Origin: Herbaspirillum sp. GW103
GTDB taxonomy: Bacteria > Pseudomonadota > Gammaproteobacteria > Burkholderiales > Burkholderiaceae_D
DNA: 64,000 nt
Reading direction: 5' to 3'
Assembly: GCF_000261365.1 (NCBI RefSeq)
Contig: NZ_AJVC01000001.1
Location: 124,001-188,000, forward strand
Shown here: in pieces, positions 1-64,000 of the stretch
Layout: the number at the start of each line of letters is the position of its first letter
Position numbering within the stretch: the stretch's first letter is position 1
Notes under the pieces: generated by a model
Database searches by the model: none
The model's input: only the letters and a program-made list of their open reading frames with translations
What the model was told of the DNA's origin: nothing
Position numbers and translations under genes: made by a program

Positions 1-30
1 TCAGCCTGCTAGAATAGCGGGCTGAACGCC
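1..30 (+). terminator. Hairpin at left edge, likely terminator of an upstream gene
   Basis: Arms at 1-10 and 16-25 pair along their whole length, with one G-T wobble, around a 5-nt AGAAT loop. They are followed by ACGCCTTTTG. This fits a weak intrinsic terminator for a plus-strand gene that ends just outside the window. The T-tract is short, so a plain hairpin is possible. Confidence 0.4.
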
Positions 31-116
31 TTTTGTTGCCTGTCCGGCAATGAGCCTGCCGGGTAGCGGCGGGCCAAATTGTTCATACAAGAAAAAAACC
101 GGGCTGGCGCAGTCGC

Positions 117-221
117 TCAGAGCGTGTATTCACCCACCAGATGGGTATAGCTGATCCAGGCGGTAGCGAGCAGGCTGTACAGGGCGACGAGAATGGTGGC
201 CGCAATCAGTGGCAGTTTCAT
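117..221 (-). CDS. Predicted single-span small membrane protein, 34 aa
   Basis: A 35-codon frame with an ATG at 221 encodes a peptide beginning MKLPLIAATI. It consists almost wholly of one hydrophobic segment (about residues 4-24) with a short polar tail ending GEYTL. An AAGGTG Shine-Dalgarno-like sequence lies about 6-7 nt before the ATG. I do not recognise a family. The good ribosome site and the clean one-helix composition favour a real small protein. A frame this short can also arise by chance, and it lies alone on the strand opposite grpE, with an oligo-T stretch downstream on its own strand (about 91-98). Confidence 0.35.
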   Translation of the reverse strand: MKLPLIAATILVALYSLLATAWISYTHLVGEYTL

Positions 222-538
222 GATGACACCTTGTTGGCGCGACAAGAGAGGGGAAGTGGTAAAGCCGTCGAACGAGTTGGCCCCAGCGGGCGAGAACTCG
301 AATTCAGTTTAGGTCGGGCTCGAATTAACTTGAAGTCAGAGTCCGTAATTTCTGTAAGCGCGCGTAACATTTTTCTTCTTGAAATCGCAGAAATAGGCAA
401 AAAGTCGCCGGAAAGTGCCAAAAAGCCCTTGAAAAAGCAGGGAGATACCTTACTTGTGCCGCATCCCATCGTGGACGGCGCCCTGCATCGGACCGCCGCA
501 CGCACGTAACTCATTGATTTGTTGGAGGTAATTCAGGA
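222..538. other. Intergenic region upstream of grpE
   Basis: No protein gene is supported here. Three CTTGAA hexamers resembling a sigma-32 -35 element occur at 329-334, 378-383 and 428-433. Only the last has a partly matching -10 region (CCTTACTT at 448-455, 14-nt spacer). A heat-shock promoter for grpE is expected, but it is not clear which element, if any, serves. The strong ribosome site GGAGG (524-528) fixes the grpE start. Confidence 0.35.
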
Positions 539-1108
539 ATGCAAGACATGGAAAAACAGGAGTCCCCATCCGTCCAGCAAGACAACCCGGCTGTTGAAGC
601 CGCTGCGGCCCCTGCTGCCGAGCAGGCCGCTCCCGCTGCCGCTGCCGAGCCCACGCTGGAAGACAAGCTGGCCGCCGCCGAAGCGAAGGCTGCCGAACTG
701 CAGGATGCCTTCCTGCGTGCCCGTGCCGAAGGCGAGAACATCCGCCGCCGTGCTCAGGAAGACATCGCCAAGGCCCACAAGTTCGCCATCGAAGGCTTTG
801 CCGAATCGCTGCTGGCGGTCAAGGACAGCCTGGAAATGGCCCTGAAGATCGAAAACGCCTCGCTGGAGTCGCTCAAGGAAGGCGTGGACATGACCCTCAA
901 GCAACTGACTTCGGCCTTCGAGAAGAACAAGCTGCAAGAAGTGAGCCCCCAGGCCGGCGACAAGCTGGACCCGATGAAGCACCAGGCCGTCTCGGCCGTG
1001 CCGGCCGAGCAGGAAGCCAATACCGTGGTGGCCGTGCTGCAAAAAGGCTATATGATTTCCGACCGTCTGCTGCGTCCGGCGCTGGTGACGGTGGCCCAGG
1101 GAAAGTAA
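539..1108 (+). CDS. grpE: GrpE, nucleotide exchange factor of DnaK
   Basis: GrpE dimers release ADP from DnaK so that substrate can leave the chaperone. The 189-aa length is normal. Residues 1-40 are a disordered Ala/Pro/Glu-rich tail. A long charged coiled-coil follows (about 40-110), then the compact C-terminal beta-wing region with the family signature around DPMKHQAVS and [16 protein letters not shown]. The ATG at 539 is chosen because GGAGG at 524-528 lies 10 nt upstream; the in-frame ATG at 548 is too far from it. It is followed by dnaK in the usual order, with 155 nt and a separate heat-shock promoter between. Identity is certain from the C-terminal signature and context. Confidence 0.97.
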
Positions 1109-1174
1109 GCGGACCGGCGCCGCAAGAGGGCAAGCGCAAAAGGCATCATTTTTGCTTGTCCCGGTGGTTTCGGC

Positions 1175-1203
1175 GCTTGAAAGTCCGGCTTTCCTCCACA
1201 TAT
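1175..1203 (+). promoter_or_regulatory. Sigma-32 heat-shock promoter of dnaK
   Basis: CTTGAA (1176-1181) is followed after 14 nt by CCACATAT (1196-1203). The sigma-32 consensus is CTTGAA, 13-15 nt, CCCCATNT, so the -35 is perfect and the -10 differs at one position. It lies 60 nt before the dnaK ATG, as expected for the dnaK heat-shock promoter. Confidence 0.75.
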
Positions 1204-1263
1204 TCAAACCATTCAAAACACCTGTAGCCCGACATCCAGGGCTGAAAGAACGAAGGAAAAATC

Positions 1264-3207
<1,944 letters not shown>

Positions 3208-3248
3208 TCCGGGACTGACGCCTCGTTTCCCCTGAGGTCAGCGCTCGC

Positions 3249-3285
3249 GCCCGGGTGCGGTTTACCGCAGCCCGGGCGGATTTTT
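3249..3285 (+). terminator. First hairpin after dnaK, intrinsic terminator or attenuator
   Basis: Arms 3249-3260 and 3265-3277 form 12 base pairs with one bulged G and a TTTA loop, followed by GGATTTTTG. This is a good intrinsic terminator in the dnaK-dnaJ gap. It may only attenuate, since dnaJ usually shares the dnaK transcript. Confidence 0.65.
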
Positions 3286-3331
3286 GAGAAGCATCCACCC
3301 GGCCGGGTTGTTTTTTCGGCCAGGCCGGTAC

Positions 3332-3367
3332 GCCGAGTCCGCAGTCAAAAGCTGAACTCGGCTTTTT
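3332..3367 (+). terminator. Second hairpin between dnaK and dnaJ
   Basis: GCCGAGT (3332-3338) pairs with ACTCGGC (3356-3362). A second inner stem CAG/CTG (3342-3344 with 3352-3354) stacks inside the loop, and CTTTTTC follows. It lies about 50 nt after the first hairpin and about 100 nt before dnaJ, so the two form a tandem terminator-like arrangement. Confidence 0.5.
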
Positions 3368-3464
3368 CACATTGTTGGTTTCCGGTCGTGCGTGCGCGGC
3401 CGCAGATGCAGATGCAGGCCATCGCAGCAGCGACGGAACACAATAACAAGGTGGGTTATACAAC

Positions 3465-4595
3465 ATGGCAAAACGCGATTTTTACGAAGTGCTCGGCCTG
3501 GCGAAGAACGCCAGCGACGACGAAATCAAGAAGGCTTATCGCAAGCTGGCGATGAAGTACCATCCTGACCGCAACCCGGACAGCAAGGGTGCGGAAGACA
3601 AGTTCAAGGAGGTCAAGGAAGCCTACGAGATGCTGTCGGACCCGCAGAAGCGCGAGGCCTATGACCGCTACGGCCATGCCGGCGTCGATCCCAATATGGG
3701 AGCAGGCGGCGGTGCCGGTGCGGGTGGCTTTGCCGATGCCTTCGGCGACATCTTCGGTGATATCTTTGGCGGCGGCGGCGGTGGCCGCGGTCGCAGTTCC
3801 GGCCCGCAGGTCTATCGCGGCGCGGACCTGCGCTACAACCTGGAAATCACCCTGGAGCAAGCTGCCCACGGTTTCGACACCACCATCCGCGTGCCCTCCT
3901 GGGACCAGTGCGATACCTGTCACGGCAGTGGCGCCAAGCCCGGCACTTCGCCGGTCACTTGCACCACCTGCGGCGGTCATGGCCAGGTGCGCATGCAGCA
4001 AGGTTTCTTCAGCATCCAGCAGACCTGCCCGAAGTGCCACGGCAGCGGCAAGATCATTCCGGAACCCTGCACCACCTGCGCTGGCGCCGGCCGCATCAAG
4101 CGCAACAAGACGCTGGAGGTCAAGATCCCTGAAGGTATCGACGATGGTATGCGCATCCGTTCCTCGGGCAATGGCGAGCCGGGTGTCAACGGCGGTCCTC
4201 CGGGCGACCTGTATGTGGAAATCCACATCAAGCCGCATGACGTGTTCCAGCGCGATGGCGATGACCTGCATTGCGAGATGCCGATTTCCTTCGCCAAGGC
4301 GGCACTGGGTGGCGAGATCGAAGCCCCGACCTTGAACGGCAAGGCCTCCTTCTCCATTCCCGAAGGCACCCAGAGCGGCAAGACATTCCGCCTGCGCGGT
4401 AAGGGCATCAAGGGTGTGCGCTCCGGTTATGCGGGCGACCTGTTCTGCCACGTCGTGGTGGAAACCCCGGTCAAGCTGACCGAACGCCAGAAGGAACTGC
4501 TGCGCGAGTTCGAGCAGCTCACCACTGAAGGCGGCGCCAAGCACAGCCCGCAGACCAAGACCTGGAAGGACAAGGTCAAGGAATTCTTCGAGTAA
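3465..4595 (+). CDS. dnaJ: DnaJ, Hsp40 co-chaperone
   Basis: DnaJ delivers substrates to DnaK and stimulates its ATPase. All parts of a type I Hsp40 are visible in the 376 aa: J domain (1-70) with the HPD tripeptide at 33-35, a Gly/Phe-rich linker (about 75-115), a zinc-binding region with four CxxCxGxG-type repeats ([32 protein letters not shown], about 149-205) and the C-terminal peptide-binding domain. AAGGTGGG lies about 10 nt before the ATG. The 257-nt gap from dnaK holds two terminator-like hairpins, so dnaJ may depend on read-through or on its own promoter, which I could not identify. Confidence 0.97.
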
Positions 4596-4602
4596 GTTGT
4601 GA

Positions 4603-4632
4603 CATCAGCATCAGCATCAGCATCAGCATCAG
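4603..4632 (+). repeat. Five tandem copies of CATCAG
   Basis: CATCAG is repeated exactly five times in the short gap between the dnaJ stop and its terminator. It is a simple hexamer repeat outside coding sequence, likely to vary in copy number by slippage. I see no function. Confidence 0.85.
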
Positions 4633-4645
4633 CAGCAAAGCAAAA

Positions 4646-4673
4646 GGCCAGCGTGATTTTCGCTGGCCTTTTT
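4646..4673. terminator. Bidirectional terminator between dnaJ and panB
   Basis: GGCCAGCG (4646-4653) and CGCTGGCC (4661-4668) form an 8-bp stem with a 7-nt loop, followed by TTTTTC on the plus strand. On the minus strand the same stem is followed by TTTTGCTTTG. It sits between the convergent dnaJ and panB ends and can serve both. Confidence 0.85.
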
Positions 4674-4699
4674 CTTGTCCATCGCTTGAGCTCAGGTAC

Positions 4700-5527
4700 T
4701 CAGAAACAATGCTCCTGCGCCGGGAAGCTGCCATCCTTGACCGCCGCCACATAGCGGCGCACCGCCTCCTCGATGCCACTGGCCCCTTCCATGAAGTTGC
4801 GTACGAAGCGGCTCTTGTGGCCCGGGAAAACGCCCAGCATGTCGTGCATCACCAGTACCTGGCCCGAGCAGTCGGGGCCGGCGCCAATGCCGATGGTAGG
4901 AATGCTGAGCCGGTCGGTCACTTCCTTGCCCAGCGTGGCCGGTACCGCTTCGATCACCACCAGAGAAGCGCCCGCCTGCTGCACCGCCAGCGCATCGGCA
5001 TGCAGTTGGGTGGCGCCATCGCTGGTCTTGCCCTGCACCTTGAAGCCCCCCAGCTGGTGCACCGACTGCGGCGTCAGGCCGATGTGGGCGCACACCGGAA
5101 TACCGCGCTCGGTGAGGAACTTGACGGTATCGGCCAGCCACACGCCGCCTTCGAGCTTGATCATCTGCGCGCCCGCCTGCATCAGCAGCGCGGCGTTGCG
5201 GAAGGCCTCCTCGCGGGTCGGGTAGGTGCCGAAGGGCAGGTCGGCGATGATCAGCATGGTACGGCTACCGCGCGCCACCGCTGCCGTGTGGTAGGCCACG
5301 TCCTGAATGGTCACCGGCAGGGTCGAATCGTGACCCTGGCAGACCATGCCCAGGGAGTCGCCGATCAACACCGTTTCCAGCCCGGCGCGCTCCATGAGCG
5401 TGGCGAAGCTGGCGTCATAACAGGTCAGCATGCTGATCTTGTCGCCCTTGGCGCGCATCGCCTGCAGGGTGTGGGTGGTCACCGGCTTGGCGCGCGTAGC
5501 GCCCGATTCCTGAAGATAGCCTGCCAT
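4700..5527 (-). CDS. panB: Ketopantoate hydroxymethyltransferase
   Basis: PanB transfers a hydroxymethyl group from 5,10-methylenetetrahydrofolate to 2-oxoisovalerate, giving ketopantoate for pantothenate and CoA synthesis. The 275-aa protein has the family metal-binding aspartates (IGDSLG with D57, and IIADLPFG near 96) and the catalytic glutamate region [10 protein letters not shown] near 192. The frame stays open far upstream, but the ATG at 5527 is chosen because GGAGG precedes it by about 10 nt and the protein then has the normal length. Its ribosome site overlaps the end of a decayed deoxynucleoside kinase gene. In relatives, dgk and panB are neighbours in an operon with folK, so its upstream partner has been lost here. 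Confidence 0.95.
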
Positions 5528-5534
5528 GAAGAAT

Positions 5535-5824
5535 TCAACCTCCGTGATTGAGAAAGGCGCGCTTGCCGTGCATTTCCTGGATGTGCTGCATCCTTGTGAA
5601 GCGGATCCAGATGCTCGGTGTTGATGGTCGGCACCGACGCCTCTTCGTAGTGATAGAAAAAATGACTGTAGCATTCCGACAGCGGTTGCAGGCAATCCTG
5701 GGACAGGGTTTCCTCCATGCGGATGCCGCGCGCTCCACAGTGCGGCCAGACGGGCGGTCAGTGAGCGCTTGCCAGTTGCGACCGAGCAGTCGATGGCGAT
5801 GCGGCGGCCGCTTTCTAGTGCCAT
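5535..5824 (-). pseudogene. Remnant of a deoxynucleoside kinase gene (internal deletion and frameshifts)
   Basis: Read on the minus strand, three short pieces in three frames match consecutive parts of the bacterial deoxyadenosine/deoxyguanosine kinase family. From 5824, after a GAAGGAAGG ribosome site, comes an N-terminus with a degenerate P-loop ([16 protein letters not shown], then TARLAAL). At about 5735-5740 the frame changes and the sequence jumps to a C-terminal part reading [20 protein letters not shown] and then PTINTEHLD. Near 5590 the frame changes again to [18 protein letters not shown], followed by a stop at 5535-5537, which resembles the family's C-terminus. About 96 codons remain of an expected 210 or so; the middle, including the LID region, is missing. 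The position directly before panB is where dgk lies in many Burkholderiales. The match is from memory of the family, not a search. Confidence 0.7.
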
Positions 5825-6236
5825 GCCTTCCTTCGCCCGGCACGTCGGGTGCGGCATTGTAGTTGATTTCACTGCGGCCGGCGCTCATGCCTGCTTTGGC
5901 TTTTGTTGATTCGATGCAATATCCTGTCCATCCTCAGGTGGTGCAGACAACTCAAGCGGAATTCGGCCTTTATTCCACGCAAGGCCAGACCCGCTCAGCC
6001 AGCACAATAGGCTGTGGGGCGGTGCGCGCAGGCTGGAACCTGTCGCGAGGTGCATTGGTGCCGGGTTGTCCTCGGGGCGGAGGCGCTCAATCGCCTTTGT
6101 CTCCTTCCATGCCTGGCCTGGGCAGGAGGGCCTGTCAAAAGAAGCGCCAGTTCCTGCCGTAAACACCGTCAGGGGCAGGGTACGTGCACCGTGGCCGTAC
6201 GGTTTGCCCCGAGCTGACAACAACCAACAGGAAAAC
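5825..6236. other. Divergent intergenic region between the dgk remnant and the chemosensory operon
   Basis: No convincing gene is present. The open frames on both strands have no family character. It should contain the promoter of the chemosensory operon, but I found no clear sigma-70 or sigma-28 (TAAA/GCCGATAA) element. It is the left boundary of the segment that separates folK from panB. Confidence 0.4.
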
Positions 6237-7337
6237 GTGGCTGTGAAATCGCTTCGCAATATCTTGCCGGTGCTGTGCCTGGTGAATCTGCTGCTGTTGA
6301 TGATGCTGGCCCAGCACTGGTGGCTGGGGGCGCTGGTGGGCCTGCTGATCGGCGGTGCCTTCTACCTGACTTGCCTGCCCGCACCGGCGGCGGTGCCGGT
6401 GGCGTCCCCGCAGCCGCCGCTGGCGCAGGCCGCCGCAGCAGCGACCTTGCCGCCGGTGCCTTCCGCACCTGTGGATGGACAGGCCTCGCTGGCCGCACTG
6501 CTGCGCGAAGTACTGCCGGTGTGGCAGGGCAATGTGCAACTGGCGCGGGCACAGACGCAATCGGCCATCGACGGTTTGACCGCCCGCTTCGTCGGCATCC
6601 ATGAGCGCCTTGGCGGCGCACTGGACCCCGCCAGACACGGCGCAAATGGCGAGATCCTGCAGACCGTGCAGCATGCGGCTGAACAATTGGGCAGTATTGC
6701 CTCGGCGCTGGAAGGCATGCTGGCCTCGCGTCAGCTGCTGGTGACCAAGTTCGACAGCCTCATGGCGGCCAATGACGAGATTCGCCGCCTGGCCCAGCAA
6801 AATGAGCAACTGGCCGGCCAGACCGGCGTGACCGATCTGCTCAGCGACGAGCAGAGCTGGCAGGAACTGGCCGAGCGCTCGGCCGAGAACAGCCGCCAGA
6901 TCGCCGCCCGCGCCAAGAGCGCACGCCAGCAGATCATGGCGGCCATTGGCGCCAACGGGGACGCCGCCGCCAGTACCGACGGTGTCGCTGAGAATTCGCG
7001 CGCCGTGATTGACCAGATCATTGCCGACTTCCGCCATTCGGCCATGAAGCTCACCACCACCGTGGAGGCGCTGGAGGACGAAGGCCGCGAAGTGGATCGC
7101 GAAGTATGTGACATCCTGGTCCACCTGCAATTCCAGGACCGCATCAGCCAGATCCTGGATCACGTGCAGCAGGACATCCTGCGTCTGCGCAGCGCGGCCA
7201 TCGAAGCGCAGGCGCTGCCCTCGCCGCAGCAGTGGCTGGCCGAGCTCGAAAAGACCTACACCACCCAGGAACAGCGCCAGATTCATGCCGGCCAGCAGGG
7301 CCATCCCGTGCCACCGTCGCAGGTGGATTTTTTCTGA
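6237..7337 (+). CDS. Membrane-anchored chemotaxis protein with a CheZ-like DxxxQ motif
   Basis: This 366-aa protein opens the chemosensory operon. Two hydrophobic stretches lie near the N-terminus (about residues 8-45). They are followed by a Pro/Ala linker and long helical, MCP-like sequence. Near the C-terminus QFQDRISQIL places D301 and Q305 four residues apart in a helix. This is the same spacing and surroundings as the catalytic Asp and Gln of CheZ (E. coli D143 and Q147, FQDLTGQ). It lacks HAMP and the canonical MCP signalling tip. A CheY phosphatase tied to the membrane is therefore inferred. No other cheZ is present in the window. GTG at 6237 is used; GTG at 6243 fits the AGGA at 6229-6232 equally well or better. 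Next gene: a lone receiver, 17 nt on. Confidence 0.6.
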   Translation: MAVKSLRNILPVLCLVNLLLLMMLAQHWWLGALVGLLIGGAFYLTCLPAPAAVPVASPQPPLAQAAAAATLPPVPSAPVDGQASLAALLREVLPVWQGNVQLARAQTQSAIDGLTARFVGIHERLGGALDPARHGANGEILQTVQHAAEQLGSIASALEGMLASRQLLVTKFDSLMAANDEIRRLAQQNEQLAGQTGVTDLLSDEQSWQELAERSAENSRQIAARAKSARQQIMAAIGANGDAAASTDGVAENSRAVIDQIIADFRHSAMKLTTTVEALEDEGREVDREVCDILVHLQFQDRISQILDHVQQDILRLRSAAIEAQALPSPQQWLAELEKTYTTQEQRQIHAGQQGHPVPPSQVDFF

Positions 7338-7354
7338 GACAACGAGGAACCGAG

Positions 7355-7723
7355 ATGGAAAAGAGCATATTGATCGTTGACGATTCCTTCAGCCTGCGGC
7401 AGACCATCACGGCCGCCCTCAAGAGCGCCGGCTACCAGGTCGAAGAAGCTGCCGACGGCCTTGAAGCGCTGAAGAAACTGGATGGCCGCAAGTTCAATCT
7501 GGTCATCTCCGACCTCAACATGCCCAACCTGGATGGCCTGTCCTTCGTACGCGAGATGAAGCAGATGCCGGCCTACAAATTCACCCCCGTCATCATGCTG
7601 ACCACCGAAAGCAGCGAGGTGCGCAAGCAGGAAGGCAAGGCCGCCGGCATCCGGGCCTGGGTCCACAAGCCCTTCCTGCCGCCGGTGCTGCTCGATGCAG
7701 TGGCCAAGCTGGTGCAACCCTGA
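7355..7723 (+). CDS. cheY: CheY-like single-domain response regulator
   Basis: A stand-alone receiver domain of 122 aa, expected to be phosphorylated by the CheA encoded 350 bp downstream. The acidic pocket D9/D10, phosphoacceptor D53 (VISDLNMP), switch Thr in MLTTES (T83/T84) and K105 (HKPF) are all present, so it should be active. The ATG at 7355 is chosen over earlier in-frame codons because GAGGAA lies 6 nt upstream and the receiver fold begins immediately. With no DNA-binding or enzymatic domain it should act by protein contact. Its target is unknown, and no flagellar motor genes lie nearby. The membrane protein upstream may dephosphorylate it. Confidence 0.92.
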   Translation: MEKSILIVDDSFSLRQTITAALKSAGYQVEEAADGLEALKKLDGRKFNLVISDLNMPNLDGLSFVREMKQMPAYKFTPVIMLTTESSEVRKQEGKAAGIRAWVHKPFLPPVLLDAVAKLVQP

Positions 7724-7765
7724 GCGATCCAGAGGACCGTTGAAGACCCAACCGAGACCCCGAAA

Positions 7766-8080
7766 ATGCCGCTGACGTATTCCGTGCAAGAGGACCGGCT
7801 GCTGCTCACGCTGAGTGGTGGCCTGACCATTTTCCAGGCAGCCGAACGCAAGCCGGAATTGCTGCACGCGCTGACACTTGCGCAGACCCACGTAGTGCTG
7901 GATCTGTCCGGTGTGGACGAGCTCGATACCGCCGGCATCCAATTGCTGCTGCTATTGCGCCGCGAGCTGGCCAACAGTGGTCGCCAGCTGGAGATCGGTG
8001 CCTACAGTCCGGCCGTGCTAACCGCACTGGACCTGCTGCAACTGCATGAGCGCTTCAGTCCCGCCGTGGAGGCCGAATGA
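7766..8080 (+). CDS. STAS-domain protein
   Basis: A 104-aa protein that is essentially one STAS domain, the anti-sigma-factor-antagonist fold. The signature LDLSGVDELDTAGIQLL places T55 where SpoIIAA-type proteins carry a phosphorylatable Ser or Thr. STAS proteins of this size occur inside some alternative chemosensory operons, where they may bind a kinase or a multidomain receptor. No partner anti-sigma kinase is encoded in this window, so its role here is open. It is placed between cheY and cheA. Its last codons overlap the cheA start (ATGA at 8077-8080), indicating translational coupling with CheA. Confidence 0.8.
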   Translation: MPLTYSVQEDRLLLTLSGGLTIFQAAERKPELLHALTLAQTHVVLDLSGVDELDTAGIQLLLLLRRELANSGRQLEIGAYSPAVLTALDLLQLHERFSPAVEAE

Positions 8081-10281
8081 AGAAGGATTCCGCACGCGAT
8101 GCCGTCGTCCAGGAAGCCCGCGAACTGCTGGTGGCCATGGAAGCCGCCTTGCTGCAGATCGAAATGGAAGGTCCGAGCCGCGACAGCATCAATGCCATCT
8201 TCCGGGCCGCCCATACCATCAAGGGCTCGGCCGGCCTGTTTGCTTTCGACAGCATTGTGCAGTTCACCCACCAGGTGGAGCATGTGCTGGACCTGGTGCG
8301 CGAAGAGCGCCTGCCGCTGAACGCGTACATGATGTCCTTGCTGCTGCAGTGTGGCGATTACATCGGTGAACTGGTCGATGCCATCGAACGCAATCAGGAG
8401 GCCGAGGAGCCCAACGCCGAACGTCGTGCCACGCTGCTGGCCGAACTGGACGAGGTGGCGCAATCGGCCATTGCATCGCGGGAGCTGGTCTCTGGTCAGC
8501 CGACCTTGGTCGGGCAGCGCCTTGCCGGCAGTCCTGCTGCCGACCCGCTCGCCACCGACGAGGCAAGCATGGATGCCACCTTGCAGGCGGCGGCCGATTA
8601 TCCTTACTGGCACCTGTCGCTGCAGTTCAACGAGAACGTCTTGCGCGATGGGCTCGATCCGCTGTCTTTCCTGCACTACCTGCGTTCGCTGGGGCGCATC
8701 GTCGCCATCCTGCCGGTGGAGGCGGGCATGCCTGCGGCCGCCGCCATGGATGCCGAGAGCTGTTATCTCGGCGTGGAAATCTGCCTGGTCTCCGATTCCA
8801 CCCGGCAAACGCTGGAGGATGTGTTTGAATTCGTGCGCGATGACAGCCGTATCGACATCCTGCCTCCGCACAGTCCCCTGTGCGCGTATGCCGCGGTACT
8901 GCAACGCCTGGCCCGCGAGGACGCGGCCCGTCTGGCCGGCCAGTGGCGCAGTCTGTCATTGTTCAATGAAGTCCAATGGCGTTGCCTGGGAGCCGTCACC
9001 CTGGAGGAAGCGGTCGCCGCCGTGGTGCCGGCGGCCACCGACGCGGGCGCGCGGCCTCGCCCACTGGAGGAGCGGCGCGCGCAGGAACAGAAATTCATCA
9101 AGATCGAGGTCTCCAAGCTGGACCAGTTGATCGACCTGGTGGGCGAGCTGGTCATCGCCGGTGCCAGTGCACGCCTGATCGCACGGCGTCGCAAGGACAG
9201 CCAGTTCGAGGAGGCCACCCAGGCCATCGACAGCCTGATGGAACAGATCCGCGATGCCGCGCTGACGTTGCGCATGGTGCAGATCAATGAAGTATTCCAG
9301 CGCTTCCCGCGCATCGTGCGCGACATCGCCCGCGATCTCGACAAGGACATCGAGCTGACCATGACCGGCTCCGAGACCGAGCTGGACAAATCCATGGTGG
9401 AGCGCCTGGCCGATCCGCTGATGCACATCGTGCGCAATGCTATCGATCACGGCATCGAGCCGGCCGCCGAGCGTATCGCTGCCGGCAAGCCGGCCAAGGC
9501 ATCCCTGCGGCTCAATGCCATGCACGAATCGGGCAGCGTGCTGGTGGAGGTGATGGACGATGGTCGAGGCATGGATCGCGCGCGTATCCTGGAAAAAGCC
9601 ATCGCCCAGGGACTGGCCGCGCCCGATGCCGAGCTCAGTGATGGCGAGATATTCCGCTTCGTCTTCGAGCCCGGATTTTCCACCGCGCAGCAGGTCACTG
9701 AACTCTCGGGACGTGGTGTGGGGATGGACGTGGTCAAGCGTAACATCGATGTCCTGCAGGGTGAGGTAGGCATCGATACCGAACCAGGCCGTGGCACCGT
9801 GGTGCGCATCCGCCTGCCGCTGACGCTGGCCATCATCTCGGGCTTCCAGGTGGTGGTGGGCAATGCGGTCTTCGTCATCCCGCTGGATATGGTGGTGGAG
9901 TGCATCGACATGCCACCCCGGCAGAGCGGCAGCCACATCGTCTCGGTACGCGGTGAGCCCTTGCCGTTCGTCCCGCTGCGCGAACTGTTTGACCTGCCTG
10001 CGCGCGACCAGGGCAGGGGACGCAAGAGCCTGGTGATCGTACAGTACGGACAATTGCGCGCCGGCCTGCTGGTCGACGGATTGCTGGGCGAGTGCCAGGC
10101 GGTGATCAAGCCGCTGGGCCGCTTGTTCGGCAAGGTCAAGGGGCTGTCCGGATCGACCATCCTGGGCGATGGCCGGGTCGCATTGATCCTGGATATCGCG
10201 CACCTGGTGCAGCATACCCAGCAACAGGAACAAGGCAATACGGCGGCCTACGCCGAAAGCAGCGTGGCGTCGGCGCCATGA
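8077..10281 (+). CDS. cheA: CheA, chemotaxis histidine kinase
   Basis: CheA autophosphorylates in response to the MCP and passes phosphate to CheY, CheB and probably the receiver-EAL protein. In 734 aa I see an HPt domain with H46 ([10 protein letters not shown]), a variable middle part of about 200 residues with no recognisable P2 domain, the P3 dimerisation segment ([14 protein letters not shown], about 345-360), a HATPase domain with N box [12 protein letters not shown]1 box DDGRGMD and G2 box [10 protein letters not shown], and a C-terminal CheW-like P5 domain. All catalytic motifs are intact. The ATG overlaps the STAS gene stop. The long replaced P2 region suggests a subfamily different from the E. 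coli type. Confidence 0.95.
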
Positions 10282-10322
10282 CGGGCGCCGATCGGACGCC
10301 CGCACCACGAGGGGAAGCGAGC

Positions 10323-12143
10323 ATGCAAGAATCGATGACCAACAGGATGAGCATCAAGCAGATCTTCATCTGGCTGTGTTTAGTCCTGTCCATCCTGGTG
10401 GCGGTGGTGATCAGTCTCACCAGTACCTTGCGCCAGGCCAATGCGGCGCTCGAACATGCGCACCAGTCGCGCTATGAATCGGCAGCGCTGGCCAATGAAC
10501 TGCGACGTACCACCGAGGACATGACCAAGTTCGCGCGCGCCTACGTGACCACGGGCGATCCCAATGACGAGGACCGGTACTACATGATCCTCGACATCCG
10601 CAACGGCAAGCGTGCGCGGCCCTCCAACTATGATCGCTTCAACTGGGATCTGGTCAGTGCCCGCAAACTGCCGGTGGAGGCGGGTGCCCAGGCGGTGCCG
10701 CTGAGTGAACTGATGAAGCGTGCCGGCTTTACCGAAGACGAACTGGCCAAGATGCAGGAGGCCCTGAAACTGGCCGATCAGCTCTCGCGCATCGAGATTA
10801 CCGCCTTCCATGCGGTCAAGGGCGAGTTCGATGATGGTCAGGGCAAGTTCACCGTGGTCGGCGCACCCAACCAGGCCATGGCGCAGGAGTTGGTGTTCGA
10901 CCAGACCTACCGTGCGCTGTTCGGTCGCGTGATGACACCGATCAATGACTTCCTGCGCCAGGTCGACGAACGCACCCAGGCCCGCGTGCTCAAGGCCGGT
11001 CGCGAGTACGTCGAACTGGAACAGAAGATATTCTGGCTGCTGAGCGCCTCCGTGGTAGTGCTGTTTGCCTGTCTCGGGTTTGCCTATCGCACCATCCGCT
11101 CGCAGATCGGTGGCGAGCCGCGCGATGCCATGAGCGTATTGCGCCGCGTGGCCGAAGGTGATCTGACGGTGAGTGTGCCGCTGCGCAAGAACGACCGGGT
11201 CAGCGTGCTCTACAGCACCCAGCAGATGGTCAACAAATGGACCGACGTCATCGGCGATGTCAGCGGCACCGCCAGTGCTTTGGCCTCGGCCTCGGAAGAG
11301 ATTTCCTCGTCCTCCCAGGCGCTCTCGCACAACGCTTCGCAGCAGGCCGCCAACGTCGAGGAAACCAGCGCCTCGGTGGAAGAGATCACCGCCACCATCG
11401 CCCAGAATGCCGACAATGCCAGGACCACCGATGGTATTGCCAGCCTCTCGGCAAGCGCCGCCACCGAGGGGGGACAGGCGGTGCGCGAGACCGTGGCGGC
11501 GATGAAGCAGATTGCCAGCAAGATCGGCATCATCGATGACATCGCCTACCAGACCAACCTGCTGGCACTGAACGCGGCCATCGAAGCCGCGCGCGCCGGT
11601 GAACACGGCAAGGGCTTTGCCGTGGTGGCGGCCGAAGTGCGCAAGCTGGCCGAACGCTCGCAGAGTGCCGCACAGGAAATCATTGCAGTGGCCGAGAACA
11701 GCGTGGGCCTGGCCGAAAAGGCGGGCGGCCTGCTCAACCAGATGGTGCCATCGATCCGCAAGACCGCTGACCTGGTGCAGGAAATCGCTGCGGCGTCGGC
11801 GGAACAATCGACCGGGCTGGAACAGATCAACAATGCCGTGCACCAGATGGCACAGACTACGCAGATGACCGCATCGGCCTCGGAGGAATTGTCGGCAACC
11901 TCGGAAGAGATGAGTGCCCAGGCCATCCATCTGCAGGATCTGATGCGTTTCTTTCGTGTGGACGAGTTGCAGAAGCCGGCGGTACGTGCCAGTGGCGCAC
12001 CACAGTCGGGGGTGGATGGCAGTCGCCGCAAGCCTGCCCGGCATGCCGCGCAGGACAAGCGCGAGAGCGCACGGCGTCTGTCCATGCTGGATGTGGATGA
12101 GGATGCGCCGGGCGTGGATGAATCTTCGTTCAAGCGTTTCTGA
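10323..12143 (+). CDS. Methyl-accepting chemotaxis protein
   Basis: This is the receptor of the operon. The 606 aa contain TM1 (about 12-31), a helical periplasmic sensor region of about 200 residues, TM2 (about 237-257), a HAMP-like linker and a cytoplasmic helical bundle. The hairpin tip around 400-435 matches the family ([20 protein letters not shown]). The sensor contains [19 protein letters not shown], known from other betaproteobacterial receptors, but I cannot name the ligand. The C-terminus (DESSFKRF) lacks the NWETF-type tether for CheR and CheB. The ATG at 10323 is chosen because GGGGAAG precedes it at good spacing; an earlier ATG at 10278 would add 15 residues without a ribosome site. 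Confidence 0.95.
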
Positions 12144-12249
12144 GAGGACAGATCATGGCGTTGATCCAGTCCCGTTTCACCGCGCCGCCTGCGGGCCGCG
12201 TACGCATCAATTGGCCGCGGGATGAGCGCGGCAGCAAGGAGAGCAGGCC

Positions 12250-12825
12250 ATGCCCAGCGTATCGTTGAATGGCGAATCCGCCCGCAAGCGGCAGCAGGAA
12301 GAAGTCATCGAAAGCCGCCAGTTCCTGACCTTCCTGGTCGGAACCGAGAGCTTCGCCATGCCCATTGCCAGCATTCGCGAGATCATCGAATTCGGCGGTC
12401 TGACCGAAGTGCCGCTGATGCCCGAGTTCCTGCGCGGCGTCATCAACCTGCGCGGTTCGGTGGTGCCGGTCATCGATCTGTCGGTGCGCTTTGGTCGCGC
12501 GCCCACGGTGGTGGCCAAGCGTACCTGCGTCATCATCATGGAACTGATCCAGGACGAGCAGATGCTGTTGCTGGGCGTGATGGTCGATGCCGTCAGCGCC
12601 GTGCTGAGCATCGGCGTTGACAGCATCGAACCGCGTCCGTCCTTTGGCGCGGGCATCCGCGCCGATTTCATCGAAGGGATGATCAACGTCAATGAGCGTT
12701 TCATCGTCGTGCTGGACGTGCAGCGCGTATTGTCGGTGGATGAACTGGCCAGCCTCCTGGGAATGAGCGCCGAGGATGCCCTGGGTGGCGGGCCGGTGCT
12801 GCCGGCGCAAACGCAACAGGAGTAG
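12250..12825 (+). CDS. cheW: CheW, chemotaxis coupling protein
   Basis: CheW links the receptor to CheA in the signalling array. The 191 aa hold one CheW domain with characteristic segments: REIIEFGGLTEVP, RGVINLRGSVVPVIDLSVRFG and FIEGMINVNERFIVVLDVQ. Extensions at both ends (about 20 residues each) are polar and have no known motif. AAGGAGAGCAGGCC lies before the ATG. The gap of about 106 nt from the receptor gene contains only a 37-codon frame of doubtful reality. It is followed 4 nt later by cheR, so the two are surely cotranscribed. Confidence 0.95.
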   Translation: MPSVSLNGESARKRQQEEVIESRQFLTFLVGTESFAMPIASIREIIEFGGLTEVPLMPEFLRGVINLRGSVVPVIDLSVRFGRAPTVVAKRTCVIIMELIQDEQMLLLGVMVDAVSAVLSIGVDSIEPRPSFGAGIRADFIEGMINVNERFIVVLDVQRVLSVDELASLLGMSAEDALGGGPVLPAQTQQE

Positions 12826-12829
12826 GTCC

Positions 12830-13723
12830 ATGGCCAGCACCGGCAACCTGGCAGGCAGGCGCGACGCCGTACACGATCGGTGTGCGGGCCAGACCGTTTC
12901 TGGCGCCAGCGCTGCCGATGCTGAGGTCAGCGATGAGGACATGCTGCTGTTCCAGCAATTGTTCAAGCAGCACATCGGCCTGCATTTGCCCTTGTCCAAG
13001 AAGGCGCTGCTGCAAAGCCGCCTCAGTCATCGTCTGCATGAACTCGGCCTGTGCGGACTGGCGCAGTATCATCGTCTCATCAGTGCGGCCGATGGCGCCG
13101 AGGAACGGCAGCGCGCCATTGATCTCATCACCACCAATGAAACCTATTTCTTCCGTGAACCGAGTCATTTCGATTTCCTGACCCAGGAGCTGTTGCCGCA
13201 GTGGCGTGACCACAAGAGCCTGCGCGTCTGGAGCGCTGCCAGCGCTACCGGTGAAGAAGCCTATTCCCTGGCCATGTTGCTGGACCATCACCGACCCCCC
13301 GGCAGCTGGTCGGTATTTGCTTCCGATATCAGCACCCGCGTCTTGCGCTTTGCCCGCCGCGCCCTTTATCCGATGGCGCGGGGCGAGAATATTCCACGTC
13401 TGTATCTGCGCCGCTATTGCCTGCTCGGCACCGGTGAGTACGAGGGGCATTTCCTGGTGCAGGCCGGCCTGCGTGCCAAGGTCGAATTTGCCCGGCGCAA
13501 TCTGACCGCGCTGCATGAACACGAGGATGGACTGTACGACCTGATCTTCCTGCGCAACGTCATCATCTATTTCGATTGCGATACCAAGCTGCAGGTCTTG
13601 CGCGACGTGATCGCCCGCCTGCGCCCCGGCGGCTACCTGGTGGTGGGGCATTCCGAATCGCTGCACGGCATGGAACTGGACCTGCTGATGCACTCCCCCT
13701 CGATTTATCGGAGGCCGCAATGA
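12830..13723 (+). CDS. cheR: CheR, MCP glutamate methyltransferase
   Basis: CheR transfers methyl groups from S-adenosylmethionine to glutamates of the receptor for adaptation. The 297 aa show a short disordered start, the all-helical N-terminal domain (about 35-100; DLITTNETYFFRE at its end) and the Rossmann methyltransferase domain with VWSAASATGEEAYSLA as the SAM loop and FLRNVIIYF as the RNVLIYF equivalent. The common GCSTGEEPYS is altered to SAASATGEEAYS, a conservative variant. The start at 12830 follows AGGAG at short spacing; the in-frame upstream sequence lies inside cheW. The stop overlaps the cheB start (ATGA), showing coupling of the two adaptation enzymes. Confidence 0.94.
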   Translation: MASTGNLAGRRDAVHDRCAGQTVSGASAADAEVSDEDMLLFQQLFKQHIGLHLPLSKKALLQSRLSHRLHELGLCGLAQYHRLISAADGAEERQRAIDLITTNETYFFREPSHFDFLTQELLPQWRDHKSLRVWSAASATGEEAYSLAMLLDHHRPPGSWSVFASDISTRVLRFARRALYPMARGENIPRLYLRRYCLLGTGEYEGHFLVQAGLRAKVEFARRNLTALHEHEDGLYDLIFLRNVIIYFDCDTKLQVLRDVIARLRPGGYLVVGHSESLHGMELDLLMHSPSIYRRPQ

Positions 13724-14919
13724 GTGGACCGTCTGCATCGGGGGCAGCCTCCATCATCCGCGTGATGGTCATCGATGATTCTTCGGTGGTACGCCAGCTG
13801 GTGCAGCAGCTGCTGGCGCAGACTGACGATATCCGCGTCATCGGTACCGCACCCGATCCGGTCTTTGCCCTGCGCAAGATGCAGCAGGAGTGGCCCGACG
13901 TGATCCTGCTCGATATTGAGATGCCGCGCATGGATGGCATCACCTTTCTGCGTCAAATCATGGCCACGCGGCCCACGCCGGTCATCATGTGCAGTGCGCG
14001 TGCCACTGGTGCGGGCGATATCACTGCCGAGGCGCTGGCCGCCGGCGCAGTCTCGGTGATTGCCCGTCCGCAACTGGGTGTGCGCGATTTCCTTCGTGAA
14101 GCGGTGGTCGAACTGGCCAGTGCCATCCGGGCCGCAGCGCTGGCCGGCCCCGGCACCAGGGCAGCGGCGGGCGCATTGCCCGGCAGTACCGGTGCCATGG
14201 CCTCCGCGCTCCGGCTGCGCCCGGTCAAAGCAACATCACGAGAAATACTGCATGATGAGGGCTGGTCTGCGGTCCTGCAGCGTCATTCGGCCGATGCGAT
14301 ACTGGCCGCGCCGGGAAGGGAGGATGGTTATCGTCCACCGACTGCGCGCATCGTTGCCATCGGTGCCTCCACCGGAGGGCCGCAGGCGCTGGAGCGGGTA
14401 CTGGGATGCCTGGACCACCGTTGTCCGGGCGTGGTGGTGGTGCAGCACATGCCGCAGCGTTTCACGCGCAGTTTCGCCGACCGCCTGCATCGCATTTCCG
14501 GTGCCGAGGTCAAGGAAGCCGAGCATCACGATCTGGTTCTGCCGGGGCGGGTGCTGATCGCTCCCGGCGGTCGACATCTGGTCGTGCGGCGCGATGGTCT
14601 GCAGTACTATGTGGAAACATTGGATGGTCCGCTGGTGAGCCGGCACAAGCCTTCGGTGGATGTGCTGTTCCGCTCGCTGGCCAAGGCGGCGGGCAGCAAT
14701 GCAGTGGGCATCATCATGACCGGCATGGGGGACGATGGAGCAAGAGGGATGCGGGAGATGGCCGATTGCGGCGCCGCCACCTATGCTCAGGACGAGGCCA
14801 GCAGCGTGGTCTTCGGCATGCCGAAAGAAGCGATACACATGGGCGGCGTCCGTGACGTCCTCCCGCTCGATCATATCTCCGCAGTGATAGAACAATATGC
14901 CTCCAGAGAATCTCAATGA
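13720..14919 (+). CDS. cheB: CheB, receptor methylesterase/deamidase
   Basis: CheB removes methyl groups from the receptor, opposing CheR. The 399 aa comprise a receiver domain (12-130) with D19/D20 and phosphoacceptor D65 (LLDIEMPRMDG), a linker of about 70 residues, and the methylesterase domain with the Ser of GASTGGPQAL (S217), the His of QHMP and the Asp of MTGMGDDGA. The receiver lysine, normally in a KP motif, is arginine here (IARPQLG), which may alter phospho-activation. The linker is longer and less conserved than in E. coli. The ATG at 13720 overlaps the cheR stop, with GGAGG a few nt upstream. The end overlaps the receiver-EAL gene by 23 nt. Confidence 0.95.
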   Translation: MSGPSASGAASIIRVMVIDDSSVVRQLVQQLLAQTDDIRVIGTAPDPVFALRKMQQEWPDVILLDIEMPRMDGITFLRQIMATRPTPVIMCSARATGAGDITAEALAAGAVSVIARPQLGVRDFLREAVVELASAIRAAALAGPGTRAAAGALPGSTGAMASALRLRPVKATSREILHDEGWSAVLQRHSADAILAAPGREDGYRPPTARIVAIGASTGGPQALERVLGCLDHRCPGVVVVQHMPQRFTRSFADRLHRISGAEVKEAEHHDLVLPGRVLIAPGGRHLVVRRDGLQYYVETLDGPLVSRHKPSVDVLFRSLAKAAGSNAVGIIMTGMGDDGARGMREMADCGAATYAQDEASSVVFGMPKEAIHMGGVRDVLPLDHISAVIEQYASRESQ

Positions 14920-16159
14920 GCTGATCGAATCCGCACTGGTCGTCGACGACAGTGCCCTGCAGCGCCAGCACAGCGTGTCGCTGCTGCAGGCGCTGGGCGT
15001 CGATCTGATCTACGAGGCCGGCAACGGCAACGAGGCGCTGGACCTGCTGGCGCTGTTGAAACTGCCGCCGGGCCTGGTCGTGATCGACCTGGAGATGCCG
15101 GGCATGGATGGCATTGAACTGATCCAGCACTTGCAGCAAAAGGGTATCGACATTCCTCTGATCGTCGCCTCCAGTCGAGAGACCTCGCTGCTGTTGTCGG
15201 TGGAGACCATGATCCACGCGCTGGGCATGAACCTGATCGGCGTATTGCAGAAGCCGCTCAACCAAGGCCAGCTGCACGCAGCGCTGCGATCTTTCCGGCC
15301 CCACGGTGGCGACGCTCTTGCCGATGCCGATCCCCAGCCTTCCATGTGTGAGAGCGATCTGGGCGTGGCCATCGGCGGTGGTCAGGTGCTGCCGTATTTC
15401 CAGCCCAAGGTAGATGTGCAGACAGGCATCCTCAAAGGCGTGGAAGCGCTGGCGCGCTGGGTGCATCCGGAACGCGGCATGGTGCCGCCGGACCGATTCA
15501 TTCCGCTGGCAGAGCAATGCGGCCTGATTCACGATCTCACCATCAGCATGATGGACCAGGCCATGGCCCAGGCTGCCGTCTGGCACAGCCGCGGCCTGGC
15601 GATCAAGGTGGCGGTGAATCTCTCGCCGCTGTCGCTGGAACAGCCGGATTTCCTGCATCGTATTCTGGAGCTGGTGGACAAGCACGCGTTGCCGGCCGAA
15701 AACGTGGTGCTGGAAATCACCGAGAGTTCGGTGGTGGCGCACAAGGGTAATTCACTGGGCATGCTGGCGCGCTTGCGCCTGAAGGGATTTGGTCTGTCGA
15801 TTGACGATTACGGCACCGGCTTCTCATCGATGCAGCAGTTGGCGCGTATCCCCTTCACGGAACTGAAGATTGACCGCTCCTTCGTGCATGGTGCACATGA
15901 CCGCAAGAACCTGCGCGTGATTCTGCAATCCGCGCTGGACATGGCGCAACGGCTGGAGCTGGTGACGGTGGCCGAAGGCGTGGAGACCATGGAAGACTGG
16001 CGCCTGCTGCAGGACTTCGGTTGCAGCCTGGGGCAGGGCTATCTGATCGGCAAGCCCATGCCGGCCAATGAATTGCCGTTATGGTTGAAGGGACATCATC
16101 GCCGGCTCGGCGAATTGCGGCCGCTGGGGAAGGGGAGTGTTAGCGGTGGTGTGACTTGA
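14897..16159 (+). CDS. Receiver-EAL protein, predicted c-di-GMP phosphodiesterase
   Basis: This 420-aa protein joins a receiver domain (about 10-125; phosphoacceptor Asp in VVIDLEMPGMDG, Lys in LQKPL) to an EAL domain (about 160-405). The EAL motifs look complete: GVEALARW, NLSPLSL, LEITESS, IDDYGTGFSS, ELKIDRSFV, VAEGVET and GQGYLIGKPM. It should hydrolyse c-di-GMP to pGpG in a phosphorylation-dependent way, like PvrR and RocR type regulators. Its start lies inside the cheB end (23-nt overlap), so it belongs to the chemosensory operon and is probably an output of this CheA. It would link signalling to biofilm or pilus behaviour rather than to the flagellum. No partner diguanylate cyclase is in the window. 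Confidence 0.9.
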   Translation: MPPENLNELIESALVVDDSALQRQHSVSLLQALGVDLIYEAGNGNEALDLLALLKLPPGLVVIDLEMPGMDGIELIQHLQQKGIDIPLIVASSRETSLLLSVETMIHALGMNLIGVLQKPLNQGQLHAALRSFRPHGGDALADADPQPSMCESDLGVAIGGGQVLPYFQPKVDVQTGILKGVEALARWVHPERGMVPPDRFIPLAEQCGLIHDLTISMMDQAMAQAAVWHSRGLAIKVAVNLSPLSLEQPDFLHRILELVDKHALPAENVVLEITESSVVAHKGNSLGMLARLRLKGFGLSIDDYGTGFSSMQQLARIPFTELKIDRSFVHGAHDRKNLRVILQSALDMAQRLELVTVAEGVETMEDWRLLQDFGCSLGQGYLIGKPMPANELPLWLKGHHRRLGELRPLGKGSVSGGVT

Positions 16160-16364
16160 GATTCGTTGTTGGACTGTTGAATTGAGCGTGGAAATAATCT
16201 GTTTTCGGTACGTCGCCGGTTCTTTATGCTGCTTCCGTTTGAGGCAGACTCTGCATCATTGCCGTACTAATTTTGGGGTGCAGGTCAACATCTCATCTGA
16301 AAAGTGTGCGCTCAGGATTAGGCTATGATGAATCGACTGAAAATGTATCTCCGAGATTCTAAGC

Positions 16365-16784
16365 TTAGTTCCCATCAATCCATACATCGTTTATCCAATC
16401 TGCAAGCGTCGGCCAGCTCTCCGAACTCACTCCATTTCCACTCCAAAATCTGATCTTACCCGTTTGATCCAGGCAGTAATAATCACCGTTATCCTCACAT
16501 ATGGGGAGCCAATTTGAAGGAACTCCCAACTGCCTTGCAACTTTTACCGCTCGCAGCAAGTCTCCCCTGCTATTGATATCAGGAGAAAGAACTAACGGCT
16601 CAATGTTCCCAAAAAAAATGGTGCTCGCGTTCTTTAAAAAATAACGATATTCGTCGCCAAAGGTAATTCCAATTTTCGACTCATAGTTATCAATCAATTC
16701 ATCATCAGGCTCCAGCAATCTAATCCGTTCACCCGCTGATGCATTTATCAAAGCGTCTACTGCCTCAACCAATTTATTATCCAT
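16365..16784 (-). CDS. cdiI: SMI1/KNR4 (SUKH) family immunity protein
   Basis: A 139-aa cytoplasmic protein with the SUKH pattern: an N-terminal helix, then IDNYESKIGITFGDEYRYFL (the family's E-x-x-x-G-x-x-x-P/G-x-x-Y region), and a C-terminal beta part with WLPICEDNGDYYCLD and ending in SWPTLADWINDVW. SUKH proteins commonly neutralise nuclease toxins in polymorphic toxin systems. The gene begins 6 nt after the stop of the large haemagglutinin-like gene, on the same strand, where a CdiI belongs. It is much richer in A and T than neighbouring genes, which suggests it came with the toxin tip. Binding to the LHH nuclease tip is inferred from position alone. Confidence 0.8.
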   Translation of the reverse strand: MDNKLVEAVDALINASAGERIRLLEPDDELIDNYESKIGITFGDEYRYFLKNASTIFFGNIEPLVLSPDINSRGDLLRAVKVARQLGVPSNWLPICEDNGDYYCLDQTGKIRFWSGNGVSSESWPTLADWINDVWIDGN

Positions 16785-16790
16785 TTCATC

Positions 16791-19700
16791 TCACTTAAAA
16801 TCGTTCGCCCGGCTCTTCCAATAATTACGCCGCCACGTATTGAATACACTGCGATTAATGCCAGATGGGATTTCCGAGCCGGCATTTATGTGTATAGCAG
16901 AGTAGTTTTCCTGATGGAACGTCTGCATAACTTCTGCAATGGGACCATCCTGATTTTGCAACATATGATGTAGATTGACGGGGTTCCCATCCTTCCCAAT
17001 CGGGGCTCTGCCAGCCTGCATTAGTTCTAGATTGGTTTTTCCGGTTTGGCTATCCACCCGATTAGGGTCGATAAGGTCGTCGCGTCGATATACAAAATTT
17101 CCAGCGACTTCTACTGGCTCAGCACTCCAGTATTGCCTTTCTTGCCCGAAATATCTCTTTGCTACTTCCTGCCTGGAATATACATTCGGCAAATCCTGAT
17201 CCGCAGTAAATCGATCACGATCAGGCGTTACCGCCGGTAGCTTTTCCTTTGGCAAGACAAGCTTCCTTGCCTCACCCACCAGGGCTGGAGTAGTAGCCGC
17301 GACAGCAGACAACGCTGCCATCCGGACAAGACGATAGTTTATCGCCTGCTTTACCAGTCCATCACAGGCAGCCGCGCTCAGTCCACCACAGTTATTCGTC
17401 CTGAAGGTCGCAACCTCCTTCGCCTGATCAACATCCGTTCCCGTCAGGGACGCGTTGCCCATCACGGAACCATAACTGATCACATTCGCTTGACGCCCGA
17501 TCAGCGTATCTTCAAGTTTTGTATAGCCGAATGGCAATACCTTTACCTCGTTGACACTCGCCGCTTCAGCCAGATTTTTTTGGACGCACGCTACATCCCC
17601 TGAAATGATGCAACTTTGCACTGCGGCGATATTCTGGTCAGATATCTCCTTGTATTTTTTAAAGATTGAGGTGACGTCTCCGTCGCTACAACGACCGTTC
17701 TTCTTGCCGCAAGCCTCAATTTCCTTCTTGAGTGCGGCAGCATCAGCATGCTTGAGAAAGTTATTGACGACCTCGTTATAAGCCGCAGCCCCTCCCGGCG
17801 TCCCACCCACAGCTGCGCCCACCAAGGTACTCGACAGCGCCGTCAACACCTTCGCCAGATCAGCATCCACACCAGCATTATTCAGGGCTGCAGCCACATT
17901 AGGTGCGGCTAAGGTACCCACTCCCGCACCAGCTGCACCGGCGAGACCACCTGTGAGCCCGCCCACAACGGTGTGCGCCAAAGCCCGCATGTTTCCATCT
18001 GGCCCCCACTTAGTTTCCAACGCACTGGCCTGATCATTGAGCTGTGTTGCCACGGCAGGATCAGTTGCGGCATTGGCCTGCTTGCGCAAGTCTTCCGCCT
18101 TCTTCTGCTGTTGCTCAGCATAGTCTCCGATCAACTTGGAAGCCTGCTGTCCAAACGCCTGTGTAATCTTGGCCTGCGCCTCTACATCCTCACGCAGTTG
18201 ATTGCTATCCCAGTTCTTGGCCAAGCTATTGCTACTGTCCTTGCCGGTACGCACAGACGTATCCAACGAGGCCACCGCGTGATCTGGACTCTGGCCGGTT
18301 TTTTCCTGTTGTGCCTGTGCGTTCGTAATGGTCACGGCAGCGCCAGAAACGCCACTACGCGTCACGCTCGTCTCGCTGCCCGATGCGCTGCCAATCCCAG
18401 CACCTCCGCCTGGCTTACCACCAGAGGTTCCGGCGCTAACGCTCTGACTCTGCGCCGAGTATTGACTCCGATTCTGGATATCACCGCTGGTCAGCGTCCC
18501 CGTCGTCAGGCTGTTCTTACCCTGCTCCACCGCCTTGTCCGTGCTGGCAATCTGCGCACCCTTCAGATCCGTATTGCCTTTAACGTTGACCTGGAATCCA
18601 CCATCGCCGGATGTGATCCCCGCCTGCTGGCCTACATTCGCGTAGTCCGCATCCACACGACTGCGGCTTGCGCTGATGCTTCCTCCAGAAGAAGGGCCTA
18701 TCGTGGCGCTGCCGCCAATGCTCTGGTCCCGACTCTTGAAGGTGCTGGTGTCCTGTACGCTGGCGATGTTCAGATCACGGCCCACATTCGCCGCCACCTG
18801 TTCACCTGAGACGGCTGCCCCAATCAGATTGGTATCGCGCCCAGATTCAATCTTGACCTGCCCGCCCGCACGCACCTGCGTCGTGACGTTGGACACATCT
18901 TTGCCATCACTATTGCCACGACTCCCCGCCGCGTTGGCGGTAACACCAAACTGGGCTTTGGTACCAAACTGCGCAGTAAAGCCAACTCCCCACGACGACG
19001 ACGACCGGTCACCATGCTGTACATCCGTGTTTTGAGCAGCGATGAGATTGATATCGTTGTCCGCCTTGAGCGCCAGATTGCCCTTGGCATTGATGTCACT
19101 GCCTGCAATGGTGATGTTGCTGTTAGCGCCGTCCCCCTTGGCGCTGATGCTCATGTCGCCACCGGAAACAACGGTAGAGCCGCGTTGCATCACCGTGTTC
19201 TGTTCAGTACGACTGCTGTTCTGGCTGCTACCAATCGTGGCGCTGATGCCGACGTTGGCCGAACCCTCGGCAGCGCCTTTCTGCATCTCTCCCACGGCGC
19301 TATAAACCGACATGCCCGCCGTTGCAGCAGCCAGTGCCTGTGCGCGGCCACTCTTGGTCTTGCTGGCCGCCTCCGCCATCTGCTGCACCGTCTGCACCGC
19401 CGACAACACCGGACTGGTCACCGCCACCGTCACCCCTTGCTGACGGAACTTGTCCTCGGTCACGGTACGGCTGCTCTGCTGTGCAGCGAGAATGCTGACC
19501 GTCCGGGCCACGATGTCGATGTCGCCACCCGGTGCCAGCACATCGCTACCCACCTGCGTATAGCGATTGCCCGCCACGATGCCCACATCGCCTTGCACGC
19601 TGCCAATGGTCGATGCCGACGCAGTCTCGCTATTGCGATCCACATCGCGGCTCTGCATGCGGCTACCCACCGTCACGCCGATGCCCGCCCCCATCACGCC

Positions 19701-22700
19701 ACTCTTGGTCTCCTGACGGAAGTTGCGCTGGGTGCTGCTCTCGCTTGCGGCAACAATGTTCACGTCATTGCCCGCCACAATGGTCGTCCCCTGCGTAGAA
19801 ACGATCTGGCTGCCTTTAACATTCACATCGTTCCCGGAGCGCACAAGAACGGTATCCCCGGAGAAGATACTGCCTGCCTCCCGGCTGGTGCTGCTGGCGT
19901 CATCGGTGCGCACCGTCGTGGCCGACAGGATCCCGCTGCTGCTGCGCTGTCCCTGGTCACGTGCACTGGCCGAGACGTTGGCGGTGCCGATACGCACGTC
20001 ACGTCCGGCCTCGACTTGCAGCGCGCCTTCAGCGACTACCTGCGCGCCCTTGCTCGTCACATCCTGACCCGCCTGGATGCGGACGCTGTTGCCGCTGACC
20101 TGCGTGGCGACCTCCTTGCTGCCGCTCACCACGGCGCGATTGACACCGACCTCATTGGTGCCGTGTGCACCATTGGCGCGGTCCACGAAGTTCGGACCGG
20201 TCAAGCGGCTGACCCAGTTGCTGCCGCCCTTGTCATCGGCCCAGCGGATCTCCTGCCGGAAATACTCCTGGATCACACCAAGACGCACATCCCTTCCAGC
20301 CGAGAGCGTGGCGTCGCCGCTGGCGGCAATGACGGCGGCATCGGCTTGCAGATCGCGGCCGGCCAGCAGCACCACGTCCTTGCCGTTGACGCTGGCTACC
20401 TGATCGATGTTGCTGCCCGTGGTGGTGGCATTGGCGGTGGTGACGCTGGTACTGCGGATCACCACATCGCGGCCCCCACTCAAGGTCAGCTTGTCATTGG
20501 CACTGATGACGCCACCGGCATGCTCGATATCGGTGGTGGCTGCGACACGGACATCGCCCCCATCGATACTGCCGCCGAGATTGCGCACGTTCTCCGCGCG
20601 CAGCGTCACGCCCCCACGCGCGGCAATGGTGCCGCCCCGATTAATGACGTCCTGCACGCTCTGTAGCACCACCTCATTACCGGCGATCAGGGTCTGTCGG
20701 CCACTGACACGCAGATTCGACGGCTGCAGATAGACTTGCGGCACCAGCACTTCCTGCTCACTGCCATCGGCCAGCGTTACCTTGCGTTGTACCAGCCAGA
20801 CGATGTCGGTCTTGAGCTGGGCGATCTGTGCTTTGGAGAGCGCAATGCCCAAGGCATAACGCTGGGTCTGCGCCTGCTGCAGCCCGGCTTGCATCAGCGC
20901 CAGATATTGCGCCTCGTTGTTGCTGAATCCGTTCAGATAGCGCTGGCCGGTGGCCTCCTGGATCTGGCGCTGGATCAGTTGTTGTTCGTAGAATCCATCG
21001 CCGAAACGCTGGTAACCCGGCGCGGGACCCGCGCGATCCCGATACGCGCGAACGAGGACGTCAGAAGACAACCAATTCCGCTCACCGATGAAGCGCGGAT
21101 CGGTCTGCACCAGTGGCGCCGTCACGCTGCTCTGATTGATCTGGTACAAGGCATTGGCCGGCAGGCTCAGGTCGCGCGTGCTGCCCACCTCGTGCGTGGC
21201 GCTCACATCAAGTGGGAATCGGGTTTCTATCGTTTGAGAGGCGTAGGGTGCGCTCTCATAACGACGGTCATCGGCCTTGAAGCGATGACCCTTGATGTAG
21301 GTTTTTACCCCCGTACCCACCGAGGTAACGATCTGCCTGCCCAGCGGACCGGTATTGCGGATGGCGGTGCCATTGACGTTGTCACCGGCCAGGGTGCCCC
21401 CGGCGATGAACTGACTGGCGTAGTTGTTGACCACCCCGGCGGCCAGATTCATCCTGCCGCCGGAGGTGATCATGCCGGGTGCGCTGCGCGTGACGATGGT
21501 GCGCTGGATCTGCTCGGTGCCGTCGTAGATGATCCATTGACCGAACATTTGTCCATCAAAGGGGGATTGCGCCGAGGGTAAAAGCAGGCGGAAGTTGTCT
21601 TCATCGCCCATGGCTCGCCAGTTCTCGGCAGCGATGATCTGGCCATTATCCTTGTGGATGATGCGCGCGTGCTCTCCCGAGATGAAATCGGAAGATCCCA
21701 CCAGCCGGTAGTTGATGATCCGGCGTCCCGGCTTGCTCTCGTCGGCGATCTCGAAATGCGCATTGCGATTGTTGATCGCATCGGCCGCAATGGTGAGTGC
21801 ACCATCCGCATTGACAGTCGCACTGGTATTGTTGACTTCGCGCGCGCGTCCGCTCGCACGATGGTCGCTGCCGATGGCGCCGCCAATGGACATGTCCTCG
21901 GCTGAATACAGCAGCGCCTTCTCGCTGTTGTGGAGCACCCTGGTCCCGATATCCAGACGCTCACGTGCCGCGATGACCGGGGCCCGCAGCACGCCATCGA
22001 TGGTTTCCGAAGCGTTGTGCAGCACCTCCACAGCAAGCGCGATGCGGTCACCGTAAATGCGTCCGCTACCGAGGTTATAGAGCGTGCCGGCCTGGATGCG
22101 CGTGGTGACGCCATCGATCAGGCCCCGGTTGATGAAGTCCTGCCCCGCACCGGCCGAGAGCGAGACACCGCCGCCAAGCAGCAATGCACCCGCGTGATTG
22201 TGGATACCTTTGGCCGTCACGCGCAGCACGCCCGCACTGCGTATCTGCACATCCCGGCCAGCAGCGATGGTCCCGGTGTTTTCCAGACGGCCCGCCGCCG
22301 TGACGACCAGCTCTCCTTCGGTGGCTGCCAAGGTGCCGCCGTTGTGCACGCCCACACCATGCTCGGTGGCGGTCAAGTAAATGTGGCCGGCATACATGCC
22401 GCCCAGTTCGGCCACGTCGATGGCGCGCATCGACGGTGCATGGCCGGATGAGCTCTCCGGCGTGACCTGCGCGTGATCGGCGCTGACCGTATTGAGACCG
22501 GTGGTGAGCCGGAGCTCTCCGGCGCGCAAGGCAGCATGAACACGGACCGCTCGGGCGATCACCTCCGCATATGTCGTGCCACCGGCTCGCAGGCCGGATC
22601 CTTCAAAGCTGATGACGCCGCCGCCAACACGATAGCTCTCCAGGTTGCCCTGTCGGATGACCGGCGTCCCCGTGGTCATGGTGGCGCGCTGCGCATTGAT

Positions 22701-23264
22701 GAAGCCGCAACCGGCACAGGTGATGCCGGAGGGATTGGCAATGATCACCTGCGCCCGGTTGCCGGCGACCTCGATGAAGCCACGCAGGTAGCTCGGGTCC
22801 GGTGAGTTGATCTGGTTGAGAATGACCTGCGCGCCACCCTGGGGCATCCAGGGATTGCCGGCGATGTAGCCGCCCAGTTCGGTCTTGCTGGAGCCGCCCG
22901 CGTTGTTGAGGATGACTCCCCGACCATCCACATCAAAACGCCGGTAGCTGTTGACTGACAGGCCCTTGGCGTTGGGCTGCCGGATGTTCACTACCGGTAC
23001 GCCATTGGCGCCCCTGAGCACCACCGGCTGCTCTTCGCGCGGCGCGTTGCGGTCTATCAGGATCTGCGCATGCGACAGGCTCTGCCATGCCAGGGCAACG
23101 CACAGTGCAATGCGCGCGGTGCGCCATGGCAGCAGCGTGAGCGGCACCATTGCGGCTCGGGCCGTTCCTCTCCTCTTGGCACTGATGACAGACGCGGTTT
23201 CTGTCACTGCCATCACCATGCCGCGATGACGGTTGAAGATCAGTTTGTAGCGCAGCCGGTTCAA
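16791..23264 (-). CDS. cdiA: CdiA-like filamentous haemagglutinin with C-terminal LHH nuclease toxin domain
   Basis: A two-partner secretion exoprotein of about 2157 aa. Order: an extended signal peptide region (LNRLRYKLIFNRHRGMVMAV), a hydrophobic signal ending near SLSHA, the TPS haemagglutination-activity domain (about 60-190, with NPSGITCAGCGFINA), then hundreds of residues of beta-helical haemagglutinin repeats. A pretoxin boundary follows with NEVVNNFLKH near 1830, similar to the VENN-type boundary, and a C-terminal tip of about 325 residues. The tip ends in an LHH nuclease motif (NLHHML, H2099/H2100, followed by HINAGSEIPSG and FNTWRRNYW), of the HNH/EndoVII superfamily. TTG at 23264 is the preferred start: GGAGGAG lies 6 nt upstream and the signal region then begins as in the family. 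It is shorter than many CdiA proteins. No cdiB lies in the window, so secretion needs a TpsB from elsewhere. Confidence 0.88.
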   Translation of the reverse strand: MNRLRYKLIFNRHRGMVMAVTETASVISAKRRGTARAAMVPLTLLPWRTARIALCVALAWQSLSHAQILIDRNAPREEQPVVLRGANGVPVVNIRQPNAKGLSVNSYRRFDVDGRGVILNNAGGSSKTELGGYIAGNPWMPQGGAQVILNQINSPDPSYLRGFIEVAGNRAQVIIANPSGITCAGCGFINAQRATMTTGTPVIRQGNLESYRVGGGVISFEGSGLRAGGTTYAEVIARAVRVHAALRAGELRLTTGLNTVSADHAQVTPESSSGHAPSMRAIDVAELGGMYAGHIYLTATEHGVGVHNGGTLAATEGELVVTAAGRLENTGTIAAGRDVQIRSAGVLRVTAKGIHNHAGALLLGGGVSLSAGAGQDFINRGLIDGVTTRIQAGTLYNLGSGRIYGDRIALAVEVLHNASETIDGVLRAPVIAARERLDIGTRVLHNSEKALLYSAEDMSIGGAIGSDHRASGRAREVNNTSATVNADGALTIAADAINNRNAHFEIADESKPGRRIINYRLVGSSDFISGEHARIIHKDNGQIIAAENWRAMGDEDNFRLLLPSAQSPFDGQMFGQWIIYDGTEQIQRTIVTRSAPGMITSGGRMNLAAGVVNNYASQFIAGGTLAGDNVNGTAIRNTGPLGRQIVTSVGTGVKTYIKGHRFKADDRRYESAPYASQTIETRFPLDVSATHEVGSTRDLSLPANALYQINQSSVTAPLVQTDPRFIGERNWLSSDVLVRAYRDRAGPAPGYQRFGDGFYEQQLIQRQIQEATGQRYLNGFSNNEAQYLALMQAGLQQAQTQRYALGIALSKAQIAQLKTDIVWLVQRKVTLADGSEQEVLVPQVYLQPSNLRVSGRQTLIAGNEVVLQSVQDVINRGGTIAARGGVTLRAENVRNLGGSIDGGDVRVAATTDIEHAGGVISANDKLTLSGGRDVVIRSTSVTTANATTTGSNIDQVASVNGKDVVLLAGRDLQADAAVIAASGDATLSAGRDVRLGVIQEYFRQEIRWADDKGGSNWVSRLTGPNFVDRANGAHGTNEVGVNRAVVSGSKEVATQVSGNSVRIQAGQDVTSKGAQVVAEGALQVEAGRDVRIGTANVSASARDQGQRSSSGILSATTVRTDDASSTSREAGSIFSGDTVLVRSGNDVNVKGSQIVSTQGTTIVAGNDVNIVAASESSTQRNFRQETKSGVMGAGIGVTVGSRMQSRDVDRNSETASASTIGSVQGDVGIVAGNRYTQVGSDVLAPGGDIDIVARTVSILAAQQSSRTVTEDKFRQQGVTVAVTSPVLSAVQTVQQMAEAASKTKSGRAQALAAATAGMSVYSAVGEMQKGAAEGSANVGISATIGSSQNSSRTEQNTVMQRGSTVVSGGDMSISAKGDGANSNITIAGSDINAKGNLALKADNDINLIAAQNTDVQHGDRSSSSWGVGFTAQFGTKAQFGVTANAAGSRGNSDGKDVSNVTTQVRAGGQVKIESGRDTNLIGAAVSGEQVAANVGRDLNIASVQDTSTFKSRDQSIGGSATIGPSSGGSISASRSRVDADYANVGQQAGITSGDGGFQVNVKGNTDLKGAQIASTDKAVEQGKNSLTTGTLTSGDIQNRSQYSAQSQSVSAGTSGGKPGGGAGIGSASGSETSVTRSGVSGAAVTITNAQAQQEKTGQSPDHAVASLDTSVRTGKDSSNSLAKNWDSNQLREDVEAQAKITQAFGQQASKLIGDYAEQQQKKAEDLRKQANAATDPAVATQLNDQASALETKWGPDGNMRALAHTVVGGLTGGLAGAAGAGVGTLAAPNVAAALNNAGVDADLAKVLTALSSTLVGAAVGGTPGGAAAYNEVVNNFLKHADAAALKKEIEACGKKNGRCSDGDVTSIFKKYKEISDQNIAAVQSCIISGDVACVQKNLAEAASVNEVKVLPFGYTKLEDTLIGRQANVISYGSVMGNASLTGTDVDQAKEVATFRTNNCGGLSAAACDGLVKQAINYRLVRMAALSAVAATTPALVGEARKLVLPKEKLPAVTPDRDRFTADQDLPNVYSRQEVAKRYFGQERQYWSAEPVEVAGNFVYRRDDLIDPNRVDSQTGKTNLELMQAGRAPIGKDGNPVNLHHMLQNQDGPIAEVMQTFHQENYSAIHINAGSEIPSGINRSVFNTWRRNYWKSRANDFK

Positions 23265-23277
23265 AGGACTCTCCTCC
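23262..23277 (-). promoter_or_regulatory. Shine-Dalgarno and TTG start of cdiA
   Basis: On the minus strand GGAGGAG (23271-23277) stands 6 nt before TTG (23262-23264). No ATG or GTG start gives a family-like N-terminus: the first in-frame ATG falls about 15 residues inside the extended signal region. A TTG start with a near-perfect ribosome site is therefore the best reading. Confidence 0.7.
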
Positions 23278-23573
23278 GTGATACCCGCCTTGCGAAAGGG
23301 CAAGACGATCGGAGCAGCAGTCTATTTTTTTGTATCGGCGCTAAAAATCAGAAATGTCTCATTTGCTGGAAACTAAAGAACCCAGGTTTCAAGCAATTCG
23401 ATCGCTTTCGAATATCAATTCATTGCGAAGCTGCAAGATGATTTTGATGAGATGCCCATCGATTGTGAATCGATGACGACCAGGCTTTCCCGGCCTGTTG
23501 GGCTTGCTTGTACGTCAGCGCAGGAGGGGAGCCCATCGGGCAGGAATGAAATTTTCCTGTCGCGGCAAGCAAG
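23265..23573. other. Intergenic region between cdiA and folK
   Basis: No gene is supported. The stretch is richer in A and T than the flanking genes and should carry the cdiA promoter. I could not choose a -35/-10 pair with confidence. It is the right boundary of the segment separating folK from panB; no direct repeat or integrase remnant was seen. Confidence 0.4.
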
Positions 23574-24059
23574 TCATAGCCGGCTGATGGCCTGGTTCTT
23601 GATCGCATCGAGAAAATCGCGGGCCGGTCCCTGTCCCGGGATCACCACGTCCGCATCGATCTCCAGCATGGGCACCAGCACGAAGGCGCGCTGCGTCATA
23701 CGCGGATGCGGGACGATCAGTGCCTCTTCCTGCAGGCGTGCATCCCCGTACATCAACACATCCAGATCCAGCGTGCGGGGGGCATTGCGATAGGGGCGTT
23801 CGCGTCCGTGCTGCAGTTCGATGGCCTGCAGGGCGTGCAGCAGATCCAGCGCCGTGAGTGAGGTACTGAGCAACGCCACGGCGTTGACGTAGTCATCGCC
23901 GCTGGAATCGATGGGGGCGGTGCGATAGAGCGAGGAGCTGCGCAGCAGTTGCGACTGCGGCAGCCGGGCCAGGTGGGCGAGCGCCTCTTCGACGGTGGCG
24001 CGGGCATCGCCCAGGTTGCCACCGATACCGATCCAGGCCCGCGTGAAAGAGGACGCCAC
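23574..24059 (-). CDS. folK: HPPK, 6-hydroxymethyl-dihydropterin pyrophosphokinase
   Basis: FolK transfers pyrophosphate from ATP to 6-hydroxymethyl-7,8-dihydropterin in folate synthesis. The 161 aa carry the family pattern: GGNLGD at the start, SSLYRTAPID, then RTLDLDVLMYGD with the Mg-binding aspartates, and VPHPRMTQRAFVLVPMLEI. Length and motifs are normal. It starts 5 nt after the pcnB stop, at the end of the perM-hda-HAD-pcnB-folK operon. In many Burkholderiales the next genes are a deoxynucleoside kinase and panB. Here those lie, as a remnant and an intact gene, about 17.7 kb away in the same orientation. Confidence 0.95.
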   Translation of the reverse strand: MASSFTRAWIGIGGNLGDARATVEEALAHLARLPQSQLLRSSSLYRTAPIDSSGDDYVNAVALLSTSLTALDLLHALQAIELQHGRERPYRNAPRTLDLDVLMYGDARLQEEALIVPHPRMTQRAFVLVPMLEIDADVVIPGQGPARDFLDAIKNQAISRL

Positions 24060-24064
24060 GCGGC

Positions 24065-25678
24065 TCAGTCGTCGCCCGCAGGCGTACTGTCACCACCCGC
24101 GCCGCTACCACCAGCGCCACTACTGCTGCGACGACGGCGACGGCGCTTGGGAGCTTCTGCGGTCCCGGTGTCGGCCGGTTCAGCGGCGCTCTCGGCCGCT
24201 TCCTTGAGGGCGGGTGTGCGGGTCTCTGCGGGCGGCGTGCTCTCCTGCTCGATACCGCTGTCGTTGCCGCCCATGTCGGCGCCAGACTTGCTGCGGCTAC
24301 GTCCGCCTCGGCGCTTGCGCTTCTTGGGGCCGGCACCGCCGCTGGCGGCATCGGCTGGCTTGCGGGCGATCAGTTCTTCACGCTCGGCACCGTTGCCGGC
24401 GATGAAGGCTTCCCACCATTCGCCGAGTTCGGCATCGAGTTCACCGGACTGGCAGCGCAGCAGCAGGAAATCGAAACCGGCGCGCAGGCGCAGATGTTCC
24501 AACAGCTTGTAGGGCGCCTTGCCGACGCGACGTTCAAAGCGCGGCTGCATGGCCCAGATGTCGCGCATGTCGGAGGCGATCTTGCGTTGCAGTGCCAGCT
24601 TCTCGGTTTGCGCATCGAGCACGTCATCGGCGGCCAGATGCAGCGCGGGGATCGGATACTCACCGGCAGCCTGGTAGGCACGCCATTTCTCCAGCACCTG
24701 ATGCCACAGCAGCGAAGCGAACAGGAAGCCCGGCGAGACCCCCTTGCCTTCCTTGACGCGGGCATCGGTATTGGCCAGCGCCAGGCTGACGAACTTCTCC
24801 CCCAGCGGCTGTTCCAGCACCACATCCAAGAGCGGCAGCAGGCCGTGATGCAGACCCTCCTTGCGCAACTGCTGCAGGCAGGCCAGGGCATGGCCGCTCA
24901 TGAGCAGCTTCAACATTTCATCGAAGACACGGGCTGCGGGTACGTTGTCGATCAGCGGGGCCATCACGCGGATTGGCGCGCTGCTGGCCGGGTCGATGGT
25001 GAACTTGAGCTTGGCCGCGAAGCGCACCACGCGCAACATGCGCACCGGGTCTTCGCGGTAGCGCGCTTCCGGTTCGCCGATGATGCGCAGTTTCTTGTCG
25101 CGGATGTCGGCGATGCCGCCGTGATAATCCAGCACCGCCTGGCTGGCCGGATCGTAGTACATCGCGTTGATGGTGAAATCGCGCCGGGTGGCATCCTCAT
25201 GCTGCTCGCCGAAGGTGTTGTCGCGCAGTACGCGGCCGTGCTCATCCTTGGGCGCCGCTTCGGCCGAGGCACCACGGAAGGTGGTGACTTCGATCAGTTC
25301 CTGACCGAACATCACATGCACGATCTGGAAGCGGCGGCCGATGATGAAGGCGCGGCGAAACAGTTGCTTGACCTGTTCCGGCGTGGCATTGGTGGCCACA
25401 TCAAAGTCCTTGGGCTTGATGCCCAGGAGCAGGTCACGTACCGCACCGCCGACGATGAAGGCCTTGTAGCCGGCTTCCTGCAGGGTCTGCGTCACACGCA
25501 CCGCATTGGGCGAAACCAGTGCCGGATCGATGCCGTGCTGCTTGGGGCCGAGCACGTCGGGCTCGATCTTCCCCCCGTTGGCACCCGCCTTGGCGCGCGA
25601 TTTCTTGGGCGGCTCGGTGCCCTCGGCAGCGGCGGTCTTGCCCCGGCCCAGAATGGAGCGAATCAGTTTCTTGATCAT
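24065..25678 (-). CDS. pcnB: Poly(A) polymerase I
   Basis: PcnB adds 3' poly(A) tails to RNAs and so speeds their decay; it also affects plasmid copy number by removing antisense RNA. The nucleotidyltransferase head is clear (IVGGAVRDLLLGIKPKDFDV with the catalytic DxD, about 59-80), followed by the RNA-binding neck with YREDPVRMLRVVRFAAKL and the body. The 537-aa protein ends in a long basic, low-complexity tail (about 440-537) with KKRKRRGGRSRS and a run of six arginines. Such tails are common in betaproteobacterial PcnB and probably bind RNA. The tRNA CCA-adding enzyme is the alternative, but the tail and operon context favour PcnB. Its ATG overlaps the HAD gene stop. Confidence 0.93.
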   Translation of the reverse strand: MIKKLIRSILGRGKTAAAEGTEPPKKSRAKAGANGGKIEPDVLGPKQHGIDPALVSPNAVRVTQTLQEAGYKAFIVGGAVRDLLLGIKPKDFDVATNATPEQVKQLFRRAFIIGRRFQIVHVMFGQELIEVTTFRGASAEAAPKDEHGRVLRDNTFGEQHEDATRRDFTINAMYYDPASQAVLDYHGGIADIRDKKLRIIGEPEARYREDPVRMLRVVRFAAKLKFTIDPASSAPIRVMAPLIDNVPAARVFDEMLKLLMSGHALACLQQLRKEGLHHGLLPLLDVVLEQPLGEKFVSLALANTDARVKEGKGVSPGFLFASLLWHQVLEKWRAYQAAGEYPIPALHLAADDVLDAQTEKLALQRKIASDMRDIWAMQPRFERRVGKAPYKLLEHLRLRAGFDFLLLRCQSGELDAELGEWWEAFIAGNGAEREELIARKPADAASGGAGPKKRKRRGGRSRSKSGADMGGNDSGIEQESTPPAETRTPALKEAAESAAEPADTGTAEAPKRRRRRRSSSGAGGSGAGGDSTPAGDD

Positions 25679-26358
25679 TGCGCGTGGCCGTCGGCGAAGA
25701 GGTTCAGCACCGGCCAGCCGCGCGCCTGGGCATGCGCCAGCAGCTTGTCGTTGGGGTTGGTGGCGATGGGATCGGTCACGCGTTCGAGCAGCGGAATGTC
25801 GTTCTGCGAATCGCTGTAGAAGTAGCTGCGCTCGAACTGGGCCAGCTTGAAGCCCAGGCGTTCCAACCAGGCTTCGGTATGCACGATCTTGCCCGGGCCG
25901 AAGGTAGGCGTACCGTCGAGCTTCCCGGTGAGGTTGCCCTTTTCATCGAGCATGGGCAGGGCGGCGATCAGGTGTTCCACGCCGAAATGCGAGGCGATGG
26001 GCTTGGTCACGAAGTGGTTGGTGGCGGTGACGATGGCCACCAGGTCACCGGCGTCGAGATGCTTCTTCACCAGGGCTACGGCTTGCGGCAGGATGGCGGG
26101 CTTGACCACTTCGTCCATGAATTGCAGGTGCATCTCGTCGAGCTGTGTGCGCGTGAAGCGCGACAGGTTGCCCAGCGCGAACTCCAGGTAAGCCACCGGA
26201 TCGAGCGTGCCGTTCTGGTAATGGGCGAACCATTCGTCATTAGCCTTGCGGAAGCTGTCGGCATCCACGGCGCCGATGCGCGCCATGAATTCGCCCCACT
26301 CGTGGTCGGAGTCGAGCGGCAGCAGGGTATGGTCGAGATCGAAAAGGGCGAGGTTCAT
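25675..26358 (-). CDS. HAD-IB family phosphatase
   Basis: A 227-aa haloacid-dehalogenase-type hydrolase of subfamily IB (SerB-like). The N-terminus FDLDHTLLPLDSD gives nucleophile D7 and D9. IVTATNHFV is motif II (Thr), the Lys region follows near 150, and YFYSDSQNDIPLLE is motif III/IV with the Mg-binding aspartates. The helical cap between motifs I and II is of C1 type. The substrate is not evident: relatives are annotated as phosphoserine phosphatase-like or as histidinol phosphatase, and the gene is conserved beside hda and pcnB in Burkholderiales. It overlaps both neighbours by 4 nt, so the three are translationally coupled. Confidence 0.88.
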   Translation of the reverse strand: MNLALFDLDHTLLPLDSDHEWGEFMARIGAVDADSFRKANDEWFAHYQNGTLDPVAYLEFALGNLSRFTRTQLDEMHLQFMDEVVKPAILPQAVALVKKHLDAGDLVAIVTATNHFVTKPIASHFGVEHLIAALPMLDEKGNLTGKLDGTPTFGPGKIVHTEAWLERLGFKLAQFERSYFYSDSQNDIPLLERVTDPIATNPNDKLLAHAQARGWPVLNLFADGHAQ

Positions 26359-27071
26359 TGTTCTCCGGATTCCTGTTGTAACAGTTCGCGTAGCAAGGGC
26401 AGGGTGATGGCGCGCTTGGTGGCCAGCGAGTAGCGGTCCAGCGCGTCGAGCATGCGCGACAGCGAGGGCATGTCGCGCCGGTAGTGGGTGAGCATGTACA
26501 TCATCACGGCGGGAGGGATCTCCAGGCCGCGGTCCAGGGTGATCTGCAGCAGGGCGGCGATCTTCTCGTCGTCCGACAGGTCATGCACCTGGTAGATCAG
26601 GCCCCAGCCGAGCCGGGTGCGCAGGTCTTCGCGCAACTCCAGGCGGGTCGGGGGCAGGGTGCCGGTGCAGACCATGCAGCCGCCCTGTTCGCGGATCTGG
26701 TTGAACAGGTTGAAGGCAGCGATCTGCTGTTCCTCGAACAGCTGATCGACATCGTCGAGCAGGTAGTGGCTGGTCTGCGGGTGATAGTCGAAGGCGGCGT
26801 CGGGAGAGTCGGCACCGATCAGGCGTGCGCGCTGGCCTTCCTGTCCGGCCTTGGTGGCCAGGGCATGCAGCAGGTGGGTCTTGCCGGCACCGGCTTCGGC
26901 CCAGAGGTAAATGAAGCGGTCGGTGCTGGCGCTGCCGCGCTGGGCGGATTGCTCCGCGCCGGCCGTGGCCAGCAGCTTCAAGCGCTCCAGCAGTTCTGCA
27001 TTGCGGCCGGTCACGAAGCTGTCGAAGCTTTGCGGCTGGTCCGCGCTCAAATCGAGCGGAATCTGTTTCAT
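26355..27071 (-). CDS. hda: Hda, DnaA regulatory inactivator
   Basis: Hda binds the DNA-loaded sliding clamp and promotes hydrolysis of DnaA-bound ATP, preventing re-initiation. The 238-aa protein is one DnaA-like AAA+ domain: a variant Walker A (AEAGAGKTHLLHAL), Walker B (YLLDDVDQL), and sensor/arginine regions towards the C-terminus (DLRTRLGWGL, YRRDMPSLSRMLDAL). The N-terminus MKQIPLDLS contains a Q-x-x-L-x-L clamp-binding motif, which separates Hda from DnaA; there is no C-terminal DNA-binding domain. It lies 124 nt downstream of the permease gene and overlaps the HAD gene, in an arrangement typical of betaproteobacteria. Confidence 0.94.
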   Translation of the reverse strand: MKQIPLDLSADQPQSFDSFVTGRNAELLERLKLLATAGAEQSAQRGSASTDRFIYLWAEAGAGKTHLLHALATKAGQEGQRARLIGADSPDAAFDYHPQTSHYLLDDVDQLFEEQQIAAFNLFNQIREQGGCMVCTGTLPPTRLELREDLRTRLGWGLIYQVHDLSDDEKIAALLQITLDRGLEIPPAVMMYMLTHYRRDMPSLSRMLDALDRYSLATKRAITLPLLRELLQQESGEQ

Positions 27072-27195
27072 CGGCGTGTATCAGCTACGGCGGCTGTCAG
27101 GGTATGGCAGCCAGTTAATGCAGGACGGCGCCAAGCGCCCGGGCCTGCGCAGCGTCCTGCAAGGGCAGGGGGGGCTGTGATCAATCATAGACTCT

Positions 27196-28278
27196 TCAAC
27201 GGTTGTAAAAATTGCTGGCCAGATACTCGCGCCGCACATGGATGGCGATCACCGAGACAATGGCCGAGGCCGGCAGCGCCAGCAGCACGCCGACGAATCC
27301 GAACAACTGGCCGAAGGCCAGCAAGGCGAAAATCACCACCAGCGGATGCAGGCCGATACGCTCGCCCACCAGCTTGGGCGTGAGGATGAAGCTTTCCAGC
27401 ACCTGTCCCACGCCATAAATCAGGGCCACCCACAACAGGCCGATGGCACCATCGAATTGCAGGATGGCGGCCAGTATCGCCAGCACCAGCCCGAGACCAA
27501 AACCCACGTAGGGGATGAACACCAGCAGGCCCGTCAACACGCCCACGGGAAGGGCGCTGTCGAATCCGGCGACGCTGAGCGCAACCGAATAATAGACCGC
27601 CAGCACCAGCATCACCAGCAATTGTCCACGCAGGTACTGTCCCAGCAGACTGTCGACCTCGGTCGCCATGGTGTTGACGCGACCGGCCCAGCGGCGCGGG
27701 ATCAGGATCTGCAGGCGTTTCTGGAAGGGATGCCAGTCCTGCAGCAGGTAAAACAGCACCATCGGCACGAACAGCAGATTGGCCAGCCAGGCCAGCAGCG
27801 CCGTGCCGCCTACCTTGGCCGAGGCCAGCACCGAACTCCACAGCTCGTCGCCGCTGGTGCTGATCTGCTGCGTGAGCAAGGCCTTGATGCCGGCCAGGTC
27901 CAGTCGCACGTCGATACCCAGCTGGTGCAGGCGCGGCGAGAGGAAGGCATTCAACTTGTCCAGCAGCGGCGGTATCTGGGCCTGCAGCAGCGGGATCTGG
28001 CGCAGCACCAGCGGTGCCACGATCAGCACCAGGGCCAGGCCAGCCAGGATCAGCAGCAACACCATGATCGTCACGCCCACGAAACGCGGGACGCGGACCG
28101 GACCGATGCGACGGCTGGCGATCCAGTCCACGCCGGGGTTGAGCGCATAACCGATGATGCCGGCGGCAACAAAGGGGGACAGCATCGGCCCCAGCGCCAC
28201 CAGCAGCGTCAATAGCAAAATGCCGACAATGAGCCACGCCAGGTTCTGTTTTTGCTCTTCGGATAAAGAAAAAGGCAT
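27196..28278 (-). CDS. AI-2E family (PerM-like) membrane transporter
   Basis: A 360-aa integral membrane protein of the AI-2E/PerM family. Seven to eight hydrophobic spans are visible: two at the N-terminus ([19 protein letters not shown] and the next), one near 70, one near 160, and a cluster at 210-345 with PYVGFGLG and [14 protein letters not shown] near the end. A charged non-membrane segment lies between about 90 and 145. Members export autoinducer-2 in some species, but most have no proven substrate. ATG at 28278 is chosen ([11 protein letters not shown]); an upstream GTG at 28317 lacks a ribosome site. It is first in the minus-strand operon and divergent from purM, 104 nt away. Confidence 0.88.
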
Positions 28279-28382
28279 GGATTCGGAGTTCGGGAGTGTC
28301 GGTTTTGTTAAAATCACGGCTTGGCAGGGCGGCTTCGCCCCTGAATCCCCTATTTTACCGTCTTCACTGGCAATATTTCATC

Positions 28383-29426
28383 ATGACTTCACCTTCCAAT
28401 GTCTCCCTCTCCTACCGTGACGCTGGCGTCGATATCGATGCCGGTGACGCCCTGGTCGAAGCGATCAAGCCGTTCGCCAAGCGCACTACCCGCGAAGGCG
28501 TGCTGGGCGGCATTGGCGGGTTCGGTGCCCTGTTCGAGATCAGCAAGAAGTACAAGGAGCCGGTGCTGGTCTCCGGTACCGACGGCGTGGGCACCAAGCT
28601 CAAGCTGGCCTTCCACCTCAATCGTCACGATACGGTCGGTATCGACCTGGTGGCCATGAGCGTCAACGACATCCTGGTGCAGGGCGCCGAGCCGCTGTTC
28701 TTCCTGGATTACTTTGCCTGCGGCAAGCTGGACGTGCCCTCGGCCACCGATGTCATCAAGGGCATCGCCGCCGGTTGCGAACAGGCCGGCTGCGCCCTGA
28801 TCGGCGGTGAAACCGCTGAAATGCCCAGCATGTACCCCGATGGTGAATACGATCTGGCAGGATTTGCCGTGGGCGCGGTGGAAAAGTCCAAGATCATCGA
28901 CGGCACCAAGATTGCCCCGGGCGACGTGGTGCTGGGCCTGGCCTCGTCGGGTGCGCATTCCAACGGTTATTCGCTGGTGCGCAAGATCCTGGAGGTGGCC
29001 AAGCCGGACCTGGACGCCGATTTCCACGGCCGCAAGCTGGCCGATGTACTGATGGCCCCGACCCGCATCTACGTCAAGCCGCTGCTGTCGCTGATGGAGA
29101 AGCTGGAAGTCAAGGGCATGGTCCACATCACCGGTGGCGGCCTGGTCGAGAACATCCCGCGCGTGCTGCAGGATCACCTGACCGCTGAACTGGATGCCAA
29201 GTCCTGGACCATGCCGCCGCTGTTCACCTGGCTGCAGCAGCACGGTGGCGTGGCCGATGCGGAAATGCACCGCGTCTTCAACTGTGGCATCGGCATGACC
29301 GTGATCGTCTCCCGGGAAAACGCCGACGCTGCTGAAGCTCACTTGAAGGCCGCTGGTGAAACCGTCTACCGCATCGGTACCATCCGCGCCCGCGCCGAAG
29401 GCGAAGCGCAGACCATCGTGCGCTAA
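28383..29426 (+). CDS. purM: Phosphoribosylformylglycinamidine cyclo-ligase (AIR synthetase)
   Basis: PurM closes the imidazole ring in step five of purine synthesis: FGAM plus ATP gives AIR, ADP and phosphate. The 347-aa protein matches the family throughout: [83 protein letters not shown] and [14 protein letters not shown] at 28383 is used because the family N-terminus begins there. The ribosome site is weak (only a short purine stretch). The in-frame sequence further upstream has no homology. It is a single gene closed by a strong terminator, and divergent from the permease gene. Confidence 0.96.
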
Positions 29427-29487
29427 GCCGGACAGGCAAAGCCATGCAAATCATGTAAATCCTTTTAAGGATTTACAAAGTTTAAAA

Positions 29488-29518
29488 GGCTGCATTCTTC
29501 GGAATGCAGCCTTTTTTT
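29488..29518 (+). terminator. Intrinsic terminator of purM
   Basis: A perfect 10-bp stem, GGCTGCATTC (29488-29497) with GAATGCAGCC (29502-29511), closes a TTCG tetraloop. Seven T residues follow, and AAAA precedes it, so it may work in both directions (the Anbu gene ends at 29615 on the other strand). Confidence 0.9.
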
Positions 29519-29614
29519 ATTTCCGGCAGAACATTTCCCGCCAAATGAAAACTTGGTTTTAACTTAGTTTTGTCAAAACAAAAACTAAGTTTCCAAAAAG
29601 AAAAATCTAACAGT

Positions 29615-30493
29615 TCAGCTCGCCTGCCCGACATCCCCATCCTGTTCGGCCAGGATCTGCCGCGGTACCGCCTGCAGTCCCCTCGCCACGCCATTGGGCG
29701 GCGGCACGCGCACCGGCTCGCTGATGTCGGTGGCCGTCGAGAGCACATTGAGGGTGTCTTCCGGTGGGGCATCCCAGACCGGATCGTCGATGGCCTCGAA
29801 GACGCGCTTCAATTGCGAACCCCAGCTGCGCCGGATCATCTGGAAATACTGGTTCTGCTCATCGATGGTGACGAAGCGGGTCACGGCCAGGTCTTCGCTT
29901 TCATAGACCAGCAGGTCCAGCGGCAGGCCCACCGAGATGTTGGACTTCAAGGTCGAATCCATGGAGATGAGCGCACACTTGGCCGCCTCGTCCAGCGAGG
30001 TCTGGGGGGTGACCACGCGGTCGATGATGGGCTTGCCGTACTTGGATTCGCCGATCTGGAAGTAGGTGTTCTCATCGTGCGATTCGATGAAGTTGCCTGC
30101 GGAATACATCTGGAACAGGCGGCAACGCTCGCCACGGATCTGTCCGCCAAAGATGATGCTGACGTTGAAATCGATACCGAACTTGCTCAGCTCGGCGGCT
30201 TCGCGGTCATGCACGGCGCGAATGGCGTCGCCCAGGATCTGCGCGGCTTCGTACATGGTGGTGGCGGTCCAGATGCTGCGTCCCTCGGCATTGGTGCGCT
30301 CGGTGAGCATCTGGCGGATGGATTGCGAAATCGACAGGTTGCCGGCGGTCATCAAGACCATCACGCGGTCGCCCGGATTTTCGTAAACACTCATCTTGCG
30401 GAAGGTCCCGATGTGGTCCACTCCCGCATTGGTGCGCGAATCGGACAGGAACACCAGGCCGCTGTTGAGGCGCATGGCTACGCAGTAGGTCAT
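29615..30493 (-). CDS. Anbu-type proteasome-like peptidase
   Basis: Anbu (bacterial proteasome homologue, BPH) is an N-terminal-nucleophile hydrolase related to proteasome beta subunits and HslV. The 292-aa protein begins MTYCVAMRL. After Met removal the nucleophile is Thr1, with D17 (FLSDSRTN) and K32 (FRKM) placed as in the family. A stretch near 110-200 (SIIFGGQIRGERCRLFQMY and IGESKYGKP) is also typical. The last 50 residues are Pro-rich and variable. Anbu genes usually neighbour an alpha-E protein, a circularly permuted ATP-grasp protein and a transglutaminase; the first two follow at once upstream on the same strand. No substrate of this system is known to me. Self-assembled open rings have been described for homologues. 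Confidence 0.9.
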   Translation of the reverse strand: MTYCVAMRLNSGLVFLSDSRTNAGVDHIGTFRKMSVYENPGDRVMVLMTAGNLSISQSIRQMLTERTNAEGRSIWTATTMYEAAQILGDAIRAVHDREAAELSKFGIDFNVSIIFGGQIRGERCRLFQMYSAGNFIESHDENTYFQIGESKYGKPIIDRVVTPQTSLDEAAKCALISMDSTLKSNISVGLPLDLLVYESEDLAVTRFVTIDEQNQYFQMIRRSWGSQLKRVFEAIDDPVWDAPPEDTLNVLSTATDISEPVRVPPPNGVARGLQAVPRQILAEQDGDVGQAS

Positions 30494-30664
30494 GATGGCA
30501 ACGTGATACGTGGAAACGGAAAGCCGGATTTTACCGTAAGGCCCGGCGCCAGAGCGTGCGCGCCGGGGGCATCTGTCGTGACGTACCTACAGTAACGGCC
30601 TGTTTCCCGAAAAGATGACAGCGGCTGTGCTTCTTTCTTGCGCGCCAGGCACAGCCGGAGCGGC

Positions 30665-31657
30665 TTACGCTGCCAAAGGAACAAGAAAATCGCGGCTGAT
30701 GCGATTGCCCAGCTCGAAGATGCGCTCCAGGAACTCGGTGAGCGTATCGTGCAATCCGGCCTCCAGGATTTCCTCGATGCGGGCGAACTTCAGGTCGGCA
30801 TGCAGCTTGCCGGCAAAGCGCTCGGTATCGGCCGAGACATCGTTGCGCACATGGTGCAGGTTGGAGATCACGTTGCCCATGCAGGCCAAGAGCGAACGCG
30901 GCATGTCCGCGCGCAGGATCAGCAGCTCGGCCACCCGTTCAGGCGTGATGACGTCGCGGTAGACCTTGCGGTAGATCTCGAAGCCCGACACCGAACGCAG
31001 GATCGCCGCCCAGTAGTAGAAGTCCAGCTGTCCTGCTTCATCGCGGGCGGCCTGGCTTTGCGACTGCGACTGGCCATTGAGCTTCTGCGACTGCGCTTCC
31101 TTGGTGCCGTGGAACTTGACATCGATGATGCGCGCCGTATTGTCGGCACGTTCCAGGAAGGTGCCCAGGCGGATGAAGTGGAAGGCCTCGTCCTCCAGCA
31201 TGGTGCCGATGGTGACACCGCGCGAGAGATGCGAACGATGCTTGACCCATTCGAAGAAGTCGCTGGGGTTCTGTTCCAGCGCATTGGTTTGCAGGTAGGA
31301 CTGCATCTTGATCCAGGTGGCGTTTTGGATCTCCCAGGCTTCGGTGGTCAGCGCGCCGCGTACGGCACGCGCATTCTCGCGCGCCTGGCGCAGGCAGGAG
31401 GCGATCGAGGACGGATTGTTGGGGTCACGCACCATGAAGTCGATGACATCCTTTTGCGTGAGCTTGTCGTATTTCTGGTTGTAGCCATAGAGCAGTTCCG
31501 AGATGCCCAGCACGGCACGCCAGCCCTGCTCGGCGTCATCCACCGATTGCGGCAGCAGCGCGGTCTGTACGTGCACGTCCAGCATGCGGGCGGTGTTCTC
31601 GGCGCGCTCGGTGTAGCGGGCCATCCAGAAGAGGTGATCGGCGGTACGGCTGAGCAT
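30665..31657 (-). CDS. Alpha-E domain protein (DUF403)
   Basis: A 330-aa, almost wholly helical protein. The family N-terminus MLSRTADHLFWMARYTERAENTAR and the motif HLSRGVTIGTMLEDEAFHFI with LGTFLERADNTARI are clear. The function of the alpha-E domain is unknown. It nearly always accompanies circularly permuted ATP-grasp and transglutaminase genes, and a peptide-bond-forming or peptide-modifying pathway has been proposed from that association. It starts 1 nt after the stop of the ATP-grasp gene (31659), so the two are co-translated. Anbu follows 171 nt downstream. A second alpha-E domain is present as the C-terminal half of the fusion encoded at 39771-42272. Confidence 0.92.
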   Translation of the reverse strand: MLSRTADHLFWMARYTERAENTARMLDVHVQTALLPQSVDDAEQGWRAVLGISELLYGYNQKYDKLTQKDVIDFMVRDPNNPSSIASCLRQARENARAVRGALTTEAWEIQNATWIKMQSYLQTNALEQNPSDFFEWVKHRSHLSRGVTIGTMLEDEAFHFIRLGTFLERADNTARIIDVKFHGTKEAQSQKLNGQSQSQSQAARDEAGQLDFYYWAAILRSVSGFEIYRKVYRDVITPERVAELLILRADMPRSLLACMGNVISNLHHVRNDVSADTERFAGKLHADLKFARIEEILEAGLHDTLTEFLERIFELGNRISRDFLVPLAA

Positions 31658-31658
31658 C

Positions 31659-33086
31659 TTATTTCTCCAGAATCCAGGTGTCCTTGGTGCCGCCGCCTTG
31701 CGACGAATTCACCACCAGCGAGCCTTCCTTCAAGGCCACGCGCGTCAAGCCGCCCTTGACCATGGTGATCTGCTTGCCCGACAAGACGAAGGGACGCAGA
31801 TCCAGGTGGCGCGGCGCGATGCCGGACTCCACATAGGTCGGGCACACCGACAGGGCCAGCGTGGGCTGGGCGATGTAGCCATCGGGTTTGGCGATGATGC
31901 GCGCGCGGAAGTCCTCGATTTCCTGTTTGGTGGAGGCCGGGCCGACCAGCATCCCGTAGCCACCAGCACCGTGCACTTCCTTGACCACCAGCTTTTCCAG
32001 ATTGGCCAGGGTGTAGGAGAGATCTTCCTTCTTGCGGCACTGGTAAGTCGGTACGTTGTTGAGGATGGGTTCTTCGGTCAGATAGAAGCGCACCATGTCC
32101 GGCACATACGGATAGATCGACTTGTCGTCGGCCACGCCGGTACCGATGGCATTGGTCAGCGTCACCTTGCCGGCGCGATAGGCCTGCAGCAGGCCCGGCA
32201 CACCGAGGGCCGAATCGGGACGGAAGGCCAGCGGATCGAGGAAGTCGTCGTCGATGCGGCGATAGATCACGTCGACCCGTTTGGGGCCGCGCGTGGTGCG
32301 CATGTAGACCACGTTGTCCTTGACGAACAGATCCTGCCCCTCCACCAGTTCCACCCCCATCTGCTGGGCCAGGAAGGCATGCTCGAAGTAGGCCGAGTTG
32401 TACATGCCGGGAGTCATCACCACCACCGTCGGATCGGTCACCCCGGCCGGGGCCACCGAACGCAGGTTGTCCAGCAGCAGGTCGGGATAGTGATCGACCG
32501 GCGCGATCTTGTGGCGCTTGAAGAGGTCGGGGAAGAGCCGCATCATCATCTTGCGGTTCTCCAGCATGTAGGAGACCCCGGACGGCACGCGCAGATTGTC
32601 TTCCAGGACGTAGAATTCACCTTCGCCCGCGCGCACGATATCGACACCCGCGATGTGGGCGTAGATGTCGTTGACCACGTTCACATCCTGCATCTCGCGC
32701 CGGTACTGGGCGTTCTGGAAGATCTGCTCGGGCGGGATGATGCCGGCCTTGACGATCTTCTGCTCGTGGTAGATGTCGTGGATGAACATGTTGAGCGCCT
32801 TGACGCGCTGGACCAGTCCCGCTTCCAGTTTGGCCCATTCGGCCTTGTGGATGATGCGCGGGATGATGTCGAAGGGGATCAGGCGCTCGGTGCCGGCATC
32901 GTTTCCATAGACGGCAAAGGTAATGCCGACGCGGCGGAAGATCAGGTCGGATTCGGCACGTTTGCGGGCGATGATTTCCGGCGATTGCGCGGAAAGCCAG
33001 CTGGCGAATTCTGCATAGTGCTGACGCACTTGACCTGCTTCGCTGCCGGCGCCTCCTGAATACATCTCATCAAAAAAATGTGCCAT
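31659..33086 (-). CDS. Circularly permuted type 2 ATP-grasp protein
   Basis: A 475-aa protein of the DUF404/DUF407 family, whose ATP-grasp fold is circularly permuted. Segments typical of the family include RLIPFDIIPRII, VVNDIYAHIAGVDIVR, NLRVPSGVSYMLENR, VVVMTPGMYNSAYFEHAFLA, DVIYRRIDDDFLDPL, GTGVADDKSIYPYVPDM and the C-terminal GGLTRVALKEGSLVVNSSQG. An ATP-dependent carboxylate-amine ligase activity is predicted by fold only. Its substrate is unknown. It is the first gene of an operon with the alpha-E protein and probably Anbu. ATG at 33086 is used although no clear ribosome site precedes it; ATG at 33065 is an alternative. Confidence 0.92.
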   Translation of the reverse strand: MAHFFDEMYSGGAGSEAGQVRQHYAEFASWLSAQSPEIIARKRAESDLIFRRVGITFAVYGNDAGTERLIPFDIIPRIIHKAEWAKLEAGLVQRVKALNMFIHDIYHEQKIVKAGIIPPEQIFQNAQYRREMQDVNVVNDIYAHIAGVDIVRAGEGEFYVLEDNLRVPSGVSYMLENRKMMMRLFPDLFKRHKIAPVDHYPDLLLDNLRSVAPAGVTDPTVVVMTPGMYNSAYFEHAFLAQQMGVELVEGQDLFVKDNVVYMRTTRGPKRVDVIYRRIDDDFLDPLAFRPDSALGVPGLLQAYRAGKVTLTNAIGTGVADDKSIYPYVPDMVRFYLTEEPILNNVPTYQCRKKEDLSYTLANLEKLVVKEVHGAGGYGMLVGPASTKQEIEDFRARIIAKPDGYIAQPTLALSVCPTYVESGIAPRHLDLRPFVLSGKQITMVKGGLTRVALKEGSLVVNSSQGGGTKDTWILEK

Positions 33087-33306
33087 AGATTTGCTTCGTG
33101 TTCCCGTGGGGAGCGGGAATCTTTCTAAGTGGGTTGTAACGAAAACAGAGGCGGTGGGTACGGCAAAACTACAGCGTGGGTACAGCGTAATGCGATGGCG
33201 CTAGGGAACTGCACCTGCACGCCAGAGCCAGCGTGCATGAAGAAAGACTAACAGAGGCTTGAAATTTTTGACAGAGGAAAATTGCATGCTTTTGCTCCTC
33301 GCCCGT

Positions 33307-33337
33307 GCGGGTCTGCTGCCATCAAACGCAGACCCGC
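33307..33337 (-). terminator. Hairpin downstream of the cupin gene
   Basis: GCGGGTCTGC (33307-33316) and GCAGACCCGC (33328-33337) form a perfect 10-bp stem with an 11-nt loop, 7 nt past the cupin stop. There is no strong T-run after it on the minus strand, so it may end transcription with help or simply protect the 3' end. The rest of 33087-33344 shows no gene. Confidence 0.45.
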
Positions 33338-33344
33338 AGCGGCT

Positions 33345-33788
33345 TCAGTTATTCCATGGCGTGGCTGCGGGAACCGCGCAGGGGGCCGGCATATCGATGG
33401 TCTTGAAGTCGGCCGGACTAACGATTTCGAGATATTCCATGTCGGGCGAATAGTCGAACAGGAAGTGCACGATGCCCGGTCGCTGGTGCACGCAATCGCC
33501 CGCCTTGACCAGCGTGACCTCGGTTTCATACATGAAGCGCGCCCAGCCTTTCAACATGATGACGATATGGAAGTTGGCTTCGTGTCGGTGCCACCCGGTA
33601 CCCGTCTGGGGCGCCATGTTGGCCTTGACCAGCTGGGCCACCACCTGGCCGCCGGTAGCGGCGGCAATGCCCAGGTCGCGATACAGGAAGAAGTCGCGCA
33701 GACCGCCGGTTTCATAGGGCGTGTCGCCCTCGCTCACATGCGAGAAGGTGTTTTGCGCCAGTACGCTTGGATCAGCTACGGTATTCAT
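33345..33788 (-). CDS. Cupin-domain protein
   Basis: A 147-aa single-domain cupin. Cupin motif 1 appears as GWHRHEANFHIVIMLKGWARF (metal-binding His and Glu) and motif 2 as GDCVHQRPGIVHFLFDYSPDMEYLE. Two histidines and a glutamate of motif 1 plus a histidine of motif 2 are in place, so it probably binds a metal. Neither substrate nor reaction can be told. ATG at 33788 is chosen because AAAGG lies 9 nt upstream; the ATG at 33797 directly abuts that sequence. It stands between the ATP-grasp operon and the GST gene, all on the minus strand, but belongs to neither in an obvious way. Confidence 0.85.
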   Translation of the reverse strand: MNTVADPSVLAQNTFSHVSEGDTPYETGGLRDFFLYRDLGIAAATGGQVVAQLVKANMAPQTGTGWHRHEANFHIVIMLKGWARFMYETEVTLVKAGDCVHQRPGIVHFLFDYSPDMEYLEIVSPADFKTIDMPAPCAVPAATPWNN

Positions 33789-33885
33789 CACATCCATCCT
33801 TTCTGCGGTCTCCCGCCATGGGCCTGCGACAAAAAACGGGCGCGACTTTGCTGCCTTTGCTCATTGGTGCTGATGCTTCTGCGCC

Positions 33886-34542
33886 CTAGAATTCCACGTC
33901 CAGTTCGTCGATATCCTCCGGTTCCTTTTTGGCTGCCGCGATCCATTCCTGCATCTCCGGCATGGCCATGATGCGCTTGGCATAGGCGGTGCAGATCGGA
34001 TCGAGCTTGACGTCATAGGTCATGAAGCGCGTCACCACGGGCGCGTACATGGCATCGGCCATGGTGCGCTGTTCGCCGAACAGGAAGGGGCCGCCATACT
34101 TGGCCAGGCATTCCTTCCAGATGGTGGTGATGCGTACGATGTCGGCTTCGGCGCGGGACCACACCTTGAAGTTGGGGAAGTGGCCCTTGAGATTCATCGG
34201 CAGCGCTGCGCGCAGGGCCGAGAAGCCCGAGTGCATTTCACCGCATACCGAGCGGCAATGCGCACGGGCGGCGAGGTCGGCCGGCAGCAGCTTTGCACCG
34301 GGGCGGATTTCGTTGAGATATTCGGCAATGGCCAGCGTATCCCATACCAGTACGTCGCCATGGTGCAGGCTGGGTACCAGGATGGAGGAAGACAGCAGCA
34401 GGATCTCTGCCCGTGCCGACGGATCGTCCGGCGGTACGATGTCTTCCTCGAAAGAGAGCCCGGCGAACCTGGCCATGAGCCAGCCGCGCAGGGACCACGA
34501 GGAGTAGTTCTTGCTGGTGATGCGCAAAGTCGTCTTAGGCAT
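33886..34542 (-). CDS. Glutathione S-transferase family protein
   Basis: A 218-aa protein with a thioredoxin-like N-terminal half and a helical C-terminal half. TSKNYSSWSLRGWLMARFAGL near the start holds the likely catalytic Ser/Tyr region, and SSSILVPSLHHGDVLVWDTLAIAEYL is the glutathione-binding VP...S-D-S like segment, here WDT. FLFGEQRTMADAMYAPV is the usual N-capping box motif of the C-terminal domain. Such proteins conjugate or reduce electrophiles with glutathione; the substrate is not predictable. AAGGGA stands 7 nt before the ATG. It is divergent from phaZ, with 333 nt between. Confidence 0.9.
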   Translation of the reverse strand: MPKTTLRITSKNYSSWSLRGWLMARFAGLSFEEDIVPPDDPSARAEILLLSSSILVPSLHHGDVLVWDTLAIAEYLNEIRPGAKLLPADLAARAHCRSVCGEMHSGFSALRAALPMNLKGHFPNFKVWSRAEADIVRITTIWKECLAKYGGPFLFGEQRTMADAMYAPVVTRFMTYDVKLDPICTAYAKRIMAMPEMQEWIAAAKKEPEDIDELDVEF

Positions 34543-34875
34543 GTCAGTCCCTTATCTGTTTTGTGCAGGTTGACTTTGGGCACGCGGCCGCGTGAGCGGC
34601 GGTGTCTTGTTCATCATCTTCATCGTCCGCACCGTCTGCGCTCGGGGCGGACACGGGCCGCCGGAGCGGACCGCCTACCGCTACTTGCAAGGCTTGTGCC
34701 AGCTCGCGGGAAAAGTCGATCGAGCGTGCGCGAGGTGATGTGCGCAGCCATCTGGCGCATCCGGCATTGCACAAATGCCGTCCGCGCGGGGCTTGCGTCA
34801 CCATCAATGGCACGACAATTGCATCGATGGCGGGGCGAGCGGACACCAAAAAGAGACAACCGAGGGCGGCGCTTC
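34543..34875. other. Intergenic region between the GST gene and phaZ
   Basis: No gene is supported. The long plus-strand frame running into phaZ from 34180 is only GST read backwards plus this region. Divergent promoters are expected, but I could not name one confidently. Confidence 0.4.
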
Positions 34876-36102
34876 ATGATCAATACCTATCAGCTCTACC
34901 AGAACTACGCCGACGCCACCGATCCGCTGCGGGCCTGTGCCCGCATGATGGCGCCCCTGCTGGGAGCGACCTGGCCCGGCATGCCGGTCAATCCGGCCCT
35001 GCGCAAGATGGCCTCGGCCTGCGAGGTCTTTGCGCGCACCCAGTTGACCCATGCACGCCCGCCCTTCGACATCGTCGAGGTGGTCGATGGTGGGCGCACA
35101 ATTGCGGTGCACGAGGAGGAAATCAGCGCCACGCCCTTCTGTGGCCTGCTACGTTTCCGCAAGGAAACCTCGGATGCCCAACCCAAGGTGCTGGTGGTGG
35201 CGCCGATGTCGGGCCACTTCGCCACGCTGCTGCGCGGGACCGTCAGGACGCTCCTGCGTGACCATGATGTCTACATCACCGACTGGCGCAATGCGCGCGA
35301 TGTTGCCCTGGAGCATGGTCGCTTTGGTCTGGATGAATACGTTTCCCATGTCATCGATTTTCTCGCGGTGCTCGGTCCCGGCGCGCATCTGCTGGCCGTG
35401 TGCCAGCCCACGGTGGCCGCACTGACTGCCACCTCGATCATGGCCGAGGACAATCACCCCGCGCAGCCGCGCACCCTGACCCTGATGGCCGGGCCGCTCG
35501 ATACCCGGGTCAATCCGACCGCGGTCAACGCGCTGGCCAAGAGCAAGCCGATCAGCTGGTTCGAAAAGAACATGATCAGCACCGTCCCGGCGCGCCATGT
35601 CGGGGCCGGGCGGCGTGTCTATCCGGGCTTCGTGCAGCTGGGCGCCTTCATGAACATGAACCTGAACCGCCACATCGAGGCTTTCCGCAAGCTCTATCAT
35701 CATCTGGTCGAGGGCGAGCAGGCGCAGGCGGCACAGATCAGGGATTTCTACGAAGAGTATTTCGCCATGGCCGACCTGCCGGCGGAGTTCTATCTGGAAA
35801 CGGTCCGCACGGTGTTCCAGGAGCATGCGCTGCCGCTGGGCAAGCTGACCTACCGCGAACGCGTGGTCGACCCGCGCGCCATCCGTCGCACCGCGCTCTT
35901 CACCATCGAGGGCGAGAAGGACGATATCTGTGCGGTCGGCCAGACCGTGGCCGCACAGGAAATGTGCAGCAGCATCCGGCCCTACAGGCGTCTGCACCAT
36001 GTTCAGACGGCAGTGGGGCATTACGGTGTCTTCAACGGACGACGTTGGGACAACGAGATCTATCCGCGGCTGCGGGATTTCATTAACATGAATCACCGGT
36101 GA
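34876..36102 (+). CDS. phaZ: Intracellular polyhydroxyalkanoate depolymerase
   Basis: PhaZ breaks down stored polyhydroxybutyrate granules in the cytoplasm. The 408-aa alpha/beta hydrolase has the intracellular-type nucleophile Cys in LAVCQPTVA (C176) in place of a lipase-box Ser. An Asp in the EGEKDDICAVG segment (D349/D350) and the His in VGHYGVFNG (H382) complete the triad. The N-terminus MINTYQLYQNYADATDPLR is typical of the family. The ATG at 34876 is chosen because the family starts there; the long frame upstream overlaps the GST gene on the opposite strand. It implies that the organism makes PHB, although no phaC or phasin gene is in the window. Confidence 0.95.
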   Translation: MINTYQLYQNYADATDPLRACARMMAPLLGATWPGMPVNPALRKMASACEVFARTQLTHARPPFDIVEVVDGGRTIAVHEEEISATPFCGLLRFRKETSDAQPKVLVVAPMSGHFATLLRGTVRTLLRDHDVYITDWRNARDVALEHGRFGLDEYVSHVIDFLAVLGPGAHLLAVCQPTVAALTATSIMAEDNHPAQPRTLTLMAGPLDTRVNPTAVNALAKSKPISWFEKNMISTVPARHVGAGRRVYPGFVQLGAFMNMNLNRHIEAFRKLYHHLVEGEQAQAAQIRDFYEEYFAMADLPAEFYLETVRTVFQEHALPLGKLTYRERVVDPRAIRRTALFTIEGEKDDICAVGQTVAAQEMCSSIRPYRRLHHVQTAVGHYGVFNGRRWDNEIYPRLRDFINMNHR

Positions 36103-36340
36103 GCTTGCGGCGTGCTCACCGACGCGAGTGAAAAACTTAGTCTTCAGGATCGAAAGTTTAAGTTTTTCTTCGCCCGGCACTAACACTCTCACATACACTC
36201 ACAACGAGGTAGCTCCAACAGGATAGTCATCAGGAAAGTAATCAGGCGGTAAGAAAAACAAGGTATGCAGGAGAACTGCTCCGCATATCGCCAACAACCA
36301 AGCCCCGCGCTTGACCATTTGCTTGTCGTAAAGGAATTCC

Positions 36341-39715
<3,375 letters not shown>

Positions 39716-39770
39716 AACTGAGCCGGGCGCCGTTGCAGGCGCGGCGCGCAGCCCGGCCACTCACTGACTT

Positions 39771-42272
39771 ATGCCCCAGCGTCTACTGGAAAGCTATCCG
39801 GTCGCCAGCGATCGTTATGACGAGATGCTGGCCGCCGACGGCCGCCTGCGCCCGCACTGGCGAACGCTGATCGACCAGCTTGAAAACCTCTCGCCGGAGA
39901 TGCTGCGCCGGCGCGCCAATGAGGTGCGCGACGCCATCGCCTCCGATGGCGTGACCTACAACGTCTATGCCGACCCCAAGGGCGCCAACCGCCCCTGGGA
40001 GCTGGATCTGCTGCCGCACCTGGTGTCCTCCGAGGAATGGGATTTCCTGGAGCGCGCCGTGGCCCAGCGGGCGCGTCTGATGAATGGCCTGCTCGCCGAC
40101 ATCTACGGCCCCCAGACCCTGATCGCCGAAGGTCTGTTGCCGCCCGCGCTGGTGTTCGGCCAGCACGGCTACCTGATGCCCTGCCACGGCTGGCAGCCAC
40201 CGGGCGGCGTGCATCTGCATGCCTATGCGATCGACCTGGCACGGTCGGCCGATGGTACTTGGTGGGTAGTGTCGGACCGCACGCAGGGTCCGTCCGGTAC
40301 CGGCTATGCGCTGCAGAACCGCCAGATCATGGCGCGCGCCATGCCCGAGGCGCTGCGCGACATGCACGTGGAGTCGCCGCACCGCTACTTCCATACCCTG
40401 CGCGCGATGTTGACGCGCCTGGCACCGGCCCAGGGCGAGGTGCCGCTGATCGTGCTGCTCACGCCGGGCCCCTACAACGAAACCTATTCCGAACACGCCT
40501 TCCTGGCCCATACGCTGGGCTTTCCGCTGGTGGAAGGGGTGGACCTGACGGTGCGCAGCGACCAGGTGTTCCTGAAGACGCTCAACGGTTTGCGCCGCGT
40601 GCACGCCATCCTGCGCCGCATGGACGATGACTATTGTGATCCGCTGGAACTGCGCGCCGATTCCGCTCTCGGTGTGCCGGGCCTGACGCAGGCCGCACGG
40701 CTGGGCAATGTGGTCATCGCCAATTCGCTGGGCAGTGGCGTGCTGGAGTCGACGGCACTGCACGGCTTCCTGCCGGCCATCAACGAACGCCTGTATGGCG
40801 AATCGCTGCTGTTGCCCTCGGTGGCGTCGTGGTGGTGTGGCGAGAAACCGGCGCTCGATTACACACTGGCGCATCTCGATGAGCTGGTGATCGTGCCGGC
40901 ATTTTCTTCGATGCGCATGCAGCCGGTCTTCGGGCATACCGTCACGGGGGCGGCGCGTCGTCGTCTGATCGAAAGCCTGCAATTGCAGCCGCATGCCTAT
41001 GCCGCCCAGGAATGGGTACGGCTGTCGCAGGCACCGGTGATGTCGCGCAGTGGTGACTATCGCCTGATGAACCGCACCATCAGTCTGCGCGTCTTTGCGG
41101 TAGCCGATGGTCAGGGGGGGTATCAGGTCATGCCGGGCGGTCTCACGCGCGTGGCCCCGCGCCAGCGGCGCGATGTGGTCTCGATGCAGCAGGGCGGCAC
41201 CAGCAAGGATGTGTGGGTACTGCGCGAAGAGGAGCGGCCCGACGCCTCCATGGCCGATGAGCGTCATGGTGCAGAAAACGTCACGGTCATCAGGGGCACG
41301 GTCGACGTCTCCTCACACTCGGGCGAGAACCTGTTCTGGATGGGGCGCTATTCGGAGCGCGTGAAGAATCTCTCGCGCCTCTTGCGTACCACGCTGCAAT
41401 ACACGATGGATGGCCAGACCGAGAGTCGCGGCATGCTGGGCAGCGTGTCGTGGATCTGCAGTCAGTTGGGTGTGCAGATGCCCAAATCCGAACCGCGCCC
41501 GACCATCACCGGCTTGCAGCAGAGTCTGCAGGCTGCGGTGGTCGATCCGTCCGCACCGGTGAGCGTGGCCACGCAATTGCGCCAGCTAGCCAATGCCGCC
41601 TATCAGGTGCGCGAACATCTTTCTCTGGACAACTGGCACGCGCTGACCAAAATGCCGGCCATGGTGCAGGAACGCATCAATACGCCCGCCGCCGCGCAGC
41701 ACGTGCTGGGCAACGTGATCGATGCCTGCTCGGGCCTGGCCGGTCATGCGCTGGACGACATGACGCGCGATGCCGGCTGGCAGTTCCTGATGGTGGGCCG
41801 TCACATTGAACGCATGGCCAACATGGCTGCGCTGTTGGACAACTTCCTGCGCCTGCCGCCGCAGCGCCAGACCGCCGCGCTCTCGTGGTTGCTGGAGGCG
41901 GCCAGCAGCATCGTCACCTATCGCGTGCGTTATCGGCGCACGCCGGAGTGGCTGCCGGTGCTGCACCTGCTGGTGTTCGACGCGAGCAATCCGCATGGCA
42001 TGGCCTACCAGTTCCGCATGCTGCAGCAATACATGCGCGAGATTGCGCAGCAGCTGGGTTTGCTGAGCATGACCATTCCCTCGCATCTGTCCACCCAGCT
42101 CGAAGCGATGAACCTCAACGAGTTTGCGCACGATCATCCCCATGTCGGGCAGGCCAATGCACGTCTGACGCAATTGATGCGCGATGCCGTCAGCGGTGGC
42201 TACATGCTCTCCGACGATCTCTCGCGCCATTACTTCACGCCGCTGACCGCACCGGTCAGCCAGGGGGTATGA
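39771..42272 (+). CDS. Fusion of circularly permuted ATP-grasp and alpha-E domains
   Basis: An 833-aa protein. Its first 480 residues correspond to the ATP-grasp protein encoded at 31659-33086 (LVSSEEWDFLERAVAQRARLM, VLLTPGPYNETYSEHAFLA, ILRRMDDDYCDPLELR, MPGGLTRVAPRQRRD). The last 320 residues correspond to the alpha-E protein (SHSGENLFWMGRYSERVKNL, FLMVGRHIERMANMAALLD). The two activities thus exist here both as separate genes and as one chain. It lies 55 nt after the transglutaminase-DUF2126 gene and 1 nt before the second transglutaminase gene, so the three form an operon. The reaction is unknown. Confidence 0.93.
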   Translation: MPQRLLESYPVASDRYDEMLAADGRLRPHWRTLIDQLENLSPEMLRRRANEVRDAIASDGVTYNVYADPKGANRPWELDLLPHLVSSEEWDFLERAVAQRARLMNGLLADIYGPQTLIAEGLLPPALVFGQHGYLMPCHGWQPPGGVHLHAYAIDLARSADGTWWVVSDRTQGPSGTGYALQNRQIMARAMPEALRDMHVESPHRYFHTLRAMLTRLAPAQGEVPLIVLLTPGPYNETYSEHAFLAHTLGFPLVEGVDLTVRSDQVFLKTLNGLRRVHAILRRMDDDYCDPLELRADSALGVPGLTQAARLGNVVIANSLGSGVLESTALHGFLPAINERLYGESLLLPSVASWWCGEKPALDYTLAHLDELVIVPAFSSMRMQPVFGHTVTGAARRRLIESLQLQPHAYAAQEWVRLSQAPVMSRSGDYRLMNRTISLRVFAVADGQGGYQVMPGGLTRVAPRQRRDVVSMQQGGTSKDVWVLREEERPDASMADERHGAENVTVIRGTVDVSSHSGENLFWMGRYSERVKNLSRLLRTTLQYTMDGQTESRGMLGSVSWICSQLGVQMPKSEPRPTITGLQQSLQAAVVDPSAPVSVATQLRQLANAAYQVREHLSLDNWHALTKMPAMVQERINTPAAAQHVLGNVIDACSGLAGHALDDMTRDAGWQFLMVGRHIERMANMAALLDNFLRLPPQRQTAALSWLLEAASSIVTYRVRYRRTPEWLPVLHLLVFDASNPHGMAYQFRMLQQYMREIAQQLGLLSMTIPSHLSTQLEAMNLNEFAHDHPHVGQANARLTQLMRDAVSGGYMLSDDLSRHYFTPLTAPVSQGV

Positions 42273-42273
42273 G

Positions 42274-43218
42274 ATGACTGCCCGCCACCAACGCTACGTC
42301 TACCGCATCCATCACCAGACCACTTACCAGTATTCGCTGCCGGTGCGGCTGTCGCATCAGGTACTGCACCTGACGCCGCGCGAACTGCCGTGGCAGCAGT
42401 GTCTCTCGCACACCGTCAACATCCTGCCGGGGCCGCAACTGGTGCGCAGCTACGAGGACAATTTCGGCAATATCATCAAGGCTTTCTCGCTCGATACCGA
42501 TCACACCAGCCTGGATGTGCAGGCCGATTCCTGGGTTGCGCTCACGCCGCGTGACCAGCCGCAGCCGGGCATGCCGTGGGAAGAAGCCGTCACGGTGATG
42601 GCCTATCACGGCGGGCGCCTGATGGCGCCGGGCATGCTGGAGGCGTCCAATTTCCTGTTCGAATCCTCGCACGTGCGCATCAAGCGCGAGTTCATCCGCT
42701 ATGCGGCCGAGTGCTTCAGCCCCGGCCTGTCGGTGGTGGAGGGGGTGCGCGCATTGATGATGCGCATCCATGAGGAATTCGCTTTCGATCCGGCGGCGAC
42801 CACCGTCTCCACACCGGTGACCGAAGTCTTCGTCAATCGCCGTGGCGTGTGCCAGGATTTTGCGCATCTGATGCTGTCCTGCCTGCGTTCCATGGGACTG
42901 GCCGCGCGCTACGTCAGCGGTTATCTGCTGACCGAACCGCCGCCCGGGCAGCCGCGCCTGATCGGTGCCGATGCCTCGCATGCGTGGGTCTCGGTGTATT
43001 GCCCCGGTGCGGACGGTGGCGAAGGGACGTGGATCGATGCCGACCCGACCAATGGCGTCTTCCCCGATACCAGTCACATCACGCTGGGCTGGGGACGCGA
43101 TTTCCTCGACATCTCGCCCTTGCGCGGCGTGCTCATCGGCGGGGGACAGCAGAGCATGCAGGTGGCCGTGACGGTGTTGCCAGGGGAGGAAGCGCAGGGT
43201 TTGCAGCTGTCGATCTGA
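42274..43218 (+). CDS. Transglutaminase-like protein
   Basis: A 314-aa protein with an N-terminal beta domain (YRIHHQTTYQYSLPVRLSHQ) and a transglutaminase core: C193 (RRGVCQDFAH), H236 (ASHAWVSV) and D255 or D257 (WIDADPTNG). It looks catalytically complete. Bacterial members may act as proteases or amidases rather than cross-linkers, and the substrate is not known. It is the third gene of the DUF2126 operon, beginning 1 nt after the fusion gene's stop. It has the same fold as the first 300 residues of the gene at 36341, so the operon has two transglutaminase cores. Confidence 0.93.
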   Translation: MTARHQRYVYRIHHQTTYQYSLPVRLSHQVLHLTPRELPWQQCLSHTVNILPGPQLVRSYEDNFGNIIKAFSLDTDHTSLDVQADSWVALTPRDQPQPGMPWEEAVTVMAYHGGRLMAPGMLEASNFLFESSHVRIKREFIRYAAECFSPGLSVVEGVRALMMRIHEEFAFDPAATTVSTPVTEVFVNRRGVCQDFAHLMLSCLRSMGLAARYVSGYLLTEPPPGQPRLIGADASHAWVSVYCPGADGGEGTWIDADPTNGVFPDTSHITLGWGRDFLDISPLRGVLIGGGQQSMQVAVTVLPGEEAQGLQLSI

Positions 43219-43566
43219 GCCGGGGCGTTCTTTTCGAACCCAAGAAAAATGGCCCATCACGGATTTCCGTGGAATGCCTTTCTACTTATCTGGGCAGAAC
43301 GCATCTGACGCCTATTTATGAATGGGTTCTAGATTCTCTCGCGTTCCCGCTCCCAAGCCAGCCTTGCGCGCCTCGCGCAGCCTTCACGCCGCGCACCATG
43401 AATTCCCGTGCCGCGGGAACAATCGACATCGCGCACCGTCAAAACGCCCGTCAAGGCGCATCGACATGTTCAATCACGGGCAACATCAGAAAAAATATAC
43501 GTCCTCCATGGATCGCCGTCGGCGGCACAGCTGAACGGCACACCAACTTGGTTTCAAGGAAAAAGC
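43219..43566. other. Intergenic region before the lipoprotein gene
   Basis: No gene or clear terminator is visible. The in-frame stretch upstream of 43567 has no homology-like character and no ribosome site. Base composition begins to fall towards A+T here, continuing into the next two genes. Confidence 0.35.
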
Positions 43567-44364
43567 ATGAAAAAAACAGGTCTCGTCTCGCTGTGTCTCG
43601 CGCTGCTGGTCTCATTGGCCGGTTGTGATGCCTTTTCATCAGAACCGACCTATAAGGGCTTGAGTGTTGAGGGGTTTAATTACACGCCATATAACTTGAG
43701 CCGTTTTGTCGTCACGGACAAATACGGCAACAGGGCCAGCGGCGGTGGAGATTTGCCGCCCGGTTCCGGAGAGGGCCGTCTTAGCTGTTGTTACTCGTTG
43801 AAAGGAACAGAATTTACCGTTGACTGGCGGGTGTATGACGTCGATGAGGGTGAGAGTGTATATGCTCCGATTAAATACATAGAGAAAAGAACAGAGGTGC
43901 ATGTACCTCCCACTGAAGTCAAAGGAGGACCTGGCACCAGAATACTAGGTCTGCATTTTTATCCGGACGATCACATCGAATTTGAGTTTCGAACGGACTT
44001 GAGAGGTTCTCGTATTGATTTCTCAGAAGTAAATTATCGACTGAAAAAGAAATATCCTAGTCAGATCAATCCAGGCGGCGAAGAGGGACGGTGGACCGAT
44101 TTTCGGAGAGTCGCAAAAATAGCAGCCGAGGGTTGGGTGAAGTATCACTTAGAAAATTCGGATGATCTTGAACAATATGTCTATTACACCTTGTTGGTAA
44201 ACAAGGATTTTGATCAACATCCTTTGGTAAAAAAAATCATTAGCTCCACGAGAGGAAAACCCGGCGAATTCGCACGAGAACTAAAAGCCCTCCCTGAGGC
44301 GACGCGAAGCGAAATAAAGGCTGGCAAGTTTGAACATGTAAAAACCGAGGCAAGCAATGGCTAA
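43567..44364 (+). CDS. DUF3304-like lipoprotein, candidate immunity partner
   Basis: A 265-aa predicted lipoprotein: MKKTGLVSLCLALLVSLAGC gives a signal peptide with lipobox LAGC (Cys20). The mature part begins with GLSVEGFNYTPYNLSRFVVTD, which resembles DUF3304 proteins often found next to DUF2235 effectors; the region beyond about residue 150 is extra and unrecognised. Being at the outer or inner membrane surface, it would be placed to block a periplasmic phospholipase, so immunity or an accessory role is inferred. AAGGAAAAAGC precedes the ATG. Its last 8 nt overlap the next gene. Codon use and base composition are clearly AT-richer than neighbouring housekeeping genes. Confidence 0.72.
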   Translation: MKKTGLVSLCLALLVSLAGCDAFSSEPTYKGLSVEGFNYTPYNLSRFVVTDKYGNRASGGGDLPPGSGEGRLSCCYSLKGTEFTVDWRVYDVDEGESVYAPIKYIEKRTEVHVPPTEVKGGPGTRILGLHFYPDDHIEFEFRTDLRGSRIDFSEVNYRLKKKYPSQINPGGEEGRWTDFRRVAKIAAEGWVKYHLENSDDLEQYVYYTLLVNKDFDQHPLVKKIISSTRGKPGEFARELKALPEATRSEIKAGKFEHVKTEASNG

Positions 44365-46627
44365 CGCAAACACTGCAAATGCTTCAGCCTTGAGTCCTGC
44401 GGATAAGACGCCGCCCAATGTCGTTCTTGGAATGGCCAGCCATATTGCTGCAACAAAAAATGCGGAAAAGCTTGCATGCCAGTGTGACATACACATAGGT
44501 TTTTTCTTTGACGGTTTCGGGCGCTCCAGAGATTTGGATGATCCGGCCAGCTCCCGCTACTCCAACATTTGCCGCTTATGGGAGGCTTATCGTGATAACA
44601 AGGATGATCGAAGAAAAGACACGCCGAATGAATTCTGGTATCCGTTTTACTACTCCGGGTTAGGTACGCCCCTCAATGATGACGCCGCAAGCAACGCCAT
44701 TATCTCCGGCGCATTGAAGGTCGCGACAAACGCCGGCAAGGCGGTGATGGACAAAGCAAAGTCGACCGCCAAGGAGGCAACAGGCGTAGACAAGCTGGAT
44801 GGTGTCGCAAAGCTGGCTTCTCCGACCAAGATCGGAACCAAGGCCCTAAAGGATTCATTGTCGGAAATGTCGTTCAGGCCTGTCGTAAAAGCCTACAAGG
44901 ACATCATCAAGGATATCAAGGAAGCACCCGAAAACATTCGCAATGTCTTGCGCCTGGCCGAGGGAAACGAGTGGGTGACGCGCGGCAAGGCATCGGTGCG
45001 CGGCCTGCTGTATGACGCCAGGAAAAATCCGTTGAAGGCAGGCTGGGCTGCGGCAAAAACGGTCTTTTCCGATCTGATCGTGGACTCCATTCCCTTGGTG
45101 AGAGACAGCAGAGCCGCCTCAACCGTGTTTGGAACAGGGGTGGATGCCAGGCTGACTGCCGCACTTGATCAGTTCGAGGCTGCCTGGAAGGATGCCAAGG
45201 CTCAGATCCCAAAGGTGCAACGGATTCAGGTTTCCGTATTTGGGGCGGATCGCGGCGCAGTCATCGCACGCGCGTTCGTCAATGAACTGGCGCGCAAATA
45301 CAAGCGCGCCAATGCAGAAGATCTGGCCATCGAGGGCGACGCCATCGACATCAAGTTTCTCGGCATGTTCGATGCTGTATCGTCACTGATCCAAGAAAAC
45401 AAGCTGATCGGTTTTCTGCCCTTGGTGGGCATGGTCAAGCAAAATTTCGGCGACCGTCCGCTAGGCGTGCCGCCAGCCGTCAAGAAATGCGTGCATTTTG
45501 CCGCCGCCCATGAACTGCGTTTTTATCAGCGGCTCGACAGTCTCGAGAAAACCCGTGGCGAGCAGTTTCTCTATCCGGGTACCAGCGAAGACATCACGGG
45601 TGGTGCGCCTGATGGCTCGATGGGATTTCGCGCAGAACTGCAGCGGGTAGCTTTGCGCGATATGCTCAACGAAGCACTGATGGCGGGCGTGATGCTCGAC
45701 AGGATGGAAGATCTTGTGAAATATAAACGAGAAACTTTCTTGAAGTTTTCGCTGGCAGCCCCCATCAACGACGGCAAATCCAATTACCAGATGATGGACC
45801 TGATAGCCGCGTACCGGAAGATCGTTCCGCGTACGCAAGGTCTTGATTTTGTCGCGCACATGAAGGTGTTTATTCAATGGCTGGCGGTGCGATATCAATC
45901 GCCGGAGTTTCGCGCTTCGGTGACCAGTCACGCCGATGAAGTGAAGGCGGCGCAACGCGCCAAACAGAAACGCGTCGAGATCGCGCAGGCGGAGTTCGAG
46001 GCAGCACGAGCCGCAAAGCCATTCGATCAGGAGCGCTACGGGCGAGCCACAGGTGCCTTATTCAAGGCGCAACAGGACGATCAGAGTACGATGCAAAAGA
46101 CGATTTATGAAGCGCATCGTCCTTTCGTCAGCGTGTGGGAACGGCTTGATTCCGAGTCCAAAAAAATCGTCGAGATGCGCGCACAAGAGCAAAAGCGGAT
46201 CGATGATGAGCCACGCCGCAAGAGCCAATGGCAAAAATTGATGGATGAACGTGAAGCCCCCTGGCGGGCAAAGGGAATGAGTCCGCCTGGAATGCCGCCG
46301 ACTTACCGCCCCGCCCGCCCCCTGATGAGCCCCGAAGAGTTCCTATTGGGTGACGCCTGGATCGCAGCCTCCAGCGGCAAGACAACACTGCCGGACGATG
46401 TCATGGCGCTGTTCGATCTGCTGGTGCACGACACGATGTTGACCAGTTGGCACGATCACTTGCTGTCTTCGACGCTTTATTTCCAGACGCGTGCGACCGA
46501 TGCCTTCGGCGTGACCGATGCCAAGGAAGAAGATGAAACCCGCAAGCAAGACGATGCCAATGCCGCCCGCATCAAACAGATGCAGGATACGATGCAAATG
46601 CCGCGCATGAGCCAGGCAAGTCAATAG
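44357..46627 (+). CDS. DUF2235 (Tle1-type) hydrolase-like protein with altered nucleophile
   Basis: A 756-aa protein of the DUF2235 alpha/beta-hydrolase family, which includes type VI secretion phospholipases of the Tle1 type. IHIGFFFDGFGR (D52) is the family's FFDGT-like start, LGMFDAVSS (D339) the acidic segment, and AAHELRFYQ (near 384) the histidine segment. The nucleophile elbow, usually GFSRGA, reads GADRGA with aspartate at residue 298, confirmed at the codon level (GAT, 45248-45250). The chain between about 85 and 270 is long and helical, and the C-terminal 200 residues are charged and helical. No secretion signal is seen. It is coupled to the lipoprotein gene upstream. It may be inactive as a serine lipase or use another residue; secretion by a type VI system is inferred, with no VgrG nearby. 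Confidence 0.75.
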   Translation: MANANTANASALSPADKTPPNVVLGMASHIAATKNAEKLACQCDIHIGFFFDGFGRSRDLDDPASSRYSNICRLWEAYRDNKDDRRKDTPNEFWYPFYYSGLGTPLNDDAASNAIISGALKVATNAGKAVMDKAKSTAKEATGVDKLDGVAKLASPTKIGTKALKDSLSEMSFRPVVKAYKDIIKDIKEAPENIRNVLRLAEGNEWVTRGKASVRGLLYDARKNPLKAGWAAAKTVFSDLIVDSIPLVRDSRAASTVFGTGVDARLTAALDQFEAAWKDAKAQIPKVQRIQVSVFGADRGAVIARAFVNELARKYKRANAEDLAIEGDAIDIKFLGMFDAVSSLIQENKLIGFLPLVGMVKQNFGDRPLGVPPAVKKCVHFAAAHELRFYQRLDSLEKTRGEQFLYPGTSEDITGGAPDGSMGFRAELQRVALRDMLNEALMAGVMLDRMEDLVKYKRETFLKFSLAAPINDGKSNYQMMDLIAAYRKIVPRTQGLDFVAHMKVFIQWLAVRYQSPEFRASVTSHADEVKAAQRAKQKRVEIAQAEFEAARAAKPFDQERYGRATGALFKAQQDDQSTMQKTIYEAHRPFVSVWERLDSESKKIVEMRAQEQKRIDDEPRRKSQWQKLMDEREAPWRAKGMSPPGMPPTYRPARPLMSPEEFLLGDAWIAASSGKTTLPDDVMALFDLLVHDTMLTSWHDHLLSSTLYFQTRATDAFGVTDAKEEDETRKQDDANAARIKQMQDTMQMPRMSQASQ

Positions 46628-46770
46628 CAGGCAAGTTGCGTGTGGGCTATGCTCGGCACGCAGAAACGCTCTTCTTCCAGCCTGACATCATCGCAATATT
46701 CACCGCCAGGATGACTTCCTCCTCTTGGTATCAGCCCACGGTAGAACGGTTATGGTGTCACATGAGTACG

Positions 46771-46809
46771 CAAAAAGAATGGCCACTGATCGCGAGATCA
46801 GTGGCCATT
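46771..46809 (-). terminator. Terminator of the MFS transporter gene
   Basis: AATGGCCACTGATC (46778-46791) pairs perfectly with GATCAGTGGCCATT (46796-46809) across a 4-nt GCGA loop. Read on the minus strand, the stem is followed by CTTTTTG. It lies 18 nt past the MFS stop. The remainder of 46628-46770 shows no feature. Confidence 0.85.
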
Positions 46810-46827
46810 TCATTTCAGGCTGGCAGG

Positions 46828-48207
46828 TCAGTGCGCTCCGGCATCGGCGACCATCAGCGGCTTGCCGCCGTCAGGACGGTTGCGGTCCGAAGCCTGCTTG
46901 ACCAGCAGTGCCACGGTCGAGACCAATGCAGCCGTGGCCACCACCGCGAATACTTCGCCAAAGCCCAACTGGCGCCGCGTCAGTTCGGCCACCAGGAAGG
47001 AACCGGCGATGCCGCCGAAGCGGCCCACGCCCAGCATCCAGGCCACGCCGGTGGCACGGCCACGGGTCGGATAGTAAGCGGCGGCCAGCGCCGGCAGCGA
47101 TGATTGCGCGGTATTCATCAAGGTGCCCGCCACGAACACCACCACCGTCAGTACGCCCACGTTGCCCACCGCCTGGCCGATGCCGAAGACAGCCACGGCC
47201 GTGGCGGCAAAGCCGATGGCGATGACGCGGTTGGCGTTGTAACGGTCCATTAGCCAGCCGAACAGGATGGCGCCCACGCCGCCCAGCGGGAAGAGCGCCG
47301 AAATGAGCGTGGCCGTCTTGGGGGCCAGGCCGGCATCCTTGAACAGCACCGGCATCCAGTTCACCAGCGCATAGAAGATCACCAGTCCCATGAAGTAAGC
47401 CAGCCACAGCATGCAGGTGCCGATCAGATAGCGCGGCTCGAACAGCAGGGCGATGCCGCTCTTGCCATTGGCGACGTCGCCCTGCGGGCCGGTCTCGGTC
47501 AGGGTGAAACGACTGACATTGGCCGCCGAGGAGGAGATGCGGCGCAGGACCGCAGCGATGCGCCCGGCCGGGTAACCCTTGGCCACCATGTGGCGCACCG
47601 ACTCCGGCAGGCTGGGCAGCATCACCAGCAACAGCAGCAGGGGAGCGGCACCACCCAGCATCAACACGCTGCGCCAGCCCCATAGCGGGATCATCCACGC
47701 GGCCAGGAAGCCGCCCAGCGCCGCTCCCAGCGGGAAGCCGCAGAACATGGCATTGGTCAGCATGGCGCGGCGGGCCGCCGGGCTGTACTCACTGGTGAGC
47801 GTGACGGCATTGGGCATGGCCGCGCCCAGGCCGAGGCCGGTCAGGAAGCGCAGTATGGTCAGCTCCTGCAGGTTGCCGGCGAAGGCCGAGCCCATGCAGG
47901 CGGTGCCCATCACCAGTACCGACAGCAGCAAGATCTTGCGACGGCCATAGCGGTCGGCCAAGGGACCTGAGGTCAGCGCACCGGCGGCCAGGCCGAACAG
48001 GGCGGCACTGAGTACCGGCGCCAGGTCCGGCTTGGCGATGCCCCAGTCCTTGAGCAGCGACGGGGCGATGAAGCCGATGGCAGCCGTGTCGAAGCCGTCC
48101 AGCAGGACGACGAAGAAGCACAGCGCAAAGATCAGCCATTGATAACGCGAGAAGGGCTCGCGGTTGATGAAAGCCTGGACGTCCAGGGCAGGGGTTTGCG
48201 GTCTCAT
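46828..48207 (-). CDS. MFS transporter, aromatic acid:H+ symporter (AAHS) type
   Basis: A 459-aa protein with twelve predicted spans. The motifs of the AAHS branch (PcaK, BenK, MhpT) are present: LLDGFDTAAIGFIAPSL in TM1 with the Asp needed for aromatic acid transport, GPLADRYGRRKILL in the loop between TM2 and TM3, and GLGAAMPNAVTLTSEYSP around TM4. Uptake of an aromatic acid such as 4-hydroxybenzoate, protocatechuate or a hydroxyphenylpropionate is likely, but no catabolic gene is adjacent to narrow it. It is a single gene with its own terminator. An 18-bp inverted repeat lies upstream of its likely -10 element, which suggests control by a repressor or activator encoded elsewhere. Confidence 0.88.
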   Translation of the reverse strand: MRPQTPALDVQAFINREPFSRYQWLIFALCFFVVLLDGFDTAAIGFIAPSLLKDWGIAKPDLAPVLSAALFGLAAGALTSGPLADRYGRRKILLLSVLVMGTACMGSAFAGNLQELTILRFLTGLGLGAAMPNAVTLTSEYSPAARRAMLTNAMFCGFPLGAALGGFLAAWMIPLWGWRSVLMLGGAAPLLLLLVMLPSLPESVRHMVAKGYPAGRIAAVLRRISSSAANVSRFTLTETGPQGDVANGKSGIALLFEPRYLIGTCMLWLAYFMGLVIFYALVNWMPVLFKDAGLAPKTATLISALFPLGGVGAILFGWLMDRYNANRVIAIGFAATAVAVFGIGQAVGNVGVLTVVVFVAGTLMNTAQSSLPALAAAYYPTRGRATGVAWMLGVGRFGGIAGSFLVAELTRRQLGFGEVFAVVATAALVSTVALLVKQASDRNRPDGGKPLMVADAGAH

Positions 48208-48262
48208 GTCTCTCTCTTCTGATTGTTGGGGTGGTACGGCTGTTTTGTTTTTTTGTGCGAAA

Positions 48263-48294
48263 AGTATAAAACAATGCCGAACGAATGTGTTCGG
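48263..48294 (-). promoter_or_regulatory. Promoter region with palindromic operator of the MFS gene
   Basis: On the minus strand TATACT (48263-48268) is a fair -10 element about 55 nt before the ATG. Just upstream of it is the inverted repeat CCGAAC-6 nt-GTTCGG (48277-48294), covering the spacer and -35 zone. IclR-family regulators of aromatic pathways bind sites of this general look, but the regulator is not in the window. Confidence 0.5.
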
Positions 48295-48455
48295 TCATTG
48301 CGCATCTGTGCGGTAAGCGAACAAAATCGTGTTTTGTGAAGGAAAGCACAAAGGCCCCCGTCGGCCGGACCGCGGCAGGCAGGGGGAGAAGCTTGGATGA
48401 AGGAAATTGTCCAAAACCGGAGCGCAGCATGCGCGCCGGCCTCAGCCGGTTCTGC

Positions 48456-50507
48456 TCAGGGCGTGCGGATATGATCGATCAGCGCGATGGTGGCTTCATC
48501 CGGCGGCGGAGTGAGCAGGCTGACGATGACCATGGCGGCGATGCCGACCGGCACGCCGAAGATGCCTGCCGAGATCGGTGCGATATGGAACCACTGCCCG
48601 GCCACGCTGCCGCCGAAGGAGGGATTGGTATGCAGCATGTAATACACGCACATGAGGAAGCCGCAGACGATGCCGGCAATCGCTCCGGGCTGGTTGGCGC
48701 GTTTCCAGAAGACCCCCAGCACCAGTGCCGGGAACAGCGTGGAGGCTGCCAGCGAAAAGGCTGCGCCGACCATGGAGAGGATGTCGCCCGGTTTGAGCGA
48801 GGCCGCATAGGCCGCCAGCAAGGCCACCACCAGCAAGAGCAGCTTGGAGATGGTCACGCGCTTCTGTGTGGAGGCGCTCGGGTCGACCACCTTGTAATAG
48901 ACGTCGTGCGAGAGGGCATTGGAGATGGTCAGCAGCAGTCCGTCCGCCGTCGACAGCGCCGCGGCCAGGCCACCTGCGGCCACCAGTCCGGAAACGAAAT
49001 ACGGCAGCCCGGCGATCTCCGGCATGGCCAGCACGATGATGTCGCCATCCATGGAAATCTCGCCCAGCTGCACCAGTCCGTCGTGGTTGAGATCATGGAT
49101 GGAGACCAGCGGATTGAGCTTGTCCATGTTGGCCCAGTAATACACCCAGTCCGGCAAATGGCTGTAGCTGCTGCCCACCAGCGAGGTGTAGATGTCGTAT
49201 TTCACCAGTACCGTCAGCGCCGGCACGGTGAGGTAGATCAGCATGATGAAGAACAGCGTCCAGAATACCGAACTGCGCGCCCCCGCCACGGTGGGCGTGG
49301 TGTAGTAGCGCATGAGGATGTGCGGCAAGGCGGCGGTGCCCAGCATCAGGCAGAACACCAGCGCCAGGAAGTTGTTGCGCTTGATGTCCGAGCTTTGCTG
49401 GTCGCGCCCGGGGAAGGGTTCGGTCTGCGACACCGGTGGCTGCGCTCGCGCCAGATTGGCCGCACGCGCCTCGGTCCATTTGCGTTCGGCTTCCTCGGGC
49501 GACTTGGGATAGGCCGACAGCGCCCGGCTGGCGGCCTTGATGTCGGCCAGCGAGGCGTGCGTATTGCGACGCACCTGGTCGGCGTGGTTCTGCGCTTCCA
49601 CGCGGCCGTCAAGCCAGGACTGCGGCAGGTGCTTCAGGCGGCGGTCGTAGTCATCGGCCTGCGCCTGGAAGATCTGACGCACTTCCTGTTCCTTGGGATC
49701 ACTCTCCAGCCGGTGTTCCAGCGCCGAGAGCTTGGGCAGCACCGCGCCATAGGCCACCGGCGGTACCGGTACGGTGGCATGCTTGGCCGACAGCCAGATT
49801 ACCGGGATCAGGTATGCCAACAGGATGATGATGTATTGCGCCACCTGGGTCCAGGTGATGGCGCGCATGCCACCGAGGAAGGAGCACACCAGGATGCTGG
49901 CCAGTCCGAGGAAGATGCCGATGGAAAAGTCGATGCCGGTAAAGCGCGAGGTGATCAGGCCCACGCCATAGATCTGCGCGACCACATAGGTGAAGGAGAT
50001 CAGGATGGTTGCTGCCACCGCCAGGATGCGGATCACGTTCACACCGTGGCTGCCGGGTTTGCCCGGATAGCGCGCGGCGAGGAAATCGGCGATGGTGTAT
50101 TGCCCGAACTTGCGCAGGTAGGGTGCGATCAGCAAGGCCACCAGGCAGTAGCCGCCGGTCCAGCCGATGATGTAGGCCAGGCCGTCGAAGCCCTGCAGGT
50201 AGAGGCCGCCGGCCAGGCTGATGAAGGTCGCCGCCGAGATCCAGTCGGCGGCGGTGGCCATGCCGTTGAACAGCGGCGGCACGCGTCGTCCGGCGACATA
50301 GTATTCGGGCACGTCGGAGGTGCGGCAGACCACACCGATGCCGGCATACAGGCCGATGGTGACGAACAGGAACAGATAGCCGATCCATGAGCGCGGCATG
50401 CCTTCGTGCTCCAGGATGGCCAGTACGCAAAGGAAGATGATGAAGCCCAGCGTGTAGAGGCCGTAGTAACGGCACAGGCGCCGGAAGAAATCCTTGTTAC
50501 TCTCCAT
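48456..50507 (-). CDS. Sodium:solute symporter (VC_2705-like, acetate-permease related)
   Basis: A 683-aa sodium:solute symporter with 13 or so predicted spans. Family segments include DVPEYYVAGRRVPPLFNGMA, AADWISAATFISLAGGLYL, YTIADFLAARYPG, VSGLVAAGGLAAALSTADG and ISNALSHDVYY. Related proteins take up acetate or other short carboxylates. Between about 250 and 365 there is a charged non-membrane insertion. At 472-483 DLNHDGLVQLGE fits the EF-hand calcium loop pattern. The ATG at 50507 is chosen because AAGGTGAG lies about 9 nt upstream. It overlaps the DUF4212 gene by 11 nt. The pair forms one transporter, and a two-component system sits at the head of the operon. Confidence 0.9.
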   Translation of the reverse strand: MESNKDFFRRLCRYYGLYTLGFIIFLCVLAILEHEGMPRSWIGYLFLFVTIGLYAGIGVVCRTSDVPEYYVAGRRVPPLFNGMATAADWISAATFISLAGGLYLQGFDGLAYIIGWTGGYCLVALLIAPYLRKFGQYTIADFLAARYPGKPGSHGVNVIRILAVAATILISFTYVVAQIYGVGLITSRFTGIDFSIGIFLGLASILVCSFLGGMRAITWTQVAQYIIILLAYLIPVIWLSAKHATVPVPPVAYGAVLPKLSALEHRLESDPKEQEVRQIFQAQADDYDRRLKHLPQSWLDGRVEAQNHADQVRRNTHASLADIKAASRALSAYPKSPEEAERKWTEARAANLARAQPPVSQTEPFPGRDQQSSDIKRNNFLALVFCLMLGTAALPHILMRYYTTPTVAGARSSVFWTLFFIMLIYLTVPALTVLVKYDIYTSLVGSSYSHLPDWVYYWANMDKLNPLVSIHDLNHDGLVQLGEISMDGDIIVLAMPEIAGLPYFVSGLVAAGGLAAALSTADGLLLTISNALSHDVYYKVVDPSASTQKRVTISKLLLLVVALLAAYAASLKPGDILSMVGAAFSLAASTLFPALVLGVFWKRANQPGAIAGIVCGFLMCVYYMLHTNPSFGGSVAGQWFHIAPISAGIFGVPVGIAAMVIVSLLTPPPDEATIALIDHIRTP

Positions 50508-50781
50508 GCCAGGGCTCACCTTGTTCACGTCTGACCAGTTGTTCGATGCGGCGCATGCGGCGCAGGTAGATCACCACGATGGCCAGGTAGACCAGCATCA
50601 TGCCCTGCGCGGCCATGTAGAAGGAGATCGGCCAGCCGAACAGGTGTACCTGATCCAGCTCGCGCGCGAAATAGATGAAGAAGAACGTGGCCAGGAACCA
50701 CAGTGCCAGCAGCCAGGCCGTCATGCGGCGAGTGCGGTGCCATTGGTTGCCGGGGTCGTTGGGAGGGGCGCCGTGGTCCAT
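50497..50781 (-). CDS. DUF4212 small membrane subunit of the symporter
   Basis: A 94-aa protein with two predicted spans (MTAWLLALWFLATFFFIYFA and FYMAAQGMMLVYLAIVVIYL) separated by RELDQVHLFGWPIS, the typical core of DUF4212. These proteins are encoded directly before VC_2705-type sodium:solute symporters and are thought to be a small subunit. The gene starts 1 nt after the histidine kinase stop and overlaps the symporter start, which ties kinase and transporter into one transcript. It ends in a basic and acidic cytosolic tail. Confidence 0.9.
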   Translation of the reverse strand: MDHGAPPNDPGNQWHRTRRMTAWLLALWFLATFFFIYFARELDQVHLFGWPISFYMAAQGMMLVYLAIVVIYLRRMRRIEQLVRREQGEPWHGE

Positions 50782-50782
50782 G

Positions 50783-52369
50783 TCAGGTGATGTCGTCGAA
50801 GAAGGGCGTGTGCGGCATCATGCGAAAGCACACGCGAAACAGGCTGCCCGGGTAGCGAGGATCGGTACTGCGCGGATTGTGCGTGACCTCGACTGCGGCC
50901 TCATGCTGCTGCGCAATCTCGCGCACGATGGCCAGACCCAGGCCGCTGCCGGTGCTGGGTGTGCCGAGGATGCGATAGAAGCGCTCGAAGACGTTGGTGC
51001 GTTCGGCGGCCGGGATGCCGGGACCGTTGTCTTCCACTTCGAGGATGGCCAGGCCACCGCCCTCGTCGGTACGGGCGCGCACCGTGACCCGGCCATTGCC
51101 ATCGTGCGGTGTGTAATGCAGGGCATTGTCCAGCAGGTTGGACAATAGTTCGCGCAGCATCACCGCATTGCCGGTGATGAGGATGGGGTGATCGGGCTGC
51201 TCGAAACCCAGATCGATGCGCTGGGTGAAGGACATCGGCACCCAGTCCTGCACCACGCTGCGCGCCAGTTCGTTGAGTTCCAGCGGCAACATGCCACCGG
51301 ATTGTGATTGCTGGTTTTCGGCACGTGCCAGGGAGAGCAACTGATTGACCAGGCGGGTGGCGGTTTCCGAACTCTTGGCCAGTTGCTCCAGCGAGCGGCG
51401 CACGTCGTCCTGGTCCTCCTGGCGCAGCGCCAGTTCGGACTGCATGCGCATACCGGCCAGTGGGGTTTTCATCTGGTGCGCAGCATCGGCGATGAAGCGC
51501 TTCTGGATGGCGATGGTCTGCGACAGCCGCGCCAGCATGTCGTTGAGCGAGCGCACCAGGGGCGAGATTTCTTCGGGGACCTGGCCGGAATCGATGGGGG
51601 AGAGATCATCGGGGCGGCGTGCGCGGATGCGTTGCTGCAATTCCGACAGCGGAGACAGCCCGCGCGAGAGCGCGAACCACACCAGCGCCAGCGCCACCGG
51701 CAGGATCACGAACTGGGGCAGGATCACGCCCTTGATGATTTCATTGGCCAGCTGGGCGCGCTTTTCCAGCGTCTCGCCGACCTGCACCGTGGCCAGGCGC
51801 GGCTCGTGCTGGGCAGCGCGCTGGGCCGGGCTGCGGCGCAGGTCTACTTGCAGGGTGGCGATGCGCACGTCGCTGCCGTGCAGGATGTCATTGCGGAACT
51901 GCACCGTGCCCAGCGTGGCGCGCTCATCTTCTCCAGGTGGCTGGGGCATGTCGACGTCGCCCTCCACATATTCGCCGTTGGGGCCGGTGACCTTGTAGTA
52001 GATGTTGTCGATGTCATCGGCCCGCAGCAGGTCGCGCGCCGACACCGGCAATCTCGCCACCACCTTGCCATTGACTTCGGAGACCTGCTGCGCGAGCACG
52101 GTCACGCTGTCTTCCAGGGCGCGGTCGAAGGGCTGGTTGGCGATCGACTGTGCAATCAGATAGGTGATGGCGATGCTCATCGGCCATAGCAGCAGCAGCG
52201 GCGCCAGCATCCAGTCAAGGATCTCGCCGAAGAGCGAACGCTGGATGCGTTCGACCGGCTGCGTGGCCAGGGCGGCGCGGCGTTTCTTGCGGGGGGCTGG
52301 GGCGGCAGGCGCCTCCTGTGCCGGCTCGGCAGGTGAGGCAGCCGCAGGGGAGGGATCGCGCGCGGTCAT
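50783..52369 (-). CDS. Sensor histidine kinase of the symporter operon
   Basis: A 528-aa membrane kinase. A Pro/Ala-rich N-terminal tail (1-40) precedes TM1 (about 52-75); a periplasmic sensor of about 135 residues fits the 2CSK_N type; TM2 is at about 213-237 and a HAMP domain follows. H298 in FIADAAHQMKTPLAGM is the phosphorylated His. The HATPase domain has the N box LLSNLLDNALHYT, the G1 box VEDNGPGIP and the G2 box GSGLGLAIV. The class is that of TctE/QseC-like kinases, which often sense carboxylates. Encoded between its regulator and the symporter genes, it probably controls their expression in response to the transported solute. Confidence 0.92.
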   Translation of the reverse strand: MTARDPSPAAASPAEPAQEAPAAPAPRKKRRAALATQPVERIQRSLFGEILDWMLAPLLLLWPMSIAITYLIAQSIANQPFDRALEDSVTVLAQQVSEVNGKVVARLPVSARDLLRADDIDNIYYKVTGPNGEYVEGDVDMPQPPGEDERATLGTVQFRNDILHGSDVRIATLQVDLRRSPAQRAAQHEPRLATVQVGETLEKRAQLANEIIKGVILPQFVILPVALALVWFALSRGLSPLSELQQRIRARRPDDLSPIDSGQVPEEISPLVRSLNDMLARLSQTIAIQKRFIADAAHQMKTPLAGMRMQSELALRQEDQDDVRRSLEQLAKSSETATRLVNQLLSLARAENQQSQSGGMLPLELNELARSVVQDWVPMSFTQRIDLGFEQPDHPILITGNAVMLRELLSNLLDNALHYTPHDGNGRVTVRARTDEGGGLAILEVEDNGPGIPAAERTNVFERFYRILGTPSTGSGLGLAIVREIAQQHEAAVEVTHNPRSTDPRYPGSLFRVCFRMMPHTPFFDDIT

Positions 52370-52418
52370 CGGTTCTCAGCGCGCGGCTGTCGGGGCCAGT
52401 GCCGCGCAGGGCGCGCCG

Positions 52419-53129
52419 TCAAGCCGCGCCGCTGGAGACTGCCAGCGGTGCGGCACCGGTCTCGGGCAGCTTTTCCAGGCAATAGCCGAGTCCGCGCACG
52501 GTGGCGATGCGTACGCCGCCGACCTCGATTTTCTTGCGCAGACGATGGACATAGACCTCGATGGCATTGTTGCTGACTTCCTCTCCCCATTCGCACAGGT
52601 GGTCCACCAGCTGTTCCTTGGAGACCAGGCGACCCGTACGTTGCAATAATACTTCCAGCAGGCCCAGTTCCCGTGCCGACAGCTCCAGCATCTGCTCGCC
52701 GATGTAGGCGATGCGGCCGACCTGGTCGAAGGACAGCGGTCCATGCCGGATGACGGTCGGACCACCACCGGCACCGCGCCGGGTCAGGGCGCGCACCCGC
52801 GCTTCCAGTTCGGAGAGGGCGAAGGGCTTGGCCATGTAATCATCGGCACCGAGATCGAGTCCCTGGACGCGCTGTTCGACCGAGTCCGCCGCCGTCAGGA
52901 TCAGCACCGGCAGGCGCGAATTGCGCGCGCGCAGGCGGCGCAGTACTTCCAGACCGGACATCTTGGGCAGGCCCAGGTCCAGGATCAGCAGGTCGAAATC
53001 CTGGGTGGACAGGGCCGAATCAGCTTCCACCCCGTTCTTGACACAGTCGGCTGCATAGCCGGAATGGCGCAGGGAACGGGTCAGGCCGTCGGCCAGTACG
53101 CTGTCGTCTTCAGCAAGGAGGATGCGCAT
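52419..53129 (-). CDS. OmpR-family response regulator of the symporter operon
   Basis: A 236-aa regulator. The receiver (1-115) has D8/D9, phosphoacceptor D51 (LILDLGLPKMSG), a Thr in LILTAADS and Lys in YMAKPFAL. A winged-helix OmpR/PhoB DNA-binding domain follows (about 130-222, with ELSARELGLLEVLLQ, LVDHLCEWGEEVSNNAIEVY and VRGLGYCLEK). It is the first gene of a four-gene operon (regulator, kinase, DUF4212, symporter). Its target is likely the operon itself. The 288 nt upstream (53130-53417) hold the divergent promoters. Confidence 0.93.
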   Translation of the reverse strand: MRILLAEDDSVLADGLTRSLRHSGYAADCVKNGVEADSALSTQDFDLLILDLGLPKMSGLEVLRRLRARNSRLPVLILTAADSVEQRVQGLDLGADDYMAKPFALSELEARVRALTRRGAGGGPTVIRHGPLSFDQVGRIAYIGEQMLELSARELGLLEVLLQRTGRLVSKEQLVDHLCEWGEEVSNNAIEVYVHRLRKKIEVGGVRIATVRGLGYCLEKLPETGAAPLAVSSGAA

Positions 53130-53342
53130 AGGAATCGGTCAGCGGGGCGGCCCGGCTGAAATGTCTCGGATGGTTGAATTATTGTGCTGGCTTTTCATTC
53201 ATATTCCACTAATTGCAATCTCAATGCAAATCAGGGATATCCTGAGGCAGCCTGTCCTTGACGGAGGTCATCTTGTTGCCTTTAAGTGTAACAATTGAAG
53301 GCGGGTCATTGAAGTTGGGCGCTTAGGCCTTATAGTAGTGAG

Positions 53343-53389
53343 CGTCAGCAAGATTTACTTGCTGACGGCGCAATTTTTGTTGATATAAT
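53343..53389 (+). promoter_or_regulatory. Extended -10 promoter with overlapping 10-bp palindrome
   Basis: CGTCAGCAAG (53343-53352) and CTTGCTGACG (53358-53367) are a perfect inverted repeat with a 5-nt spacer. TGATATAAT (53381-53389) is a consensus extended -10 element about 30 nt before the ATG at 53418. The right arm covers the -35 position, as an operator would. As RNA the repeat would form a hairpin, but it should lie upstream of the start point. Confidence 0.6.
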
Positions 53390-53417
53390 TTCTCGCATCC
53401 ATTGCTGGAAAAATCTG

Positions 53418-53840
53418 ATGAAACGTTTGTGGGTCCTCCTGCTGATCTGTCTGTTACCGGTGCAAGTTTTTGCAGCGGTGCTGACGTACGCCAGCTCGAT
53501 GGCCGCCACCGACTTCTCGGTACCGGCCCCGGTGCAAGCCGCCGTGGCGACCCAGCATCTGGTTTCCAAGACCGTTTCCCTGTCCGACCAGGCCCCCGCC
53601 GTGGGTGAGGACCAGTCCCATGCCGCGCTCTCCGACGTGGCTGGCAACGACGACGACAGCACCGGCTATGCCGACAACGGTGAAGACTTCTCCACGCACG
53701 CCGGCATCGGTGACGAGCCCGTGCTGATGCAATCCCTGGCCATGGTGCCGCAAACCTCCCGCCTGGCGCCCGCTCTGCGTAGCGATGCCGCCCTGCAACC
53801 CCCGTTCCTGCCGCGCGCAGGACGTCCTCCCCGGGCCTGA
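53418..53840 (+). CDS. Small exported protein of unknown function
   Basis: A 140-aa protein with a clear signal peptide (MKRLWVLLLICLLPVQVFAA, cleavage near 20). The mature part is acidic in the middle (GNDDDSTGYADNGEDF) and ends with the motif FLPRAGRPPRA. There are no cysteines after the signal, no membrane span and no recognised domain. The overall plan, a short signal, an unstructured body and a Pro/Arg tail, reminds me of CzcI-like proteins of metal-resistance loci. That is a loose resemblance and no metal genes are near. It has its own strong promoter with an overlapping palindrome, so it is probably inducible. The next gene follows after 215 nt. Confidence 0.65.
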   Translation: MKRLWVLLLICLLPVQVFAAVLTYASSMAATDFSVPAPVQAAVATQHLVSKTVSLSDQAPAVGEDQSHAALSDVAGNDDDSTGYADNGEDFSTHAGIGDEPVLMQSLAMVPQTSRLAPALRSDAALQPPFLPRAGRPPRA

Positions 53841-54055
53841 TTCCGTCGCCACGCGCGACAGGACTTGCTGCGCCCGCTGAACTGCCCCTGATTGCCTGAG
53901 GCTTCGCGTCGTGCGACAGCAGGATCCTGCGCGTGTGCGACCAGCGCCGGCCTGCCCGCGCCGCTGCTGATCCCGCCGGGCACACCTGTTCCAGACATTC
54001 CAGAATCACGGCCGATGTGACCGCATCACATCATCAGAATCCTCTAGGAGATAGC

Positions 54056-55018
54056 ATGAAAAAAGCATTTGTCGCGCTGATAGTGGCGGTCATGACGCTG
54101 TCTGTTGGCATGTCGGCCGTCGAAGCCAAGCGTCTTGGCGGTGGCGGTTCGATCGGCAAACAGTCTTCCAGCGCCAGCCGTCAGGCGCAGAGCCCTGCCC
54201 CGATGCAGCAGAACCAGGCCGCCGCTGCCAAGCCGGCCGCTCCTGCTGCGGCTCCGGCTGCCGCAGCCGCCAAACCGAGCATGTGGAAGGGCCTGCTGGG
54301 TGGCGCCCTGCTGGGCCTGGGTCTGGGCGCGCTGCTGTCGCACTTCGGCCTGGGTGGCGCACTGGCCAGCATGATCAGCACCATCCTGACCGTGGCCCTG
54401 ATCGCCCTGGCGATCATGTTCGTCATCCGCATGTTCCGCCGCAAGTCGGAGTCGGCACAAGCCTCGCAACCGGCACCGGCCTGGGCCAGCGCCGCACCGC
54501 AAGCAGCTGATACCCAATCGGCCACGCCGCAGATCGGCTCCATGCTCAAGACCGACCAGTCCGCCGCAGCGACCACCCAGAGCGGTTTTGGTGGCGGTTT
54601 CGGCAACGCCGAGGCAGCCCCTGCCTACGGCATCCCGGCCGGTTTCGACACCGTGGGCTTCGTGCGCAATGCCAAGACCTACTTCATCCGCCTGCAAGCG
54701 GCATGGGACAAGGCTGACATCAACGACATCCGCGAATTCACCACCCCCGAGATGTTTGCCGAGCTGCGCCTGCAGATCCAGGAACGCGGTGCGGTCGCCA
54801 ATCAGACCGATGTGGTCTCGCTGGATGCGGAAGTGCTGGGCGTGGAAACGGTGGGCAATGATTACCTTGCCAGCGTGAAGTTCTTCGGCTTCATCAAGGA
54901 AGACCCGACCGCCTCGCCAGTCCAGTTCGCCGAGATCTGGAACCTGTCCAAGCCGGCTGCCGGTCAGGGCGGCTGGGTGCTGGCAGGTATCCAGCAGCTC
55001 GATGCAGTCCAGGCCTGA
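54056..55018 (+). CDS. Tim44-domain membrane protein
   Basis: A 320-aa protein. A signal-like N-terminus (MKKAFVALIVAVMTLSVGMS, cleavage near AVEA) precedes a low-complexity Ala/Pro/Gln region (about 35-78). Two hydrophobic segments follow (GLLGGALLGLGLGALLSHFG at about 83-102 and an adjacent one ending FVIRMF near 125), and the C-terminal Tim44-like domain (about 200-318) begins GFDTVGFVRNAKTYFIRLQ and ends GGWVLAGIQQLDAV. Bacterial members are of uncertain role; the domain binds membranes in mitochondria. The ATG at 54056 follows TAGGAGATAGC; the longer frame has no ribosome site. A strong terminator follows at 55125. Confidence 0.88.
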   Translation: MKKAFVALIVAVMTLSVGMSAVEAKRLGGGGSIGKQSSSASRQAQSPAPMQQNQAAAAKPAAPAAAPAAAAAKPSMWKGLLGGALLGLGLGALLSHFGLGGALASMISTILTVALIALAIMFVIRMFRRKSESAQASQPAPAWASAAPQAADTQSATPQIGSMLKTDQSAAATTQSGFGGGFGNAEAAPAYGIPAGFDTVGFVRNAKTYFIRLQAAWDKADINDIREFTTPEMFAELRLQIQERGAVANQTDVVSLDAEVLGVETVGNDYLASVKFFGFIKEDPTASPVQFAEIWNLSKPAAGQGGWVLAGIQQLDAVQA

Positions 55019-55124
55019 GCTCTGGGCCAGTAGCCTGCAAGAATTGGCAAGAACGTTCACGTAGTACGTATTTGTTTGGCGCGGAAGGCGGCGGTTAGTG
55101 GATGAGCGTCGCCAGTCCGTTTTA

Positions 55125-55152
55125 CCGCCGGCTTTTGCCGGCGGTTTTTTTT
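55125..55152 (+). terminator. Intrinsic terminator of the Tim44-domain gene
   Basis: CCGCCGGC (55125-55132) and GCCGGCGG (55137-55144) form an 8-bp stem with a TTTT loop, followed by eight T residues. It lies about 105 nt past the stop. Confidence 0.9.
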
Positions 55153-55270
55153 GTTCACTTCGTTTGTCATTGCGCGCCTGAATTTCTCTTCATTTCGGCC
55201 CGGAACCGCCCAGATGGCGCGGCTTTCCTCTGCGCTCCCGTCCTTTTCCTTCCTGTTGCTGCTCGCCAAT

Positions 55271-55296
55271 AAAAAAGCACCGCCTTGGCGGTGCTT
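55271..55296 (-). terminator. Intrinsic terminator of the receiver-TPR/kinase operon
   Basis: AAGCACCGCC (55275-55284) and GGCGGTGCTT (55287-55296) form a GC-rich stem with a very small loop. Read on the minus strand it is followed by a run of T residues (the plus-strand A run at 55271-55276). It lies about 50 nt past the kinase stop at 55347. Confidence 0.75.
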
Positions 55297-55328
55297 GTGG
55301 TGCTTGTGGTGCTAGTGGTGCTGGTGCC
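55291..55328 (+). repeat. Tandem 9-nt repeat TTGTGGTGC
   Basis: About three and a half copies of TTGTGGTGC, with small changes in the last two, stand next to the terminator stem. The first GGTGCTT is part of that stem, so the repeat may have grown from it by slippage. No coding role. Confidence 0.7.
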
Positions 55329-55346
55329 CGGGGACCTCCCATGGAC

Positions 55347-55952
55347 TTACGGCAGGCACAATTCGAACAGCGCACCGCCCTCGGGATGATTGGATAGCCG
55401 CGCTTCCCCGTGCCGGGTCTCCTTGTTGTGGGCGGTGGCAATCGCATTGCACAAGTCCATGCCCAGTCCGGTGGAGGGCTTCTTTTCCTGGGTGCCGATG
55501 CCGGGGCCGTCGTCGCGTACCGTGAAGATCACCCCACCCTCCGGATGCTTGCGGCAGCCCAGCGCGATCTGCGAACGCGCAAAGCGGCTGGCATTCTGGA
55601 GTGCCGCTTCCAGCGCCAGTGCCACCAGGTGTTCATCGAAGAAGCCGATGAGCGGCATGTCGGTTTCGTCCACCTGCAGCAGGATGTCACTGCTGCGGGC
55701 CACGCCGTGCTCGCGCACCAGCGCATCGAGGAAGTCCAGCGGCGAGACCGCCTCGACCTGCGCGCGCAGGCCCTGGGAGTCGGCCTTGTAGAGGGTCAGG
55801 AAGGCGATCAGCTTTTCCTGCAGGGCCAGGCAGGTGACATGGGCCTGCTGGACGCGCGGCACGTCGTCGGACAGGCGGCGCAATTCCCCCTCCAGCACGC
55901 CCAGGGAGTTTTTGATGTCGTGAATGATGATCGCGGCAAGCTTGGGATCCAT
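55347..55952 (-). CDS. Soluble histidine kinase without sensor domain
   Basis: A 201-aa protein containing only the kinase core. The start holds an H-box-like segment IIHDIKNSLGVL (H11), then a dimerisation helix region to about 85. The HATPase part has an N box (LEAALQNASRFA), G1 box (VRDDGPGIG) and G2 box (STGLGMDLCNAIA). There is no membrane span, PAS or receiver domain, so its input must come through a partner. It starts 2 nt after the stop of the receiver-TPR gene, which strongly suggests they act together. Because the N box is changed from the usual NLLxNA, catalytic strength is uncertain; it may also be a phosphatase or a Hpt-like adaptor. Confidence 0.82.
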   Translation of the reverse strand: MDPKLAAIIIHDIKNSLGVLEGELRRLSDDVPRVQQAHVTCLALQEKLIAFLTLYKADSQGLRAQVEAVSPLDFLDALVREHGVARSSDILLQVDETDMPLIGFFDEHLVALALEAALQNASRFARSQIALGCRKHPEGGVIFTVRDDGPGIGTQEKKPSTGLGMDLCNAIATAHNKETRHGEARLSNHPEGGALFELCLP

Positions 55953-55954
55953 GG

Positions 55955-57583
55955 TCAGCTCTTCGGGGCTACTTTGGTCAGGGTGTCGCGCAGGAACTTG
56001 TGCATCTTGGCGACTCTATCGTTGCCGGGAATCAGACGGTCCAGGGTGGCCAGGTAGCGGCGCACGCGCTTGACATAGTCTTCGTTCCAGCCGCGCTGGC
56101 TCATCCAGAGCAGGTGCAACTGGGCCGAGGCCAGCAGCACGCCGGTGTTCTCGGGCATGCTGGCCAGCGCTTCCTCCAGCTTGGCCAGCGACTCGTCGGG
56201 CTTGGCGCTGCGCATCAAGGCATTGGCTTCGGCGATGATGCTCATGCACTGCTTGACGGCACCGTCGATGAGTTCCTCGGCCAGGTTGGCGCGACCGGTA
56301 TCGGCCAGCACCTTGCGCGCCAGCATCTGCAGGGTCTTGTTCTCGTGGTCGGACTTGACTGCCTCGGCGATCAGCTTGGCGCCTTCCTCGTCCTTGCCCA
56401 TCGAGAAGGCGGCCTTGGCCAGGGCCAGGGTGGCGGTATCCGAGGCTTCCTTGCCGGCGGCCTGGCGGGCCGTCTCGAAGGCCTGCTGGGCCGAAATGGT
56501 ATCCCCCAACTGAACGTAGGCCTGGGCTTGCACTGCGGCCTGGGCGGAGACGAAGATGTTGGATTCCTCGTAGCGACGTGGCGCGCTTTCCAGCAGACGC
56601 AGGGCGGCATCGGGATCGCCGCTGTCGATGTGGACCTGGGCCAGCGAGAGCAGGTCGGTCGGCTGTGCCGTGAGCGAACCCTTGGTGTGCTTGAGGACGC
56701 GGTCATAGGCTTCGCGCGCCTGATCCAGGTGGCCGCTGCGGTAGGCCACGTCGCCTACCAGCCGACTGCGGCGCGCCGAGGGAATGATCTCGGAGGACTT
56801 GGTCAGCGCCTCCAGCGCGCCTTCCTGGTTGCCCTGGGCTTCGTCGATCTGCGCCAGCAGGTCGTAGGCGGCGATGAACTGCTTGTTCTGCGCTAGCACG
56901 TCCTCCACGATCACGCGCGCATCATCCATCTGGCCGGCCACGATATTGCAGCGGGCCAGTCCGATCTTGGCCCACACCAGGTCGTCGCGCATGGCCAGGG
57001 CCTGCTTGTAGACCTCGCGCGCCTCGTCGATGCGGCGCTGCTCGATCAAGAGCGTGCCCTTGGTCTTCATGATTTCCACGATCCACTTGGGCGCAGCCTT
57101 GAGCACGCTGTCGCATTCGAGGATGGCACCGGCGAAGTCCTTGCGCTTCATCTTCTCGGTCACCGGCAGCATGGCGTGCTGCTTTTCCAGCAGGCGGTCC
57201 ACGCGCTCGGCGATGCGGCTGGCCGTCAGCGGCTTCAACATGTAGGCGTCGGGCTGGAACTCGGCTGCGCTGGCTACCAGGTTGTAGCCGCTCTCGGCGG
57301 TCACCATGATGAACATGCAGGTCGGCGAGAGCATGTTCTGCGTACGGAAGAACTCCAGCAGCTGCTGGCCGTTGCTTTCCTTGTTGAGGTTGTAGTCGCA
57401 GATGATCAGGTCATAGGTACCGGATTGCACGAAGCGGATCGCTTCGTCGGGCGTGGCGGCCTGGTCGACCTTGGTCACGCCAAGCTGCCCGAGGTGCATG
57501 CGGATGTTCTGGCGCATCGTCGGCATGTCGTCGATGACCAGGCAGCGCAGGGCGCTGATATGGCTGAAAGGCACTAAACTCAT
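55955..57583 (-). CDS. Response regulator with TPR repeats
   Basis: A 542-aa cytoplasmic protein. The receiver (about 10-130) has D18/D19 and phosphoacceptor D63 (LIICDYNLNKESNGQQLLEF), a Thr in IMVTAESGY and Lys in YMLKPLTAS. From about 165 to the end there are tetratricopeptide repeats, with clear units around EAREVYKQALAMRDDLVWAK, ALEALTKSSEIIPSARRSRL and EAYDRVLKHTKG. Output is therefore by protein-protein contact and not DNA binding. ATG at 57583 is used, as the receiver starts there; the frame extends to 57910 without family features. The soluble kinase follows 2 nt downstream. The partner contacted by the TPR array is unknown. Confidence 0.88.
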   Translation of the reverse strand: MSLVPFSHISALRCLVIDDMPTMRQNIRMHLGQLGVTKVDQAATPDEAIRFVQSGTYDLIICDYNLNKESNGQQLLEFFRTQNMLSPTCMFIMVTAESGYNLVASAAEFQPDAYMLKPLTASRIAERVDRLLEKQHAMLPVTEKMKRKDFAGAILECDSVLKAAPKWIVEIMKTKGTLLIEQRRIDEAREVYKQALAMRDDLVWAKIGLARCNIVAGQMDDARVIVEDVLAQNKQFIAAYDLLAQIDEAQGNQEGALEALTKSSEIIPSARRSRLVGDVAYRSGHLDQAREAYDRVLKHTKGSLTAQPTDLLSLAQVHIDSGDPDAALRLLESAPRRYEESNIFVSAQAAVQAQAYVQLGDTISAQQAFETARQAAGKEASDTATLALAKAAFSMGKDEEGAKLIAEAVKSDHENKTLQMLARKVLADTGRANLAEELIDGAVKQCMSIIAEANALMRSAKPDESLAKLEEALASMPENTGVLLASAQLHLLWMSQRGWNEDYVKRVRRYLATLDRLIPGNDRVAKMHKFLRDTLTKVAPKS

Positions 57584-57806
57584 GAGAACGTTCTGTAAAG
57601 CGATCTGTGAGACGATCTGTTCGGGATTGCGGAAAGCCAGGGCAGCATGATTGCCGCAGCGCAATATCGTGCACGATGACGACGATTGCATGCCAGTTGA
57701 CCTCGGCTGACCAATTATTCCTACCAATGCGCGAGTGTGCCGCTTTTTTTCCTTCCACGCATCATTCCTCTGCGATTTATGAAGTTTTTGGCTGGGCGGG
57801 CTCTCG

Positions 57807-57812
57807 TATAAT
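57807..57812 (+). promoter_or_regulatory. Perfect -10 hexamer upstream of recA
   Basis: TATAAT lies 187 nt before the recA ATG, upstream of the LexA-controlled promoter. A -35 is not clear (GTTTTT at 57784-57789 has 17-nt spacing). It could give LexA-independent basal expression of recA. The rest of 57584-57806 shows no gene. Confidence 0.4.
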
Positions 57813-57855
57813 TGTGGTTTTCGCCTCGGGATGAATCGAGAGCCGAGAAAAAGGC

Positions 57856-57884
57856 TTGCACCGGGCACTGTTTTTTTATACAGT
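57856..57884 (+). promoter_or_regulatory. LexA (SOS) box and promoter of recA
   Basis: CTG-10 nt-CAG (57868-57883, ACTGT...ACAGTA in context) is a perfect LexA box in which the ten central bases are all A or T. TTGCAC (57856-57861) is a likely -35, and TATACA or TACAGT inside the box a -10, so LexA would cover the -10. It is 111 nt before the ATG. Confidence 0.88.
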
Positions 57885-57993
57885 ATCGCTCTATCGGGGC
57901 GGTCATCCACTGCCGCCGAGCAACATCAGCAAGACCTATCAGCAAGACCTCCCCCTGACACCCGTCTTCACGACATTTTGCCGAGAGAGATTT

Positions 57994-59043
57994 ATGGACG
58001 ACAAAAAAGCTGCGAACAACTCTGAAAAGAGCAAGGCGCTGGCCGCCGCGTTGGCACAGATTGAAAAGCAGTTTGGCAAGGGCTCGGTGATGCGCATGGA
58101 AGACGGCGTCATCGCCGAGGAAATCCAGGCCGTTTCCACCGGCTCCCTGGGCCTGGACATCGCCCTGGGCATCGGTGGCCTGCCGCGTGGCCGGGTCATC
58201 GAGATCTACGGTCCGGAATCCTCCGGCAAGACCACCCTGACCCTGCAGTCGATCGCCGAGATGCAGAAGCTGGGCGGTACCTGCGCCTTCATCGACGCCG
58301 AGCACGCCCTCGACGTCACCTACGCCCAGAAGCTGGGCGTGAACCTGAACGACCTGCTGATTTCGCAGCCAGATACCGGCGAACAGGCCCTGGAAATCTG
58401 CGACGCCCTGGTGCGTTCGGGTGCCGTGGATCTGATCGTGGTCGACTCCGTGGCCGCGCTGACCCCCAAGGCTGAAATCGAAGGCGACATGGGCGATTCC
58501 CTGCCCGGCCTGCAGGCCCGCCTGATGTCGCAGGCGCTGCGCAAGCTGACCGGTAGCATCAACCGTACCAACACCACTGTCATCTTCATCAACCAGATCC
58601 GCATGAAGATCGGCGTCATGTTCGGCAACCCGGAAACCACCACCGGCGGCAATGCGCTGAAGTTCTACGCCTCCGTGCGCCTGGATATCCGCCGCACCGG
58701 GTCGATCAAGTCGGGTGACGAAGTCATCGGCAGCGAAACCAAGGTCAAGGTCGTCAAGAACAAGGTCGCGCCGCCGTTCCGCGAAGCCCACTTCGACATC
58801 CTGTATGGCGAAGGCACTTCCCGCGAAGGCGAAATTCTGGACCTGGGTTCCGAGCACAAGGTAGTCGAGAAGTCCGGCGCCTGGTACAGCTATAACGGCG
58901 AACGTATCGGCCAGGGCAAGGACAACGCCCGCAACTATCTCAAGGAACATCCGGAACTGGCCCGCGAAATCGAGAACAAGGTCCGCGTCGCCCTGGGCGT
59001 GCCGGAACTGGCCGGTGGCGAAGCGGAAGCCAAGGCTTCCTGA
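57994..59043 (+). CDS. recA: RecA recombinase
   Basis: RecA forms filaments on single-stranded DNA, drives strand exchange and activates LexA self-cleavage. The 349-aa protein has Walker A GPESSGKT (73-80), Walker [11 protein letters not shown], the L1/L2 DNA-binding loops ([38 protein letters not shown]), QIRMKIGVM and the typical C-terminal domain with an acidic end. The ATG at 57994 is chosen because the family N-terminus ([20 protein letters not shown]) begins there, after GAGAGAG. A perfect LexA box precedes it. recX follows, as in most proteobacteria, 147 nt downstream. Confidence 0.98.
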
Positions 59044-59190
59044 GTCCCCGCCTAAAGGATTCAAGCGCTATCCCGGCGACAGGGTTTGCCTGAGCCTTGG
59101 AGGTCGTGATGGTGCTTGTTGATCTCTCTGTGCCGCGCCGTGTTGGCGGTCTCGGAGAGAGGCAATACCGCAGTACTGCAAGTTCGCAAC

Positions 59191-59655
59191 ATGCCAAGAC
59201 CCCCGATCAGCCTGAAAGCACGGGCGCTCAAATATCTCTCTTCACGTGAGCATAGTCGCCTGGAACTTGCGCGTAAGCTTGCCCCTTACGCGCAAGAGGG
59301 CGATGACATCGAAGCCCTCCTGCAATGGCTGGAGCAATCCCGTTTTCTCTCCCAGGAACGTTTTTCCGAATCGCTGGTGCATCGTCGCTCGGCGCGTTAC
59401 GGCAATCAGCGCATCTTTTCCGAGCTTCATGGTCACGGCATCGAAGGTGAAGCCATTGCCGAATTGAAGGCCGATCTGGCGGCAGGCGAGGGCGAGCGTG
59501 CCGCGCAGGTGTTGCGCCGCAAGTATGACGCCCCCCCAGCGGATGCCGAAACCCGGGCGAAACAGATGCGTTTCCTGCAGCAGCGCGGCTTTTCCCATCG
59601 CAGCATCCGCGAAGCCTTCCAGAAGGCCTGGGCGGATGATGAAGACGCCCTCTGA
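59191..59655 (+). CDS. recX: RecX, regulator of RecA
   Basis: RecX binds and limits RecA filaments. The 154-aa protein is a typical helical three-repeat member: SLKARALKYLSSREHSRLEL at the start, then LEQSRFLSQERFSESLVHRR and KQMRFLQQRGFSHRSIREAF. ATG at 59191 is used because the family N-terminus (MPRPPISLKARAL) begins there, although no clear ribosome site precedes it. A TTG at 59116 behind GGAGG (59099-59103) would add 25 residues and cannot be ruled out. It is probably cotranscribed with recA, since no terminator lies between. Confidence 0.93.
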   Translation: MPRPPISLKARALKYLSSREHSRLELARKLAPYAQEGDDIEALLQWLEQSRFLSQERFSESLVHRRSARYGNQRIFSELHGHGIEGEAIAELKADLAAGEGERAAQVLRRKYDAPPADAETRAKQMRFLQQRGFSHRSIREAFQKAWADDEDAL

Positions 59656-59806
59656 CAGCGCCAATAGCAGGATAGACCTGCTCGGTACAGCTTTCCCGTT
59701 GTTCTCACAAAATCCGCCAGGACAGCCCGTCCTGATCCCGTCACATGGTAATCCAGTGGCTTTGCAGTTGCTGATAGCGCTACCAGCCAACAGGCTGCGT
59801 GGCGTG

Positions 59807-59815
59807 TGCTAGAAT
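59807..59815 (+). promoter_or_regulatory. Extended -10 promoter candidate for the sucCD leader
   Basis: TGCTAGAAT matches an extended -10 (TGnTATAAT with one change). No good -35 is seen at 17 nt. A start near 59822 would give a leader of about 350 nt before sucC. Confidence 0.4.
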
Positions 59816-59914
59816 TCGGAAGTTTTTGCTGCGGCGCGCAAGCCTGAGGAGATACTGCATGTTGCCGGTTCGTTAAAACGGCGCAACGGTGCAAGGCCCA
59901 CGTCAGGAGCAGGA

Positions 59915-59986
59915 ATGGATAATGCGAACGCTTCGGCGCAAGCTGGCGCGTTTCGAATATCAGACCAACTAAAGCAGACGGCATGA
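59915..59986 (+). CDS. Possible 23-aa leader peptide upstream of sucC
   Basis: A 23-codon frame (MDNANASAQAGAF, then RISDQLKQTA) has a strong AGGAG (59905-59909) 5 nt before its ATG. Its stop overlaps the ATG of a second small frame (ATGA at 59983-59986). It has no recognisable function and may serve only to couple translation into the leader. It could be chance, but the ribosome site is better than that of many real genes. Confidence 0.35.
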   Translation: MDNANASAQAGAFRISDQLKQTA

Positions 59987-60159
59987 ACATGCCCAATTCT
60001 ACGAATTCACTCGCAACCCGCGCAGCTCACGCCTGCGCCCGACTCCATCCGGCAACGGATGCGACACCCGCCTGCGGGTTGCAGTCTGCTTTCTGGTCGG
60101 CCGGCTCGATGCCGGCTACCGAATTTCAATCCGGCAAGTTTCATTCATTCAGTGTCTAA
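59983..60159 (+). CDS. Possible 58-aa ORF directly upstream of sucC
   Basis: This frame starts in a 4-nt overlap with the 23-codon frame and ends with TAA only 12 nt before the sucC ATG, so the three would be translated in series. The peptide (MNMPNSTNSLATRAAHACAR at the start, GKFHSFSV at the end) has no family I know, no signal and no membrane span. The same stretch contains several perfect inverted repeats, so base pairing rather than protein may be what is selected. Reality is uncertain. Confidence 0.3.
   Translation: MNMPNSTNSLATRAAHACARLHPATDATPACGLQSAFWSAGSMPATEFQSGKFHSFSV
60013..60120 (+). ncRNA. Candidate structured cis-acting RNA in the sucC leader
   Basis: GCAACCC (60013-60019) pairs with GGGTTGC (60076-60082) and encloses two hairpins: GCGCAG/CTGCGC (60020-60025, 60033-60038) and CATCCG/CGGATG closing a GCAA tetraloop (60046-60051, 60056-60061). 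Together they form a three-way junction. A fourth strong hairpin, GCCGGC/GCCGGC with flanking GGT/ACC pairs, lies at 60095-60120. Just before the start, GGGA and TCCC (60160-60170) can pair around the ribosome site. Leader RNAs of the sucA and sucC types are described for proteobacterial TCA genes; I cannot say whether this is one of them. Confidence 0.4.
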
Positions 60160-60171
60160 AGGGAAGCTCCC

Positions 60172-61332
60172 ATGAAAATCCATGAGTATCAGGGTAAAGA
60201 AATCCTGCGCCAGTTCGGCGTAACCGTGCCGCGCGGCATTCCTTGCATGTCGGTCGACGAAGTCGAAGCGGCAGCCCAGAAGCTCGGCGGCCCGGTGTGG
60301 GTCGTCAAGGCCCAGATCCATGCAGGCGGTCGCGGCAAGGGCGGTGGCGTGAAGGTGGCCAAGTCCATCGAGCAGGTCAAGGAATACGCCAACCAGATCA
60401 TGGGCATGCAGCTGATCACCCACCAGACTGGCCCTGAAGGCCAGAAGGTCCGTCGCCTGCTGATCGAAGAAGGCGCTGACATCAAGAAGGAACTGTACGT
60501 TTCCCTGGTGACCGACCGCGTTTCGCAAAAGGTCGTGCTGATGGCCTCCAGCGAAGGCGGCATGGACATTGAAGAAGTCGCCCACAGCAACCCGGAAAAG
60601 ATCCACAACGTCATCATCGATCCGATCGATGGCCTGACCGACGCGCAAGCCGACGACGTGGCCGCCAAGATCGGCGTGCCTGCCGAATCGATCCCGGCTG
60701 CCCGCCAGAACCTGCAAGGTCTGTACAAGGCCTACTGGGAAACCGACGCTTCCCTGGCTGAAATCAACCCCCTGATCCTGACCGGCGACGGCAAGGTCAT
60801 CGCCCTGGACGCCAAGTTCAACTTCGACTCCAACGCCCTGTTCCGTCACCCGGAAATCGTCGCCTACCGCGACCTGGACGAAGAAGATCCGGCTGAAGTC
60901 GAAGCCTCCAAGTTCGATCTGGCCTACATCTCCCTGGACGGCAACATCGGCTGCCTGGTCAACGGCGCCGGCCTGGCCATGGCCACCATGGATACCATCA
61001 AGCTGTTCGGCGGCGAGCCGGCCAACTTCCTGGACGTGGGCGGCGGTGCCACCACCGAGAAGGTCACCGAAGCCTTCAAGATCATGCTGAAGAACCCCGA
61101 ACTGAAGGCCATCCTGGTCAACATCTTCGGCGGCATCATGCGCTGTGACGTGATCGCCGAAGGCGTGATCGCGGCTTCCAAGGCCGTTTCGCTGAAGGTG
61201 CCCCTGGTGGTCCGCATGAAGGGCACCAACGAAGACCTGGGCAAGAAGCTGTTGGCCGATTCCGGTCTGCCGATCATCTCGGCCGATTCCATGGAAGAAG
61301 CCGCCCAAAAGGTCGTGGCAGCTGCCAAGTAA
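60172..61332 (+). CDS. sucC: Succinyl-CoA synthetase beta subunit
   Basis: SucC is the beta subunit of the TCA-cycle enzyme that converts succinyl-CoA, ADP or GDP and phosphate to succinate, CoA and ATP or GTP. The 386-aa protein has an N-terminal ATP-grasp domain ([52 protein letters not shown]) and a C-terminal flavodoxin-like domain with [18 protein letters not shown] and [15 protein letters not shown] stands close before the ATG. It is followed by sucD after 100 nt, with no promoter or terminator obvious between them, and preceded by a long leader with small frames and stable hairpins. Confidence 0.97.
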
Positions 61333-61432
61333 GTAACCCAACACGCAAGCCTGCGCGGCGCGAGCCGCCGGCTGCAAGCCATTGCAGCCCAGGCGCCGCC
61401 CGCGGCGCAGGCATCACAGTCAAGGAAGAGAA

Positions 61433-62314
61433 ATGTCGATCCTCATCAACAAAGACACCAAGGTCATCACCCAAGGTATCACCGGCAAGACCGGCCAGTT
61501 CCACACCCGCATGTGCCGCGACTACGCGAACGGCAAGAATGCCTTCGTCGCAGGCGTGAACCCGAAGAAGGCCGGTGAAGACTTCGAAGGCATCCCCATC
61601 TATGCCAACGTCACCGAAGCCAAGAACGCCACCGGCGCAACCGTTTCCGTGATCTACGTGCCGCCCGCCGGCGCTGCTGCTGCCATCTGGGAAGCCGTTG
61701 AAGCCGAGCTGGACCTGGCCATCTGTATCACCGAAGGCATCCCCGTGCGCGACATGCTGGCCCTGAAGGACCGCATGGCCAAGGCCGGTTCCAAGACCCT
61801 GCTGCTGGGCCCGAACTGCCCCGGCCTGATCACCCCGGACGAAATCAAGATCGGCATCATGCCCGGCCACATCCACAAGAAGGGCCGCATCGGCGTGGTT
61901 TCCCGCTCGGGCACCCTGACCTATGAAGCCGTGGGTCAGCTGACCGCCCTGGGTCTGGGCCAGTCCTCCGCCGTCGGTATCGGTGGCGACCCGATCAACG
62001 GTCTGAAGCACATCGACGTCATGAAGGCCTTCAACGACGATCCGGAAACCGATGCCGTCATCATGATCGGTGAAATCGGTGGTCCTGACGAAGCCAACGC
62101 TGCGCGCTGGATCAAGGACAACATGAAGAAGCCGGTGGTTGGCTTCATCGCCGGCGTGACCGCGCCCCCGGGCAAGCGCATGGGCCACGCAGGTGCCCTG
62201 ATCTCCGGTGGTGCCGACACCGCCGAAGCCAAGCTGGCCATCATGGAAGAGTGCGGCATCAAGGTCACCCGCAACCCGTCCGAAATGGGCCGTCTGCTGA
62301 AGTCCGTGCTGTAA
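61433..62314 (+). CDS. sucD: Succinyl-CoA synthetase alpha subunit
   Basis: SucD binds CoA and carries the histidine that is transiently phosphorylated. The 293 aa include the Rossmann CoA-binding domain (TKVITQGITGKTGQFHTRM; VSVIYVPPAGAAAAI), LLGPNCPGLITPDE, the loop GVVSRSGTLTYEAV, and the active-site His in RMGHAGALISGG (near 247). ATG at 61433 follows AAGGAAGAG at good spacing and gives the standard family N-terminus MSILINKDT. Codon use in both suc genes is strongly biased, as for highly expressed genes. A strong terminator follows 54 nt past the stop. Confidence 0.97.
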   Translation: MSILINKDTKVITQGITGKTGQFHTRMCRDYANGKNAFVAGVNPKKAGEDFEGIPIYANVTEAKNATGATVSVIYVPPAGAAAAIWEAVEAELDLAICITEGIPVRDMLALKDRMAKAGSKTLLLGPNCPGLITPDEIKIGIMPGHIHKKGRIGVVSRSGTLTYEAVGQLTALGLGQSSAVGIGGDPINGLKHIDVMKAFNDDPETDAVIMIGEIGGPDEANAARWIKDNMKKPVVGFIAGVTAPPGKRMGHAGALISGGADTAEAKLAIMEECGIKVTRNPSEMGRLLKSVL

Positions 62315-62367
62315 TCGGCGTCTGGCTGAACCAGCCACAGCAGCAAGATCAGTACCCGCAAGACCAG

Positions 62368-62398
62368 CATGGGGAGCTCCGGCTCCCCATGTCATTTT
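62368..62398 (+). terminator. Intrinsic terminator of sucCD
   Basis: CATGGGGAGC (62368-62377) and GCTCCCCATG (62382-62391) form a perfect 10-bp stem with a 4-nt TCCG loop, followed by TCATTTTTG. It separates sucCD from the TerC-family gene. Confidence 0.85.
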
Positions 62399-62494
62399 TG
62401 GAGAGCTGCCCTAAAGGGCGGGCACTCATCGCGCACGGCGCGGTCATCCAGCCATGTGCCCGATCCGAGGCGCTGTTTTTCCAAGAGGACATAC

Positions 62495-63229
62495 ATGGAA
62501 TTCCTGACCAACCTGAACTGGGTGGCAGTGGCGCAGATCATCCTGATCGACATCCTGCTCGGCGGCGACAATGCCATCGTCATTGCGCTGGCCTGTCGCA
62601 ACCTGCCCGACCAGCTGCGCATGAAGGGGATCGTCTGGGGTACCGTGGGCGCCATCGGCATCCGCATTGCGCTCATCGCCTTTGCCGTGACGATGCTGCA
62701 ATTGCCTTTCCTGAAGCTGGTCGGCGGCGTCCTGTTGCTGTGGATCGGCATCAAGCTGCTCAATGAAGACGACGATCACGCCGACATCAACGGCAGTGAC
62801 CGCCTGTGGGGTGCGGTCAAGACGGTGATCGTGGCGGACCTGGTGATGAGCCTGGACAACGTGATTGCCATCGCCAGTGCAGCCGAGCAAGCGGCGGGCG
62901 AGCACCAGTTGCTGCTGGTGGTGTTCGGCATTGTGGTCAGTATCCCCATCATCGTCTGGGGCAGCACCCTGGTATTGAAGCTGATGGAGAAATTCCCGGT
63001 CATCGTCACCCTCGGCGCGGCCTTGCTGGGCTACATCGCAGGTGGCATGATCTTCAGCGACGTGGCCGTGCAGGGCTGGCTCAAGGGCCTCATCGCCGAC
63101 ACCGAATTCGTGCTGCCGGGGGCAGCCGTCCACCTGAGTCTGCCGGGCCTGGTCGGCGCGCTGGGGGTGGTGCTGACCGGCTTCACGCTCAAGCGCAGGA
63201 AGCAGGAGCGGCAGGGGCCTGCCCTCTGA
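62495..63229 (+). CDS. TerC-family integral membrane protein
   Basis: A 244-aa membrane protein with seven predicted spans and the two family motifs with membrane aspartates: ILIDILLGGDNAIVIALACR near the start and ADLVMSLDNVIAIASA near 115. A third acidic site (GGMIFSD) lies near 190. Members are linked to manganese export and to metal insertion into exported proteins; tellurite resistance is the historical name only. The ATG at 62495 follows AAGAGGACATAC. It is a single gene between the sucCD terminator and the pilin gene. If the upstream sucD leader hairpins matter, they do not extend here. No Mn riboswitch was recognised in 62399-62494. Confidence 0.9.
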   Translation: MEFLTNLNWVAVAQIILIDILLGGDNAIVIALACRNLPDQLRMKGIVWGTVGAIGIRIALIAFAVTMLQLPFLKLVGGVLLLWIGIKLLNEDDDHADINGSDRLWGAVKTVIVADLVMSLDNVIAIASAAEQAAGEHQLLLVVFGIVVSIPIIVWGSTLVLKLMEKFPVIVTLGAALLGYIAGGMIFSDVAVQGWLKGLIADTEFVLPGAAVHLSLPGLVGALGVVLTGFTLKRRKQERQGPAL

Positions 63230-63370
63230 TCCGCCCAAGCCCGCTCTCCCTGCTTGAGCCATATCAGCGCCATGGCCCCACAAACCTGATAGCTTTGCAA
63301 TTTTTTCGCTAGTGCGCATGACCGGCGCTGCCGATACTGGCAACGCCCTTTTCTTTTTTACGAGGATCCC

Positions 63371-63877
63371 ATGAAACCCGTCGTCACCCGTCGCCCCCAA
63401 CAAGGCTTTACTTTGCTCGAACTGATGGTCACGCTGGCCATCATCGGCATTCTTGCGATGCTGGGCGCCTCGCAATATCAGGACTACATCGCCCGTGCGC
63501 GCGTTTCGGAAGGCTTCAACCTGGCCGAGCCCTACAAGCTGGCCGTGACCGAGCAGATCAGCTCCAACAATGGTGTCTTCACCGTGGCGCAACTGGGCCT
63601 GCCGGCCTTCACGGCGACCGACAACGTCAGCAAGATCGAGGTCTCTCCCATGGAAAAGCGTGGCGTGGGCGGCGTCATCACCATCACCTACGGCCCGCGC
63701 GTGGGTGACGGCGGCACCCTGACACTGACGCCCACCATCACCTCCGGCACCATTCAGTGGCAGTGCGCAGCCAAGGATGTCAAGCAAGCCCCCACTCCGG
63801 AAGGCGCCACGCCCAACACCGGTTTCGTCGCCGGTACCCTGCCGGCCAAATTTGCACCGGCCAACTGCCGCGGTTGA
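63371..63877 (+). CDS. Type IV pilin (PilA-like)
   Basis: A 168-aa prepilin. The short basic leader [12 protein letters not shown] ends at G12, the prepilin peptidase site, followed by [19 protein letters not shown] with the conserved Glu at mature position 5. The globular part has two cysteines, in WQCAAKD and APANCRG near the end, which fit the disulphide-bounded D-region of type IVa pilins. AlphaC-like sequence ([21 protein letters not shown]) is typical of PilA from betaproteobacteria. ACGAGGATCCC gives its ribosome site. No other pilus gene is present in the window, so it may be the major subunit encoded apart from the assembly genes. Confidence 0.92.
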
Positions 63878-63911
63878 TTCGCAGGTGCACGCTGCGGATT
63901 CCGGCAAGAAA

Positions 63912-63933
63912 AAACGCGCCCTCGGGCGCGTTT
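63912..63933. terminator. Terminator after the pilin gene, probably bidirectional
   Basis: AAACGCGCC (63912-63920) and GGCGCGTTT (63925-63933) form a GC-rich stem closed by a CTCG loop. Plus-strand T-run is TTTGTCTT; on the minus strand the stem is followed by TTTTTTCTTG, a better tract. This suggests that a minus-strand gene ends near 63970 (a frame ending SDISMARP, then stop) and runs off the right edge. Confidence 0.75.
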
Positions 63934-64000
63934 GTCTTATCCACGGGAGCATCGGACCGCAGCCCCGGCTCAGGGCCGCGCCATACTGATGTCACTCTTG

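Follow-up and report, generated by a model that had tools for sequence, protein, structure and literature searches.

The window analysed here is a stretch of 64,000 nucleotides from the genome of Herbaspirillum sp. GW103, in which panB lies on the minus strand, directly preceded by the remains of a deoxynucleoside kinase (dNK) gene (Table 1). These remains form three minus-strand segments following each other in order in three different frames, an arrangement proposed in the initial annotation and borne out by tblastn with the intact dNK of the congener G019 and by DNA alignment.

Table 1. Features of the dNK remnant and its surroundings, in window coordinates
Feature	Position	Strand	Basis or remark
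dNK pseudogene remnant	5535..5824	minus	290 bp left of the original 642 bp; aligned as DNA over its full length with G024, G025, G028 and G019, and tblastn
N-terminal segment, codons 1 to ~31	5731..5824	minus	up to the 332-bp deletion, junction ± ~4-6 bases; DNA alignment
Late-middle segment, codons ~142-188	5591..5730	minus	second frame, between the 332-bp and 20-bp deletions; tblastn and DNA alignment
C-terminal segment with original stop	5535..5590	minus	third frame; tblastn and DNA alignment
Spoiled P-loop, CSVATGKRS	5762..5788	minus	GPIGAGKTS in the six nearest intact relatives
AAGGAAGG, likely former dNK ribosome site	5826..5833	minus	read from sequence
Promoter-like island TGAAATCAACTACAATGCC, with TACAAT -10-like hexamer	5853..5871	minus	conserved upstream of dNK; upstream of panB in G018, G017 and G012
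GGAGG, panB ribosome site	5539..5543	minus	overlaps the end of the dNK frame; also in G018, G017 and G012
panB, 275 aa (PF02548)	4700..5527	minus	
374-aa open frame joining the old dNK start to PanB, probably by accident	4700..5824	minus	

Searching window positions 1-20000 by tblastn with the intact 213-aa dNK of G019 (L022:1836-2477:-) matched residues 140-190 to 5739-5587 (73% identity) and residues 196-213 to 5591-5538 (89% identity), both printed with an E-value of 2.6e-26 that we took as the joint score of linked pieces. Residues 1-69 were matched to 5824-5639 (43%, E 7.4e-7), a piece in which only ~residues 1-31 represent the true segment according to the DNA alignment. The homology to dNK was upheld by end-to-end alignment with six intact 642-bp genes that immediately precede panB in close relatives, with which the remnant shares 79-85% DNA identity (240/290 bases with G024, 245/290 with G019). 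Aligned from ATG to stop with G024, G025 and G028, it displays exactly two gaps, of 332 bp and 20 bp; with G019, G010 and G011, the same program splits the large gap into several pieces. Both deletions shift the frame and are disabling lesions, and 352 of the 642 bases are missing (642 - 332 - 20 = 290), i.e. 54.8%, in agreement with the earlier estimate of about 55 percent. The internal deletion had been placed near 5735-5740: a single large deletion was indeed recovered, its junction lying a few bases away at ~5730/5731 (placement ± ~4-6 bases), and the second frame change announced near 5590 corresponds to the 20-bp deletion at 5591/5590. GCGCG-like short stretches occur at the large junction in relatives, on its left side in G024 and G025 and on its right side in G028, so that this sequence would be compatible with a large deletion between short repeats of this kind.

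Intact P-loops follow the motif GxxxxGK[ST], and GPIG[AV]GKT is present in 22/22 intact dNK genes of the congeners. In the remnant, the changes G13C, P14S, I15V, G16A, A17T and T20R account for the spoiled P-loop that had been recognised from the window alone. The window copy has no intact P-loop and is spread over three frames, where a functional PF01712 member has one open frame of ~200 aa, and a Pfam scan of its first and second frames returned no match (the 18-residue third piece being below scan length). The start codon, the purine-rich site ahead of it and the stop beside the GGAGG of panB are kept, as the initial annotation had stated for the start-side ribosome site and the stop.

Comparing the window with four intact relatives over 286 sites revealed 36 changes private to the window lineage, distributed as 15, 11 and 10 over the three codon positions. 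These correspond to 8.5 synonymous and 27.5 nonsynonymous changes, and the resulting dN/dS of ~1.06 is as expected of neutral decay. Over the same codons, dN/dS was 0.11-0.19 between intact relatives (four pairs), and that of panB was 0.03-0.07 between the window and six relatives. The frame-shifting deletions, the spoiled P-loop and this neutral rate all point to the loss of function initially supposed, and the search for an intact copy elsewhere in the genome, rated 99.99% complete, found no PF01712 match (the same search being positive in 7/14 control genomes). That the similarity could be due to chance, or the lesions to an assembly error, deserves practically no credence given the E-value of the linked tblastn pieces, the private substitutions that accompany the deletions and the presence in G018 of a different remnant at this locus; no point in its favour was found. 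Relaxed constraint before the loss was also considered, the pairwise median dN/dS of intact dNK being 0.19-0.20 in the window's clade vs 0.087 in the other clade. The difference was not significant among ten sister or near pairs (six and four; Fisher p 0.14), so that a weakening of dNK is not visible ahead of its loss.

The order dNK-panB, which had been called typical, was found in most of the 80 named panB loci compared. With flanks of up to 4 kb searched by tblastn at E ≤ 1e-4, 58 of them show a dNK match ahead of panB, always in the same orientation, and 22 show none. The spacing is within 213 bp at 57 of the 58 loci and reaches 1787 bp at one (L130); at L061, where little upstream DNA is available, the match covers residues 163-212 only. 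Intact 213-aa dNK genes could be read at 22 congener panB loci, all in front of panB. The nearest PanB loci are those of H. aquaticum IEH 4430 (L051, 96%), Herbaspirillum sp. AP02, a Herbaspirillum MAG and sp. ASV7, the last two showing no dNK match at panB. The remnant thus relates to the PF01712 family (non-TK1 dNK/dGK/dAK) by homology over both ends, and differs from it by the loss of 55% of its length, of its frame and of its P-loop; the intact G019 protein scores PF01712 at 104 bits for a cut-off of 27. Among solved deoxynucleoside kinases, the nearest to the G019 protein is 8puu (Deoxynucleoside kinase, E 2.7e-16), followed by 2jaq/2jas (Deoxyguanosine kinase, E ~1e-10), and these are too distant to tell which substrate the lost enzyme used, the purine deoxynucleosides of the initial annotation being putative substrates.

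Taken as a whole, 5535..5824 is almost certainly the dead dNK gene of a former dNK-panB unit, whose ends would have been kept for panB. Pseudogenes that arise in bacterial operons through internal deletion are a known kind, and the window remnant, judged by its lesions, is an ordinary one. It shares with them the frameshifting deletions, the neutral substitution rate and the retained gene order, without essential difference, and here several remnant sizes coexist with intact copies within one genus. Titles and abstract openings of the papers listed on dNK, on Herbaspirillum/Burkholderia and on salvage gene loss contained no account of this pseudogene. The added value lies in the independent, repeated loss of the gene and in the retained control signals.

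Across the genus, PF01712 was present in 22 of 33 congeners and absent in 11 (G003, G004, G008, G012, G015, G016, G017, G018, G023, G026 and G027), of which G027 and G017 have completeness ratings of 63% and 87%. Mapped on a tree built from the dnaK-dnaJ DNA of 34 genus genomes and two Noviherbaspirillum rows, the presence or absence of dNK implies at least 7 state changes, or 6 without G003, G015 and G027 (incomplete or unresolved), a count that is blind to loss versus gain; the remnants show that the direction is loss. In this tree, the window belongs to a starred group of four whose other three members are intact, so that its loss is recent and separate from those of G018 and of G012 with G017. 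The G018 remnant covers residues ~152-213 (55% identity, tblastn) and differs from that of the window, while G012 and G017 retain only a short C-terminal scrap in the DNA alignment and are blank at the locus by tblastn. In G004, tblastn aligns 14 C-terminal residues immediately ahead of panB, at an E of 0.11 that is too weak to count, and neither remnant nor island was found before panB in G016, G026, G023 and G027. G003 and G015, whose dnaK contig ends short of panB, were counted only as lacking PF01712; the panB search was negative for G003 and yielded no better than a 32% match for G015. As read from these genomes, the same dNK gene has been lost several times among the congeners, independently and through different deletions. 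With intact, partly deleted and erased copies within one genus, the course of gene loss before panB becomes directly visible.

Some minor observations accompany this survey. The panB of G003 was not found despite a completeness rating of 99%, reflecting either a contig gap or a true loss. G012 harbours a broken second dnaK-like copy (G012:C426:2490-3829) with 4 TGA and 2 TAA inside, and second, stop-free dnaK matches occur in G016 (82%), G026 (82%) and G004 (77% identity).

Upstream of the remnant, the promoter-like island is identical at 19/19 positions in the window genome (G000), G018, G017 and G012, and at 15-19 of 19 in the 14 intact members of the window's clade, where it lies 671-695 bases from the panB start. 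This distance is 325 bases in G000, 195 in G018, 79 in G017, 79 in G012, 101 in G004 and 126 in G008. In the other clade, CTGACA, 17 bases and TACAAT were recognised by eye in intact G031, G022, G005 and G013 and in the losers G004 and G008; in intact G006, G001, G030 and G029 of that clade, the best island match fell inside dNK. No -35 hexamer is recognisable in the island of the window's clade, and a consensus promoter scan of window 5500-6300 returned no complete promoter. Its conservation and its -10-like hexamer nevertheless lead us to infer that the island would be a promoter. Since it survives in 6/10 losing genomes with a readable panB front, window included, panB has probably inherited the signals of the old dNK-panB unit, and this pattern of kept ends would be limited to losers other than G016, G026, G023 and G027. 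An unrelated intact gene at this place in relatives, named in the initial annotation as contrary evidence, was not encountered: 22 congeners carry an intact dNK there, and the 79-195 bases between island and panB in G018, G017 and G012 leave no other gene in its place.

These observations suggest a course of events in which the lineage's ancestor carried a dNK-panB transcription unit, with the end of dNK lying at the panB ribosome site. The 332-bp deletion may have arisen between short GCGCG-like stretches, and, once the kinase was dispensable, selection would have held only the parts needed by panB, namely the upstream promoter region and the panB ribosome site. Both ends would be retained and the middle gone because panB depended on the promoter and on the GGAGG at the end of dNK, and the remnant would now form a transcribed leader of panB. 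The position of the remnant between the conserved promoter-like island and panB could also suggest that it is retained as a structured or regulatory leader, but the distance between island and panB varies freely among the losing genomes, from 79 to 325 bases, which makes such a role extremely improbable.

Somewhat awkward for purely dead sequence is the joint retention of the start, of the ribosome-like site and of an uninterrupted frame into panB, a frame that reaches 390 aa when read from the GTG at 5872 (4700-5872, minus). The two deletions could accordingly have fused the remnant to panB, so that it now encodes the N-terminal extension of a 374-aa PanB, a reading that would fit the stop-free stretch from 5824 to panB behind the old dNK start and its ribosome-like site. 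We consider this fusion very unlikely, however. The frame entered after the large deletion is stop-free in 18/22 intact dNK genes, so that openness into panB is expected, and panB has its own start and GGAGG intact. Among the best 120 of 8000 scored relatives, none covers more than 74% of the frame, i.e. PanB alone; the 95 residues from 5824 to 5538 have no Pfam match, and the remnant evolves with a dN/dS of ~1, counted on dNK codons. No conserved, constrained N-terminal extension was therefore found. The open frame probably reflects chance openness in coding sequence of such composition, and homology places the true PanB start at 5527. Gene calling based on open reading frames only might wrongly extend PanB by ~99-115 residues into the remnant, which profile-based annotation would be expected to miss.

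Regarding nucleoside salvage, TK1-type kinases (PF00265) had no match in G000 and matched 4/34 genomes (G005, G008, G022 and G030), weakly, at 21-25 bits for a cut-off of 20.6. G008 is the only one of these without dNK, so that neither PF01712 nor PF00265 occurs in 11/12 genomes without PF01712, the window's included. A report that Betaproteobacteria are without thymidine kinases is given in a passage of PMC7046229 citing Tinta et al. 2012. Other salvage enzymes were also examined as possible compensation for dNK: PF01156 (nucleoside hydrolase) is found in 20/34 genomes, G000 excepted, and by hand count in 5/12 genomes without dNK vs 15/22 with it; PF07831 in 5/34, G000 excepted; and PF01048 in 34/34, with two matches in G000. 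Together with that of PF00265, these distributions give no pattern explaining the loss. With dNK gone, little or no direct deoxynucleoside phosphorylation would be expected in G000, barring an unrecognised kinase, and the 11 genomes without both families are expected to be invisible to assays following labelled deoxynucleosides into DNA. A loss of the only recognisable deoxynucleoside kinase that is favoured in the genus rather than merely tolerated, e.g. by blocking the activation of toxic nucleoside analogues encountered with plants or in soil, appears unlikely; if true, it would account for at least 6 state changes even though the surviving copies are clearly under purifying selection.

Beside dnaK-dnaJ-panB, a divergent cluster of chemotaxis type occupies window 6237-10281 on the plus strand. 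It encodes a response regulator (PF00072), a CheA-like kinase with Hpt, H-kinase_dim, HATPase_c and CheW matches, and a 366-aa protein for which no Pfam family passes the cut-off.
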